Assembly (NCBI GenBank): GCA_026874595.1
Contig: CM049307.1
Span: 79,398,643-79,462,642, forward strand
Source of the DNA: Sipunculus nudus
Taxonomy: Eukaryota > Annelida > Sipuncula > Golfingiida > Sipunculidae
Direction: 5' to 3'
DNA: 64,000 nucleotides
Positions 1 through 64,000 of this stretch are shown here, in pieces (positions within the stretch are counted from its first letter, which is position 1; the number at the start of each line of letters is the position of its first letter). Made by a program: the position numbers and the translations under genes. The notes beneath the pieces were generated by a model. It ran no database searches and was not told the DNA's origin. It was given only the letters and a program-made list of their open reading frames with translations.

Positions 1-92
1 TTTTTCTTCAACAGATGCAAGAGATCATCTGTAAGAATACATAATTTTAGTAATATTGTTATAATATGTATACAATAAATGCAACAATTTAC

Positions 93-270
93 CCTGCTGG
101 ACTTTTTCTTCAATATTCTCCTCTATGATTTGCTCAAGCTGATGTTTGTACACATTGTACAACTTGCATCTGTATCTTGCTCGTGACTCTATGTTTGGTA
201 AAGCCTTCAGTAGTTTCGCCATCTTTCCTCGGACCTTGAAACTGTGTTGCATGTATGTCTCCCCAATAAG
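93..270 (-). CDS. SAM gene, sixth coding exon (gene continues past the left edge)
   Basis: Acceptor TGCATTTTAG, donor CAGG|GTAAAT (phase 1); 59 codons plus one base. The product begins LIGETYMQHSFKVRGKMAKL and ends in a charged helix (HQLEQIIEENIEEKVQQ). The phase-1 donor means at least one more exon lies beyond position 1. Confidence 0.75.
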
Positions 271-3200
271 CTAAAATGCAGAAATGAGTGAAATAAAAAA
301 AAATTCAATTAGTGACAGATGACCGACAATAACCCATTGCTATAGCTAAGCATAACAGATAGTCAGCTGAGCTAAAAATCAGAAAGAAAAGAAAGGACCT
401 TTGGGTCACCAAGCTCTGCTGAAGTTGTATATATAAAGTTCTTAACTACTGTTACCTGCAGTATTTATTGTCAGCTGAGTTATAAATATATATATTATAT
501 ACATGATGACAGAATAGGAAATCCTATAAACTGTTCTACTTTAAAATTCTATTTACTGTTTTAATATGTCAAAATTATAGCAAATTTTAGGACACAGTAC
601 TATTTTACTATGTGTGGCACAATGTAAAGTAATCATTACAACTTCTTTATAAATTTAAACTTACCATTTTAGAAAATATATCCAATTGCAAATTCATGGG
701 ATAAGAGATACTGGATTATGAATGCTTTCATACAAAAAACAAATTAAGTTTCATGATTCCTTTTAAAATCATGTAGGTATAACTAGTACTGGTGTTGTTT
801 GCATTGAGGGATGTGTTATACCAATAATTTCACTGTTTCGCATATTTTTGTTGGTATAGGCTGTTAAATCATGGCTTGAGATAATATTAAATACAAAATA
901 AAGTCACATTCCTTGGAACTTTTAAACAAATATATTAAAATATATAAATATCATTAGTTTTTTTTCCATCCAATGACAGCTCAGGTTTGACTGAAAAAAA
1001 GGTGCAAAATATACATATTTATGACAAAATAATGCTATCTATATAATCAGTGCATAAATATCAGCCACTGAAACTAATAAAAGTAAGTTCCATCATCTAT
1101 GACTGAAAATAGCCAAAAGTAATTTCAGGTCTGTAGCCTGAACGGTTTAAATTTGTGCCATATAAGGCTGTTAACAGACTTCCAGATCAATGGACAGACA
1201 TAGCTAAGAAGACTTACAGTCAGCTGAGCTACAAAATACCAAAATAGAAAACTTTATGTATGCATTTTAAAAAAAGATGCACACTGTGGCTACACACTGT
1301 ACATTGTCCTTTTCCTTTACACTGTTTGTAGTTAGCCGCTTGTTTTTACGTAGTGTACATCAGTTTCTGTAACATTATATGTGATAAAAAGAAATTTAAT
1401 ACAAAAGGTGGCATCATTTTCATGTGAATATATAAGAATACAGAGTGGGGTACTTACATATGGCCTTAATCGCAGAACAGGGAACTCCTCAAGGACCTCA
1501 GATATAGTATGGCCACTATATACCAATTTTTTCCGGTAGCTTTTCGTTTTTTCCATTTTTTCATTAATAATCTGGACATCCATGTTTTGCTTTTTGGCCT
1601 CCTTCTGTAAAGTTTCCATGTGTTTTCGAATTGATATCTCATCTTCTGCTACTTCTTCTACATTGATTTCATCAGTGACCTAAGTGTAAGACATGACAAA
1701 TAAATAAAAACAAGTGAACTATAGGTCATGACACTCAGCTGATGAGCACAACCTGCCAGTGTCATAATATTGAAATTTAATATTTTTTACAATTGATTAG
1801 ACTAATTTTGCTCAAATAGATAGACAGCTTGGATATATGTCATTATTTGTGCCTAGTTAAACAGCTGGGCAGAAAATGGCAAAAGATCATTTACTACGGC
1901 AGAATGACTGAAAATCAGCTGAACTAAATTGATATAGGGGCACCACACATCAAATAAAATGATTGCTATTAATTCAATAAATCTTCTGCAGACAATTTAA
2001 CATTAATTTGGCTGAATTCATACTCATTTAATTCCCCTTCCCAAAAGGAATTAATTTCAATGATATGAAAGCATAAGTGTCAACATTGTTTCACATCTGT
2101 AGGAAAAAAGTAAAACCAACATGAAAACAAACATTCCTGGATTTTCCAAGATACTTCCCTGATAAATTTTCAGAATTCCAGGATAATTATTTTGACTTTA
2201 ATCCACATTAAAAATAACCCATAGTGGATCATCAGGTGGACACGCCTTTCTGACATGAAACAAAAACTAACAGATTGCAACTTTCTCCTCTCTGGTTCAA
2301 TAAAATTCCCTGTCTTTTCCCTGATCTGAGGCCGAGTTCTAAAACTCCCAGAGTTTCCCTGACTGCAAAGTGGGAAAATAATTTCCCAGTTTTCCCTGTT
2401 CTCCAGGCTGACTGGGAAACCTGACTTGGGTTTCTTTAACAGATAGATTGTGCTCTTTTTATGAATGTCCAAAACATTGTAAGGTCAGGCCTCACAGACA
2501 AAGGTTCAGCACTTCAGCTCAAATGACTTACTCACCTGAGCTGAAAAACAATAAACTATTAATTTCATGGGTCTGTAACCAGCATATTTTAAGGATAATC
2601 TTCCAGATTCCACTCTTTATATGTAGCTGTAATTTACTTTGATATGCAATAAGCCCAGGAAGCATGCAGCTTTAAAGCTCACCTCCAGCTGTTGCCGCTT
2701 CTCCAATCTTTGTTCATCAGTTTCTTCTGTTGAAGCTCTTTTCCTGCCTGACACTCCTGGCCGTCCGTATTTTTTTCGCATCTGGAGCACAGCACCCTCA
2801 TTTGTCAGTGGCTGCCTCTCCTTCTTGAACTTTCTCCTTAATGCCTCTCTCCAAACAGACTAAAAAATATACAAAAAAATAATAATTGTTTTTTTTTTCT
2901 ATATATATAAAATGTCATAACATTTAAGCAGCCCAGCTGAAAGATCACAGATGGAACACTGGCACAATGCTTGAAAATCAGATCCAATCATCCAAGACAG
3001 TCAAATAATGCATAAGGATAAGTCAAATTTATTAATACTCATCTGACTGGATAACAAGAATGACTTACTAGGTAAAGTAACCACATTGATTGCTGATTTG
3101 TAGAAAATATTACAGAAATACTTGGCAAGTTTTTGGCAAGATACTACTTGCCCAGTGAGCAGTTTTTTCAAGCCCCATGGAAGTCTACAGCAAGAGCTTT

Positions 3201-3625
3201 AAGAACATTTCTTTTAAGGAAGAACCACTGAATGTATGATTGTTTTTTACTCTTCAGGCAATGAAACACTGAACCATAAAACTTCTGTTATATTGTTCGA
3301 ATTAAATATTATACACAACAGTTTGTGTATAGGAACTTACTATGTCACCAGGTAACCAATTGTACTTCATTAGTAAAGTTGAGCACACATTCCCATAGCC
3401 ACGTCTGCTTGGAAACCTGAATTTATTAAATGCACGATAAATTATTTACAGAACATATGTACACTATTAAATTAACAAAAGAATGATCCATGTGAATCAA
3501 TTTTAAAAGAAGGGACCCTTGGTTCATGGAGCTCTGCTGAATTTGAGTCTTAATTTTATAAATGTTATCAAAAAGGACAAAATCACAGTTTTCGGTCTTG
3601 CTTGCCTAAGTTGGTTCAAAGACTG

Positions 3626-3701
<76 letters not shown>

Positions 3702-6700
3702 ACTATATCAGATAAATGTTTCAATGATAAAATATAAAGTGCTGAGTTTAAACTTCTTTTAATCAGAAATAAACAATAATATAATATTTGTTAAAAAAAA
3801 TAAATAAAAAATTTTTTATGAAAAACTTATTTTTCTTAGATAAGTGGGCAAGTCAGCTAAATAACATGAAAAAGTATTATTGCTTATAACTAAATTTCTA
3901 ATATACAATCAAAGCATAACAAAATCTGTTATTGTCATTTATAATATTATTAATTAATAATTTAAGTAACAATTAACACATGATATAGCTGGCAATAACA
4001 TGGGGGGGGGGGGGGGGGGACCTGCTTTCTCGGCTTTCTGGATTAATCTTCTAGGTTTCTCAGATTGATCTAACGAGTCTTAGTTTTCTTTTGTCAATCC
4101 CTATAATGACCTGCAAGGTATATCCCTGCCACTGAAATGATTTATAAGATGCTTTAATAGATGATAATACAACAGCTGTGTTCTATTTCTATACACATAT
4201 TCACATATTCAAATATGATTTTAATATAAACCACATGAACTTATCTATTTTCACATTGCAAATTATCTTTGACTGGAAAACAAAGACAAAAGAAAGAGAT
4301 CTCTCAGTGGAAAACAATAAATTCAAATTTTACTATCAGCTTTCCTTACTATAACCACTTATACCAGTCATAGCTTTGGTAGTAGATCATATGTACCTCT
4401 AAGAGCATTCTAGCTTAGGTCTAGCATTAAAAGCATAGGTCCATTGGTTATCATTTATGCCAGTCTAACGGATGGACCAACAGCCAGACAGATGTCCCAT
4501 GTTTGGTCATTGCTATAGGTCAGCTGAATTTAGTCAATTGAGCTTAGAATAAATTAATACAAAAAACATATAATGCACTTATCCTGAAGTCATGAAAATG
4601 AAAATTAAGGCAATAACAAATGATCCAGTTATTTTACATTTTTCATATGCAGTGCAGAAGTTAGCTAAAGCCTAGAATACAGGTAGTCAACAAGTGACTA
4701 CGTGTATCCGCTGAAATCAGAGTGGAACGGGTGAAGTGAGGCATGGATTGAGTGGCATGGGGAAATAGAGTGAGGTTTGTTGCATATTAGCATGGATGTC
4801 TGCAGCTGAAATGTGTATGTAGGTTGCGCCACCTACCACAAAATCTAGAAAACTGTCAATGTTGTATACATATGCAAAAAGTCAAACCACTGCCGAGATA
4901 TGAGTGATTTTATCCCATGGCAGACAAACAGACGGACGCTGTGCAAAAATGGTTGCAGGTGGCCCCACCAGTTTTGCCTATGATAAAGAGCTATGTGAGA
5001 TCTATACACATGCATTTTTTTTTTACCAATCATTCAAAAGGTTCCCGAGTTATCCAGTCCTGAGATATAAGCTTGGATGTCTGCAGCGTAAACGTGAATG
5101 TAGGTGGCCTCACCTGTCATAAAAACAAGAAAACTATCCAGGATGTATACACATGCAAATTTTCAGGTGGATAAGTCCAACCATTGCAGAGACATGAGTG
5201 ATTTTATCCCAAGGCAGATGAACAGATGGACCCTGTGCAAAAATGGTTGCAGGTGGCGCCACCATTAATTATGTATGTTATAAAGCTATCCAAGGGCTAC
5301 ATTTTTGCAAATTCTTTTTCCTGATCAGTCAAATAGTTCCCGAGATATGTGTCAAAACAGACGCACAGATGGACACAGAGTGCAGAGGAAAGGTCAGAGG
5401 TCAAGACAAAATTGGGGCGCAGCAGTTCACATGTGACCCTAAGATAATCCCAGGTTTCGTAAAAATTCCGCCCAGCGTTTACGGAGGAGTTCTCCGGACA
5501 CCTACACGGCGGCCTCGGTGGTGAGCTGAAAACATTGTATCCGCAAAACTCTGTTTTGGCGGATACAATTACATATGCTGAACAAAAACTGATTTAAATA
5601 AGTGATGGAAGAATTTCTTGGACTTTGATAAATTTTAAATTCACCTCCTCTAGGGAAGTCACATGCATTTTAGTTTTTCTATCAAAACATTTATACTACT
5701 GAAGCAGTTGTTCAGAATATACTTGCAATTTTATAAATTTGCACATAAGTAAAATGTATTCACATACCATACATTTTTCACAACAATGCTGTCAAACAGC
5801 ATATTAATCAGCATCCCTTTAAGATTTCTGCCTGGCAAAAACTCTTTCTCTCTCTTTTCCAACAAAGCTTGCTGAAGTACTGGAGGAAATTTCGGTAGGC
5901 AGTAATCCTGCAGATCTGCAGCACAAGCACTTGTGGCTCCTTCAAGCTGACCTGGCGACTGCACTTCTTCAGGAGTTGCAGGCTCGCCTTCACTTTGGGC
6001 TTCAAGTTTCTTTTTCGCTTGGTTGAACATAACCCTAAGCTTCATTGTTGGGAAAAGCTCAGCCACCATGTTATCATTCAGGCCAAGTAACGTTTGCCCA
6101 TCAATTTCTTCATCTGTATAAAAAAAAAAACACACAAACCAGGCTTCTATATGGGAGTTTGTGTTTTAATATTACTGAAATCATCTAATAAGTTAATTTT
6201 GTGAATCATTCAATGTCAAAACAACATCCATTATTTGTTACAAAATTTTGACAAGAAATAATAAAAACTAGAATACGGGTAGTCTTGTTGACTGTGTATT
6301 CGCCAAAATCAGAGTGCTAGCTGTTGACAGATTTTAGACAGATAAACCAACCACTGCTGAGATATGAGTGATTTTATCCTAGAGCAGACAAACAGAAGAA
6401 AGATGTAAAAAAAATGGTTGCATGTGGCGCCACCAATTTGGTGTATGATAAAGAGCTATGTGAAATCTATACACATGCAAAATTTCAGGTGGATAAGTCA
6501 AACCACTGCAGAGACCAGTGATTCTAACCCAAGGCAGATGGACAGATGGACACTTGGCAAAAATGGTTGCAAATGGGCCACCATTTTTGTGTATGCTGTT
6601 AAGTTATGCTACATTTGTGCAAATATTTTAGTCTGATTAGTCAAACGAGTCCAGTCCACAGATATGTGTTAATGTGTCAGAACTGACACACAGAAGGACG

Positions 6701-9614
6701 CACTACAGAGAGGAAAATTCAGAGGTCAACGCAAAATATTTTTGCACCATGTACCAGTGATAAATCTGTTCAGTGGTATCAGAGTTCTATTCTGGAAACA
6801 AAAGCAGCGGCAGGGGAACCTTGTAAAAAACATTGTATCCACAAAACTTTGTTTTAGCAGATAAAATTATATAAATTACATGTTCAAGGAGGATATCTTG
6901 TAAACATGCATATAATACAGTACCTTCTCACCTGGTACACCCCATCTAATTAAAGTTTAAGTGAGTGGGTAATTTGCATCCTTAAAACATGATGTAACCT
7001 TATAAATTGGAAATGCAAAGGCCTGATCCCCAACAGTATAGAAACGGTGTTGACGAGTGTCAAGAAGTTTGTTTGGCTCAACTGCATACCACTCAGTGTC
7101 TGCTTCTACCTGATAGCAATGCAAGTAATATATGTATCTTTTGCTAAGGTAACATCTACCACACAAGAACCACCTGCCTCTCATATTCACAATATATTTA
7201 ATAATTAAAAAAATAGGAATTTGTTCCTCTTCATGGACATCAAGGACATAGCATCCAGACACTTTAAAGGGAGCTCCATCAAGTGTTACTGAATGAACAA
7301 CCTCTACCTCTTCTTTGGTTAGCATTTCCCCATCATATTTGCTGTTCAAAGTTGTTACAAGGGGGGCAGGTAATGTCTGCAACTGAATATGTCTGGACTT
7401 TGACTGTAAGGTAACAGGGGCCGGATAGAAGAATTTACCAGCAAGCTCACATGCTTGTCTCATTTGGTGCCTCTCAGACAGCGTGTATGTAATATTTTTA
7501 AATGTACGCAAAGATGAGGATACCCTTTTGAAATACTGATGTTTTGCCTCAAACCGCATTGTCCAAAAGTTTCTAAGAGGCCCAAACCTTAGCATGAGTT
7601 GTGGATAGTGTACCAAAAAGTGGTGCTTTGGGGTGAAGGAATCCTCCCCAAAAACCTCCTTAAATTTATACAAGTACCCCTCTATAGCCACCTGTATATA
7701 GGGAATCGTTCTTTGTTCTACAACCGGACTGAAAACATAATCCATGCATTCTCTTAGGCACAGGTAAACGTCCCATTCTGGTTCATTTTCCACTCCAAAT
7801 GAACCTATAATCTGAGGGAGGTTGAGAAAGATTTCCCACTTCTGAGCTGCTGTTCCAACAAGTTTGTTTTTCCCTTTCAGAGCTACCTCTTTTATTTCAT
7901 TAGGTTTGTCTTTGGCTGGGATTTTAAGCTGCCTCAGGGAAACATTTAATTCATCAAAGGTAAATTTCTTCTTTTCATAGAGGCGCTTTAGAACCAATGT
8001 TACAGTGGCAGGTATAACCCCCTCCAGACAATCATGCATGATGTCTGGTGGAAACGAATCAGGAACACTGAAGTAATCTAAATGGCTCAGAGCACATTTG
8101 TGTTTTATTCCATATATCTTGCTATTGTCTGGGTTAGAAAGAACAGCTTCAAGCTGGTACCTGTATACTTGGTTGTCTCGAAGAACAAACTCCTTATCAC
8201 TAAATGCCTGGCTAATTTGGCTATAGTCAGCTGTGCAAAAGCGACAAAAACGTCCTGCATTGAAATGGGTTTGAAACCCAGCAAGACTATTAGATGACAG
8301 ATTATCTCCACAAATGGTTGCCAGTCTTGCCCTTATAGTTCTCTCTTTGCCATTCACCATGACATTTACTCCATTTTCAAGAGTTTTTAAATCTGACAAC
8401 AGTGGCTGCATGACTTTGTCGTAATCAGGATCATGCTGTTTTACATGAACATGTCTAACCAGCAAACACAAATTAATGGAATGCTGCAAGCTTCTATAAA
8501 TTGGAGGCAAACTACCAACTACAAAGTAAACTGCAGTTATTTTGTATTTACCTCTTTTTGCACCTATCGGGTTGCATAATTCAAATTCGTCCATGTAAAA
8601 ATGGAGTGGAATGACCTTTGAGTTGAGAAAAGAATTTTCCCTCCAGGCTTTCCCATCAAAATAATCAAACAATGTGTTTGGGTTGTGAATTCTTTGGGGT
8701 TCCAAAATGGCTTGTTGTGCATCTGAATTGTTTAAAATAGATTTTAATACATCAGTGACTGGTACATAATGAAAGACAGTAGTTTGGATGGAAGGGCATA
8801 GTGAATATGCCTGCGGTTTAACTACTGAATAACTGCGTCTGATGTAGTTATTGAATTTGTATTTTGTTGTGAGGCTTTCCCATACATTCAGATCAACAAA
8901 CTGGGTATTAAGTAGGTCATGTAATTCTTTGTTCTCATTGAAATTCACTTCTACATGGTTTAACGCCTGTTTTATCAATTTTTGAAGTACATCATTGGTG
9001 AAAGTTATAAGGAATCTAATTTCCTCCACTAAACTCACCTGTACAGTACCAGTGAGCAAGTGCTTTTCTCTCAACTTAAGCATGAAAGATGCAAAATGTG
9101 TCAAAAAATCAGCCTGGAAGGACTCTCGAGCTGTAGAGTCTGAATCTTGATCATCACTGATTTGTTCCCCATCCTCATCTGAACAATAAAATTCATTATC
9201 TGAATCACTGAAACTGGTATTGGATGTGTCATGATAGTTGGTATTTTGAAGCCTGGTTTGGTGTTTTCTGTAATAATGCCGTTTATAAGCAGACACATTT
9301 TTGAAAGAATTTTGACAATTTCCAATCCCACATATTATAAAGAAGTGGGCTTCACTTTCATGAAACAAATGCAAGTGCTGACAGTATTTTAAGAATGAAA
9401 ATTTAAAGATATCACAGTATGGACACTTGAATTTTTCAAGTGGCATTGCTTTCCCAATTGAGCAACATAAGGGTCAGTTCCCCTGAAATTAAAACAACAT
9501 ACCTTGAAATTTTTTAGAGTACTCCCCAATCCCATTCTCTTCAAGCCAAACACCTACTGTCTCTGTGGTCCAGGTTGTGATATTACTATAAGTGTTCATG
9601 GCTCCTTATCTTTC
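93..9614 (-). CDS. SAM-domain protein, SAMD3-like family (partial at C-terminus; 6 exons seen)
   Basis: Joining exons 9503-9614, 5768-6113, 3341-3416, 2683-2859, 1458-1679 and 93-270 (minus strand) gives one open frame of about 367 aa. Every junction has GT-AG ends and matching phase (1, 2, 0, 0, 0, then phase 1 off the window). Coding starts at the ATG at 9599. The SAM domain spans roughly residues 9-75: its first half has TVGVWLEENGIGEYSKKFQ, its second DEEIDGQTLLGLND. A proline/glutamate-rich linker follows, then a basic coiled region (VWREALRRKFKKERQ, GRPGVSGRKRAS) and a C-terminal part with SGHTISEVLEEFPVLRL. Exon order and these motifs recall the multicopy 'SAM domain-containing protein 3-like' genes of fish and invertebrates. 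SAM domains usually mediate oligomerisation, and the basic middle suggests nucleic-acid contact. Intron 1 contains a same-strand transposase-like ORF, so this may be the accessory protein of a transposon rather than a host gene. Confidence 0.8.
1458..1679 (-). CDS. SAM gene, fifth coding exon
   Basis: Acceptor TTACACTTAG, donor TAT|GTAAGT; 74 codons in phase 0. It starts with acidic VTDEINVEEVAEDE, continues as a Lys/Glu-rich likely coiled coil (HMETLQKEAKKQNMDVQI), and ends with SGHTISEVLEEFPVLRLRPY. Confidence 0.8.
2683..2859 (-). CDS. SAM gene, fourth coding exon (basic region)
   Basis: Acceptor TATTTTTTAG, donor GAG|GTGAGC; 59 codons, phase 0 to 0. It is rich in Arg and Lys: SVWREALRRKFKKERQPL, then MRKKYGRPGVSGRKRAS, then an acidic-basic stretch (DEQRLEKRQQLE) that could be helical. 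The charge pattern fits DNA or RNA binding; that is inference. Confidence 0.8.
3341..3416 (-). CDS. SAM gene, third coding exon
   Basis: Acceptor AAATTCAG, donor ATA|GTAAGT. The first base completes Trp (NVW) and 25 codons follow, FPSRRGYGNVCSTLLMKYNW onward. An aromatic-Pro-Ser-Arg-Arg-x-Tyr-Gly run like this recurs in the SAMD3-like family. Ends in phase 0. Confidence 0.8.
3629..3694. repeat. (TA)33 microsatellite
   Basis: Uninterrupted alternating TA. An open frame through it is a repeat artefact. Confidence 0.95.
4002..4019. repeat. Poly-G tract (G18)
   Basis: Eighteen consecutive G on the plus strand, in SAM intron 2. Other G/C runs in the window occur near 13131, 20090, 21518, 25939, 46130, 48525, 52166, 53018 and 53660. 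Confidence 0.95.
4672..5570. mobile_element. Helentron-associated-like (HINE-type) non-autonomous element, copy 1
   Basis: It starts CTAGAATACAGGTAGTC, with a subterminal TGTATCCGCTGAAATCAGAG (from 4703). Imperfect tandem units of roughly 150-170 bp follow (phrases 'gcaaaaatggttgcaggtgg' and 'gacatgagtgattttatccc'). It ends in a strong hairpin, ATTGTATCCGC-AAAAC / GTTTTG-GCGGATACAAT (5534-5569), whose arm is the inverse of the 5' motif. Subterminal inverted repeats, a 3' hairpin and a central tandem core are the layout of Helentron-derived HINEs. Lies in SAM intron 2. Confidence 0.5.
5768..6113 (-). CDS. SAM gene, second coding exon (rest of SAM domain plus linker)
   Basis: The acceptor TTTTTTATACAG precedes the exon. 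Its first two bases complete the Asp codon begun in exon 1, giving FQ-DEEIDGQTLLGLND across the junction, a textbook SAM helix arrangement. The rest is an acidic/proline linker followed by FPPVLQQALLEKREKEFLPG. The donor is ATG|GTATGT (phase 2). Confidence 0.85.
6268..6868. mobile_element. HINE-like element, copy 2 (shorter)
   Basis: Same ends as the copy at 4672-5570: CTAGAATACGGGTAGTC at the left, TGTATTCGCCAAAATCAGAG just inside, and the terminal hairpin TTGTATCCACAAAACTTTG / TTTTAGCAGATAAAAT at the right, now decayed. It has fewer internal units. It sits between the transposase-like cassette and SAM exon 2, in SAM intron 1. Confidence 0.5.
6932..9482 (-). CDS. 829-aa transposase-like protein, CACTA/Plavaka-type (CDS 6957-9446), as a cassette exon in SAM intron 1
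   Basis: A single intact ORF runs from ATG at 9446 to TAA at 6957. The N-terminus has two C2H2-like fingers (CPYCDIF..., CGIGNCQNSF...HYYRKH), then an acidic patch (DSDNEFYCSDEDGEQ). The core has FYMDEFELCNPIG (about residue 295), ATICGDNLSSNSLAGF with GRFCRFC, and DIMHDCLEGV. These fit the acidic-residue positions and Cys pair of tnp2/CACTA- and Plavaka-type DDE transposases. HHFLVHYPQLMLRFGPL and FWTMRFEAKHQYFKR resemble the DUF4218 region. An acceptor (TTTTAATTTCAG, ending 9483) precedes the ORF and a donor (CCAG|GTGAGA) lies 25 nt past the stop, so it behaves like an alternative exon of the SAM transcription unit. No frameshift is visible, suggesting recent activity or selection. The family call is from motif memory, not a search. 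Confidence 0.75.
9503..9614 (-). CDS. SAM gene, first coding exon (N-terminal half of SAM domain)
   Basis: The exon is preceded by an acceptor (TTTTGATTTATAG, AG at 9616-9615), so a further 5' UTR exon lies upstream. The ATG at 9599 gives 32 codons plus one base. The frame encodes MNTYSNITTWTTETVGVWLE and then the SAM helix EENGIGEYSKKFQ. The donor is CAAG|GTATGT at 9502. A second acceptor (TTTTAATTTCAG) follows only 20 nt after this donor and leads into the transposase-like cassette. Confidence 0.8.
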
Positions 9615-9900
9615 CTATAAATCAAAATTAAATAAGACACATTGATTGGGTATAAATTCATGTACAAGAATTCTCAGCATCACAAAATAAATATCATGAC
9701 ACTGTGGAGTGAACATTTGGTGACACCATGGGATGTCAAATGTTGTACATACTTTTTTTTAAGTTCATTTTTAAAAGTACACCAGTAACAATAACATGAA
9801 AATGAAAATAAAAGAATGAATATGTCATTTATATGAATATCAAACAAACAGCACAACTTGCAAAGCATTTGGGCCAGTAAATATAACAAAATAAACTTAC

Positions 9901-9960
9901 TAAAGAAGTAGTCATGTCACATGATTTAGAAGTGTAAAAATAAAAGTGAATGTTACGGCC
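9901..9960 (-). other. Candidate shared 5' UTR exon end (splice donor) for SAM/transposase transcripts
   Basis: On the minus strand, CTACTTCTTTA|GTAAGT gives a consensus donor at 9900, upstream of both acceptors (AG at 9616-9615 and 9484-9483). A leader ending here could join either the SAM exon or the transposase cassette. The 5' limit of the exon is unknown; the end given is nominal. Confidence 0.3.
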
Positions 9961-9964
9961 CTTA

Positions 9965-10548
9965 GGCCCCTTTTCCATGCGCGCATTTCTCGCGCTGAAA
10001 AAATCGCTTTGAATCGCTTTACCAATCGCGCGTTTCCGCTGAATCACCCCTACATGTGACGTGTTTTCACAAGGGTTTCCGCGTCCCCAAGACTTTCAGG
10101 CAACATGTTGAGCATGTGACTGTTATGTACAGTTCACTTTATTCATGTAAACATTTAAAATTTCGTTTTATTTTTGCAAGAATGAACAGTTTTATCACGG
10201 TATAGTGTGCTATCTACAGGCCGATAGGGGTGGTATATAGGCTACAGGCTTAAGAGATTATTCACTATCCGTAATAAGATATTTCACACCCCCGCAGCAC
10301 ATATATTTATATGTTTATATAAAATATATATAATCATGCATTAAAGTAGACAAGCAGAACAGCAGTTAAGTATGATTTGTCACCATGCATGATATAGGCC
10401 TATGCATGGGCATCCTCAAGCAGACTGCATTCTCGTTCTTGACCTCCACAAGAAAGCTGGCCCGCGTGCCTTCCCGCGTGCATGGAAGAGGGATACATGA
10501 TTTACACTTGAGCGATTTTTTCAGCGCGCGGAAACCATGATAAATGGG
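9965..10548. repeat. GC-rich inverted-repeat segment with phased AATCGC motifs (transposon end or MITE)
   Basis: CGCGCTGAAAAAATCGCT at 9991-10008 recurs inverted near 10511-10530, and both copies are preceded from outside by a CCATG or CATGG block. On the plus strand AATCGC appears at 10002, 10012 and 10024, spaced about one helical turn, with an inverted GCGATT near 10512. The block lies just upstream of the SAM/transposase unit, where its 5' end and promoter would be. No clean target duplication was found, so it could also be an unrelated MITE. Confidence 0.4.
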
Positions 10549-11618
10549 TATAAATGTATTAATAGTTAACCCCTCACAAGTATAAAGTCAAGACTTTAAA
10601 GGTGTTTGTTAAGTGTATTTAATACACATATCTTTCCAACACTACCCCAGACACATAAATATAAATCTCCCTTCTTTTCTGGTCAAAGTAACACAAACTG
10701 CATTTCTAGGTTAATAATCATGACAACTGCAGCACAACCTGTTACAGGTGGGACAGAAAAAATATTTTATTTTGACCTAGACATCATAATAGGTACAAAA
10801 TCCAAGTTACTTCTTAATGTAAACTCTCTACGGTACCCTTTTGAAATTATTCAGCAGCATATATGTAGCTGATTATTAATGTCTGCATGGTCATAAAATT
10901 AACGGGTTTAACTGTGGACATGTCGCAGCTGGGACAAAATGGCCTATAATTTGCTGTGGATAGAAACATCTTTTCTATTACTCTAGGAATTGATGGATGT
11001 TACTGTCTGCATCATCCGTGTTATTCTTAATAAGTAACTGCCTTACAAACAACCTGATTTTTCTTTCTATAACCTCAGACAATATCATGTACAGATTTAG
11101 AGCAATTGGCCAAATAATGACCTTAATTCAAGTATGTACATTGGAGCGTTATAGGGGAATATTGGATTCGTAGGTCTAAAGGTTTCAAAATGTGCTGTCT
11201 AACAGATTTACAGACGGACGGACAGACAGACAGAAAAGACAGACAGGCAATGGGAGAAGGGGGTGAAGTGCTACCAATGGTATGGTTTGCATCCTTAGCA
11301 TAGTTTACCGGCTAAGGCAGGGTGAAAACCTTGCCATAGGCTAATTAATTAGGGGAGAGGGCTTGTAAGCCAGCCCGCAGCTAATTAATTAATGACAGGC
11401 TGGGGCAGTACTGGGGTAATGTTTGTACAGTGGTGGCACAGGGTACTTCACAATTTAGCAAAAGCATTTAAGTAAATATGTTGCATCCTATAAATCCTAA
11501 TCTTACAAAGGGTTTTTAATCAATGCTAAATGGGCAGTGTCCCTGATCGGTTGATGAACATTCATAATGCATATAAATTACATTTGCATATAGTCAGTTA
11601 CAAAACCCTTGTCGGCAT
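10549..11618. other. Intergenic, no gene recognised
   Basis: AT-rich. It contains a 'gacggacggacagacagacag' type run (11214-11235) and two CTAATTAATTA blocks about 50 bp apart (11340-11390). No coding region is supported. Confidence 0.6.
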
Positions 11619-11628
11619 GTTTTTTAGT

Positions 11629-12675
11629 AGACTGGCCCAGTCAATGAAATGGCTCTTAATTGTTGCCTCTGACAAAGAAACCAAACGTTCTCTCACTGTA
11701 TCGCACGTATAGTGTCGGTATCGCAATCTCTTGGTTACTTCTATAACTAATTACCACTCGCTGACCCTCTTATTTCATCGACTGGTAAACTTGGGCCGTA
11801 CCGGACAGTCAGCGCCATACATCACCGCCTCGCTGAACTAAGGTCTTTCACAGTGAAGTGCAGAGTAATTATAGTGGTCTTTCCCAGAATCTTTTTTTTT
11901 TAAACCAACATGGGTTATCCAGTAACCGCCTATTGTGGGCTTCTAGCTTGCTATTTATATACCCATTTAATCAGTCTTAATATTTTAAGGTCCTCGGCTA
12001 TTTTGAGTACGGCAAGACTTTTTAACACTATAATATAACCCTCAGCCTCAGTGAGTCAGAGTGTCACCGTTTATCAGACCATCGCTTTCCAAGGCAGGTC
12101 GGTTTGAAAATGTATCTCTAGCTCAGCCAATCAGCGCGAGATATTCAGGTTCACATGCGACAAACGCATTCATGTACCGGCTGGCTGAAACAATCAGCGT
12201 GTTGGCAACTTAACAGGGGCAGGGCTTTCAAGCTTGAACACTAACAAATACACCGCACAAAACAGATGTGACAGTGTCTACAATGCACTTTCATCTGGCC
12301 CATGGACCGTAGTGTTGGACAGCAGAGATATATCATAGGACACGAAGGTCCATGTACAGACTTTCTGTAAACATGATTTCAGTGCGAATGTTACAAGTGG
12401 GTTGAGCTGTCTATTGCCATTTTGACCGCTGCTAGCGTCCACATAGCAACGATGCCATTCACAGGAGGCGTGGCAGCCTGAAATGCTAATGTGAGGGAAT
12501 CGTCAGGAGCCTTGTGTCGCCTTAATATTTAAATATCAGGGATTAACCATACGGACTTTACAGGGCTTTAGTGATAAGAGCTGGTACTGAGTTACGACTA
12601 TTGGCACATGGAAAAACGTTTTATTTTAAGCATTTTAGTAGTAAACGTAAATACACTATAGCCCAGGCAGGGCTA
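11629..12675. mobile_element. Non-autonomous DNA transposon, 10-bp TSD (MULE-like), long copy
   Basis: The element begins AGACTGGCCCAGTC and ends GCCCAGGCAGGGCTA. It is flanked by an exact 10-bp duplication GTTTTTTAGT at 11619-11628 and 12676-12685. The same ends with a different 10-bp duplication occur at 59146-59395, which fixes the boundaries. Each end can form a small hairpin (CTGGGCCAG type; AGCCC..GGGCT). No ORF of note lies inside. A 9-11 bp duplication is typical of Mutator-like elements; the superfamily call is inference. Confidence 0.8.
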
Positions 12676-12685
12676 GTTTTTTAGT

Positions 12686-13780
12686 GATAATTATTTTAAG
12701 AATATTCTTTAAATAGGAACAGCTGAATATATAGCTCCAGCAACCTTTGGACAAGAAAGGTTTACACTGCTTTACTTGTATAAAAAATTATCCCGGAAAT
12801 ACATGCAGACACAGGTACTTGGACGGACTATAAATAATAATTATTTCATAAAGGTTTTGGATAGATTTATCATATGTAAATAATATTCAATGTATGAACT
12901 CTAATTATCTGGCATATATCAGGGGCGGAATTTAGAGGGGAGGGGCTCAGGGGGTGCGCGGCCCCCTTTTTTTCGACCTTACCATAAAAACCTGGGAAAA
13001 CTCAAAGTACACCAAGTGTTTAGAACAGTAACAATGTATGTTTTGTTTATAATGCATTTAAGCGACCTCAGGGTGCACGATTACAACCTTAATTTTTAAA
13101 AAATGTGTACACCTGGGCCATTACAACACCCCCCCCCCCCCCCCCCATTCTAAATTCCTTTATCTAACCCTGAATATAAAAATTTCATTTTAATAAAATA
13201 TATAGGAATAAATAATATTAAATCATTCAGGGGCAGGAGAAAGTGTATAAAAAAATTAATAATGTAGTGGATACTGGAAGGGAATCTAAAATGTTTTTAA
13301 TTTTAAATATTTTTAGTCTGTAATGATAGAATAATCCCTGACATTTGGTTTTATAAATAAACAGATAAATAATTAATGGGCAAAAGTGCCAATACCATTA
13401 GTCATTACATAACATAACAATGGACCATATGAAGGCAAACTATAGCTCAGTTGACTTATAGTCAGCTGAGCTAAAAAGAAATATACGAGGAGTTTTAACC
13501 CGCCGAGTCACTGAAAACAAGAAGTTTCACCAGGACCGTTTGAGATAATCAAGGATGTTTCAAGGACAATGACACAGGCTGAACACATTTGACGGGGCCA
13601 TCTTCAGAGTTCAAGTTTCGCCTGTTTAGTTCTCTGATTTTGTGCTGTGGGATAGGCAATTGACAATGGGTGTATTCAAAAATAGTAATAGGGGCATTAT
13701 TATCATTTTAATACAACATACCTGTGCCATCGGTGTGAAGAATTCCTCGCTTTTTGCTTCATGTGTCGTAAAAAGGACGC
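12686..13780. other. Intergenic, AT-rich; no gene recognised
   Basis: Contains a GGGGCGGAATTTAGA block (12922 on), akin to the GGGCGGATCC repeat family elsewhere in the window, and a poly-C run near 13131-13146. Nothing coding is supported. Confidence 0.6.
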
Positions 13781-13790
13781 TGCTTCTCTG

Positions 13791-13823
13791 TCACGTGACG
13801 CTACACGTGATCGCGTGACGTCA
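13791..13823. promoter_or_regulatory. Clustered E-box and CRE sites in a CpG-rich patch
   Basis: TCACGTGA (13791-13798), CACGTG (13804-13809) and a perfect palindromic CRE TGACGTCA (13816-13823) lie within 33 bp, in an unusually CpG-rich block for this AT-rich region. It is about 1 kb upstream of the transporter-like fragment. Promoter function is inference. Confidence 0.4.
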
Positions 13824-13973
13824 ACACTGGGTGCGGTTACTATATTTAGACGCGGGACCTCGTTAATGCTTCATGGTCTGAACTACAGATGGCGCTCCGT
13901 TTGGACCTTGAAATCGTGCACGCAAAGATATTTTTTACAAAAGCCATTGTGAAATTAATGTCACTGTATTTTG

Positions 13974-13976
<3 letters not shown>

Positions 13977-14021
<45 letters not shown>

Positions 14022-14039
14022 ATATATATATATATATAT
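13977..14039. repeat. (TA)n microsatellite with one TC interruption
   Basis: Alternating TA over 63 bp with one interruption near 14020. Confidence 0.95.
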
Positions 14040-14292
14040 TAACAGCATTTTACCGTTAATTCGTACCATTTACCACTGTAATAAATACTATTAGCTGATT
14101 TCTAAAACTGTGACTTAAGTAAATTTATTTGTTCAGTCTATTCAAGCTTTATAAAATTTATCTCATTAGTGTTAATTTAGTAATAATGTATTATCACAAA
14201 TTTTACTGAATTTGATGAAAATTTGTATATAAACTGGATATTACAATGATCGATTGGTCTTAATTCTGATATATTCTAGGTTTATATTTAGA

Positions 14293-14293
<1 letters not shown>

Positions 14294-14362
<69 letters not shown>
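14294..14362. repeat. (TA)n microsatellite
   Basis: Uninterrupted TA alternation, about 34 units. Confidence 0.95.
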
Positions 14363-14364
<2 letters not shown>

Positions 14365-14880
14365 CGTGAAAAAGGTTTTCTCGAAAACCCTTTGCGATAG
14401 AAACCTTTTGTAAAAGGGTTCCTTGACCATATAGGTTCCTGTTGTTACAAGAAACCCTTTTCCGTAACCAAAACCATTTCAAAACCTTTAAGAAACCCTT
14501 TATTTTTTACAGTGTACTGTTGACTTGACCTCCCCTCCCCACTGCTCCGGGCCACCTTGTAACTAGTGGTCGATACGTCTTGGGGTCGATTTGTCCTGCT
14601 CAGCCCATTGCTGCGGGTCCCCGCTAAGCAGTTGCCCCTTTATCGTTAATTGAACATTAAGAATAACCATATTGATTTATATCTGAAAATATTCATTCAC
14701 AAACAAACTAAAGTCTCCCGATTGTCTCTTACTAAACGGCTATGGAATTTTGTATGTATATAATCACTTCTGACATATCACATTTGCAGTTCTTTAACAA
14801 TGTATAAGATTAAATGATCTTTCTTCATACATACAATTAACAATCAACCGGCTGACTTTAGCTTCTTTAATGAAGGAAAC

Positions 14881-15338
14881 ATGTCGGTGCATGATGAAGG
14901 TTTTGATGGGATATCTTCGGACGCTGAAGACATCGAGCCAGGATACTCATCTTGTGAACCCATGTCAGTGTGTGACAAAAAAGTGGTTACCTCCGCCAGT
15001 CTCACCCAAGGATCAATCGAAAAAGAAGATCCAGTGAAGTAAACGCAAAAAATAATGCAACTACAGAAATTGTGAATGCAAGAAATAACATGTACAGTTC
15101 AGATTATGAATCCCAAGAGAACGCGAAGACATTGGCTCACAAAGATAATAAACCATCAGATGACAGCTTGGAAACATGGTTAAGCTACCTTGTTCTTGCC
15201 GTATGTTTTGCAACCTTTGCTGTGTCGGACGGGGTACTTTTTCTGTACGGAATTATATATCAAGACCTAAAGTCAAGTTTCGACACTGACAGTTCCAGTC
15301 TGGCCCTGCCGTCTTCCGTACAAACCTCGGTGTTATGA
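14881..15338 (+). pseudogene. Monocarboxylate-transporter-like (SLC16/MFS) N-terminal fragment
   Basis: An open frame ending at 15338 encodes a polar N-terminus, then LSYLVLAVCFATFAVSDGVL, FLYGIIYQDLKSSF and DSSSLALPSSVQTSVL. This has the pattern of MCT transmembrane helix 1 (a hydrophobic stretch with SDG, then LYG and a following SS..S loop). The ATG at 14881 opens an acidic leader (MSVHDEGFDGISSDAEDIEP) in another frame that stops at 15042. The downstream frame is closed by a stop just before the A6 run near 14970, so a one-frame shift at that run could join the two. The downstream frame alone can start at ATG 15090. Only a weak donor (TCG|GTGTTA) exists near the end and no further MCT exons were found before 17.3 kb. 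It is a broken gene fragment, or a first exon whose partners lie elsewhere. Confidence 0.45.
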
Positions 15339-15825
15339 TCCAGCAATGGGGATGATTACACATCCAGGACCCGCAGGTGCGGTAGACATCGGGCCTGGGT
15401 GACAACTGGATACTAAATAAAAATGATAGGAAGCGAGTGCTACCGCCCTTTCAAGTAGTAACAAACCGTAATGGAAACTTTGCAGATGTACATATACTTA
15501 GTTTAAGAATTAGATAAGTCAGCATTAAAAAAATATAAAAAAAGGAATAAAACCGGATGTTTGCACGTTATACCAGAGCCCACTCATGAATGGAAGGTGT
15601 ATATAGAATGACGAGTTCTTTCTTTTAGAGTGATGGGGCAGCAATAGAGAACTCTACGCAGCAGTAAAAAAATGTCTTTCTGTGCGTTTAGAAGGACCAA
15701 AAAGACACCAGCACTCTGATATACAATTTTAAAGTGATATCAGGATGACAGGTTCAACATCAAAAGAACAAATCATTTACTTGATAAAAATTCTGATTAG
15801 AATGTTCCATATGAATGGAAAAGTA

Positions 15826-15826
<1 letters not shown>

Positions 15827-15873
<47 letters not shown>
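15827..15873. repeat. (TA)n microsatellite
   Basis: Alternating TA, about 23 units. Confidence 0.95.
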
Positions 15874-15875
<2 letters not shown>

Positions 15876-15903
15876 TCCTAAGTAGAATCCTGTGCTTGCA
15901 CAC

Positions 15904-16319
15904 TGTTAGAAAAAGGGTATTTTTTTATAGGTATGAAAAGGGTTTTTTAAGTGTCCAAATACAAACACCCTTCTTAAGGTATTTTGAAATACCTTTTATA
16001 AAATAACTTATTAAAGGTATTTCAAAAATAAAATGCAGATTCATATCTGTAATTTCTGCAATTATCGGAATATGTCCCAAAAACTGACGAGAGAGTCTCA
16101 CACTTAGTGCCCGCTGATATTTTCCTCTCTCCCGGCTCCAAACACAGCCCCTATTTATAGCCTTATATAGCCGAAGTCCAGAAACTTCCATTCCGGAACC
16201 TTCAAGACTACACCGAACTTTTAGAACACAATGAACGTGCTGTGTTTTTAATCTCTGTGAGCAAGCCAGATATAAAAAAGTGCGGTTCCCATAGCAACGC
16301 ACAGGGTTTGCGCCTAACA
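15904..16319 (-). mobile_element. Candidate solo LTR, distantly like the Gmr1-like LTR at 38 kb
   Basis: The segment is bounded by TGTTAG and CTAACA. Read on the minus strand it has a TATAAATAGGGGC box followed by GAGCCGGGAGAGAGG. The LTR at 38041-38810 carries, in the same order, 'tatttata', 'ctctcccctctcggctc', a 'cgctgtgtttct' block and 'ccatggcaacg'; here the matching phrases are 'gtgctgtgttttta' and 'cccatagcaacg'. No target duplication was seen. Confidence 0.4.
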
Positions 16320-16964
16320 CGAATCAGAATGCCGGGCGCATAATAAAAAGATACACGTAACACAGCCCATACGGGATCGACCATGTGATGCTTTTATAGT
16401 CGCACGCGACGTGACGTCGTACCTTTCACAAAAGAATAAGTTCCAGTTAATGAAAGAGTCCACTGTTTGTCTGTTGTCTTCTGTGGTGTTACGCTTCCAC
16501 TCTCTCCGTACGATTGTCCCCCTGTGTTCTCTGGTGTCCTCACAACCGGTAACTTGTAGCCGTCATCATCGTCACTACAGAACCACATTACAGTATGTAT
16601 CAGTCAACAACGAACATGTCACATATTCTTTCCTGTATAAATCGTAATTGTGGGATGCCAAGAGGGCAGTTTATATGTTTTTATGATACATGATAAGTTG
16701 CTGCGGGATATTTGTTACGTGTAAATGTTATGATATTAATCCTTCCATGCATTAACAGCAAATGTTGCCGCTGTGTACATTAAGCTTGTGTGTACTGGTA
16801 CTTAAGAAAATATAAGCATTATAAAAACAGCCTTCACATCTGAACAATATTGTCAGACGAGCTGAAGAAATAAATGATAAGGAGCAGATGATTAATAAGT
16901 AGATTCATTATGGGCCTTGTTTACTGAGACACCCCTTCCCGGAAAATAATTAAAGAATCCCGGT

Positions 16965-16967
<3 letters not shown>

Positions 16968-17033
<66 letters not shown>
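16968..17033. repeat. (TA)n microsatellite
   Basis: Alternating TA, about 33 units, just upstream of the receptor gene. Confidence 0.95.
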
Positions 17034-17036
<3 letters not shown>

Positions 17037-17302
17037 TAAACAACGTGCGCTGCCTCCATATGTAAGACTATAAAACTGGTGATATAAGATTACATGTTTC
17101 AGCTAACTCACATTAACATGCAAAAGCATTTCATATTCACTGATATTGACATGGACTTTGTGTAGGGTCGCCTGATAATTTTAAGACCTCTCCTTATACA
17201 ACTTTCATACAAAATTATTTATTAAATGACAATAATTACACTATATCATTCATATATGTTATATATATATATATATATATGTTTTATTTTGCTTTTATTC
17301 AG

Positions 17303-17454
17303 ATGGGTTGGCTATGAGCAGACGACATTTTATGACAACACAGTATCATTGAACAGACGACATATTACGACAATCGTCATGGACGGAAGGCGCGTAATCA
17401 CATTGTGTCTCCTCATCTCCATGGTATTCGCGTGTTACGACAACGACGCTGAAT
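17303..17454 (+). CDS. iGluR-like exon 1: 5' UTR end and signal peptide (CDS from 17379)
   Basis: The acceptor TTTTGCTTTTATTCAG ends at 17302, so a UTR exon lies upstream. A four-codon upstream ORF (ATG GGT TGG CTA TGA) opens the exon. The main ATG at 17379 gives MDGRRVITLCLLISMVFACY, a clear signal peptide with likely cleavage near residue 18-19. Donor GAAT|GTATGT, phase 1. Exon 2 starts in the matching phase. Confidence 0.75.
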
Positions 17455-18572
17455 GTATGTTTACGCGTTTTATAATGATTAATGGTCCATATTCTGCACC
17501 AGATTTAGATCCCAAAGGAAAATTTCTTAGTGAAGCCTTTCCATTTAAAACCGACCACCTTTTTTCTTGTTTTTTTTTTATTTCCCATATAATAGTGGGT
17601 AATTAAACATGTATACACCCCACTAACAATTTTGCAACGTTTACGTCTGCGACTATATAGAAATCAGGATCCCAGCGGAGTATCCTTCGAAGCTCAAATT
17701 ACTACTCAAGTTCCAGATAATTTTACATATACGGGCTATATAAAATGCTCAATTCAACAATATAAATCTTGATAGGCCAAAACAGGTTCGTTTCTATGGT
17801 ACCATGCGTCAGTGTATACTCCCGCTTCAAACATTTTGATTTTGATTTTCACTTGAATTTTCTCATATTGAGCTCCAGGGAATTTGACATTCAAGAAGTA
17901 AAATAATAAACATATTATGAAAATTTCCCTTTGCTATTTTGTCTTTTCCTGACTTTACTAAACAAATAATGTTATTATCATGATGTCCCCCGATTATCTG
18001 AAAATAAAAAGTTGCAGAGAATTCGACAGGTTCCACTCATTCATGAAAAAAATTGAGAAACATAACGTTTTTTGCCACACAAATCATTATACAAAGCAGT
18101 TATCTTAATAAATAGATTTAAATTACTTAGTTGAGGAACAAGATGATTGAATATACCAGGACATCAACATTATCTTATATCCATTAACACTCTCTTCAAA
18201 CAAACAATTATTCATAAAGAAACATTCAAGATAATATGAGCAACATTACGAACAAAATTCATATAAATGCAGTAACACAAAATCTACATGGAATCAACTA
18301 ATTTTGATTAGTAATTCAATTATGTAATGGTTTGGCTAGAAACACACAGACGCAAAATGATTAAGTTTATAACAGAAATTGCGCCGTTGGCCAATTAATT
18401 AATTGCTGGACAAGATCTGTGTGGATGTATTTTTTTTTCACACTGACCACACTGATTTGATTTTGTCCGTTTCACAAAATTCTCGCCCGTACAGGGAAAG
18501 TGCCACCAACCGGCAGGCAGAATTTATCAAGCGAACAGAGCAGACCTGTTAACCTGCAAATTTACCTGTCGA

Positions 18573-18637
<65 letters not shown>

Positions 18638-21600
18638 ATATATCATGGAATTTATTGCAGTCGGATTCACGGTGGTTCGGATTTCTTTGGTTCACTCTCA
18701 CGATTTTGTGTTCGCTTCAGTGATGAGGTAGTTTATATATAAATCGTTTCCGTTTGAAGCAGGAGTGATGTGCGCTCGCTCAAGCCCAAAACACACTAAC
18801 GCGCGCGTCAAGCGTCAAATCCGGAAAAAAAGTCGCTCCACACTATTTATCATTGATGAAACAGACTAACGCGCGCGTCACGCTCCTGGAGCGATTTATG
18901 ACGCGTGACGGGCGCTTGCCGCGTGGGGATTTCTGATAACTTAAGAGGGGGTTTCCCTCCCCAGCAGTCGCATTCTATATTAAACTGCGGATGAATCTGT
19001 AACTGAGTTCTGTCATATGAATACACATTTTATCACAGATGCATATTTGTACACAATTAATTCAATGCTGATTATCAAAATTATTATCTTTACAAAGATA
19101 AATAAAAATATAATAGGTGCTTGGTTAATACCATCCAATCTGAAGCGTGTCGTGCGCTTTGTAGCCGCAGTGTGTTTTACAGTTGTCGCGAGCCTATCGC
19201 GTTAGTCTGTTTTAGGCTTCAGTTTGACAGATGGCCCCCGATGATGTAACCTTGAATGCTGGTAAGCTGGCAGGGCGTCACTGTCGGCGTTAATCGCACA
19301 TAGTGATAGATTCATAAGCACTGATAGAACTGCCGTGATTATCCAACGACCACTGCAGGCATATTTTAATGACTGAATTACAGACAGAACGGTCTGAGGA
19401 CTGCAGTCAGAATTTAAATGAGTGGGTCCTATTTCTCTGGGAGTCGGTCAGTTACATGGGTACAGAATGGACTCGAACTGCGGAGATGGTATTAATTTAT
19501 GGACCCTTCGTCAGCTCCACTAATTGCCTTTTTTAGTTCCATGTCTTATATTTCTTTGAAAGAGGTAACAAAATGTGGTTGAATGCATTGCGAGTGAAAA
19601 GTTTTATAAACAACAAAAATCATCCAGGCTTGATGATAAATACTTTCAAGCTCCAAACAGTTCATATGAATGGTTTCGAAGAAATACCTCCGTCAATAGC
19701 TGTTTATATTAAAGGGAAAATGTACGGAACTCTTGAATGGCACGGGATGAGCGTAAAAGGGCGTTCCCACTTCCATGAATTGATCTCCGGATGCGCTACC
19801 AACAGGTAACAAATTTCCGCGCGATTCGGCCCAGATGACATGATAATGCATAAGTTGAATCAGACACGAAGCATTACCTAGCTATTACGAGTTCATAACA
19901 ATAAATCTGCAGTTTGTGTCAAAGGAGCCACTAGTTACAACGAATAACAAAGAACCACCGAGCCTGCTACGAACATCATAGGCATTCGAAACGATATATA
20001 GCGAACACATGCGAGCTACGCATCAGTTATATGTACTGTAAGCATTCTTGCGGTCCGCTAGAAATAAGCTAACGTTATATGTTTGGGGGCGGGGGGGGGG
20101 GGGGGGGGTCTACTTAAATGAGGCGTGAAAGAGGTTTGCATCACTCGGAGTCAAACTCTTGTATTCTTCACGTTATTTCACTGGCAAAATATGGACAAGC
20201 TTGTACAAGGGCGTATAGGATATTAAGTGATCGTAAGATACACTGCTCATATGACGTTCACACGCTGGACATAGCACATTCACATTTTGCCTGTTATAGT
20301 AGAATATCAAAATATAATATAATCAGCGTGGGTGTTAATATCCTTTGTGTGTGAATGTCACATGATGCGTGGGTGAATTCCCGATGAGGTCATATTTTCT
20401 GGGATATACCAGAGATCAAGGTTGTGTTCAAACAGTGTATTTTTATCCGTTTTAAAATTTCCATACCAAGAGTGATCTATTAAACATGCTTCTATCTTCA
20501 CCTTGAGCAGTGTGTTAATGGAAACAAGTGAGCTTTTTAGAACTGTTAGTGTCTGGCTGTGTTCGTGGATTAATCAGTTATCAAAATTGTGTGAAACACA
20601 ACCTATTTTGAACTGTATTTCAAATATCTAATTTTCATACAAAGCGATATATCGCCCATATGCTTCCACATTTACATATTGTTTCTGGGACATTTAGATG
20701 CAGGTATGTGAGGCATTGTAAAACATAAACCGAGTGTGCGAAATGATTGTGTGTGAATGCCCTACGAGATGCTTGTGAGTGCTGTGTGCGGCGCCATGGG
20801 CACACAAGGATTGAAGGGGCCATATGCACGTAGATTGACATTGATTTTTGAAACGCGAAAGAATATATATTGATAATTATAAAGAATGAGAGCCTCTTTT
20901 AACAAATTATGTTAAAATATATTTCATTTTTAATGTTACAAAAACTGGTTCAGGAGTGTCCAACCTGCATATTAGTCATTTTTGTTTCGCAGGAGCTCTT
21001 GATTGCTTTTAAACAGCAGAACTTGCTTGACGTCAGAAAGATCAGTTGATTGTTATAATAAATCAATTATGATGATTACATGGGCTCATTTACTGTCATT
21101 TGGTAGTGGTAACTGCGGATAATTGTATCGATGTAAAGCAAATTCTGCATTATAGAGATGATATTCTTTGTGCAGCTGCAAACATAGGAGGGCGCACATG
21201 AATATTCAATGAGCATAGGGTTTGTGTATCAAGCAATTACTTTTTAATCATCAGAGGATGGGCTGGTTTTATTATATGTTTTTCAAGTTGTTAACATTCC
21301 ATATAAAAATATCTGAATTTATAAACGCTACATTAGAGTGTAATTTCTACCGGACTAAACTATGTTTATCCATGTTAAGACTGCGAAATCACGCTGTCAC
21401 CGGGTACCAAACAGCAATGAAAATTATACTACTAACTGAATATTCCTTTGTGTCGCAGATGTAATGTGTATGAAGATATTTTTGAGTAAGAGCTTGCAGA
21501 AATTAGAGGGGATGGGAGGGGGGGGGGGGGTTATGAGAAAAATGGCTTCGTATATGAACATACTATGTGGAGTTTCCGATTAGTAGCGTGTAGGGGGCCG

Positions 21601-22117
21601 TCATGAACGGATTCTCATGAAATTTCAGGGCATTTCGGGAATGGGCATTTCGGATTGTGGATCAAGCATATTCTCCCCATTCAGGGCTTTATCAAGTAAT
21701 ATTTACAAATGCACGAATGAACATTGGAATCTTGGCAAAAAATAAGTGAATGCAGAAAAGGTCCAGCCTCATGCTCCGCGCAGTGTGGCCTGGCCATCTT
21801 TTCAAGTCACGGTCGAGCACTTAGAACCTGCAAGTGACATTGTCTAATGGTTATCTGCAATATGGCTTGTGCACACCAGCAATTTCAAATAATAGCACAG
21901 CTGCAGAGTAACTCTAAGAGTTACAAATTTAACCTACGAAATTTAACAATTCGTCAAAATGTTTTGAACCGACTCAAAGCTAAAATCGATGTCTTCGTAT
22001 CGGGGGCCCCCATTCGTAGAAGTGTTATAATTACTGTGTTTCCTCATTTACGACTCGGTTGCCCATTGGTTAGACCTCTGTCCAAAAGGTATCGTTTCTA
22101 GAATTAGTCAAACAGAT

Positions 22118-22172
<55 letters not shown>

Positions 22173-22575
22173 ACGAAGACATATTGCTCAGGGGAAAATA
22201 CTGGGCCGATTTGGGATTCGAAGCCATGTCGGTGGTGCAAATGTCCGGCGTTCCAACCGCTTCGCCAGAAAAGCTAACTTCACTAGCGAGACAGTTCGGT
22301 CCGCTTTTATGTCACCCCGTAACATATACCCTCTTAAGAGCGTTCTGCTATCAGAACAAGACTAATTTTCCCAGGAGTCACACTTTGATGAGTTTATTCC
22401 CTGGGCCACAAAGTTTACCGTCATCCTGGACGAGCCCCCATTTTGTTACGAAGACAAATTGCTCAAGGGAAAATACTGGGCCGATTGTATACGGTGGCAT
22501 TCCAACCGCTTCGCCAGAAAAGCAAGCTTCACTAGCGCAACAGTTCGGTCCGCTGATGTCACCCCGTTACAATAT

Positions 22576-22638
<63 letters not shown>

Positions 22639-25133
22639 GTACAACATTCGATTCAATCTGGCTATATAGCTCAAAACCTCTCTCTCCCTAACACACACAC
22701 ACCCTCACACATAATCTTGCTTGTTGTATTAGCAACACATTCATACTTAAACAATCATTCTATTCCTTTCAGTGACAAGGAAAAAATAACCTTGTATTAG
22801 TCTGTATATGTTTCAGGCATTTTTAATTGTAAACAATTTTTTTTTGTGTTATTCTTTTCTAAAGCCAAACTCAGCTGTACAAAATCGGTTTACTTCGGCT
22901 TTATGAAACATCGGCGGCGCCTCCTGATAAACTCGGCTCGGCTTGTTCTTAGCTCTGCTGGCGGCGGCGTCTGGCTCTGGTTTATTTTTCATATACAAAA
23001 CACCTGCAAGTTCCGTTTTATGTGTTATAAATCATCAGTTTTATAGTGGTACATACTTTAAAAAACTTTGGTATAACTGATTGCCAAACAATGAAGCTAT
23101 TTAAAATCCACAATAACATCAACGGATCATCAAAAGGGATTAAAGGGGTATACATTGTAAAACAAATACAAAATAAACAGTGTGTACACTGCATTAATCA
23201 TGTGACCTGGTCAGTCATTGAAATGCAAACACCTCCTTATGAAATACCTGTAGTGTATATGTGTATGTATTTCAAACCGTACGAATTAATATTTTACCAA
23301 ACTATTTTGTTTTATATTATATGCAATGTGATGCTGCATTCAGGTGTTTTTAATCTCCAAGTTAAAAATCCAATCCTGTTACCTGCTTTTTTAATTCAGC
23401 AACATTTTACTAGTCCTTTTATCCGAGCCATAATCAACCTAGCTTTTTAACTAAACCATGTGGCAACAAATGGTATTATACAGTGTTATACTTTATCTTT
23501 TATACATTATTAAAATATGGATGTGTTAATATCAGAACTGGAAAAATATTAAGTGTATGTATATACCTTGACAACACAAGAACATGGAAAATCATTTCAA
23601 GCGTTGACGGTTGCCCAGACACTACCATATTTATTTTTAATAGAATACATATACAAAGACAAGCACGCAGTTTACAAATACATGTATGTATATATTTAAT
23701 GTTAGAGTCTAGAGCCTAGCCTAAAATACGCTCTTTACAAAGCGCTTTACCTATAGGCCTATACTACCTATATCATAAGCGCTGTTTGTTTTGACATCGT
23801 ATCCTGAATCGCTACACCACAGGGGAGCACTATATTTTGATTCAATCAGATTAGACCCCGTACTGGAAGACACGACCTTTATGTGCAAACGCTTTACCAG
23901 CCAAACGAGGAATACACGGAGTCAATGTTGTTCATTTCTTTTTAGTGACAGCTCATCGGCCCAGCAACCGTTTGAACAGGCCACAGGCTCAGAGAGGATG
24001 GCCCCACATGTGGTTTGCACCGGTCCTTGGGCACATAGGATGCCCGGCCGGTGAGCTGTTATTCAAACGAAATGTAACAACATAGGCTCCGTGCACACCT
24101 CGCTGACTGTTTTCAGTTTTTCAGACAACAGATACATGGCGAAGCTAACATAGTCGTAATGTCATAATCGAATCGGTCGATGATGCGAGAATGCAGAGGG
24201 AGCAATTAAAATTCGACTTTTCTTTACTAAGTGTAACCATAATAATGTCATGAAGCGGCGCTTCAGCGCAGCTATGGGCGGAGCCAGGATGCCTGTCGAG
24301 TGTTTGTTAGTTGGCATCTGCTTGTCACATCATACGCACGTTTTCAGCAGACAACCACCCGCCACCTGGTGTCCAAGTGTATCATAAACGGTCAAACCAG
24401 GCAGCGGGAAAATCAGTTGCTTCTTTAGAAGCGCAAGATTTCCGCTGCCTCGGGAGCGTAAGCCTAAAACCAGGTAGATACTTGCACACTACACAATCTG
24501 ATGCCTTTCTTTTTAAATAGTAAATATTTACACTCTTATATTGGAACTATAGATATGGACATTATACATGGGTAAAATTGAAGAATATAAAAAAAGTTCC
24601 AATTAAAAAAATGACAGGGGGAGGGTAGGGTTAGAGCAAAATATAGATTTTAATTTCATATGTAAAATAATACAAAATTTTACATCTTTTTATTTGGCTT
24701 TATCATACAGACACATTGAGTCCATCTTCTAAAATCATCTCTGCAGTTTGAGTCCACTCTATCCATGGAACAGGCCGACTCCCAGAGGAAAACGGGCTCA
24801 CTTGATAAAATTTTGACTTCAGTCCTGAGTACGTTCTCCGTCTGCCATTCAATCATAATAATATGGCTACAGTGGTCTCTGGATGATTACAGCAGTTCTG
24901 TCAGTGCTTATGAAGCTTTCACTAATTAAGATTAACGCCTACAGTGGCGCCCTGCAAGTAACCAGCATTCAGGGTAACGTCACCTGGGATCATCTGTCAA
25001 ACCGAGCGAGCCAACGGGAATGTGACACGGCGCTTTCATGTACAGATTACCTAATCGCTGAAGCGGTCAAAAATCGTGAGAGTGATCTAAGTAAATCCGA
25101 TACACCGTGAAACCGACTGCAATAAATTCCCTG

Positions 25134-25195
<62 letters not shown>

Positions 25196-26029
25196 TGTCG
25201 ATGTTTGTACATCATCCATGGACTTTATATATATATATATATATATATATTCAGTGGAACATCTCCTTACGGGCACCTCTGTACTAAGGCCACCTCCTAT
25301 TTACAACCACTTACGGACAGTCCTTTGAAAGTAGGTCCCGAAATCTATGACCTTCCTACTAAAGGCACCTCTCTGTTGCGGGCAAAATGTCAGGTCCGAG
25401 ATATATATATATATACACACATGTTACGTATCCTGGACAATAAACTACAGATACAATGATTGTCATTGCTGTTTGTGTGTTGACTAAGAGAGCCTTTAGT
25501 TCTTTTATAATGTAATGTTAAGCCAGAAATCACGAACAAACAATATGGCTTGGGACTGTATTGCAACAACCGGTCCTTATTTTCTGTACATACTACATTG
25601 TTGGTTTCGTATATTAATTTCGTAAAATCACAGGCAAAAATAACTTAACACATTTGTAATGGTAGAAGTTATCCACGGCTATCGGGAATGGATAACTGGG
25701 TGTGCCGCCAGAAAAAAAAATCTTAAACAATTACCTCAATGACTGGACAAATACATAAAATTCTATTTAAGCACATTTAGTCAATAATAACTGAAATGAA
25801 TGTCGTATGTTATAAATCAGTTTATGAATTTTTCGTTCATTTTTTACAGTTACCCGGAAATTGAGAATTAAGCGCCAGATCGACCCGATATCAAAGAGGA
25901 ATTTCAAGTTCACCACAACGAGGGTATGATCATTATCCCCCCCCCCCCATTACTTCAACATCAGATTTTTTTTTTACATGTCACGAACGCTATAATAATT
26001 CAACTGAGTTTTCACGTCTGTTATATTGA

Positions 26030-26095
<66 letters not shown>

Positions 26096-28244
26096 TTAAA
26101 ATATTTATTATAATTGTTGCGGCATCGTTGCCCCCATTGTGTTAAACATTTCACAAGTGTTCGTTCATAGGATCCGCAATCCTCAGACGATCATTACATG
26201 CAATGCGCATCCATTTATTAATACGATGAACACCAGATTGCGTTATCTCTTTGTTAACAGGATGAACGCCAGATGTCGTTATGTATTTGATAACAGAATG
26301 AACTCCAGATGGCGTTAACCTAGTCTCTCCAACAGACGCCAGGTGCCGCTACCGCTCTTGCACCAGTACGTCTGTTATTGGACGCCATTTTTCTTAGGAA
26401 CGGAAGTGTTGTTTGGCATGCGTAAGGAATCCCCCTACTATACCACCCTTGCAATAGACAAGCCAAAGTGGATTATTTTTGCCACACAACCAAACAATAT
26501 TGTTTACTTGTCTTTATTGGGGTCTGCCGGGTTAGTGCAAGGGCGACATCCATTCTGGATTCACCTCAAGATGCTATGGGGGGTATCCTTGCGCATGCCC
26601 AACGGCACTTCCGTTTTTTAAGATTCTTGAAAAAGTGGCGTCCAATAACAGACGTACTGGTGCAAGAGCGGTAGCGGCACCTGGCGTCTGTTGGAGAGAC
26701 TAGGCGTTAACCATTCGTTAATCGGATGAACAGCAGGTGCCGTTATCTATTTGTTAATAGGATGAACACCAGGTGGCGTTATCCATTTATTAATACGATC
26801 GACACCAGGTGGTGTTATCCATTTGTTCATATGATGGAAACTGGGTGGCGTCAACTTCCGTACTGGGTCAAAGGTCTATTGAGCCTATGATAGGACCCTG
26901 CCATTTGATACGGACTTAAGCATGTTTGACTTGATATTTGACGCAGTCATCTCCTCACTTGGGTGATCAGTAAACAGAAACAACATGTGACACTCGATCC
27001 TTAGGGATTCATGTCTTATTTCAGCAGGCAATAATGGTTAACCTCCCAATTTATGCAGGTAATCCTTTTGCATAATTTTGAAAAGACCACAACAAATGTC
27101 CCTGCACTATCATTTTTGTCTGCAACGGTTCTGGCAGCAGTTGTATCACGTTAACTATTAATGGTAGCATGTACACAAGTTTCTGTTTATATTTACAACA
27201 CCGCGTCACAGATATTATCACGCAAATAGGTCCGCAGGTTTATCAATATAAAAAATATGTTTCACGGACAAGTGCCGTGTTTTTTGTTATAGTTTAAATG
27301 GATTGTGTCGAAGTGTCCTTTATATTTGCTATTTGTCTGAATTATTGTCATTTTCAATTGCGTGTGATATAGTTTGCATCGACTGGATATCGTACCCTGT
27401 GCACATTGAATGGCAAGAGATCTATCCCCTTTATAGACGAGATCTCGCTTGAGGAGAATGCGGGTGGCGTTGTCCATTTTATTAATAAAAGGAATCAAAA
27501 TGATTTGTTAAAATAATGAATATTTATGAAGCTGTTGATAGCTTTCATAGATTGATCACCTTCGTGAAGACTTTTTATTTTTATAATGAAAAGCTATTTG
27601 CAGCAGATTTATTCTTTAATCAACACCAGAGAACGTCGATAGTTAGAAAGTCGTTTGTTAGAATGAACACAAAATGGAGTTTATGTTTCTTTTATGTGAA
27701 ATGAACAACCGACCATGAAGATGTTCCGAACTATTTAAACCGATCTATTCCACGAATGCTCCGTTAAGATGTATCTCTGATAAGCAGTGCCTGCCATTAA
27801 CTATATATTGTTTGTCTGTTTTCATCAGGCTGAACCTTACTTCATGACTAAATCACCTGCGCGGAGTTACCGAGGAAAGGAAGTGCCACTTTCACAGTGC
27901 TATGGATTCATTCCCGATCTGATTCGGGAACTGTCGGACGAGATCGGCTTTACATATTCCTTCCAGATAGTTTCTGATGGCAGATATGGCCAAAGACTAA
28001 GGAACAGCACCAAATGGGACGGCATGATCGGGGAAGTCATTGACGGGGTAAAGTCCGATATATATTTGGAGATATGTTCATACTTCATATGTAAGAGTAT
28101 ATATCTCTGTTTTATTATCTCTCATTTAATACAGAGTAGAGATAGACCGACAAAGAGAGAGAGAGAGAAAAAAAGAGAATATTGAATAATAACGAGAAGT
28201 GGCAGACACACACAAGAAGAAACAGACACACAGAGACAGTGTTT

Positions 28245-28310
<66 letters not shown>

Positions 28311-31300
28311 TTTTCATGGATATGACGACAGTCCTGTATTGTTGACTGTTTCTGTCAGAAAGCGGACATCGCTGCTGCTCCACTGACTGTCACAGCTGAG
28401 CGAGAAAAATTCGTTAACTTTATCCGTCCGTTTGAGAACTTCGGCCTGACAGTTCTTGTACAGAAGAAAGCCTTCATGGGCCATTCAAAGACCTTCCCGA
28501 TTGGCCTTGATATTTTCAGGCCACTCATGCCGGAAGTGTATGGACTGGTAATCCTTGCCACTGTAACAGTGAGTCTTTATCATTTTTTTTGTTAAAAGCG
28601 TAACACAGGGTACCAATTTTAATGAACAGTCAGATATTATATAATGCCAGGCATTGCAATTATCCTTCCACACGAATTTATGCTCAAACATGATCCAATA
28701 TCAGAAAAATAATAATGACATATATTTTTGTAAGGTGATGTTTGCGGTTGTTTCAAACAAACTTGATTTAAATTTACACGTCCTGCATATCTTGACTAGT
28801 TATTTGGAATTCTGGAATTTGGAAATCTAGTTAACAAATCGTCTTGCACAAGGTATTCACTCTCTGAATGTTGTGTGTTTATTCTTCCGGATAGTGGTGA
28901 TGATGATGATGTTGGTGATTATTATTTATTATTACTATTACTGCTCTTATTTTTTTCTTTCTTTTTCTTAGTCTTATTCCACTTATTATCATCTACAGAC
29001 TGCGATTCTGCTCTGGATAATGAACCGGTTTAACCCCTACGAATGGGCAGGCCGCTGCAGGATAGGACTTGCAGATCGCGAAGAGGCGGAGCAGTTCAAT
29101 ATACGTGGCTCCCTCTGGTTTATATTTACAACACTACAGAGGCAAGGTGAGTTGTTTTAGTGGTATTCTTTATTAAAGTGATAAGTACATTTAGATACAT
29201 ATAATACATATCAGTGCAACTGGTTTCATGGGCCTATTAGTCACAACTTATTTTGTATCAGATTAAGTGATTCGCATACACTAGACATACAATTGCTTGT
29301 TCCTTATTTCATAATATTGCAAAGACATTTTGCTCGTTTCTAGTTAAATTTTTTTCACAACCAAGATATTTTATCATTTTCTGTTAGAGTAGATGTTGAC
29401 CAGTTTGTACCAGAAAATAATATATGACGCTTTTGCTCATAAAAAGGACAATGAAAAGGGAAGTGAACTCATTTTTAATACACTAGTTACATTTAAAACA
29501 GACTTTGTTCCATATTAAAGAGACAAAATCTGCCTGCTTCAATTGCCAAAGTTAATACACCCATTCTAAACTGAGCCAAACAGGATCTTTCTGTTTCACA
29601 AAGGATTGACCTTAAATATATTTCAGTACTGAATGGATTTTTGTACAGCCTATAATTCCTACGTTTCGATAACAGTATTGCTCTCCATTCAACAATCATA
29701 ACATGTACTATTTTATTGTTTATTTTAGTCACTGAACATTGTTTTATTATCAAAACTTGTTTTACACCCACAATCTTCAAAATTTATTTTATTGGAACTC
29801 TAGTGGTTTTCTAATAAAGCATAATTCCATAAAAATATATAAAATAATTTTTAGTCATCGGATTTGATAATCCTTTTCCAAAATATCACCATATTCATAA
29901 TAAACAGGTATTTACAGAGTATTCAACCTATTCCGGAGCATATCTGTTTATTCCCCCCAAAATATTCTGCCCTTTCACGTTTGAACATTTCTTATCTGGG
30001 ACATTTATCGCCACAATATAATACTGAACCATATTCTATAATTTGCAGTAACAAGCACGAAGAAGATTTTTCTAAACTTTAAGTGGGCCCAATCACATAT
30101 AAATCATGTTGAATAAACACGAAAAATAGCTTCTTCCCTTAAAAATAAATTTGTACCTGCCAAAATATTCCCCTGAAACCGTTTGCTGACTCCTGTAAAC
30201 GACCGAGGCGCAATCACATCTATCAAAAAATACAATATTGGGGAAGTAAGCTCCAGGCAAGATTTATTTTCCCTAAATCCATTATTCTTCTCAACTAAGA
30301 TCTCATGAACATCGAAGTATTTCATAAGACGTCTATTAAAATGCTCCGATAGACCTTTGCCTCACAGCATTAGAAACTGACACCCCTATAATTCATTGTC
30401 ACCCTAGGGTCATCGGCACTAGGCTTCAAGATCGGAAATATCATTGAATCAATCCATACGAAAGGAACCTTTCCATAATCATATATTATATCAAAGAAAC
30501 CGATCATTTACGTGAGACTAATTTATACCCGCATAGACTTTTTTTCAAAATCAGATTTTCATTTGACACTCACATTAATCAAGACACTTACCTTGTCATA
30601 TACAATATTATCGCCAACGTCATACAACTTTAACAGAATGCGATTCTAACCTGAAGGACCCAATCGTTAATATTTTGCCAAAATAGCTAAGAACTGTGTA
30701 ACTGTAACTCCTCAATCCTAAATATTATGTCCCTATGGTATTGTCTCTCATAATATCTGAATTTTCTTACTGTAACTCCTGAATCCTAAACATTTTTTCC
30801 TTATGGTATTGTCTCTCATAATATCTGAATATTCTAACTGGAACTCCTCAATCCTAAACATTTTGTCCTTATGGTATTGTCTCTCATAATATCTTAATTT
30901 TATAACTGTAACTCCTCAATGCTAAACAGTTTGTCCCTATGGTATTGTCTCTCATAATATCTGAATTTTCTAGTTGTAACTCCTCAATCCTAAATAATTT
31001 GTCCCTGTGGTATTGTCTCTCAATATATATTTGATTTAAACAACAATATTTTCTTAAAAGCTTATACAGTTTCTATCTGCTGTTTTCCAGCACTAACAGA
31101 TTTTTTATATTCCTTTTCAGTTTTTCTTTGATCTTCAAACGATGCATCTATTTCATAATTACAAAAAGGTTTCACTCTCCGTTTGTCCTATACTATCAAT
31201 GCATAACAGAAGGTCATTCATTTCATCAATAACTGGACGTTCTTACTAGTTCGTGCCGACTCTTTTCGTAACGTGAGCGTAGCCCTGCATTTTAGTTTGA

Positions 31301-33259
31301 GTCGACTCGAAACATTTTGGCCGCTGCTGCAAATTTTCAAATTTCGTAAGTCATATGCTACTCAGAAGCTCATAATGCATCCAAAGATCAGTTCTTGGAA
31401 GTGGAAACGCCCCTTAAGGAGCCATTCAAGAACTACCAGATGCATACACACGTAATTTAAAAATTATACTTCGTTTATTTTGCCACATCTTCCCCTCAAA
31501 TTATATGAACGGGATTTGATGAGTTTTTCCTTCAGGTTAGGGTAATATCCCAGGAAAAATCAATTGATTTTAGGTAGTGGGGTCGATGCACAGTATTTTT
31601 ATTTGAATGGATTCTTTTTCATTGTTACGCATTTATTGGTACAAGAGACTGGTTTTGTGAAGTCACCAGTTCACTGATTTGGTGAACCGTTACAACGTGT
31701 GATGCCACCTGTTACCTGGGCTAGTACACCGTTACAAGGTGTGACGTCACCTGTTACCTGGGTTGGTGTTTCGTTAGGTGTGCACGGGAACACATGACAG
31801 TTTAATTACAGGAGACTGGCGGAGAAATCCATATAGGATCCAACTACAGTTCAACTTTATTATGATCCCGCATGAAAAGTGGTGCCCAGTATTGATCACA
31901 TTGTCCGTCCGTCTTTCCGTCTGTAAGTCAGTAACGCTTCCTTGCAATTTTCCTCACAATCCCCAGAAAACAATATATATAAAAAAAACCTGTCAAAAGT
32001 CCAATATGGTTGCCACAGAATAATCGATAATTTTCTTCCGCATTTTTTCGGAGGGGCTATGTTCGACCTTTCTTAAATTCATGGGGGCAATTTGTGCCTA
32101 CAAAGGCTCGAGCCGTATCAAATTCCAAACCTGCCTAATATCCTGTATGGCAGCCAGAAAACAATCACTGATTTTCTCCTACGAAAATTTGACAGAACAT
32201 TGACACCGATGAGGGGTCAGTGCTTTCAAATTTCAGACCGACCCCAGGGGCGGATCCAGGATTTAGGAAAAGGGGGGGTCCAACCCAGGAGGACTAATGA
32301 AATTCCTTAAAAAAAAGGTCATCAGGTTTGGAAAAGGGGGGGTCCAGGCCGCAAAATTACGTCCAAAACCCCTTAAAAAAGGTTGCTTCGGGTGAAAAAG
32401 GGGGGGTCCGGACCCCCTGGACCCCCCTACGCTTCTGGACCCTGTTGAATCAAATATGGCTGCCATTAAAGGATATGGCATTCGCGGGGCCCTAATTGAG
32501 GACCTGAAAGTTCCTGAACCTTAAGTTTACATTATCATATTGGAGCATGGTGGTGTAACGCAGTGCTAGATTTTCAAACACAAGATTATATGTTAGCTCC
32601 CCGCTTGTTCTCGGCGATGGAAATATAGGTAACTTAAAATGTGGTCATGGCAACGGAACTAGCCCCATCGCACCCTAAGTGTTATTAGTTAATACGCATA
32701 TATTTCATTAAACTTGACTTGGTTTCCTTGTTTGTTTATCGCTCGAATTTGGAGCGGTCTTTCATCTGAGTGAACTATTATTCGATGGCGCAACATCTGT
32801 TGTTCACTTTCAAACTTTACATGAGCTTTGCGTGCTCAGTTGCGTCAATGCAGGAAGCAAATTCTCAGAAGCAAATGCCGAAGCACAACTCAGGTGTGAA
32901 CTGCTTAATTCTAGGTCTGCCAACACATCAAAACCTTATTCCATATATGTTTGTCGGACGTGTACCAGGCCCTTACATGCCCAGACTGGGCACACCCCTA
33001 CCCAAACCTTGTCTTACAGTCTGTGACCAAAAAGGGACTTAAAATTTGATCTTATTGCACCCACGTACAACATAAGTTTGTTGAAGTCATTTGTTAGAGC
33101 AATATTTTAGCTTTCATATGGAACCGTATGTCGCTTTATAGCATTACTTTTAAGGGAGTCACATGCAATTTTACAAAATTACACCTTGATTTCATTAAGT
33201 TGCTAACAGTATATTATACCATGAACAGCCATAAACAACAGCCATGAACAAGTCATTTC

Positions 33260-33293
<34 letters not shown>

Positions 33294-36142
33294 CACAGAA
33301 ATCGGAATAAAGTGATAGAAAGCGATTTGTAACATAAACATTATATATAATAGCGATAATTATTAATTACATGATTAAATGCCTTCTTCAAGTTAAATCC
33401 ATGAACTTATGTGAATATCAGTAACATTTAACTCTTAAAAACTGAAAAAAACTGGAAAAAATAGCATATTGGAACTATATGTTCTAAAATCTCGGGTCTT
33501 AATCAAAATAACTGTAAAACTTAAATGTTTTACAGTCATACATTCAATTTAGGAATTTCAATTAAAGATTTCAGTTAAACCATTAACAGTGAATGATTTG
33601 TAAAGCTAGCGTACCTTTCGATTGATACAGCTTTGCCGTACGTTATACCTGGTAACAGACAATATAAAACCACTCTGAGAGTTGATTCTCCTAGATCTGC
33701 AAGAACACAGATCGACTGAGAGGGTAACCTGAACATAATATGTATCGATATGGGGTTTCATTTTTAGTTGTTCTACATCAGAACTGAGACAGGCCCCAAC
33801 TCAGTCATGCACGCTACATAAGGGAAATCATCTGCAGCCCGACCCTCAACCAGGGTCGTACATAATGAAAAGAAAAACACAAAAATTCTGAACCGTTTAG
33901 ACTGGATAATTTACTGTGATGGAAAGACCAAATAGTGTATGACATTTTGGTGGTTAAATAACATCTTCATATAACGCAGTATTTAAGATACCTGCCTAGA
34001 ATATATGACATGTCTGGCGTATTATCTTGTCTCTAATAGTGCTAACCCCCTTACATGGGTCCTCCGTTCACATGTATAACGATGGAGGACTTAAGGGAGT
34101 TTCGAAGCGCACACTCAAGTAGTGTGTTTTATGATTTCTTAAATAAAGCCACATTTGACCTTTTGCGTGTATTATGTGCACAGAAAAATCTTGTTTTCTG
34201 TCATTCCGTTCCTCGTTTGCGCGAGTGCCTGCAGTTATAAATGGTCCACTTGTCCACGACTTTGCATGGATGTAACTTGTACAAGGAATGTCAACTCGTG
34301 ACCACGACAATATTTTTAGGAGATAAAAAACTCACGATCTCTGGCAGAATAGTATGGTTCGGCTTTATAATAACATTTTTTTTTTAATGTGGGCAGACCA
34401 TTCAACTATTTAGGTGATTTAAAACTAAATTGTCAGGTTGGTTATCTTTTGAAGAAATCCTTCATGCTGATGGAACGTCTTATACACGAGCGATTCGTGT
34501 TTGCTTTACTATCCGTTTCGCGAATATCGGGAATTTGAAATCAGCGTAAATATAAAGCTAGGCACAGTAGCATAACATTACAGGGTTCTAATATTAGAAT
34601 TTGATTATTATTATTTTATTATTTGGTCTTTTAAGGAATGAATTGTTTCTTTTGAGTTCCAACATATTGCAGGATACGACCGTGCCCCACGGGCCTTGGC
34701 TTCTAAACTGATCGCATGCTTCTGGTTTGTGTTTGTGACGGTGGCGCTGATCACCTACACCGGAAGTCTGATGAACCATTTATACTGGGCCAGTCACGGG
34801 CATGGCGTCCATACGATCAAACCACCATTCCGTGACCTGGAGCATCTCGTCACCTCAGGCACCTACGACTACGGTGCATTAAAAGTAAGCGTATACTTCA
34901 TTATACGGTAAGTAATCCTCATTAATCCGAACTATAACAAATCGACAGGAAAGCTTGAAAATCCACTCTTCAATCCAGAAAGACATCCGTAAATAGTCGT
35001 AAATCATGAATTCTTGCTCAACTGATGTTGGTCATCGTGATTTTTACAGCGTCTGTCCTTCCGTTAATAGGACTCAAATTGTTACCGCTGGACATAGAAA
35101 CATCTGACATAAATCCAAAGAGGTCTTTCTTTACCAGCAGTTTTAAAACTGCCAAATAACGGCAAATTGCATCATTTTCCCTGCTATGGTTCCATCTAGC
35201 GCCCTGGCACCTGGTATGTATGACTTGAATTGGTTCCTCAGGACTGGTGGCGCCACCAGTATATTTTCTATTTTTACCTATGCTACCTATATTTTGAGGG
35301 CAGTTAATTGCCAGCTTTCGTATCAGTTTCTTAACTTTGGTTTATTCTACTCTCCTGAAACTTTGTATGCTTCTTTTTCATGACTAGTTTAATCCGGTAA
35401 TAATGACTTACGGCGCCATCTGTAATTTTGTATATTCACGCAATGTATTTTTCAGACTACCATATTATAAAAATTGTGCTATTTTTCAATTGTGGTCTCA
35501 TGCATATTTTATGCTCTGAAATTCCGATGTGCTACAAGGCATAAGTCACACCTGTATCTATAAACACATTACTTACGTGCCAGGGAGGTCCTGAAAAAAA
35601 GTCTCCTTGGAAACCTTAAATTAAATCTCGGCGTCCTGTACAGCCAAATTATCATATTGACTATTTAATTTTCAATCATGTCTAATATTTTAATCACTTG
35701 CGCTGAATCTTACCAATTGTGCACGTAGTAGGCCATAACCCACGTTTACCTCTACATGGGTTATCATGACCTTATTGCAAAATTAACATATAAGGTGCAC
35801 TCATTTATAACTTTTATGACGAAGTTGGACATCCAAAAATCATTGATTCGACCAACTGAGTAAACTCCTATTCAGAAATTTTTTGAACATACGAACATTA
35901 TTGCTATCACCCTTTTATAACTTTGATTTAAGGTTTCTACTTCATTTTCAGCGAGACATCTGCACAAAGGCGAGAGGACAATGATAATATAACCTTTTTT
36001 TTATGAAACATTTACATATTTCAATATATAACAGATATATCGATTTAAATCCAACATAAGTGAGGTATATGACGGTATAGAAAGGAACAATCATATTATT
36101 AATGATAATGTGCGTGATTATAATCCTACATTTCCTGATTCA

Positions 36143-36199
<57 letters not shown>

Positions 36200-39100
36200 A
36201 ATATCACATTTTTAAAGGGGCATAATCAAGGGCAATATTTAGTTTTTTTCACACTATCAGTTCTGTTTTGCTTTTTCCAAGCAAAACCGCCCAGCACACA
36301 GTCTCAGTACTTCCCATATGGCTGTTTTAACACCTTTGTTAACACAATGGTTTTGCTTGCAGTCCACTTGCATCTCTATACCAAAACAAGGCCGCGTGAC
36401 CGGAAGTCAGATTTTGCTCATGCTATACATATTGCAAGCAAGGACTAGTCCATACACATACATAAACATTCATGGTTTCTTATATATCTCTGCGGGTTGG
36501 ACATTACGATCCATTGGCCGAATGTAGAGCCTTCCGCAATAGATCTGTACGATATATCCAGAGGCCTCAGTTGAAATGACCCGCATTTGTGAGCCTGTGT
36601 ATCAGGTCGCTGAGCCACCGCAACATACGATGGTTCAGTCAGCTGGAACATGTATCACATTTTTGGGCCAAGACAGTCAGGGCAAGGAGTTTATAGTCCT
36701 ATAAACTCCTTGGTCATGGCATCTCCTGATTGGCAGGTGTTTTGGCCACGCGCTGTGTTTATATTAACGCTTTGGTTCGAGCCGTTCCACTTTTTTAACA
36801 TTCGTGTACAAGAGTAAGCCATCGCATAAAGGGCAATATTTTGGCCTGGACCAATTTATTTAAAAGAGAAGACCTTATTTTTCTTATTAATTCAACATGA
36901 TATATAGATGATTAGGCCCTTTAAAATAATAAACTACCTAAAATTTCGACATCCGACCTGTGACATCTTGGTGTTTGTGCGACGCAAAATGAGAGCCTCC
37001 AAGAGCGGTTTCGAGAAACATGGAGAATAGCATCGGTCAGGGTAAAATAATGGGGCGGGGATGGGAGATGAAAGTACTCAAAGTCAAATCGAAAATCTAT
37101 TTTTGTGGCAAGGGAACGTGCATCGGCAAAGATTAATATAACGCTTTAAACTTAAATTAATAATACTATTCAAACCTCGACCTTATCATCAAATTGAATT
37201 AGGATTCACTAAGAAATTCTTTTGTTTGTGTTGTTCTGGCTACTTTTTTCTTCACCAGTGCTGGTATCAGTCCCTCTTGCATATACATTTTTTTCTTTTA
37301 CTCTTTATTTGCATTATTTTTAATTTATTAAAATCAACACTAACATTATACGTTAGAGAACTGCGAAATATACATTGATTTCTATTTTTAATCAGGGTAA
37401 GAAAATTGAATACATTTTAAAAAATCTGGCGACGGGTCCTTTGTACAACCACATGAGAAGCTACTGGGCCAACAACAAGGACAGGAACTTGTTTCCCGCC
37501 ACAAGAAAGGAAGGATTGGAAAGAGTCCGACAGGAAAATTACGCATTCATTGTACAGTCTTCGTCTGCTAACATTGAGAAGGGGAAACGCCCCTGCGATC
37601 TGACAACTATTGGTGAGATCATGCACCCTGGGAGCTACGCCATGGCGGTATCGAAAAAGTTTCAGGTCAGGAAATTTCTTTCAAAGGACACATCATCACT
37701 AAACTGCATTTAATATAGCCTTGAATGTCAGATAATTAATAGACGTTTTCCAAGCGCATGCGCATTGCACGTTTAAAGCTTTTTAAGAATTCGGATAAGG
37801 TCAGAGAATCTTGAGAAATTTGTTAAATAAGAATGAATACAAGCAACAGCAACAACTGGAACTTTGAATTATAATTTTAATGTAAATTTTCTTCATTTGA
37901 TAAATAATCATTTGTCAAAAAATGGAACCAGTTATTCCAGTGGCGTCAATTTATCTTCCAGGGTTGGGTAAGGATGACTTGCAGACACACACCCACGTAT
38001 CTGTATGACACTTAATCACCTTTCATATAATATAACGGGTTGTTACGGAACCTAATAACAATAGATCACGTAGTCGTGACGAGCACACATTTTGTCATGC
38101 AGGTAAAAAAATCAGATTCTGTAACACTAGGCAGCGTGAAATGTCTAGGGTAATGTATAAAGAAATCAGTGGCTTTTTTTGTTAACGAATAATTCTAATT
38201 TATTCTTAAAAAAACTAACATCACAATACACTAAATCAATACAATTACACAGTATAACAAATGTACAACAGCAAATCAATACAATTACACAATATAATAA
38301 ATAAAGTGTACAGTACCTGGATACCACCACTGTCACAGCGACAACAAGTCCTTTAAAACCAATAATCCACGTAAAAAGTTCAGATAGTCCAAAGTAAAGC
38401 TCTTGTAATAATCTCGAAAGTAAACTGGAGACAGGCCGCAATAAATCTGCATAGAGTTCGTAGAATCCCTCACACTACTGCATATAATGGATAGGCCTAA
38501 AACTGACTCACACTCTTCCGTGCCGCTGGAATATTTCTCTCTCCCCTCTCGGCTCTAAACAGAGCCCCATATTTATAACTTGTCACCCCAAGCCGAGAAC
38601 TTTCTATTTCACGAACAATCAAAAAGAACCCAAGAATACATAATACACACGCCAAAAGAACATACTAGAACAAAGAACGCTGTGTTTCTACACGTCAGAC
38701 CCCACACGTGGGCCGAGCCAGCCCGCGCGTCTCCCATGGCAACGGACAATGCTAGCGCTACACAGACACATGTGAGACTGCTGCACACAATAAAATAGAC
38801 ATCTGTAACACTCCCCCTCCTGTAAGAAAAAAAAAGAAAGTTTTCTAAAAAAACTTTCTTTTTGCGATCACAATCACTTTATTTTTACAATATTTCATCA
38901 ATCATCTTATTAACAATATTACATAAACATCTCGTTACAACAGTTCATTATCATCTCGATAAGCAATCAGCAATTACATTGTCTTTCCCTTTAATGTGTC
39001 TGATTTCAAGATTGTAATCCTGTAAAAACAAACTCCATCTCAACAATCTTTGATTTTTACACTTCAACTTGTCCATGAATGTGAGGGGATTGTGATCACT

Positions 39101-42100
39101 GAAGACAATGATAGGCTTGACTGATGAAGTAACATAAACCTCAAAATGTTGCAATGTCACACTCAAAGCCAAACATATTGTTTTAATAATGGAGTAGTTT
39201 TTCTGGTTTGCATTAAATTTTCCTGAAAAATTACAAATTGGATGATCTATGCCATCACTGCCTTCCTGTAACAACACAGCACCAGCAGCCGTATCACTAG
39301 CATCTACAGCTAACTTAAAATACACAGAAAAGTCCGGAGCTGCTAAAACTAGTGAACTTTGCAGAATTCCTTTCAGATTCTGAAATGCATTTTCACACTG
39401 AACATTCCATACAAACTTTTATTTCTTCTTTAATAAAGTAGTCAAAGGTTCAGTTACAGCAGACAAATTTTGACAAAACTTCCTGTAGTATCCAAGCATA
39501 CCAAGAAAACGCATTATTTGAATTTTTTCTGGCCTAAGAAATGCAGAAATAACACTTATTTTAGCATCATGGGTTTTAGTTGATCCTGCCCTACAATATG
39601 ACCTAAAAATGTTACTTGTGCATGACAAAACTGAGATTTGACTAAGTTTATGGTCAGACGGGCTTCACTTAGTCTTTTGAAGAGGTCGCGAAAAATTTGC
39701 AGGTCTTTCTCCCAGGAATCGCTGTACACGATAAGGTCATCATTATATGCGTCGCAGGCCTTAATGTCCTTGACAAACATATGGATGAGGCTCTGGAACG
39801 TGGCTGGCGAGTTCTTCATGCCAAACGGCATAACTTTATACTGGTACAGACCTTGCGGCGTCACAAATGTGGACACTTCTTTCGCTCGTTCTGTCAGTGG
39901 AACGTGTCAGAATCCTTTTAACAAGTCAAATTTGGAAACATATCTGGAGCTACCGACTCTATCAATACAATCATCGATCCTCGGAATTGGGAACGTGTCA
40001 GTCTTGGTGACAGAGTTCAGTTTTCGATAATCTATGCCGATACGGTAACTTCCATCAGGTTTTGGCACAAGAATACATCTTGCAAATATTGAACCTCATC
40101 TTGTGGATACTTTAGCTTTTCTGGATTCAGTCTATAAGGATGCTGCATGACTGCGCTTGCCTCGCCAACATCTACGTCATGGCACAATATGTTAGTTCTG
40201 GAATGTCACTAAACAAATGTTCATAATTCCGTAGCAGGTTCTTTAGGTCTTGTTGTTGTGTTGTAAGGTGTGACAGTTTGGCATCAAGGTTGTTAAGTAC
40301 ATCTGAGCACAACTGGTACTGTTCCACACTGAATATCTACATCACACTTACAATCAGTATCTACTTTAACTGGGTCAGGGTCAGTTTTTAAACAAATAAG
40401 ATAATAACATTATGTAAAACATCTGATGTGCTATTTCTGTCATAATATGGTTTCAACATGTTAACATGGCACAGTTGTTTTTCTTACGCCTGTCTGGTGT
40501 TAACAGTATGTAATTTCAATCACTGACTTTCTTGTGAACCATGTAAGTGCCAAAATACCTAGCTTGCAGAGGTCTGACAGGAATAGGTAGTAAGGCAAGG
40601 ACCTTTTCACTAGGCTCAAACTTTCTACATACAGTGTGCTTGTCATACTGTTTTCTTTACTTTGTGCAGATATTAAATTAGACTTTGCAATCTCACAAGC
40701 ATTGTGTAGTTTTGTACGAAAGTCTGACATATACTGCAATAAACTAGGAGAATCAGGATTTTCTCACAAGAGTTTTTCTTTAAGCAGTTTTAATGGACCG
40801 CGAACTGAGTGTCCAAAAACTAGTTCAAAGGGACTGAAACCCAAGGACTCTTGAAAGGATTCTCTGACAGCAAACAGCAATTGGTGGATTCCTTCATCCC
40901 AGTCTTTCTGTGTGTCATAGCAATAAGTCCTAATCATGTTTTTAATGTCTGGTGAAAATGCTCGAGCGCGCCCTGACTTTCAGGACGATATGGCCAAGAG
41001 CTGTACTGTTTTATACCTAGCTCAAGCATAACTTGCTGGAACAAACCAGACATAAAATTAGACTCTTGGTCAGACTGGACGGATTTTGGTAATCCAAAAG
41101 TTGTAAAAAAACTTTGTCAGAGCTTTGACAATATTTTTGGCAGTTATTTTGCGCAATGGTATTGCCTCTTGGAACCTGGTAGATGCGCACATAATTGTCA
41201 GCAAGTATTCATGACCAGATTCTTTTGGGCAGTGGTCCTAAGTGGGCTTTAGGAGGATTCTCATTGGGCTAGCCTACCATCTGGCATGTGTGGCATGATT
41301 TACAATATTGTACAACATCAGTCCTGAGGTTAGGCCAATAGAAGTGTGTACTAACTTTCTGATAAGTTTTATTTATACCTAAATGGCCTTACAAAGGAGC
41401 CTCATGCGCCATGCTAAGACTTTCATTGCGATAACTTTTGCGCATTACTAATTAATTTTGATGGCCCACTCATCATCAGCGCATACATGAGGTGGTCACC
41501 ATTTACGCATTAGCTCTCCATTTTTAACATAGAAACAAACTGGGTTCTGTGGCAGTTTATCTATAGAAACTACCCTGGGAAACAAACATGATATATCAGG
41601 GTCCTTGACCTTGAAAATGCTGCGTCCTGTACGGACGAGTCGACAGACGAGTCATTAGTGACTCCCAGAGTGTTATTATCTGGACCATTATCCTCATGTT
41701 TGTTTTTCTTTGCCATTGATCTAGTTACAGCACATGAAGGATACAAACCAGGGATTTCCTGACTTTCATGGTCAGTGTCATGATCAAGTGACAGTATTTC
41801 TGTCACTATTGCTACAGGCTGTACTTTGTCACCTGTCATTGCCTACTAGCAACCTAATTCCCTTTAAGGGTAAAGTAGTTATTATTCACACAGTAATAAT
41901 CCCAGAAATCAAATCTGTATCTAAGAGTATACTGTGAAGCGGGACTGAAATGTGCTTGTCTGAAAAACACCATGAACAAATGCATGTGCACCAGTAAAGA
42001 CCTATTAGAAAATGGCAAAGTGTTTGTGTAGGTGTAGAATCTGAAAAATCACTTGAAAGTGACACAAAACCATCACTCCATTTCAGAGTTAGGAGAGGAA

Positions 42101-44504
42101 TCTACTACCTCAGTTTCATCAAACAAAGAACTGACACAGATAGTGCCAGTCATCAACTCTTTTTCTGAGTCAATTAAGGAATCTACATCCTCATTACAAT
42201 CCAACTCCTCATAGGAGTCAACAGAGGAGTTTTCCTCGGCAGAAACAAAATTCTGTTTCTCATAAGAGGACCTTGCCTCATTTGAAATATTCTCGCAGGA
42301 GTCTTGAAAGGACCTAGCCTTATTAGATTCCTTGGAGGAATCAAATGAGGTATATACCTCGCAATCTAGGGATTCTTCTTTAGAGTCAGACGGCACGTTG
42401 GCCTCCGTAGCACCAAACCCTTTATCAAACCCTTTAGTTGTACCCCTCATTTACATGAAAAGAACCTGGATCTTGTACTATGCTATGTATAGATTTTGAA
42501 ACAAAACCAGAAGGTTTACCCTTTGGTTTATTTGCAAGTTTCCAGCGCTCAGATATTAGATGACCTTCCTTTTTGCAGAAAATACAGATTTTATGGACTT
42601 TGTAATACTATCAGGACTACTCAGGGTTACTGCGCTTTAAACTTCTTTTGACCATACTGATTTCCGTTCTTGTTTGTGAAAGACTGTTTTGATTTGCTAG
42701 TAAAGGACATTTTATGTGTTAATGAATAATCATCAGCTAATTGAGCTGCAATGTCAAGTGTTTCAGGACTCTTCTCAACAAAAATGTTAACATCTGCGTT
42801 AATGCAGCGCTTAAATCCTTCAAGCAAAATCAACTGGCGCAAATTGTCATAATATTTCATTACATTTTTAGCACTACACCAGCGATTAAACAACTGCTGT
42901 TTTGTCCTAGCAAATTCGACATAGGCCTGTCCTTTGCGCAATTTCCCAATTTTTGAATTTCTGGCGGTAAGCCTCCGGAACTAACTCATAACCTTTTAGG
43001 ATTAACCGTTTAACCTGGTCATAATCAGCAACGGTTTCTACTTAAAGCTATGTATTTTCGCTGGCCTTGCCAGTCAATACACTTTGTAATACATAGTCCA
43101 ATTTTCCTTAGGCCATTTAAAATTTTCAGCTACCTTCTCAAGGTGTAAGAAATATTGATCAAGCTCTTTTTCTTGAAAAGGTGGGACAAGTTTAATGTGT
43201 TAAGTACTATAAAAACTGCAAGTTGGGGCAGCAAGTAGGTCATGTTGTATTTTAAGTATTTCTAACTCCAGTCGTTTTAACTCAATTTCTTTTTCTTTTT
43301 CTAGTCTTTCTTTTTCTAACCTTTCATGTTCTTTCCTCTCTTTTAATGCTAGCTCATGTTACATTTCTAACGTTTATAATTCTAACTGCATAGCAAGGCT
43401 GTCATTTTTTTTATGTTTCCACTTCACTCTCTTCAATTAAACCCATGCTAACCAGATCTTGCATGATTGTAGCAATAATATCAGGCTTTCTCAAAGCGTT
43501 TTACACACCTAGCCCTAAGTGTTGTCCTAAACGCAACAACTGATCTTTTGTCAACTGTTCAAGTTGATTAGGGTCGGGATCGACAACAAATGTCTCAGGT
43601 TTGGAATCTGCCATGTTAAGATGTTAAAACAATAACAAAAAAACACTGAGATAAATCCTGTTAAAAAATGTATTTCAAACAATATGTAATCTTGTAAACA
43701 ATGTATGATAAAACAATATGTCTCGGTCAAGGCCTAATAAAGTTTCAAAACTATTAAGCTTCCCGGACGAGCCCCCAATTTTTATGTTACGGAACCTTAT
43801 AACAACAGATCACGTAGTAGTGACGAGCACAAATTTTGTCATGCAGATGAAAAAATCAGTTTCTGAGAAATCGGTGTTTTTTTGTTAACAAATAATTCTA
43901 ATTTATTCTTTAAAAAAATACTAACATTACAATACACTAAATCAATACAATTACACAGTATAACAACAGTACAACAGCAAATCAATACAATTACACAGTA
44001 TAATAAATAAAGTGTACAGTACCTGGATACCACCACTGTCACAGTGACAACAGGTCATTTAAAACCAATATTCCACGTGAACAGTTCAAATAGTCCAAGG
44101 TAAAGCTTTTGTAATATTCCCGAAAGCAAACTGGAGACAGGCCGCAATAAATCTGCATAGAGTTCGTAGAATCACTTACACTACTGCAATTATCGGATAG
44201 GTCCAAGACTGGTTCACACACTATTATCGGATAGGTCCAAGACTGGTTCACACACTTCCGTGTCCGCTGGAATATTTCTCTCTCCTCTCTTCGCTCTAAA
44301 CACAGCCCCTTATTTATAATTTTTCACCTCAAGCCAAGAACTTTCCATTTCACGAACAATCCAAAAGAACCCAAAAATACATAATACACACACACATATA
44401 TATATATATAACACTGAAGAAAAACAACACTGTAAATTCAGTTCCGACTGTTTCACGGGATGCGACCCGATCATCAGGTGAATGTTGTTATAATCATATA
44501 TATA

Positions 44505-44557
<53 letters not shown>

Positions 44558-45553
44558 TAGCTGATAAACCCGGTATACCGGGCTTATTACCTGGGTTGTG
44601 GAGATATACTAACTGAGATGTGGAATGTTGGCTCATTTTATTTTTTTATTCTAAAAGTTAACGAAAATACAGGTTTTCAGTGGGAATCTGTTTCAATAAG
44701 ATATGTATAAATAATTTTACATTTATTTTGTTGCGCTGTGCTCGTGGCACGAAGTTCATACCCCAGTGTGTTTACCTTGAAGACCTAGTCAGTGATGTTG
44801 TTTACATTGCAAAACGGAATGAGACGGGGGCATTCCGGTTTTCGATGATATTTGACTGGATTCTATCGTTGGACGTATAAAGATAAGGTTCATGTGAGGA
44901 ACACATGAAAGATTTATCAAATATACGTTGCAAGGAAACTGTTCCTGTAGAAAGAAACAGAAATATGCATACATCGTAAGTAGCAGAAGTGGACCCAACA
45001 GGACTCCATGCAGAGGGTCCGTATCCCTTTTTCAGCCACCGCAACCTTTTTCTTCATCGTATCAGACACATTTTAAGGCCTTAAACCCCCGCCACCCCTA
45101 CCCAACCCTGTTCCTGAAATTAGGACCTTGAATTAGGCCATTAATCCTCCTGGGTTCAACTCTCCATTTCATAAAGCGAGAAACGTGGTTTTCTCTTTTA
45201 CTGACCATGCACGTGGGTGAGAGCCTCGTACAAATGTAATGCCCGACATGCTCAAATCCCTCAATGAAAGCTAGCGTTTTTCATATGAACAACTCTGAGG
45301 ATGAGTGACCACGTTGCACGCTTTCCGGTCATTGCCGAAGGCAGTTCGGCTGTGCTCGGTCTAACCTCAGTGCAAGTCAGTAAAAACGGAAAAAAATCAC
45401 TCAAAATTATATGTACATAAAATTTTTTTATTTTCATATCGCATATGTCACTACGGGGATAATAACCTTTAAAATGATGTATGGCACAGTATTGTACACA
45501 TCGTGGTTTTAGAGAACATTGCGAACAAACGTGAACCGAATTCCTTTTATAAG

Positions 45554-45621
<68 letters not shown>

Positions 45622-46683
45622 TTTCCTCAACAGTAGGGACCATTGTGGTGTAGCATTATTCTGAAATAACCTGTTTACTCAGAATATAATTTTTTTCTCC
45701 ACAGGACATAGAGCATTTCCACGTGGCCATCATGGCATTACACGAGTCAGGGGAGATACAGAGGCTCCGGGATAAATGGTGGAAGTACAAGAGTGAGTGC
45801 TGGAACGTCACTCAGGCTGAGGAGAACCGCATGAAGAACATGTATTACAGTCTCAAAAATTCTCCTAAACGTGTTGGGCTTGACAGCTTTTGGGGGCCAC
45901 TGGTTTTGATGGCCGTTGGAATCGTGCTGGGAATCATCGTTGGTGTCATTGAAGTCCTGTATTACAAGCATCGCGGCAGGGTAAGCTGATAAACCAGGGA
46001 GGGAGGGAGGACCCCGGGGAGCGAGTACCCCTTCCCCCCTAAAAGTCTTGGGCACAGCAAAACTTCAGCTTATTATCGAAAATCACATCAAGATTTTGTC
46101 CCACCGAAGTTGAAAACCAGCACATCTGATACCCCCCCCCCCCCCCGGGTCAGGCTGTTGGGGTGCCCCCTATGATTGTTCAAATCTGTTGGTAAAAGAA
46201 ATTTTTTTTTTTTCAATCACAGGAGGAAAAAATCACTCTTGCTAATGAACAAGCTATTTCTGCCTCCACATACTTGTTTTGGTTCTTTAGATTGTTCAGG
46301 TATAGATAAAATGCGTGACATCCATGATTAGAAACTTAATACAATTACTCGGGAGACAAACAATACTTATTCATGTTTTAAGCTTTACACATTTTGTACA
46401 TTACACATGTACGCAAATTTTACATGGAATTTTATATAATATCAATGTAGGGCCAGAAGAAAATAATAAATATGGGACAATGTTGTTTGTCTGACTTCCA
46501 ATACTCTTGTTGCTATATTGTTTAAATCGAGGTCTAACTGATCTTTATCCACTAAATGGAAATTCATGATTATTCTGAAATGTTTTAATTAGTTATTTTT
46601 TATATCTTTAGTATCACGCAAGCAACCGCCATGTTGACCGACAGTTGGCCAACCAAATGGACGAAGATGATGGCAGGATTTAA
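17303..46683 (+). CDS. Ionotropic glutamate receptor-like channel lacking the amino-terminal domain (about 518 aa, 9 coding exons)
   Basis: Coding exons 17379-17454, 25850-25923, 27829-28047, 28359-28568, 28999-29146, 34673-34884, 37396-37665, 45705-45980 and 46612-46683 join in phase at every GT-AG junction. Order of parts: signal peptide, S1, M1, pore loop M2, M3, S2, M4, short cytosolic tail. S1 keeps the Pro-Leu-Thr and Arg of the binding site (APLTVTAEREK). S2 keeps the disulfide pair (RPCDLT and KSECW) and the DKWW signature. The signal exon runs straight into the linker before S1 (KFTTTRAEPYFM), so no N-terminal LIVBP-like domain of roughly 400 aa exists; usual iGluRs are about 850-950 aa. 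This size resembles arthropod/protostome IRs. Ligand contacts in S2 and the M3 gating motif are altered, so the ligand may not be glutamate. A plasma-membrane cation channel is expected from the family. Confidence 0.9.
18574..18633. repeat. (TA)n microsatellite
   Basis: Alternating TA with one TTTA break, next to the inverted-repeat segment at 18644. Confidence 0.95.
18644..18735. repeat. Dispersed inverted repeat, copy 1 (partner at 25050-25130)
   Basis: GGAATTTATTGCAGTCGG, then 'ttcacggtg', 'atcggattt/ttcggattt', 'tcactctcacgatttt' and 'cgcttcag' occur in the same order on the opposite strand at 25050-25130. Both copies abut a (TA)n tract on the same relative side. Confidence 0.7.
18779..19222. 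mobile_element. MITE-like element with GC-rich imperfect TIRs
   Basis: CAAGCCCAAAACACACTAACG (18781 on) matches the inverse of the right end (TGAAGCCTAAAACAGACTAA read from 19221) with few mismatches. An internal direct repeat 'agactaacgcgcgcgtca' occurs near 18862. No target duplication was found, so exact ends are uncertain. Confidence 0.5.
19223..22118. other. iGluR intron 1 sequence, no gene recognised
   Basis: Unique-looking AT-rich sequence with poly-G runs at 20090-20108 and 21519-21530. Short open frames here have no recognisable domains. Confidence 0.6.
22121..22168. repeat. (TA)n microsatellite
   Basis: Alternating TA directly abutting the left LTR of the TRIM element. Confidence 0.95.
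22169..22571 (-). mobile_element. TRIM (terminal-repeat retrotransposon in miniature)
   Basis: Two direct repeats, 22169-22324 (156 bp) and 22444-22571 (128 bp), both start TGTTACGAAGACA; the first ends CCGTAACA and the second CCGTTACA. They share phrases such as 'ccaaccgcttcgccagaaaa' and flank only 119 bp. On the minus strand the internal part begins, three bases after the LTR, with TGGGGGCTCGTCCAGGAT (22423-22440), a primer-binding site matching tRNA-Pro. AAGAGGGTATA before the other LTR is a polypurine-like site. No coding capacity. The whole element sits between two (TA)n tracts. The long frames through it are LTR artefacts. Confidence 0.85.
22579..22633. repeat. (TA)n microsatellite
   Basis: Alternating TA just right of the TRIM. 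Confidence 0.95.
22640..25045. other. iGluR intron 1 sequence, no gene recognised
   Basis: Mixed AT-rich sequence with moderately GC-rich patches (22900-22990; 23800-24060; 24250-24480). No domain or splice-supported exon was found. Confidence 0.6.
25050..25130. repeat. Dispersed inverted repeat, copy 2 (partner at 18644-18735)
   Basis: Reverse-complement of the 18.65 kb segment, with phrases 'aatcgtgagagtga', 'atccgatacaccgtgaaa' and 'ccgactgcaataaattcc'. It directly precedes a (TA)n tract. Confidence 0.7.
25134..25192. repeat. (TA)n microsatellite
   Basis: Alternating TA, about 29 units; a second shorter tract lies at 25226-25250. Confidence 0.95.
25251..25402. repeat. Pogo/Tigger-like end fragment
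   Basis: CAGTGGAACATCTCCTTACG then 'ggcacctctgtactaag' resembles the CAG-GAACCTC-type terminal repeats of pogo-group elements. Similar phrases recur at 'ctaaaggcacctctctg'. No second end was identified. Confidence 0.3.
25850..25923 (+). CDS. iGluR-like exon 2: linker into S1
   Basis: Acceptor CATTTTTTACAG; the first two bases complete Phe. The product TRKLRIKRQIDPISKRNFKF then TTTR is basic and ends in the strand that leads into S1. Donor AGG|GTATGA, phase 0. Confidence 0.8.
26032..26094. repeat. (TA)n(TG)n compound microsatellite
   Basis: TA alternation changing to TG near 26080. Confidence 0.95.
26221..26880. repeat. Minisatellite of about 36-37 bp, split by a MITE
   Basis: Units of the form 'gatgaacaccaggtggcg' plus 'ttatccatttgttaata' repeat about six times, three before 26320 and three to four after 26703. 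Related single units persist near 27440-27700. Confidence 0.75.
26321..26702. mobile_element. Fold-back MITE with perfect 67-bp TIRs
   Basis: TAGTCTCTCCAACAGACGCC at 26321 begins a 67-bp arm (to 26387) that is exactly repeated in reverse complement at 26636-26702. Flanks are GGCGTTAACC on both sides (26311-26320 and 26703-26712), a 10-bp duplication, although this phrase also resembles the minisatellite unit. Perfect arms imply a recent insertion. The 248-bp interior has no recognisable gene. Confidence 0.85.
27829..28047 (+). CDS. iGluR-like exon 3: S1 lobe
   Basis: 73 codons. AEPYFMTK matches the usual EPYVM start of S1. Then CYGFIPDLIRELSDEIGFTY and DGRYGQR match the family's GY..DL...A...GF.Y and DGKYG blocks, and TKWDGMIGEVIDG matches WNGMVGEL. 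Acceptor TTTTCATCAG, donor GGG|GTAAAG. Confidence 0.95.
28243..28309. repeat. (GT)n(GA)n compound microsatellite in iGluR intron 3
   Basis: GT alternation to about 28268 followed by GA alternation to 28309. It produces a spurious Ser/Leu-rich frame on the minus strand. Confidence 0.95.
28359..28568 (+). CDS. iGluR-like exon 4: end of S1 and start of M1
   Basis: 70 codons. KADIAAAPLTVTAEREKFVN carries the Pro, Thr and Arg that bind the ligand carboxylate in AMPA/kainate receptors. FGLTVLVQKK and FRPLMPEVYGLVILATVT lead into M1. Acceptor GTTTCTGTCAG, donor ACA|GTGAGT. Confidence 0.95.
28999..29146 (+). CDS. iGluR-like exon 5: M1 end and pore loop M2
   Basis: Product TAILLWIMNRFNPYEWAG (M1 then the family's RF.PYEW), a short acidic loop, and the pore FNIRGSLWFIFTTLQRQG. 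The Q/R-site position (second residue before the Gly) is Arg, encoded directly by AGG. Donor CAAG|GTGAGT, phase 1. Confidence 0.95.
30080..30560 (-). pseudogene. Decayed non-LTR retrotransposon fragment (RT region)
   Basis: Minus-strand frames give VPFVWIDSMIFPILKPS, then NYRGVSF, and downstream KYFDVHEILVEKNNGFRENK. These match the P..W..S.I.PI.K, YRGIS and GFR positions of LINE reverse transcriptases. Stops and frame changes occur throughout. Extent beyond these blocks is unknown. Lies in iGluR intron 5. Confidence 0.5.
30701..31025. repeat. 68-bp tandem repeat, about 4.7 copies
   Basis: Each unit reads 'actgtaactcctcaatccta', then 'aacattttgtccctatgg', then 'tattgtctctcataatatct'. Unit starts fall at 30701, 30769, 30837, 30905 and about 30973, an exact 68-bp period. 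Units differ at a few positions only. Confidence 0.9.
31030..34672. other. Rest of iGluR intron 5, no gene recognised
   Basis: Contains two near-identical 40-bp units around 'gtgacgtcacctgttacctg' (31685-31770), a 'gtccgtccgtctttccgtct' run (31902), a GGGCGGATCC-type repeat, and a poly-A run (33263-33291). No exon is supported. Confidence 0.6.
32247..32443. repeat. GGGGCGGATCC-type interspersed repeat
   Basis: Begins GGGGCGGATCCAGGATTT and ends CCCCCCTACGCTTCTGGACC, with three internal 'aaaagggggggtcc' units. Related sequences with 'agaagcggatcctggg' and 'tcctcctgggatggacc' lie at 46853-47050 and, less clearly, 44990-45175. Confidence 0.55.
34673..34884 (+). CDS. iGluR-like exon 6: M3 and start of S2
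   Basis: Completes Gly of the pore. PRALASKLIACFWFVFVTVA is M3, ending TYTGSLMNHLYW where most family members have SYTANLAAFLT. S2 starts IKPPFRDLEHLV; GTYDYGALK aligns to the GTLDSGSTK strand that normally holds the Ser-Thr ligand contacts. Acceptor CATATTGCAG, donor AAA|GTAAGC. Confidence 0.95.
36145..36198. repeat. (TA)n(CA)n microsatellite in iGluR intron 6
   Basis: TA alternation ending in four to five CA units. Confidence 0.95.
37396..37665 (+). CDS. iGluR-like exon 7: S2 lobe
   Basis: 90 codons. RKEGLERVRQENYAFIVQSS aligns with the EG..RV....YA.L.ES block; the usual Glu that binds the ligand amino group is Gln here. RPCDLTTIGEIMHPGSYAMA carries the first disulfide Cys and the GYGIA-like strand. 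Acceptor TTTTTAATCAG, donor CAG|GTCAGG. Confidence 0.95.
38041..38810 (-). repeat. 3' LTR of the Gmr1-like element
   Basis: 770 bp, bounded by TGTTACGG and TGTAACA. It contains a minus-strand TATA-type box (TTATAAATATGG) followed by a GAGAGGGGAGAGAG stretch. On the minus strand it is preceded by AGGAGGGGGAG (from 38822 down), a good polypurine tract. Confidence 0.85.
38951..39325 (-). pseudogene. Gmr1-like RNase H
   Basis: An intact 124-codon frame with LAVDASDTAAGAVLLQEG, a central SDHNPLTFMDKL and the end RHIKGKDNVIADCLSR, typical of Gypsy RNase H. It is the last coding block; only about 140 bp separate it from the 3' LTR, so no integrase follows it. Confidence 0.8.
39419..40160 (-). pseudogene. 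Gmr1-like reverse transcriptase, broken
   Basis: Blocks in order: QHPYRLNPEKLKYPQDE, SYRIGIDYRKLNSVTKTD, FVTPQGLYQYKVMPFGMKNS, the active-site AYNDDLIVYSDSW, and FLGHIVGQDQLKP then MRFLGMLGYYRKFCQN. The catalytic box is YNDD. At least three frame changes or stops occur. Confidence 0.8.
40450..41420 (-). pseudogene. Gmr1-like integrase, broken
   Basis: Frames on the minus strand show the zinc-binding part HFYWPNLRTDVVQYCKSCHT near 41290-41400. Core pieces follow (LLTIMCASTRFQEAIPLRKI; VRESFQESLGFSPFELVFGH), then the C-terminal YMSDFRTKLHNACEIAKSN near 40700. Stops and shifts separate them. It lies upstream of RT in the direction of transcription. Confidence 0.75.
42460..43614 (-). pseudogene. 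Gmr1-like gag, broken
   Basis: Starts ATG at 43614 (MADSKPETFVVDPDPNQLEQ). It has a Lys/Glu-rich coiled stretch (43270-43420) and a SCAN-like capsid helix block (FARTKQQLFNRWCSAKN; LADDYSLTHK). A degenerate zinc knuckle, CIFCKKEGHLISER, lacks its last Cys. Several in-frame stops and shifts interrupt it. Confidence 0.7.
43785..44395 (-). repeat. 5' LTR of the Gmr1-like element, outer end lost
   Basis: Aligns with 38041 onward (TGTTACGGAACCTTATAACA; 'gatcacgtag.agtgacgagc'), with an extra short duplication ('attatcggataggtccaag' twice near 44190-44240). After 'acataatacacac' it dissolves into CA/TA repeats, so the last 150-200 bp of the LTR are missing. TGGGGGCTCGTCCGGGA (43761-43777, minus), a tRNA-Pro primer-binding site, follows it. 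Confidence 0.8.
44412..44490 (-). other. Penelope-like tail with hammerhead-ribozyme-like core
   Basis: On the minus strand: CACCTGATGA, a stem CGGG-TCGCAT-CCCG, then GAAACAGTCGGAACTG. CTGATGA + stem II + GAAA is the conserved hammerhead core, and such tails are common in Penelope-like elements. Stem I/III pairing is not obvious, so activity is uncertain. It lies between microsatellites. Confidence 0.4.
44499..44555. repeat. (TA)n microsatellite
   Basis: Alternating TA with one TTTA break; followed by CTAGCTGATAAACCCGGTAT and the palindrome CCCGGTATACCGGG. Confidence 0.9.
45556..45616. repeat. (TA)n microsatellite before iGluR exon 8
   Basis: About 30 TA units ending roughly 90 bp before the exon 8 acceptor. 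Confidence 0.95.
45705..45980 (+). CDS. iGluR-like exon 8: end of S2 and M4
   Basis: 92 codons. MALHESGEIQRLRDKWWKYK plus SECW matches the terminal S2 helix with the second disulfide Cys. GLDSFWGPLVLMAVGIVLGI then IVGVIEVLYY is M4, followed by basic KHRGR. Acceptor TTTCTCCACAG, donor AGG|GTAAGC. It lies 8 kb after exon 7 because of the LTR element in between. Confidence 0.95.
46612..46683 (+). CDS. iGluR-like exon 9: short cytosolic tail and stop
   Basis: Acceptor TATATCTTTAG; YHASNRHVDRQLANQMDEDD then GRI and TAA (46681-46683). Phase 0 matches exon 8. The tail is only about 28 residues after M4 and no PDZ-binding end is evident. Confidence 0.8.
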   Translation, partial: YHASNRHVDRQLANQMDEDDGRI

Positions 46684-46852
46684 AACCTGCGCATGCGTAT
46701 CAGCTTCACCGGCACAACAAGAAAAGACTGGTCTCCAGGGTCTTCCTTTGCAATTTGGCGCTGAGAGAGTGATTTATCTTTATTATGATGACAATATACA
46801 TAATCCTTCTTCATTTATTAAACTAAACCCCTCCATCCGAATGAAAGAATTC

Positions 46853-47050
46853 AGAAGCGGATCCTGGGAAGGGGTACAGGGGTTCCGGACCTCCTACACC
46901 CTCCTGCCCCTGTTCAGCAGCCGCAATCATTTTTAAGGGTTTCAGACCCTTTTTGCGGTCTGGAAACCCCTCCTCCTCCTCCTCTGGATCTGGAACCTTT
47001 AATTCAGGTTTTGTCATTAGTCCTCCTGGGATGGACCCTACTTTTCCTAA
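46853..47050. repeat. GCGGATCC-type interspersed repeat, 3' of iGluR
   Basis: AGAAGCGGATCCTGGGAAGG through 'attagtcctcctgggatgg'; related to the copy at 32247-32443. It falls in the probable 3' UTR or downstream flank. Confidence 0.5.
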
Positions 47051-48780
47051 ATCCTATATATATATATATATATATATAATTGGGAATATTATTTTTCGAA
47101 ACAGGTTACTGAACTCTCTGCTTGATTGTTCCTTATAACGAGGGATGGTTATTTCTGTATATATATATATGTTAACAGGAACTATATCTCGGCCGTTTTT
47201 GTACGGCAGTGTGTCGTTATGTATAATGCCATCGATAGTCGCAGTAATATCGATATACCCCACCAGTCTTGACTGATTAACACATTCTGTCTTTTCTAGC
47301 AGCGTTCACCAGTGATTTCACCAGCACAATAAGGCCTCCTTTAACAGTCCCCACTCACTGTATATATAGGAGACAATGGAGAGGTAAGAATGGTTCAATG
47401 TTCTACATGTTTAGGCTGGTTCTATCAGACCTGCGTCTCAGTTAAAAAAAAAGAGGTCTTCAAAACCCATTACCTGAGCAACCAGTGGAAATGCAGAACC
47501 TGTCCATCTTCTGTTAACTATATGATTTATACACAATGTATTTATTCAAATTAAAGATATCATCAAAGTGGAATAGAGATGGTGAGCTACAACTGCCAAG
47601 TAACCAAAGCAACAACACTTGCAGTTACCACTTGCTTGTGACATATAAACAACAATGATTGTATGACATGCTCAAAAACAATACGTTCCCATTCTTGCGC
47701 AGGAACAGCAGAGAAAGGAGGACTGTGTAGTGCGGGTATATATGGGGGTTCAAATGACCACATCTGGATTTTACCACAGCTAGCTTTATTGTTAATTTAG
47801 AATATATCTATATATTTCCATTTATTGTAATAATTTTCCCACATTTTTTTACATTGTTATGAATGTAATATTAATTTGTGACGTGGGAAACTTTTGAAGG
47901 TTTTATGAAATGATGTGTAATGTGTATGCTAAATATTGTTGTTCATGGAAAAGGAATCCATGCCGGTTTAGTTCTTGGCACATTATTCTTTATGTGGCTG
48001 ACAAGTATGTGTTCATATGATTTTGTATCAACATGCTAGTGCAGCGGTTAACGGCAAAATACAGAAGAATTGTTCAGATTGTGATAAAAGTACCAAATTT
48101 GGTGGAGATGAAGTTTGGATAATGCATTTTCATTTTTTTATTAGTTCCACCATATCTTCTCAGTGTAACGGGGGCGGATCCTATGTTAAATTTTGGGTAC
48201 TGAAATTTATATGAAAAATACACGGAAGATCATCATAGTTGCATTACATCTTATACATTCCTTATAGATAGGGTAAAATTTTAGAATATTTGGTTCTATT
48301 TAATAAACATCATCATGAGAAATGTAAAATTACCTTTTTGGTCTCATTAATGTAAACATTTGTAATTAAAAGATGACAATTTGCTATTCAACGATATGTA
48401 GTTAACTGAAGTTAATTTATTGTTAAATATAACATTAATCTTCTGTTTTAAAGTAAGGTATAATCACTATTCTCAATTCACATCTCTTCGATGTCTCCTT
48501 TGATGAATATAGGAGACAGTGGGGGAGGGGGGGGGGGACTACTCATGTATTATGGGTTCACTGTATAAACATTACATATTTCATCATACAATGTGTATGT
48601 TGCGCGTGCTTAAAAATCATTTACAGTTTTATTGTTCTTAGTGCAAAATATCTGTTGTTTGTATTAATGAGCTTATGGACATTTCCATATGAGCACTGAA
48701 ATAAACCACTGAATTTCTAGGGGCGGATCATATTTAATAATCAGGGTACATTCTTTTAAAATGTTATCGTAAATGTACAA
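47051..48780. other. Intergenic, no gene recognised
   Basis: AT-rich, with small TA tracts at 47056 and 47158 and a poly-G run at 48525. The receptor's polyadenylation site probably lies in or before this stretch but is not resolved. Confidence 0.5.
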
Positions 48781-48789
48781 CTAAACAGC

Positions 48790-51230
48790 GTTTAAAAGTT
48801 TTATTTCTTCAAACAAATCTTGAAAACCAACAAACTCTATCCATTTGCGTATAACTTCCCTTTTCAATCATCAAATCATGATATGAACATCTCAACCTGG
48901 CTAGTGCTTGTTTATGCTTGGCATTAGTCCGCACAGTAAATATTTCTCCATTAATTGAGACCATGGATTTAAAAGTACCATATAAATTTAATTTAGTATT
49001 TACTTCTACATCACAAGACCAGTTTTGTTCTGCCATATCAATAATTCTTTCCTTTATTTTAGCCAAAAATATTCTGTCTCCTACTTCTTGAATCATCCAC
49101 ACATACCCAAAACCTGCGCTGCATATTTTGCTTCTTATATGAGTAACCCATGTTTGTTTTCCATTCATATCTAGATTAAACAGCATGTTATATATACGCT
49201 TTGGATATCTGTTATTACCGGTATGTACTAGTTTTGTCCAGTATTTTACACATCTTAATAACTAACCGACATACATTGGTTGCCTTCCAAACTCTCCCAA
49301 TGATGTTGCGTTCGGAGCTGAAGAGCTAATTTTTTTAATGTACTCACAAAATTTATATTGTACCTTTTAAATTATTTCACATCTTTCATAGCCCCACAGT
49401 TCTGAACCATATAATAATACCGAAAATAATACCGGTGTATCCATACAATCAAATAGATAAAATAGCTGGCTCACTAATAAACAACTATATTTCCTATAAT
49501 TTTTGTATGAGAGTCACTGCTCTTTCAGCCTGCACTGCCTGCGCTTTCTTTGCTATATACCACGACAATTTACTTGTAAATATTACCCCAAAGTATCTAT
49601 AGTCATTTACCGTTTCATTTTGAGTATTTTTGATAGTGCCATTTCTCTAATCCTTTTAATTAACCCCCGTGGCTAAAAACCATGATTATTGTCTTTCCTA
49701 AATTAACCTTTAAGCCATAATTGACTGAAAAACTTGCAACTGGTTTATTTGTTCTATGAGACGTCCTATTGTTTCGCTGAAGCATACTAAATCATCGGTG
49801 TACATTAATGTCATTACCTTTGGCAAATATTCATCAATATTTATACCATGACAATCTGTTTCAGTAATTTGTTCATAAAATTCATCTATGAATAAAGAAA
49901 ACAGAAGGGGACTCACCATGCACCCTGGTCGAGTTCCGTTAGTACATTCAAAATAAATTGTAAATCCTTCCTCTGTAAGAAGACATGATTTCATTTGACT
50001 AAATATTGACTGAAGTGTCTGAAGGAGTTTCCCTTTTATCCCAGATTTAACTGAAACATACCACAATAAATCATGTTGTACACTATCAAAATCAGTTGAA
50101 AAATCAATAAAAGTGTAATAAAACCTTCTTTTCTTTTTTGTTAAATATTTCTGCACACACCCCATTAAAGAAAATGTATGGTCTACTGTTGAATAACCTT
50201 TCCAATAGCCAGCTTTTGCTTCACATAAGAATCCAGCTTGACCAACATAATTTTGAATTCTGTTTACCAATATTTTTTTTAAAATTAGTTTACCCATGGT
50301 ATGAAGTAATGAAATACCTCTATAATGTTTTAGGATCTATGGTGGAAGCCTTTTTGTGAATTGGTACAATAAGTGCTTTGCTCGAAGAGACAGGGAAAAA
50401 TCCATTTTCTAATACACTGTTAAATAATTGTTATATGTGAGACGATATGTGACTATAAGTATCTTTCAATATATCTACCGTTATCCCGTCAGGCCTGGTC
50501 TTATCAAGCTCTGTATCATTTTCAATTTCTAATACATTTTTTTTAAATATTCCAGAGTATGATTCTTAAACTCTTGATTAATTTCATGTGTTGATGAATT
50601 CAAAAGTTCCTTAAAATGTTTGTACCAACGTACTGGTTCTACTGTTGTAACAATTTTCATTTATATAAACATCTCATGTTTTTCCACATGGAATCAGTGT
50701 CTTTTGCACCAATCACCTTTTGCACCTCTGAGGCTTGGATAATTGCCTTCTTTTCTTCACATAATTTTTTAAACCTCTGTTTTGTTTGCTAATAATTCGG
50801 TAAGTTGCCATCTGATATTGTACATCTATACTTATTCAAAGCTATATATTTTCATTTTCCAAAATTCGCATTCTTTGTCCCACGATTTTGTTTGCTTTAG
50901 TTTAATGTTGTCTCGGATGTTTTGTTTATTTCTGTAGGATATATTTTGATAAATACTAACCAATGCCTCACTTACTTTGTCCGGGTATGTTTCTAAGGTT
51001 TCATTAAATGTGTTGAAAAGTAACGCACGTTCTATTTGTTCTAATGATTTTGAAATATTGGTTTTATCTTCATCAGTCTGAGAAAATTTTACCCATTTTG
51101 TCAGTTCGCATATGTGTTCCTTCGAAATCTTTTACCTTGGTCTGATAAGATTAAGTGAACAGCCCAAAGGAAAGTGATCGGACGGATCATCTGATAATAC
51201 ACAGGATCCATCTACCTTATGAAGTAGACT
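48790..51230 (-). mobile_element. Decayed non-LTR retrotransposon (EN and RT recognisable)
   Basis: Minus strand, 5' to 3': an endonuclease end with SDDPSDHFPLG (near 51163-51185); RT pieces at 49710-50297 with FYYTFIDFSTDFDSVQHDLL, NGTRPGCMVSPLLFSLFIDE and the active site LMYTDDLVCFSE (YTDD instead of YADD); and a C-terminal tail at 48809-49186 with SAGFGYVWMIQEVGD. The SDH box and the GTRPGCMVSPLLFSLFI block are LINE hallmarks. Multiple stops break it. The clade was not determined. Confidence 0.8.
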
Positions 51231-51234
51231 ATTA

Positions 51235-54200
51235 TTAATTTGGTAATTTAGTAATACAATTCACTATGTGGACCAGAGGTGTGAGATGAGAGAAGAGAAA
51301 ACAAGGTGATTTCACCAATTGTTTGTAACTAAATGCCTGTCTGAATAAAATAAGGAATCAAAACTTGATTCATACATAAATATAACTATAACTTTCTTGT
51401 TTAGCTGAACATGAATGCACTACACTGCATGTTGTTTCTCAAACTGGATTGAAATGCACCACTTAAGTATAAATGTAAGACCTTTGTTCTTGTTTGTCTT
51501 AATACTGGTTGTGAAACTCCCTTTGAAGAAGTATGGAAGATTACGAATGCGGGAATGAAAAGTAATCAAGAAATCAAAACAGCTTAATCTTGATGAGAAA
51601 GCACAGATAGAGCGCAAACCTCCACCAACGCCTGCACCAACGTCATGATCTTCCCCATAATTTAATCTACCCGTTGTTCATCATGTAACATTAATTCATT
51701 TAAATTCATTGAATATATTGTGTTTTAATGACAACAAACATAAACCACGAAATAGGAAAATGCCTATATTGACCATCCTTCTACAAAATTTCGAATAATA
51801 AGAACTTTGGCAGATTATAGTGTATGTTATGACAAACTTAAAACTTTGTACCGTGCAGATTGACTTATGGTGAGTGCCGAGCTGTGACGTTATGGAGGGG
51901 ACTTATCTGAGACCCGCCGCCAGCCCAGCTTCGAACACTCAAAAAAGTTAAGACTGACACCTAAATACGACACAGTGACAGTGTTCAGTCATTCAAAAAA
52001 ATATGTCTTTATAAATGGTAACAATGATATAAAGTGTTTCTATCCCACGGGACCTTGTTATAACGTAATTGTCATTTATCTCACATAGCACCCACCTTGC
52101 ATGATGAAGATTTCACCGGCGTGACCATGACAAAGTCGTACCGACAAAGTACAACAATTGCTTGCCCCCCCCCCCCTCCCAAAAAAAAAAAAAAAAAAAA
52201 AACTCGTATATTTTAGAGGGTTTATTCGGAAATGGACAAGTTTAGCTGGATTCGAACTCAGATTGAAATTCCAAATTTAAATTTAAATCCTTCCACAACA
52301 AATTCACCAGTCAAGCCGAGAAAAATTTGAAATCGAAGTGCAATAAAGCATGGATCGCCGTATGACTTTCAGAATAGTAGTCATCATGTCTGGATCTTGA
52401 GCAAGATCCTTTGAGTTCCATGGTTTTTGTATCAGTTTTCGAGATGGCGTGTTCTCGCTCATATGATGCAATCTTTTGATTTGACTTGGATATAACGTCG
52501 CACGATAACACTTCAGATTAAAAAATCATATAAAAAAGATTATCTCCGTCATATTTGATAAGCTTATCACAATTTTCGACATAACATATCATTAAGTAAC
52601 ATTTCACATGACATTTCGTAAAATGACACAGTCGCATTTAACATCACATTACCTAGGATTTTCACGTCATGACATTTCCTGATCAGCATCACATTTTACA
52701 ACATAACAATTTTCCCGCATCATTTAAAAGTATATGTATAAAACAGATGGATAATAATCAGACATTAATAAGGAATATTTCCATTTGATATAAATATGAC
52801 ATGGACCCATGACCTAAGAAAGTGAAATAAATTTAATGAAACAAGTAATTGATAAAATCAATATTGATAATTCGGGTAATTTTTGGCGGTTTCTTGCTTC
52901 TTTAAAAAAGATGGGCTTTGGGGCAAAACTATAGCACACATGATGTATATATAAAATTTCCTGCTCACAGAGAACGAATTTATATTTAAATTTTCAACCG
53001 CAAGATGTCGCCTTTCACCCCCCCCCCCCCCAAATAAAGAGGTTTTTTCTTTTCTTTAAAAGAGTTCTTTATAATCGTTTTTAAATTAGCCAGTCTGGAC
53101 TTATCTGTTCCATACCTGTGTTACCAAGACAGGCCCGTCCTGGGTGTAAATGTCAGGTACACAATTAGATAACAAAAGCACAATTCTATTCCCCAGGGAA
53201 TGGAAATACCTGTGGTCCTCTTGCGGCTCACAGTTAAAGATATCCATGACGCGGCGTGCGTCCATGGTGCGCCCTCTGTCGGTAGTTGTGCGCCCTCTGT
53301 CGGAAGATGTCTTTCTATCAGCAGCTTTTCTCAGGTGTGGCTGGTCGTATTCTCACGAAATATTGTACAGTGGGTATGTTTTTTCCAAGAGCGAAGCAGA
53401 AACCATATTGTGGCGCCACCTGTTTGTATGACGATGTTTAGGTCTTTCTCATATGTTGGTCACTTATCAAAATTATAAATCTCAAATATTTCAACATATA
53501 TCCCTGTCATCATGCAACTTGTAACTTCTTAACAGAACTGTGGTAGATACATTTGAGAACTGGACTGAAGAGAGTTTTTTTTTTTAATTTAGAAACAACC
53601 AACAGCAATTCTCAGCCATAGAATTGCATTTTTTTAACGCTTTTAGCTTTTTTTTTGGGGGGGGGGGGGGGGGGAGAAAGCCTGCTGATTACAAAAATGT
53701 GACTTTAAATTGTGATTAGTACCTAGGATTGCCAGTAGGGGCCGATTTATAATCCAGGGCGGCTTGTAGAGGGCGCTGAAAGTAGGGCAGCGCACTTTTT
53801 AGAACCAGGGAAGGAGGCCATCTCTTGGTATGACTTGAATAACCTTCCATGGTGACTTCGTGTTCATATATGTCACCCCTAATAAAAATCTTTCTCTTCT
53901 TTGCTATTCCTATTAGCAGAGCGCAAAAGCAACCACCCCCTTCTCTCTCCCTCTCTCTCTCCTGATACCCTTCCGCTAGAGGTCGTTTCGAATCTGTTCC
54001 CAGTAGGCACTGTTGGACGGCCAGGACTACTTCTCTCAACTGTCAAATTTCAAAATCATTTTTGTTTTCGTTACATTTTCAGGAAATATTTCGTTTTTAT
54101 TTCGCACGAGCATAGTTACAATATATTACTTATACAGTGAAATCCTTACAACATTTTTGTGTAATTTTCTTAAAAACAATTCTAACCCAACATATTGGAC

Positions 54201-55765
54201 CCGACTACATTAAACTCTTCACCACATTTTTACCTATACGGCTGGTGTATATAGAAGCGGCAGTGCATTTTGGTGTTCAGGATATGACGCCCATAATCCC
54301 TAAACAGCAGAGTCCTACCTGTGTGAATGTGGTTCTGCACAGCAGTTTGTATGGATGATGCAATGTCCATGAGATTTAGGAAACGAATGGTAGACAAAGT
54401 CGAAAGCCTTGGAAAAGTCTAAAAATGACATTCGTCAATGGTTATTCTCATGGAGAAAATGCATTCTCCGAACGTTGACACACCATAACGAGTAGTGTGA
54501 ACGCGTCCGTGACAGTAATCCAATCGCACCACTCCGCGTAGGATTTGTGCAGGCACGCGAGTCATTGTATTGGTTCAATTGCTTTGTCCTGTGAAAACGT
54601 AGCCATTTACATGAGAGTCTATACTGGGCAACCATATGGATTTCATTAATAGCAGCACAATATAAATAATTTTCTTGAAATTCTAGAAAAACGTCATGTA
54701 GAATATAGTTTAATGTAATTGAAAATAAGAAAAAGTATAACATGATTAGTTATTTATATTTAGAGAGCACAATTTACTTTTGCTACATTGGAACACAAGA
54801 TGGTGAATTTACTTCATGACGGTGATCATCTACGAAGCGTTTTCACGTTTTTGATTTTTCCCAAGGCATTTGATATTGTCTATCATAATATATCAGGCGA
54901 TCCATAAAATAATAATGTTCTACGGATTTGCCAAATAAATTATCTTTTGCAACTGAAGACCGACCAGGTCCCTGGTTATGTTCCCAATTTTTGCTGGGTT
55001 ATAAATTCCATTTAATAATTCCTGAGGGTATTGGTGAAAGGACTAAATTTGTGTTGATCATAAATACACACCATTTCAAGAATTGGAGCCAATTGTTTTT
55101 AATTTGTAGGCAATTTCGCAAAATTTTACTTATTGTGTCTCGATAAAATACAATTTGACGGCTCGCAACCGATTTTTTCTTTGTCTCAGAGTACGAGTTA
55201 TTTATTTATTATTTTTTTTATGGCCTTACAACGCGCGCGTGGACATTGAGCCAAGACAGGATAAATGATATTATATGCAATTAAATTTTGCACAAAATAT
55301 ATATTCATATATATATATCTATTAATTGAATATAAAGTCAATATTTCAGATTCTTGGAAAAATTCATGATATTGTTCAATTTAATGAGAATTTGTCAGTT
55401 TTTAACCAGTTGTGTAATTAGCTGGCTCATGGTTGACGATTGCTTGGTTTATGTTTACTGTAATTTTTCAATGGGCTGAAACGTGACATGTGGAGAAAAA
55501 ATAAATTACTGTTGTCATGCATGTCGCTTATGTATAAAATATACAAAAAGGATCAACTTTGTCGTATTAAAGTAGTTTCTGTGCATGTGTTGTAAAAGGA
55601 TTTAGTAAAATCGACAAATGAGACCCTGTTACAAACCTCCGTGATCCCTGAATACCATATAATTCGATTTATCTAGTATATCATGGTCAAATGTGTCAAA
55701 CACAACACATTGGACATAAATTTGATATAAAGCAAAACAATGGACGAATATTTGTGGTTTATACC
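51235..55765. other. Intergenic, no gene recognised
   Basis: Contains a C/A homopolymer block (52166-52201), a duplicated 'gcgccctctgtcgg' (53271 and 53289), a (CT)n patch (53940-53962) and poly-G at 53657-53674. Open frames on both strands show no domains. Confidence 0.6.
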
Positions 55766-55771
55766 AATAAC

Positions 55772-57690
55772 TAGATGTGTCGGAACGACACGAATGCCCC
55801 CGCCTTGAGCAAATTAGAAATATTTGTTAAATTTTGTAAAAAAATTTAGGTTCAGGAGCTGTCAAAAGTCGGTCAACGGGGGCAAAATGCAAACGCGATC
55901 TGTAACAGGTCATTATCAAGCAAGACGCCAAAATCAGGCCAGTATCTGCAGGCATTGAGGCAAGTCCATACATGTGCAATTCTTCAAAAAAGTTTCTGTT
56001 TTTCATGAAATTTTCTATGTTCAGGATCTGTCATTGGTCAAAAATAGGTCAACTGGGACGAAACGCGAACTCGATCTGTAAGTGGTTATTATGTGCCCAC
56101 AGACCAAACATTAGGCCAGTATCTGTAAGCATTGCATTGCGAAACTAGAATATTAGCAAAAGCTGATAATCAGTTATAAATTTAAATTGGAGAGGTATGT
56201 ACCATACTTCATTACAATCCACCAAATGCTTCCTGAGAAATAAGCTCCTAAGTTTTTTTTTTATTCTAAGCTCTGTGACCTTGAAAAGTAGGCCAAGATC
56301 ACCCATCTTTGAACTTGACCAAGATTGTGTAAATATGAAATAGCACTGAAGAAATGAAGTTCCTGCGTTGAATACCTTTGGAGATATCTCCACAAAAGGC
56401 CAAAGTTGAAAAATCCGATAAAAATTCATTAAAAAATCAGAAATTGTAGGTTTTGCCACCAAAATTGTGCAGCTCGTACAGACCATCATTCCCTATGAGT
56501 TTTGTGAAAATCCACACAATGCTTCCTCAGATATAAACTTCTGAGTGTTTTTGTATAATCAGCTCTAAAACAAAGAAAAATAGCTCAAGGTCACCCATCT
56601 TCCAACTTGACCAAGATTTTGTTGATATATATCTTCACTGATTAAATAAAATTTCTACAGTGAATTCTTTTAGAGATATCCCACTCACAAGGCCAAAATT
56701 GAAAAATCCGATAAAAATTGATTAAAAAATCAGAAATTGCAGGTGGCATCACCAAAATTGTGCAGCACGTACATACGATCAGTCCGAATGATCATAGTAA
56801 GTTTTGTGAAAATCCACACATTGGTTCCTCAGATATAAGCTTCTGAGTGTTTTCTATAATCAGCTCTAAAATGTAGAAAAGTGGGTCATGGTCACCCATC
56901 TTCAAACTTGACTGAGATTTTATCGATATACATCTTCACTGATGAAATAAAATTCCAACGGTGAATCCTTTTAGAGATATCCCGGTCACAAGGTCACAAA
57001 GTTAATGGACGCCAGACGGATTGACGGACAGACAGACGGACAGCTTGGGTGACGACAATAGCCCATCAGCCTATGAGCTGATCGAGGGCTAAAAAGGCTG
57101 TACATGTACATATCTGTTAAAAATTTCTATTTTTCATGAAATTGTCTATATTTAGGAGCCTTAAAACGGTCAAAAGTAGGTCAACCGGGACAAAACGCGA
57201 ACTCGATCTGAGACTGGTCATTATCTGCCAACACATAAAAAATTCAGGGCGGTATCTGCAAGTATTGCGGAAAAAAGTCCGTACATATGCATTTATAATG
57301 AAAATTTCTATTTTTCATGAAATTTTCTATGTTCAGGAGCAGTCAAACGGTAAAAAATAGGTCAACTGGGACAAAACACGAACTCGATCTGTAACTGGTC
57401 ATTTTCTGCCCCCACACCAAAAATCGGGCCCATATCTGCAGGCATCGCGAAAGGAAGTCCCTACATGTGCACTTGTCATGAAAATTTATATTTTTCATGA
57501 AATTTTCTATGTAAGGGCACCCTCAAACGGTCAAAAGTAGGTCAACTAGGACAAAACGAGAACTCGATCTGTAACTGGTCATTATCTGCCCACACACCAA
57601 AAATCAGGCAAGCATCTGCAGGCACTGCGGAAAAGAACTCCGTACATATGCATTTGTTATGAAAATTGCTATTTGTCAGTGCGCCTGCAC
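55772..57690. repeat. Array of about 175-182 bp repeats, split by a nested element
   Basis: Starts ACTAGATGTGTCGGAACGAC (a small hairpin, TGTGTCG-GAA-CGACACG). Units contain 'cgcgaactcgatctgtaact', 'ggtcattatctgcc' and 'gaaattttctatgttcagg'. 'gatctgtaa/gagac' falls near 55900, 56074, 57205, 57387 and 57567. The array is interrupted at 56146-57095. Confidence 0.75.
56146..57095. mobile_element. Nested tandem-core element (HINE/MITE-like)
   Basis: Starts CTAGAATATTAGCAAAAGCT and ends with the hairpin AGCCC-ATCAGC-CTATGA-GCTGAT-CGA-GGGCT. The core is three units of about 290-300 bp, each with 'ggtcacccatcttcaaactt' and 'ttagagatatccc'. A 'gacggacagacagacggaca' run precedes the 3' hairpin. The start and 3' hairpin echo the elements at 4672 and 6268. 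Confidence 0.55.
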
Positions 57691-58026
57691 TTATAAACCT
57701 GACTTATCAAACCAGCTGTTACACTGAAATATACAAGGTGAGATTTGTTCATTTCAAGCCACTTGACGCACCTGGATGAACTCAGTAAAGGCGCTTAGAA
57801 TTTTAAGGGAAACATTTATTAAATTCAGAGAATATATGTCCTCGTGTTTCGGATTATTGTGTTATAACAATAATGAGAATAAGGAGAAGAAGAGGAACAG
57901 CTGCAACAATAAAAACAACAGTAATGATAACATTGTACATTGTAATTACAGTATTATACATTGCAATACATAACTCGTTGCCATGGGTTATAACTGAAAC
58001 GGAGGAAGAGCAAGTATAGTAAATAA

Positions 58027-58137
58027 TAGTCAAGAACTGGACTGTTTTGGGCCTATTTATAATCAGATAGTTTATGTGACGGGGCAACATAGACTATCAG
58101 ATAATAAATAGGCCCCGAACAGGACAGTTCTGGACTA
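58027..58137. repeat. Near-perfect 111-nt hairpin (51-nt arms, 9-nt loop)
   Basis: The left arm 58027-58077 (starts TAGTCAAGAACTGGACTG) pairs with 58087-58137 (ends CAGTTCTGGACTA), 43 of 51 positions. The loop is GACGGGGCA. It could be a small fold-back MITE or a microRNA-like precursor. Confidence 0.8.
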
Positions 58138-58248
58138 ATTAAATACAAAAATTATAAGCTGTGGAAAATTTCATTTTTCTTCTAAAGGTATGAAAATATA
58201 TATATCAAAGGCTATATTGTTACATACTCCCATATATACAGACAAAGA

Positions 58249-58270
58249 ATTATTATTATTATTATTATTC

Positions 58271-58302
<32 letters not shown>

Positions 58303-58347
58303 TTCATTTTTATATTTTTATTTTTATTACTATTATTATTATTATTT
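58249..58347. repeat. (TTA)n microsatellite
   Basis: About 30 imperfect TTA/ATT units. Confidence 0.9.
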
Positions 58348-59145
58348 TCATTTCTTAACGGCGGTAAGAAAAAAAAAGTGATCTAAAGATAACCTTTTTA
58401 TTTTTATTTTTCTACCACCAAAATTAAAAAGAAATATAAAATCACAGATCGTAATGGTACCGAATATTTCGCCAGATGTCTGGGCTTATAACACATCCAA
58501 CAGTTTATGTATCACATTATTCTTTTTAAGAGCCCGGTTGGAAAGAAAAAAAAATCATTCTTTTAATTGGTTATGTTGTATGAATAAAATTACTTGTAAC
58601 CAGCAGGACACAAACAACAGCAAGGTTTTTGTGCTAATAGCTGGAAACCTTGCAAATTTACGGGTCACAATGAAATGAAAGACTTTCAATAAAAGTCAAA
58701 AGGTCATGAGATTTTCCCCATGCCCAAAATCTAAAAACTGAGAAACTTATTTTTCCTGTGCATGGTGGAATCAAATGGTCAATTTTTGAAAAATTACTTG
58801 TTTGAAGCTGCTTGAAGGGGAAATTTTGACTTGACTGCATTCGGACCAGAAAAGTGAGATACACAAGCCCCGAATTTCTTGGTCTTGTTTGTCCAGGGGG
58901 TAAAAATTAATATCAGAATGTATTTTGAAAACTGTTTAAAAGAAGGTCCAAACCTCAGGTGTTTTACAGATATTATAAAGGGAAAACAAAAACAGCCACG
59001 TGTCTTGACAGAATACCAAGCAGCCGGCTTTGTAGATCACAACCTTTCATGTACTGATGTTAAGAGTGACCATCGCACACTCTTTGTTAACATTTCCCTT
59101 TCAGAGAAGGATGCGATTTGACCAGGAAGTTTTTGTTTGTTGTGT

Positions 59146-59395
59146 AGACTGGCCCAGTCGATGAAACGGTTGAGACATAATTCCTCCTACTAGCAGAGCA
59201 ATCAAACTTACTCTTGCTGTATCGCAACGCTTAGGACATGGTACTACAACCTCGCGGCATAATAACGAAAGTATGGCTCTCTGGCCGACTTTTCAGATAT
59301 GACCGGACTCTGAGTTACGTCTTTCGGTACATGGAATCTCATTTATTTTACGCATTTTAGTAGCAAACTGCAATACTAAAGCCCAGGCAGGGCTA
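59146..59395. mobile_element. Non-autonomous MULE-like element, short copy (partner 11629-12675)
   Basis: Begins AGACTGGCCCAGTC and ends GCCCAGGCAGGGCTA, as in the long copy, but is only 250 bp and internally deleted. It is flanked by its own exact 10-bp duplication TTTGTTGTGT at 59136-59145 and 59396-59405. Shared right-end phrases include 'gcattttagtag'. Confidence 0.85.
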
Positions 59396-59409
59396 TTTGT
59401 TGTGTATGA

Positions 59410-60640
59410 GAACTGATATCAGGACGCGCGTATAACTGTTCTACATCATCCAGCATCACGAGGGACAGAATTGGTTAGTTGTTATATTGTCAGAGAACTT
59501 GTGTTGGGAAACATTAAAATGTTGTCATATATGAAAATAAAAATGAAGATTAGGCAATATAAAAACTTTTTTTTTTCTTAGGTTTGATTTTGGAATGGAG
59601 CAAAGTTGTTCTGTGACACTGCCCTGTGTATATAGCTTGTACAGCCCTACAAACCATGACCACTGGCCTGCTGTCCTGAGACCAGACCCTGCTGTCCTAC
59701 GACTCTGGATTGCAGTGTACTTCTGTTCGGCAACACTGTCCTGGAACACTGTCCCCCCAGGAGCTGCGAGTGAGGCCTTTCGTTTTGACTTTGCCGAGCT
59801 GATTTCAAAAGGCCGAAGAGTAGTGAATGCTCTGAGTCCAGCATCATACATCGCCCCCTACTGGCAACTCTGGATACTAATCACAAATTGTCAGTGGGCT
59901 CCATATCGTCATTAAAAAAAAAAAATTTAAACACATGGAATTCACATTACATGTCGGGGAGGAGGGGCTCAGTTCCTGATGATAGTTACTAACATGAAAG
60001 TATATGTCACAGAGTATTTTTTTTAAGTTGACACCCTACATTTTTGTTATCAGTTGGCCTTAACCTTTGCAAAATAATATGGTTTGGTTATTTTTGCCGG
60101 TCAATTTTCATTTTAAAGCAAGAATGGAGGGCAAATATGTACAAATGTATACTTTATAGGAAAGTCTTGCAACATATCACCTCAAAATGGCCAGTGTGAT
60201 ACATTTACTCATAACATACACTTGTCTTATGTCACTGAAGCAAAGAAATTGCTAAAGTCAGCACCATGAATGGATGCCCTCGATATTTACCCATCTACTT
60301 GGTACTCTGTGATGAGGTAATAGTATTACGTCCCTCTGGCACAGTGCAATGTTTACTTACGTACCACTTAATAATAAACACCAAACAGTGGTCATTCACA
60401 TGCATCCTGTGCATATTCACTATTACTGTCCGCTTATAAAATGTCAACCCCAAACTGAAAAAGTTATAAAGGTTTAGCATAGCTATAAAGGTGTACCTGT
60501 TAAAAGATTCTTAGAGTGGCTTATCTAAAAGAAGTTTTGTAGAATAGTATGGTATATCTAAGGAAGATTCATTGATAACTTATGTCCATCATTATATGTT
60601 ACAACACACACCCACACGTGTAATTATGTACCTATATATA
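59410..60640. other. Intergenic, no gene supported
   Basis: A GC-richer block at 59590-59915 is open in frames on both strands but shows no domain and has internal 'gctgtcctg' repeats. Otherwise AT-rich. Confidence 0.5.
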
Positions 60641-60642
60641 TA

Positions 60643-61537
60643 CAGAAGAAGCCGCTTAATTGCAAGAGGCTTTTGTCAAGCAAATTTGTTGCAATTAACC
60701 GAAGTTGCATTTAGGCGAAGTTCACCGTCTACCATGTGTAAGGGGAAGCCGAATGATCGATTGGACCTCCGAATATCTAATTAACTTGTCATTTGTTTTG
60801 TAACACTATTCGCATTGTGATATAGAATAAAAACACCAGTATTAGATAACTTTTATTATAAATAATAATATATACAAGAGAACACAATAAAAGCCAAGCC
60901 ATAGAGAGTTATTAAAGATCACATATATTAACAAAGGCAATATACTTTTCTGTGTAATCTTGGATGAGTGTCTCCCTCTGAGCGATTATTCGAGAAATCT
61001 GTGTCTAAGACACGGCAAACTTCTTTGAAATGTCGACTTGTGGAACCCTTAGGTCTTTCATCTTGATTTCTTTATACTTGTCAGCCAAGGAGAGATCGTT
61101 GCTTATACACTTGCCACTCATGACTGAATAGTGACATGATTCGAAATTTGCTGGTCTTTTATAGAAGAGATGTTTTGACATGACATAACGAACATAAGGA
61201 GTGAAAGATGTAAGTTTATATAAGAGCCTTTGACAATTCTATTAAGAGTATCATCAAGGGCACAAACCATGGGACGGCTAGCACACACAGATTGTGAATA
61301 TATATATTCACAATCAAAACTTATTTATTATTAACCTTCATGTTTTAAAACAGGAATATCATATTAGTGCAAGCATCAATTTAATGAAGTACTCTTAAAA
61401 CAGGAGCAACTATAGAAATATTTCAAAGAAGGTGGCAGCACAGAATGTGGCAGCTAATAACTCATTATGGTGGGCACCTCTAAAAGTGAGCAGTTTTGTC
61501 ATGTCCCAAAGTCGCCCACATTATAGAGGTTCGACTG
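60643..61537 (-). mobile_element. Pogo/Tigger-like DNA transposon remnant
   Basis: 895 bp between TA dinucleotides (60641-60642 and 61538-61539), with ends CAGAAGAAGCCGCTTAATTG and, from the right, CAGTCGAACCTCTATAATGT. The minus strand near 60950-61120 encodes LSLADKYKEIKMKDLRVPQV, then DISKKFAVS (stop) TQISRIIAQRE, which is the CENP-B/pogo N-terminal helix-turn-helix. An in-frame TAG and loss of the catalytic region make it inactive. Confidence 0.75.
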
Positions 61538-61559
61538 TACTTGCAATAAGTATGGGTCT

Positions 61560-62081
61560 TTATATTTTAATTTTTTTTCATATATGGCAGCTGTCCAAAA
61601 TCATGAATAACACACTCATTTAACGGTACTTTTTCATCTATTTCGTAGAACATAATGTTGATATGTGAGGCGTGATATGTCTGTATACATTATAGTACAC
61701 GGTTACACGTTCAAACGTGCATCTTTTCTCCACACTTTTTATACGCCCGTCAGTGACGGAACGAATAATGGTATACACACTTTCCGCCGTCTGTCCGTTC
61801 ATTTCCCAGGGTAACCTCTAAGTCCTTTTTTTCAATATATGAATAAAAAGTTCTTTAAAATTAAAATGCTCTTTGTTTGATCTTGTCCGTTTTCACTGCA
61901 AAAGAATTATACAGAACTATACATCTTGAAGAACATGTCTTTCAGTATATTATACAACGCAGCACACGTCTCAGGTACTATCCTGCTTATGGTGTTATCC
62001 AATCATAATAATACACTGTTTGGTGTGACCACCTACTCCTACTTAATCACAATAATTACTGTAGGCCTTGGTACAAGTTCA
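61560..62081. other. Intergenic, no gene recognised
   Basis: Contains 'cgccgtctgtccgttcattt', a common low-complexity phrase of this genome (61787 on). Nothing coding is supported. Confidence 0.5.
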
Positions 62082-62089
62082 TTTCCGAG

Positions 62090-62500
62090 TAGGGCTGAAA
62101 CGGGTACAAAATTTTGGAATCGAGTACCCGATAGGCATCACCCGACTCGGACTCGAGTACTCGTTACCATGGCAACGCTGTAAAGTTAAACGGATATCTG
62201 TTTATGCAAAACATACATAAATTTGACTCCAATCGAAGGAATAGATATAGATACTAAAATTTTACAGAGTGGAAAAATCCATTCGAATGCATATAAATAA
62301 TATATGTGAGTCTCTTCGAAATAAATTGTACACTATGATTATTACATCGATAATGAATAAATAGGTCCAGACTGCCAGTAAATTTGCAGTTATATTCATA
62401 TATGCATGTACATACACGAGTACTCGAGTCCGAATTTTGGACTCGGGTACTCGGTAAGTATTACCCGGACTCGAGTACTCGAGTACTTCTTTCAGCCCTA
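62090..62500. mobile_element. hAT-type MITE with 8-bp TSD
   Basis: Starts TAGGGCTGAAACGGGTAC and ends TACTTCTTTCAGCCCTA, so the inverted ends share TAGGGCTGAAA. An exact 8-bp duplication TTTCCGAG lies at 62082-62089 and 62501-62508. Subterminal arms are rich in CTCGAGTACTCGAG-like palindromes (62130-62165 and 62418-62488). No transposase is encoded. Confidence 0.9.
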
Positions 62501-62508
62501 TTTCCGAG

Positions 62509-64000
62509 GGTAGTCCTTTTAGGATGATAAGGTTTTTCATGTCTCTGCTCTCTTTCCCACTCGACCAGTAGTAGAATGTTTTTTAGTTTGCTGAGAGGAA
62601 TAGACTGCAATATGGATAAAACAAGGGACCCATGGGTCACGGCGCTCAGCTGTTATATATGATAAAAAATATGATTTGGGAAGGAGGCATATGCTTGTTT
62701 TGTGTGGTAATAAATATAAGCTCTATTATGAGTTGTTGGTGTTTAGCTTATGTACGATTTTGATAGTATCTTTGGAGACAGGGAAGAGGATTAATTTCAT
62801 TTATTTTATTAACAAATAGAGAGCTATTGTCACACAGATTTTGACTTGGCCATATAACTTATAAGCAGCACATATAATAAAAGAGTTTAACTATTTATTA
62901 AAAATTAATAACAAATATTGTGCCAATATAATTTTTATTAAAAAATATAATAAGAAAATAATATGTTTTTTTAAAATAAAATATAACTGAAATGATTATT
63001 GAAATAATATTATAGAATATATTCATGAATGCATTCATGAATACAATTTGAAAGTATCTGCACTGGTATTCAACTACTCTATCTGAATTCCAATTCTAAT
63101 GCAATAAAATTTTTTAATGCAGAACATATTCATATTCGTATTCAAATACATTTGCAAAGCATTCGCACCATGTCTATAGTATTTATTCAGTTTTAGCCAA
63201 ACAATGATGTTGAGAATCCAGAATATACAAAATTCACAAATTTAAATAATGATCATAAGTACCTGGTTTAATGGCTTTTATTTATGTTAAAAAAAATAAA
63301 TATAAAATATTCACTTTGGACTACTTTGACATCAATCTACACACTAGACACAGTAGGAATCTAGATTAATATTAGCAATTGCATCTTTGTCTATCATTAA
63401 TTTCCTTCATATGATCCTTAATGATTAGTAATGAATAATATGATTTATTTTTTTATCATTAAAATTTCACTGAAAAATACCATAGGTGACTGCATGCTGT
63501 TATTTGGAATAACATTGACACTCTCATTCTATCCATCCATACAAGATTCTTACATCATCAGTAACTGCAAGTTAATTTTCTGTTACTCGTCATCTAACAA
63601 ATTCCTTTTCTATAAAATTTTCTTTAATTTGTTATAAAAAAAAACCAATACAAAATTATTAATTTATTGTTTATTGTTATGTTGATTTTCAAAACAACTA
63701 CTAGATGAGTTGGGTTGGACACCTGGATCAACTGTGGCTAGGCATTAGCTGCCTGGCTGTCCCAGTGTATGCTTCGCTCAAGCATGCATAATCTGATGAG
63801 AGGTCAACAAGGTCAACATACAGGTGACTGAAGAGGGGCTGGATTAAGCCTGGGTCTGACATGGTCTCATAAAAACATTAATAAAAGCTACAATATTTGG
63901 CCAATTTCTTTCAGCTTTCTAAACTACAAAGATGAAATCCTAATGTGTGCATAATATGAAAATTATGTCAACAGTGCTCTCAGGAAACAAACGTGCCATG
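62509..64000. other. AT-rich intergenic tail, no gene recognised
   Basis: Very AT-rich from 62880 to 63650. A short 'agggacccatgggtcacgg' plus 'gctcagctg' phrase near 62625 resembles sequences at 399 and 3515. A GC-richer patch at 63710-63870 has no identifiable frame. Confidence 0.5.

Follow-up and report, generated by a model that had tools for sequence, protein, structure and literature searches.

A SAM-domain gene and the transposase in its first intron lie within one 21-kb CACTA-type transposon of Sipunculus nudus

The stretch of DNA analysed here, which we call the window, covers 64,000 nucleotides of the Sipunculus nudus genome (G000:C2:79398643-79462642; 1.43 Gb of genome searched). 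Two genes are nested on its minus strand: a seven-exon gene encoding a SAM-domain protein and, inside intron 1 of that gene (3,389 nt), a single-exon, stop-free transposase ORF of 829 aa (P0001, 6957..9446). SAM exon 1 (9503..9614) encodes the first SAM half-domain; its ATG is at 9599, its donor follows 9503, and 9614 is the base directly after an acceptor, the coding part being 97 nt in phase 1. The second half of the domain is encoded by exon 2 (5768..6113), and the same strand carries exon 3 (3341..3416), exon 4 (2683..2859), exon 5 (1458..1679) and exon 6 (93..270), while the stop codon is in exon 7, beyond the window at about G000:C2:79396269-79396413. In this model, built by hand on GT/AG splice sites and predicted from genomic DNA alone, the seven exons (six in the window, the seventh outside) join in phase with no frame break to give a 413-aa protein.

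An earlier note on this DNA had held that two halves of one SAM domain join in phase across a 3.4-kb intron, and that an intact 829-aa ORF lies on the same strand in that intron with its ATG 56 nt from the donor. Both points were borne out. The exon 1/2 junctions are GT/AG, the join reads ...KKFQ/DEEIDG..., and Pfam SAM_1 runs across it (E 2e-8 over residues 9-48 when the two exons are joined; E 7.9e-8, N-terminal, on the full gene model), and the transposase ATG is 56 nt past the exon 1 donor. The extent given earlier (5768..9614) takes in the two SAM half-exons and the ORF but is too short, since it misses exons 3-6 (3416-93) as well as the 5' end, at 14514, of the larger unit described below. 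The arrangement of SAM exons and ORF cannot be put down to chance, because several database matches span at least 97% of the ORF, there are two further near-identical copies and the exon joins are unbroken. Also in the window, repeat blocks at 4784-5575 (SAM intron 2) and 6343-6873 (intron 1, beside the ORF) are related to each other, their pieces being 63-92% alike, and minus-strand ORFs at 38951-39418 and 49710-50336 resemble, by eye, fragments of retroelement reverse transcriptases.

A candidate 3' splice acceptor AG (TTGTTTTAATTTCAG; acceptor-like TTTTAATTTCAG) is present on the minus strand at 9483..9484; it ends 20 nt past the SAM exon, leaving 36 nt to the ATG of the transposase. The two ATGs are in the same frame in the window, with a TAA in between. 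As read from the splice sites, this layout would fit exon skipping that uses the second acceptor, or else intron retention with a short upstream frame, and the transposase is probably expressed from a common upstream promoter by one of these routes, alternative splicing or intron retention.

The same transposase (about 100% identical) is encoded at two further places in the genome. When these loci (84, 50 and 60 kb) were compared, they had a single block of about 21 kb in common, 99.48-99.50% identical, and no second block of at least 300 bases above 85%. The copies lie on three contigs, measure 20,991, 20,942 and 20,950 bp, and are sharply bounded by CACTG...CAGTG inverted repeats (CACTGTAAAAAATAAAGG... 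to ...CTTTACTTTTTACAGTG). The window copy is thus a CACTA-type transposon of 20,991 bp on the minus strand, with 1..14514 inside the window, its 5' end at 14514 and its 3' end at G000:C2:79392166, beyond the window. The 5' terminal inverted repeat CACTGTAAAAAATAAAGG occupies 14497..14514 (minus strand) and has its 3' partner CACTGTAAAAAGTAAAGG beyond the window; terminal repeats of the CACTA/CACTG type bound both this unit (CACTGTAAAAA...) and a related family, D (CACTGAAAA...). A 2-bp target duplication, TA, lies at 14515..14516 on the 5' side and is repeated on the 3' side. All three copies of the window family (family A) have TA/TA flanks, and a 2-bp duplication was found in 5/5 copies examined from two families (TA in four, CA in one). 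About 4.9 kb separates the 5' end from the SAM ATG, and about 4.1 kb remains between the last modelled exon and the 3' end. An inverted-repeat search of window positions 1-16000, the 3' end lying beyond the window, returned only AT-rich runs as the longest 25 of 716 pairs.

The earlier note had placed the 5' end of the element upstream of the SAM exon and had concluded that the SAM gene is part of the transposon. Both conclusions hold: terminal repeats and duplications enclose the SAM gene and the ORF in three copies, and the whole-locus alignment for common ends, which the note had suggested, did not reveal repeats around the ORF alone. These observations support the 21-kb unit as a DNA transposon that carries the SAM gene and the transposase together. 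Taken singly, the window shows just an ORF in an intron, as would be seen had an unrelated transposon inserted into intron 1 of an independent host SAM gene, but the SAM exons and the ORF form one unit in three copies on three contigs, with ends beyond the SAM exons, and for the window copy these common ends already refute such an insertion. Three long, near-identical copies might also suggest segmental duplication of host DNA holding both genes, with no transposon involved. The breakpoints, however, coincide exactly with the inverted CACTG repeats, three different flanks show the 2-bp duplications, and the related family D has empty sites; since the termini and duplications already refute segmental duplication, we give it practically no credence.

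The motifs GGTTTC and GGGTTT, together with their complements, are concentrated as short repeats near the ends of the unit, six of them falling in the 240 bp of the 5' subterminal region (14275..14514). In family A the two terminal 240-bp regions contain 6 and 11 of them, against 0.24 per 240 bp inside, and in family D 2 and 6, against 0.08 inside. This excess is descriptive, because the motifs were chosen by eye from the ends themselves, with no independent set.

Since the copies differ by about 0.5%, the element probably moved recently. Among the three copies, the SAM coding sequence differs by one substitution and one indel in 1,239 columns, the transposase coding sequence by five substitutions and one indel in 2,487 columns, and the rest of the unit by 47 substitutions and 24 indels in 17,173 columns. 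In copy C, 2 nt of SAM exon 2 are deleted. Differences are fewer in the coding sequences, but the contrast with non-coding DNA did not reach significance (Fisher p 0.28 when substitutions are counted in the two genes, 0.24 for the SAM gene when indels are included), and an argument for purifying selection from the three copies was dropped on that account. For SAM exon 2 compared with two diverged relatives, dN/dS was 0.46 and 0.48 (NG86) or 0.54 and 0.88 (YN00). The 5' end was also matched at 70-72% in at least four more genome places. At G000:C2:66850736-66857703, a 5' end at C2:66857703 is followed about 1 kb away by SAM exons 3-7; SAM exons 1-2 and the transposase are absent there among the matches listed, so this is probably a deletion derivative.

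The transposase has two C2H2 fingers, a DDE core with a RAG1-type catalytic fold and a BAH-like C-terminus, the core fold and the BAH assignment both coming from a predicted structural model. We propose D286, D381 and E633 as the putative catalytic triad from the alignment of related proteins. These three residues, together with C401, C404, H609 and H613, are invariant in 20/20 transposases, and E633 is conserved at 90% or more in alignment A3. A C(2)C and an H(3-4)H motif lie between the second D and the E, as in the CMCT clade. There were 36 database matches to the transposase, Hydra and tick among them, several being 39-52% identical over at least 97% of the ORF. The Pfam model Transposase_21 (tnp2) gave 24.7 bits (E 1.6e-5) on the window transposase, its curated cut-off being 28.6 bits. 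At E 0.01, Plavaka (PF18759) and Transposase_21 each matched 3/10 of the transposases in alignment A3, and the window transposase itself had no Plavaka match at that level. Residues 676-807 are predicted to be BAH-like, close to BAH1 of DNMT1, a histone-reading fold, and if the model is correct this tail might steer integration via chromatin marks. No SAM-like start was seen by eye in the first 90 residues of the query or of its 36 database matches. Pattern searches for relatives of the element confirmed 0/42 stretches in viral contigs and 0/99 in genome contigs.

For the accessory protein, a PDB sequence search returned relatives of the SAM domain only (Liprin-beta-1, SHANK2/3, SARM1 and others, E 3.5e-4 to 0.064). 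The SAM domains of SHANK and some other proteins polymerise, and it is on this basis that a multimerising role is proposed. A database search with the SAM protein sequence, of a kind that needs shared 5-residue words, found no protein at E 0.001, and one with a three-row alignment found nothing at E 0.01. The name SAMD3-like is our assumption, and no database match confirmed it: we take animal SAMD3 and SAMD3-like proteins to resemble the window protein in having a SAM domain at the N-terminus and, after it, a longer body that is conserved. We had suspected a BEN- or MADF-like DNA-binding fold in the accessory core, but a model of this helical core from a distant accessory, made from two rows with a pLDDT of 80.8, gave no clear match to such a fold. 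Fragment alignments A5 and A6 were set aside for apparent misalignment. We also noted two relatives of the SAM gene, L035 (G000:C12:68593701-68595300) and L036 (G000:C4:40120051-40121150), in which a single open stretch holds much of the body; in L035 a repeat tract of the TPKTPQQT type comes before it.

Related families of transposase show other arrangements. The family D transposase (823 aa) is 28% identical to that of the window in alignment A3, and its unit measures 12,113 bp in the two copies compared, which are 99.25% alike, have CACTGAAAA... ends and are flanked by TA/TA and CA/CA; a third copy has only the first 6 kb in common. One family D copy sits in a dispersed repeat, and its flanks, joined with one CA, match many unoccupied relatives at 75-81%. 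In all four empty relatives that were fetched the junction was continuous with a single dinucleotide (CA in three, TA in one), which establishes the 2 bp as a genuine target duplication in this family. The partner gene lies downstream of the transposase, not around it, and its first exon encodes another domain, not SAM, that may be PB1-like; it had a sub-threshold Pfam match to DUF5537, and a PDB search returned nothing below E 0.48. The body of the D accessory nevertheless matches that of the window SAM gene in BLASTP (26% over 137 columns, E 3e-9).

In family G (transposase 811 aa) a half-exon stands directly before the transposase, with the accessory body downstream. The half-exon donor, an acceptor-like TTATCCTTTCAG and the ATG all fall within about 30 nt. 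The half-exon weakly matches the second half of the window SAM domain (E 4e-4) and the body weakly matches the window body (E 0.003), while the G and D bodies are not significantly similar (E 1.6). Family H (transposase 834 aa) appears to have SAM-like half-exons before the transposase and body-like exons after it, and its transposase ATG lies within a donor-like GTAAAATG. At locus I (C16), body-like exons are seen downstream, and the stretch before is masked. Pfam found no SAM domain in the G or H half-exons, and the H half-exon gave no BLAST alignment with the window SAM domain, so the H and I assignments are by eye only. A transposase within a same-strand intron of a second gene is accordingly seen in family A, in family G through a weakly SAM-like half-exon, and in family H by eye.

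We searched the genome with three accessory proteins and three transposases and, after merging, listed 77 accessory and 68 transposase loci; as the search lists score only the best candidates, the pairing counts are lower bounds. An accessory match on the same strand lies within 25 kb of at least 36/68 transposase loci, and within 6 kb of at least 32 of them, while an opposite-strand match within 25 kb was found at 0/68 of those listed (a first version of the tally had given 34/62). Random placement in 1,000 trials gave a mean of 0.137 expected pairings and a maximum of 2. The association that the earlier note had seen at one locus thus recurs elsewhere in the genome, on the same strand, at no fewer than 36 of 68 loci against 0.14 expected. 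Families A, D and G, whose copies are not independent of one another, are paired at 22/22 loci, and the other listed loci at 14/46 or more, at least 10 of them within 6 kb. For loci beyond A, D, G and H the comparison covered the three query transposases only, and these loci need not all be independent lineages. The H and I loci were tallied as lacking an accessory, and a 75% D-like fragment at C6:30992936 as unpaired; altogether 32/68 transposase loci lack an accessory among the matches listed.

Six loci outside families A and D have an A- or D-type accessory match less than 6 kb away, on the strand of the transposase in each case (C1:74432653, C3:51922226, C4:40122187, C6:26223095, C6:27336408, C11:58639433). 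These six are among the 14 paired loci outside A, D and G. Of the others, C2:35705623 and C10:46224542 are G-like and have accessory matches to either side, C2:57702642 and C15:10172498 are short pieces of transposase directly adjoining a half-exon of the G type, two on C5 have a D-type gene 8-9 kb away, and two on C15 have accessory matches only at 13 and 17 kb.

Viewed from the accessory side, 35/77 loci or more have a transposase within 25 kb, comprising 25/33 of those with two or more listed matches and 10/44 of those with one. The other 42/77 (8/33 and 34/44, respectively) have no listed transposase within that distance. The earlier note had regarded a majority of SAMD3-like loci that lack the ORF and sit in conserved synteny as evidence against it, and as far as the ORF is concerned the result is mixed, since most multi-match loci are paired, yet most accessory loci overall are unpaired among the matches listed. 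Excluded from the count were 31 weak exon-6-only matches, one exon-7 match, four exon-3 matches and the extra exon matches of listed loci. The 31 exon-6-only fragments are dispersed (e.g. C17:41639001, C4:63737456), 36-43% identical and mostly interrupted by in-frame stops, and 0/31 have a listed transposase within 25 kb. A multi-exon relative of the SAM gene at G000:C11:66480217-66499945 (54-63% identity, no listed transposase) may be either a gene of the host or a degenerate element.

The unpaired accessory loci are what an unrelated insertion into a host gene would lead one to expect, but the recurrence of same-strand pairing argues against it, and we consider it very improbable. A different proposal is that a host SAM gene was captured as passive cargo with no role in transposition, for which the host-gene cargo of Pack-CACTA elements is a precedent. 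It would accommodate the different N-terminal domain of the D-family relative, a dN/dS only moderately below 1 and the weak kinship of the G accessory, and the part we assign to the accessory in transposition is itself conjectural. Mere cargo does not readily explain why related A and D accessories (E 3e-9) stand beside transposases that are 28% identical, or why A- or D-type matches recur within 6 kb and on the same strand at six transposase loci outside those families, and we think passive capture improbable.

Our preferred interpretation, to which we assign a probability of about three in four, is that the locus is a copy of a recently mobile 21-kb CACTA/EnSpm (RAG1-like) transposon with nested genes, in which the SAM protein is a TnpA-like helper. 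We base it on the unit with its ends and duplications, the family D empty sites, the phase-consistent gene model, the recurrent pairing and the predicted fold. The RAG1-like DDE core would cut and join at the 2-bp target; the SAM protein would multimerise, help to gather the subterminal repeats of both ends and act together with the transposase as TnpA does with TnpD in maize En/Spm; and it would be needed for transposition.

The SAM protein might instead be an element-encoded regulator (a repressor, an anti-silencing or a chromatin-targeting factor) and no part of an end complex. Maize TnpA also acts on promoter methylation, according to one report (PMC1636069). The derivative copy retains SAM exons 3-7, with no listed match to exons 1-2 or the transposase, and the nearest solved SAM relatives include the scaffold proteins Liprin-beta-1 and SHANK. 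Against a purely regulatory protein, the subterminal repeats suggest end-binding proteins, though the zinc fingers of the transposase could serve in that capacity. On balance we regard a regulator as rather unlikely, if by no means far-fetched, and retain the TnpA-like helper as our reading.

The analysis suggests that supposed host SAM genes may, as a family, belong to transposons. More broadly, RAG1-related animal transposons may have carried a SAMD3-type accessory since early animal evolution, and SAMD3-like genes, perhaps including vertebrate SAMD3, may be living, dead or domesticated copies; we hold this tentatively, with slightly more doubt than conviction. Should the pairing prove true of other animals as well, a number of SAM-domain genes would need to be reclassified as belonging to transposons, and those surviving as a single copy would be candidates for domestication. 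Alternatively spliced second products were already known in En/Spm and SmTRC1 (PMC1636069). Here the second protein of an animal element is assigned a domain and a gene structure, together with a role that can be tested. In the open-licence literature, among the titles and starts of abstracts listed, nothing was found that joins a SAM domain or SAMD3 with CACTA, EnSpm or Plavaka elements.

Among known systems, maize En/Spm has CAC termini, repeats near its ends and tnpD ORFs inside tnpA intron 1, and its TnpA binds subterminal repeat sites; to our knowledge maize TnpA has no SAM domain. The window element is like it in the nested two-protein layout, but has a SAM-domain protein as accessory and a single-exon transposase, and its 2-bp duplication differs from the 3 bp of classic plant En/Spm. 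RAG and Transib elements duplicate 5 bp of target. Unlike RAG1/RAG2, ProtoRAG and Transib, the window element duplicates 2 bp, and the partner of its transposase is a SAM-gene protein, not RAG2. The two En/Spm proteins come from one alternatively spliced transcription unit and are both essential for transposition (PMC1636069). The same paper describes Schistosoma SmTRC1, whose spliced transcripts leave out the transposase ORF and code for a second protein, and in which 2-bp direct repeats, as in the window element, occur at 7/14 copies; for these second proteins its authors state that they detected no similarity to other animal or fungal elements (PMC1636069). In the Plavaka/EnSpm/ESTA assemblage (CMCT clade), as characterised in PMC12730594, the DDE transposases have C2C and H3-4H motifs, ends are mostly CA..TG and target duplications are 2-5 bp, a range that includes the 2 bp of the window element. 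The ends reported there for PlavakaA and PlavakaB (TGT..ACA and CATCA..TGATG; PMC12730594) differ from the CACTG..CAGTG of the window element. We propose a parallel with RAG1/RAG2, in that a RAG1-related transposon carries an accessory as RAG1 does RAG2, and if the structural model holds, the RAG1-like core and BAH-like tail may make this element, after RAG1/RAG2, the second example in which an enzyme of the RAG type is coupled to a partner protein and to chromatin reading.
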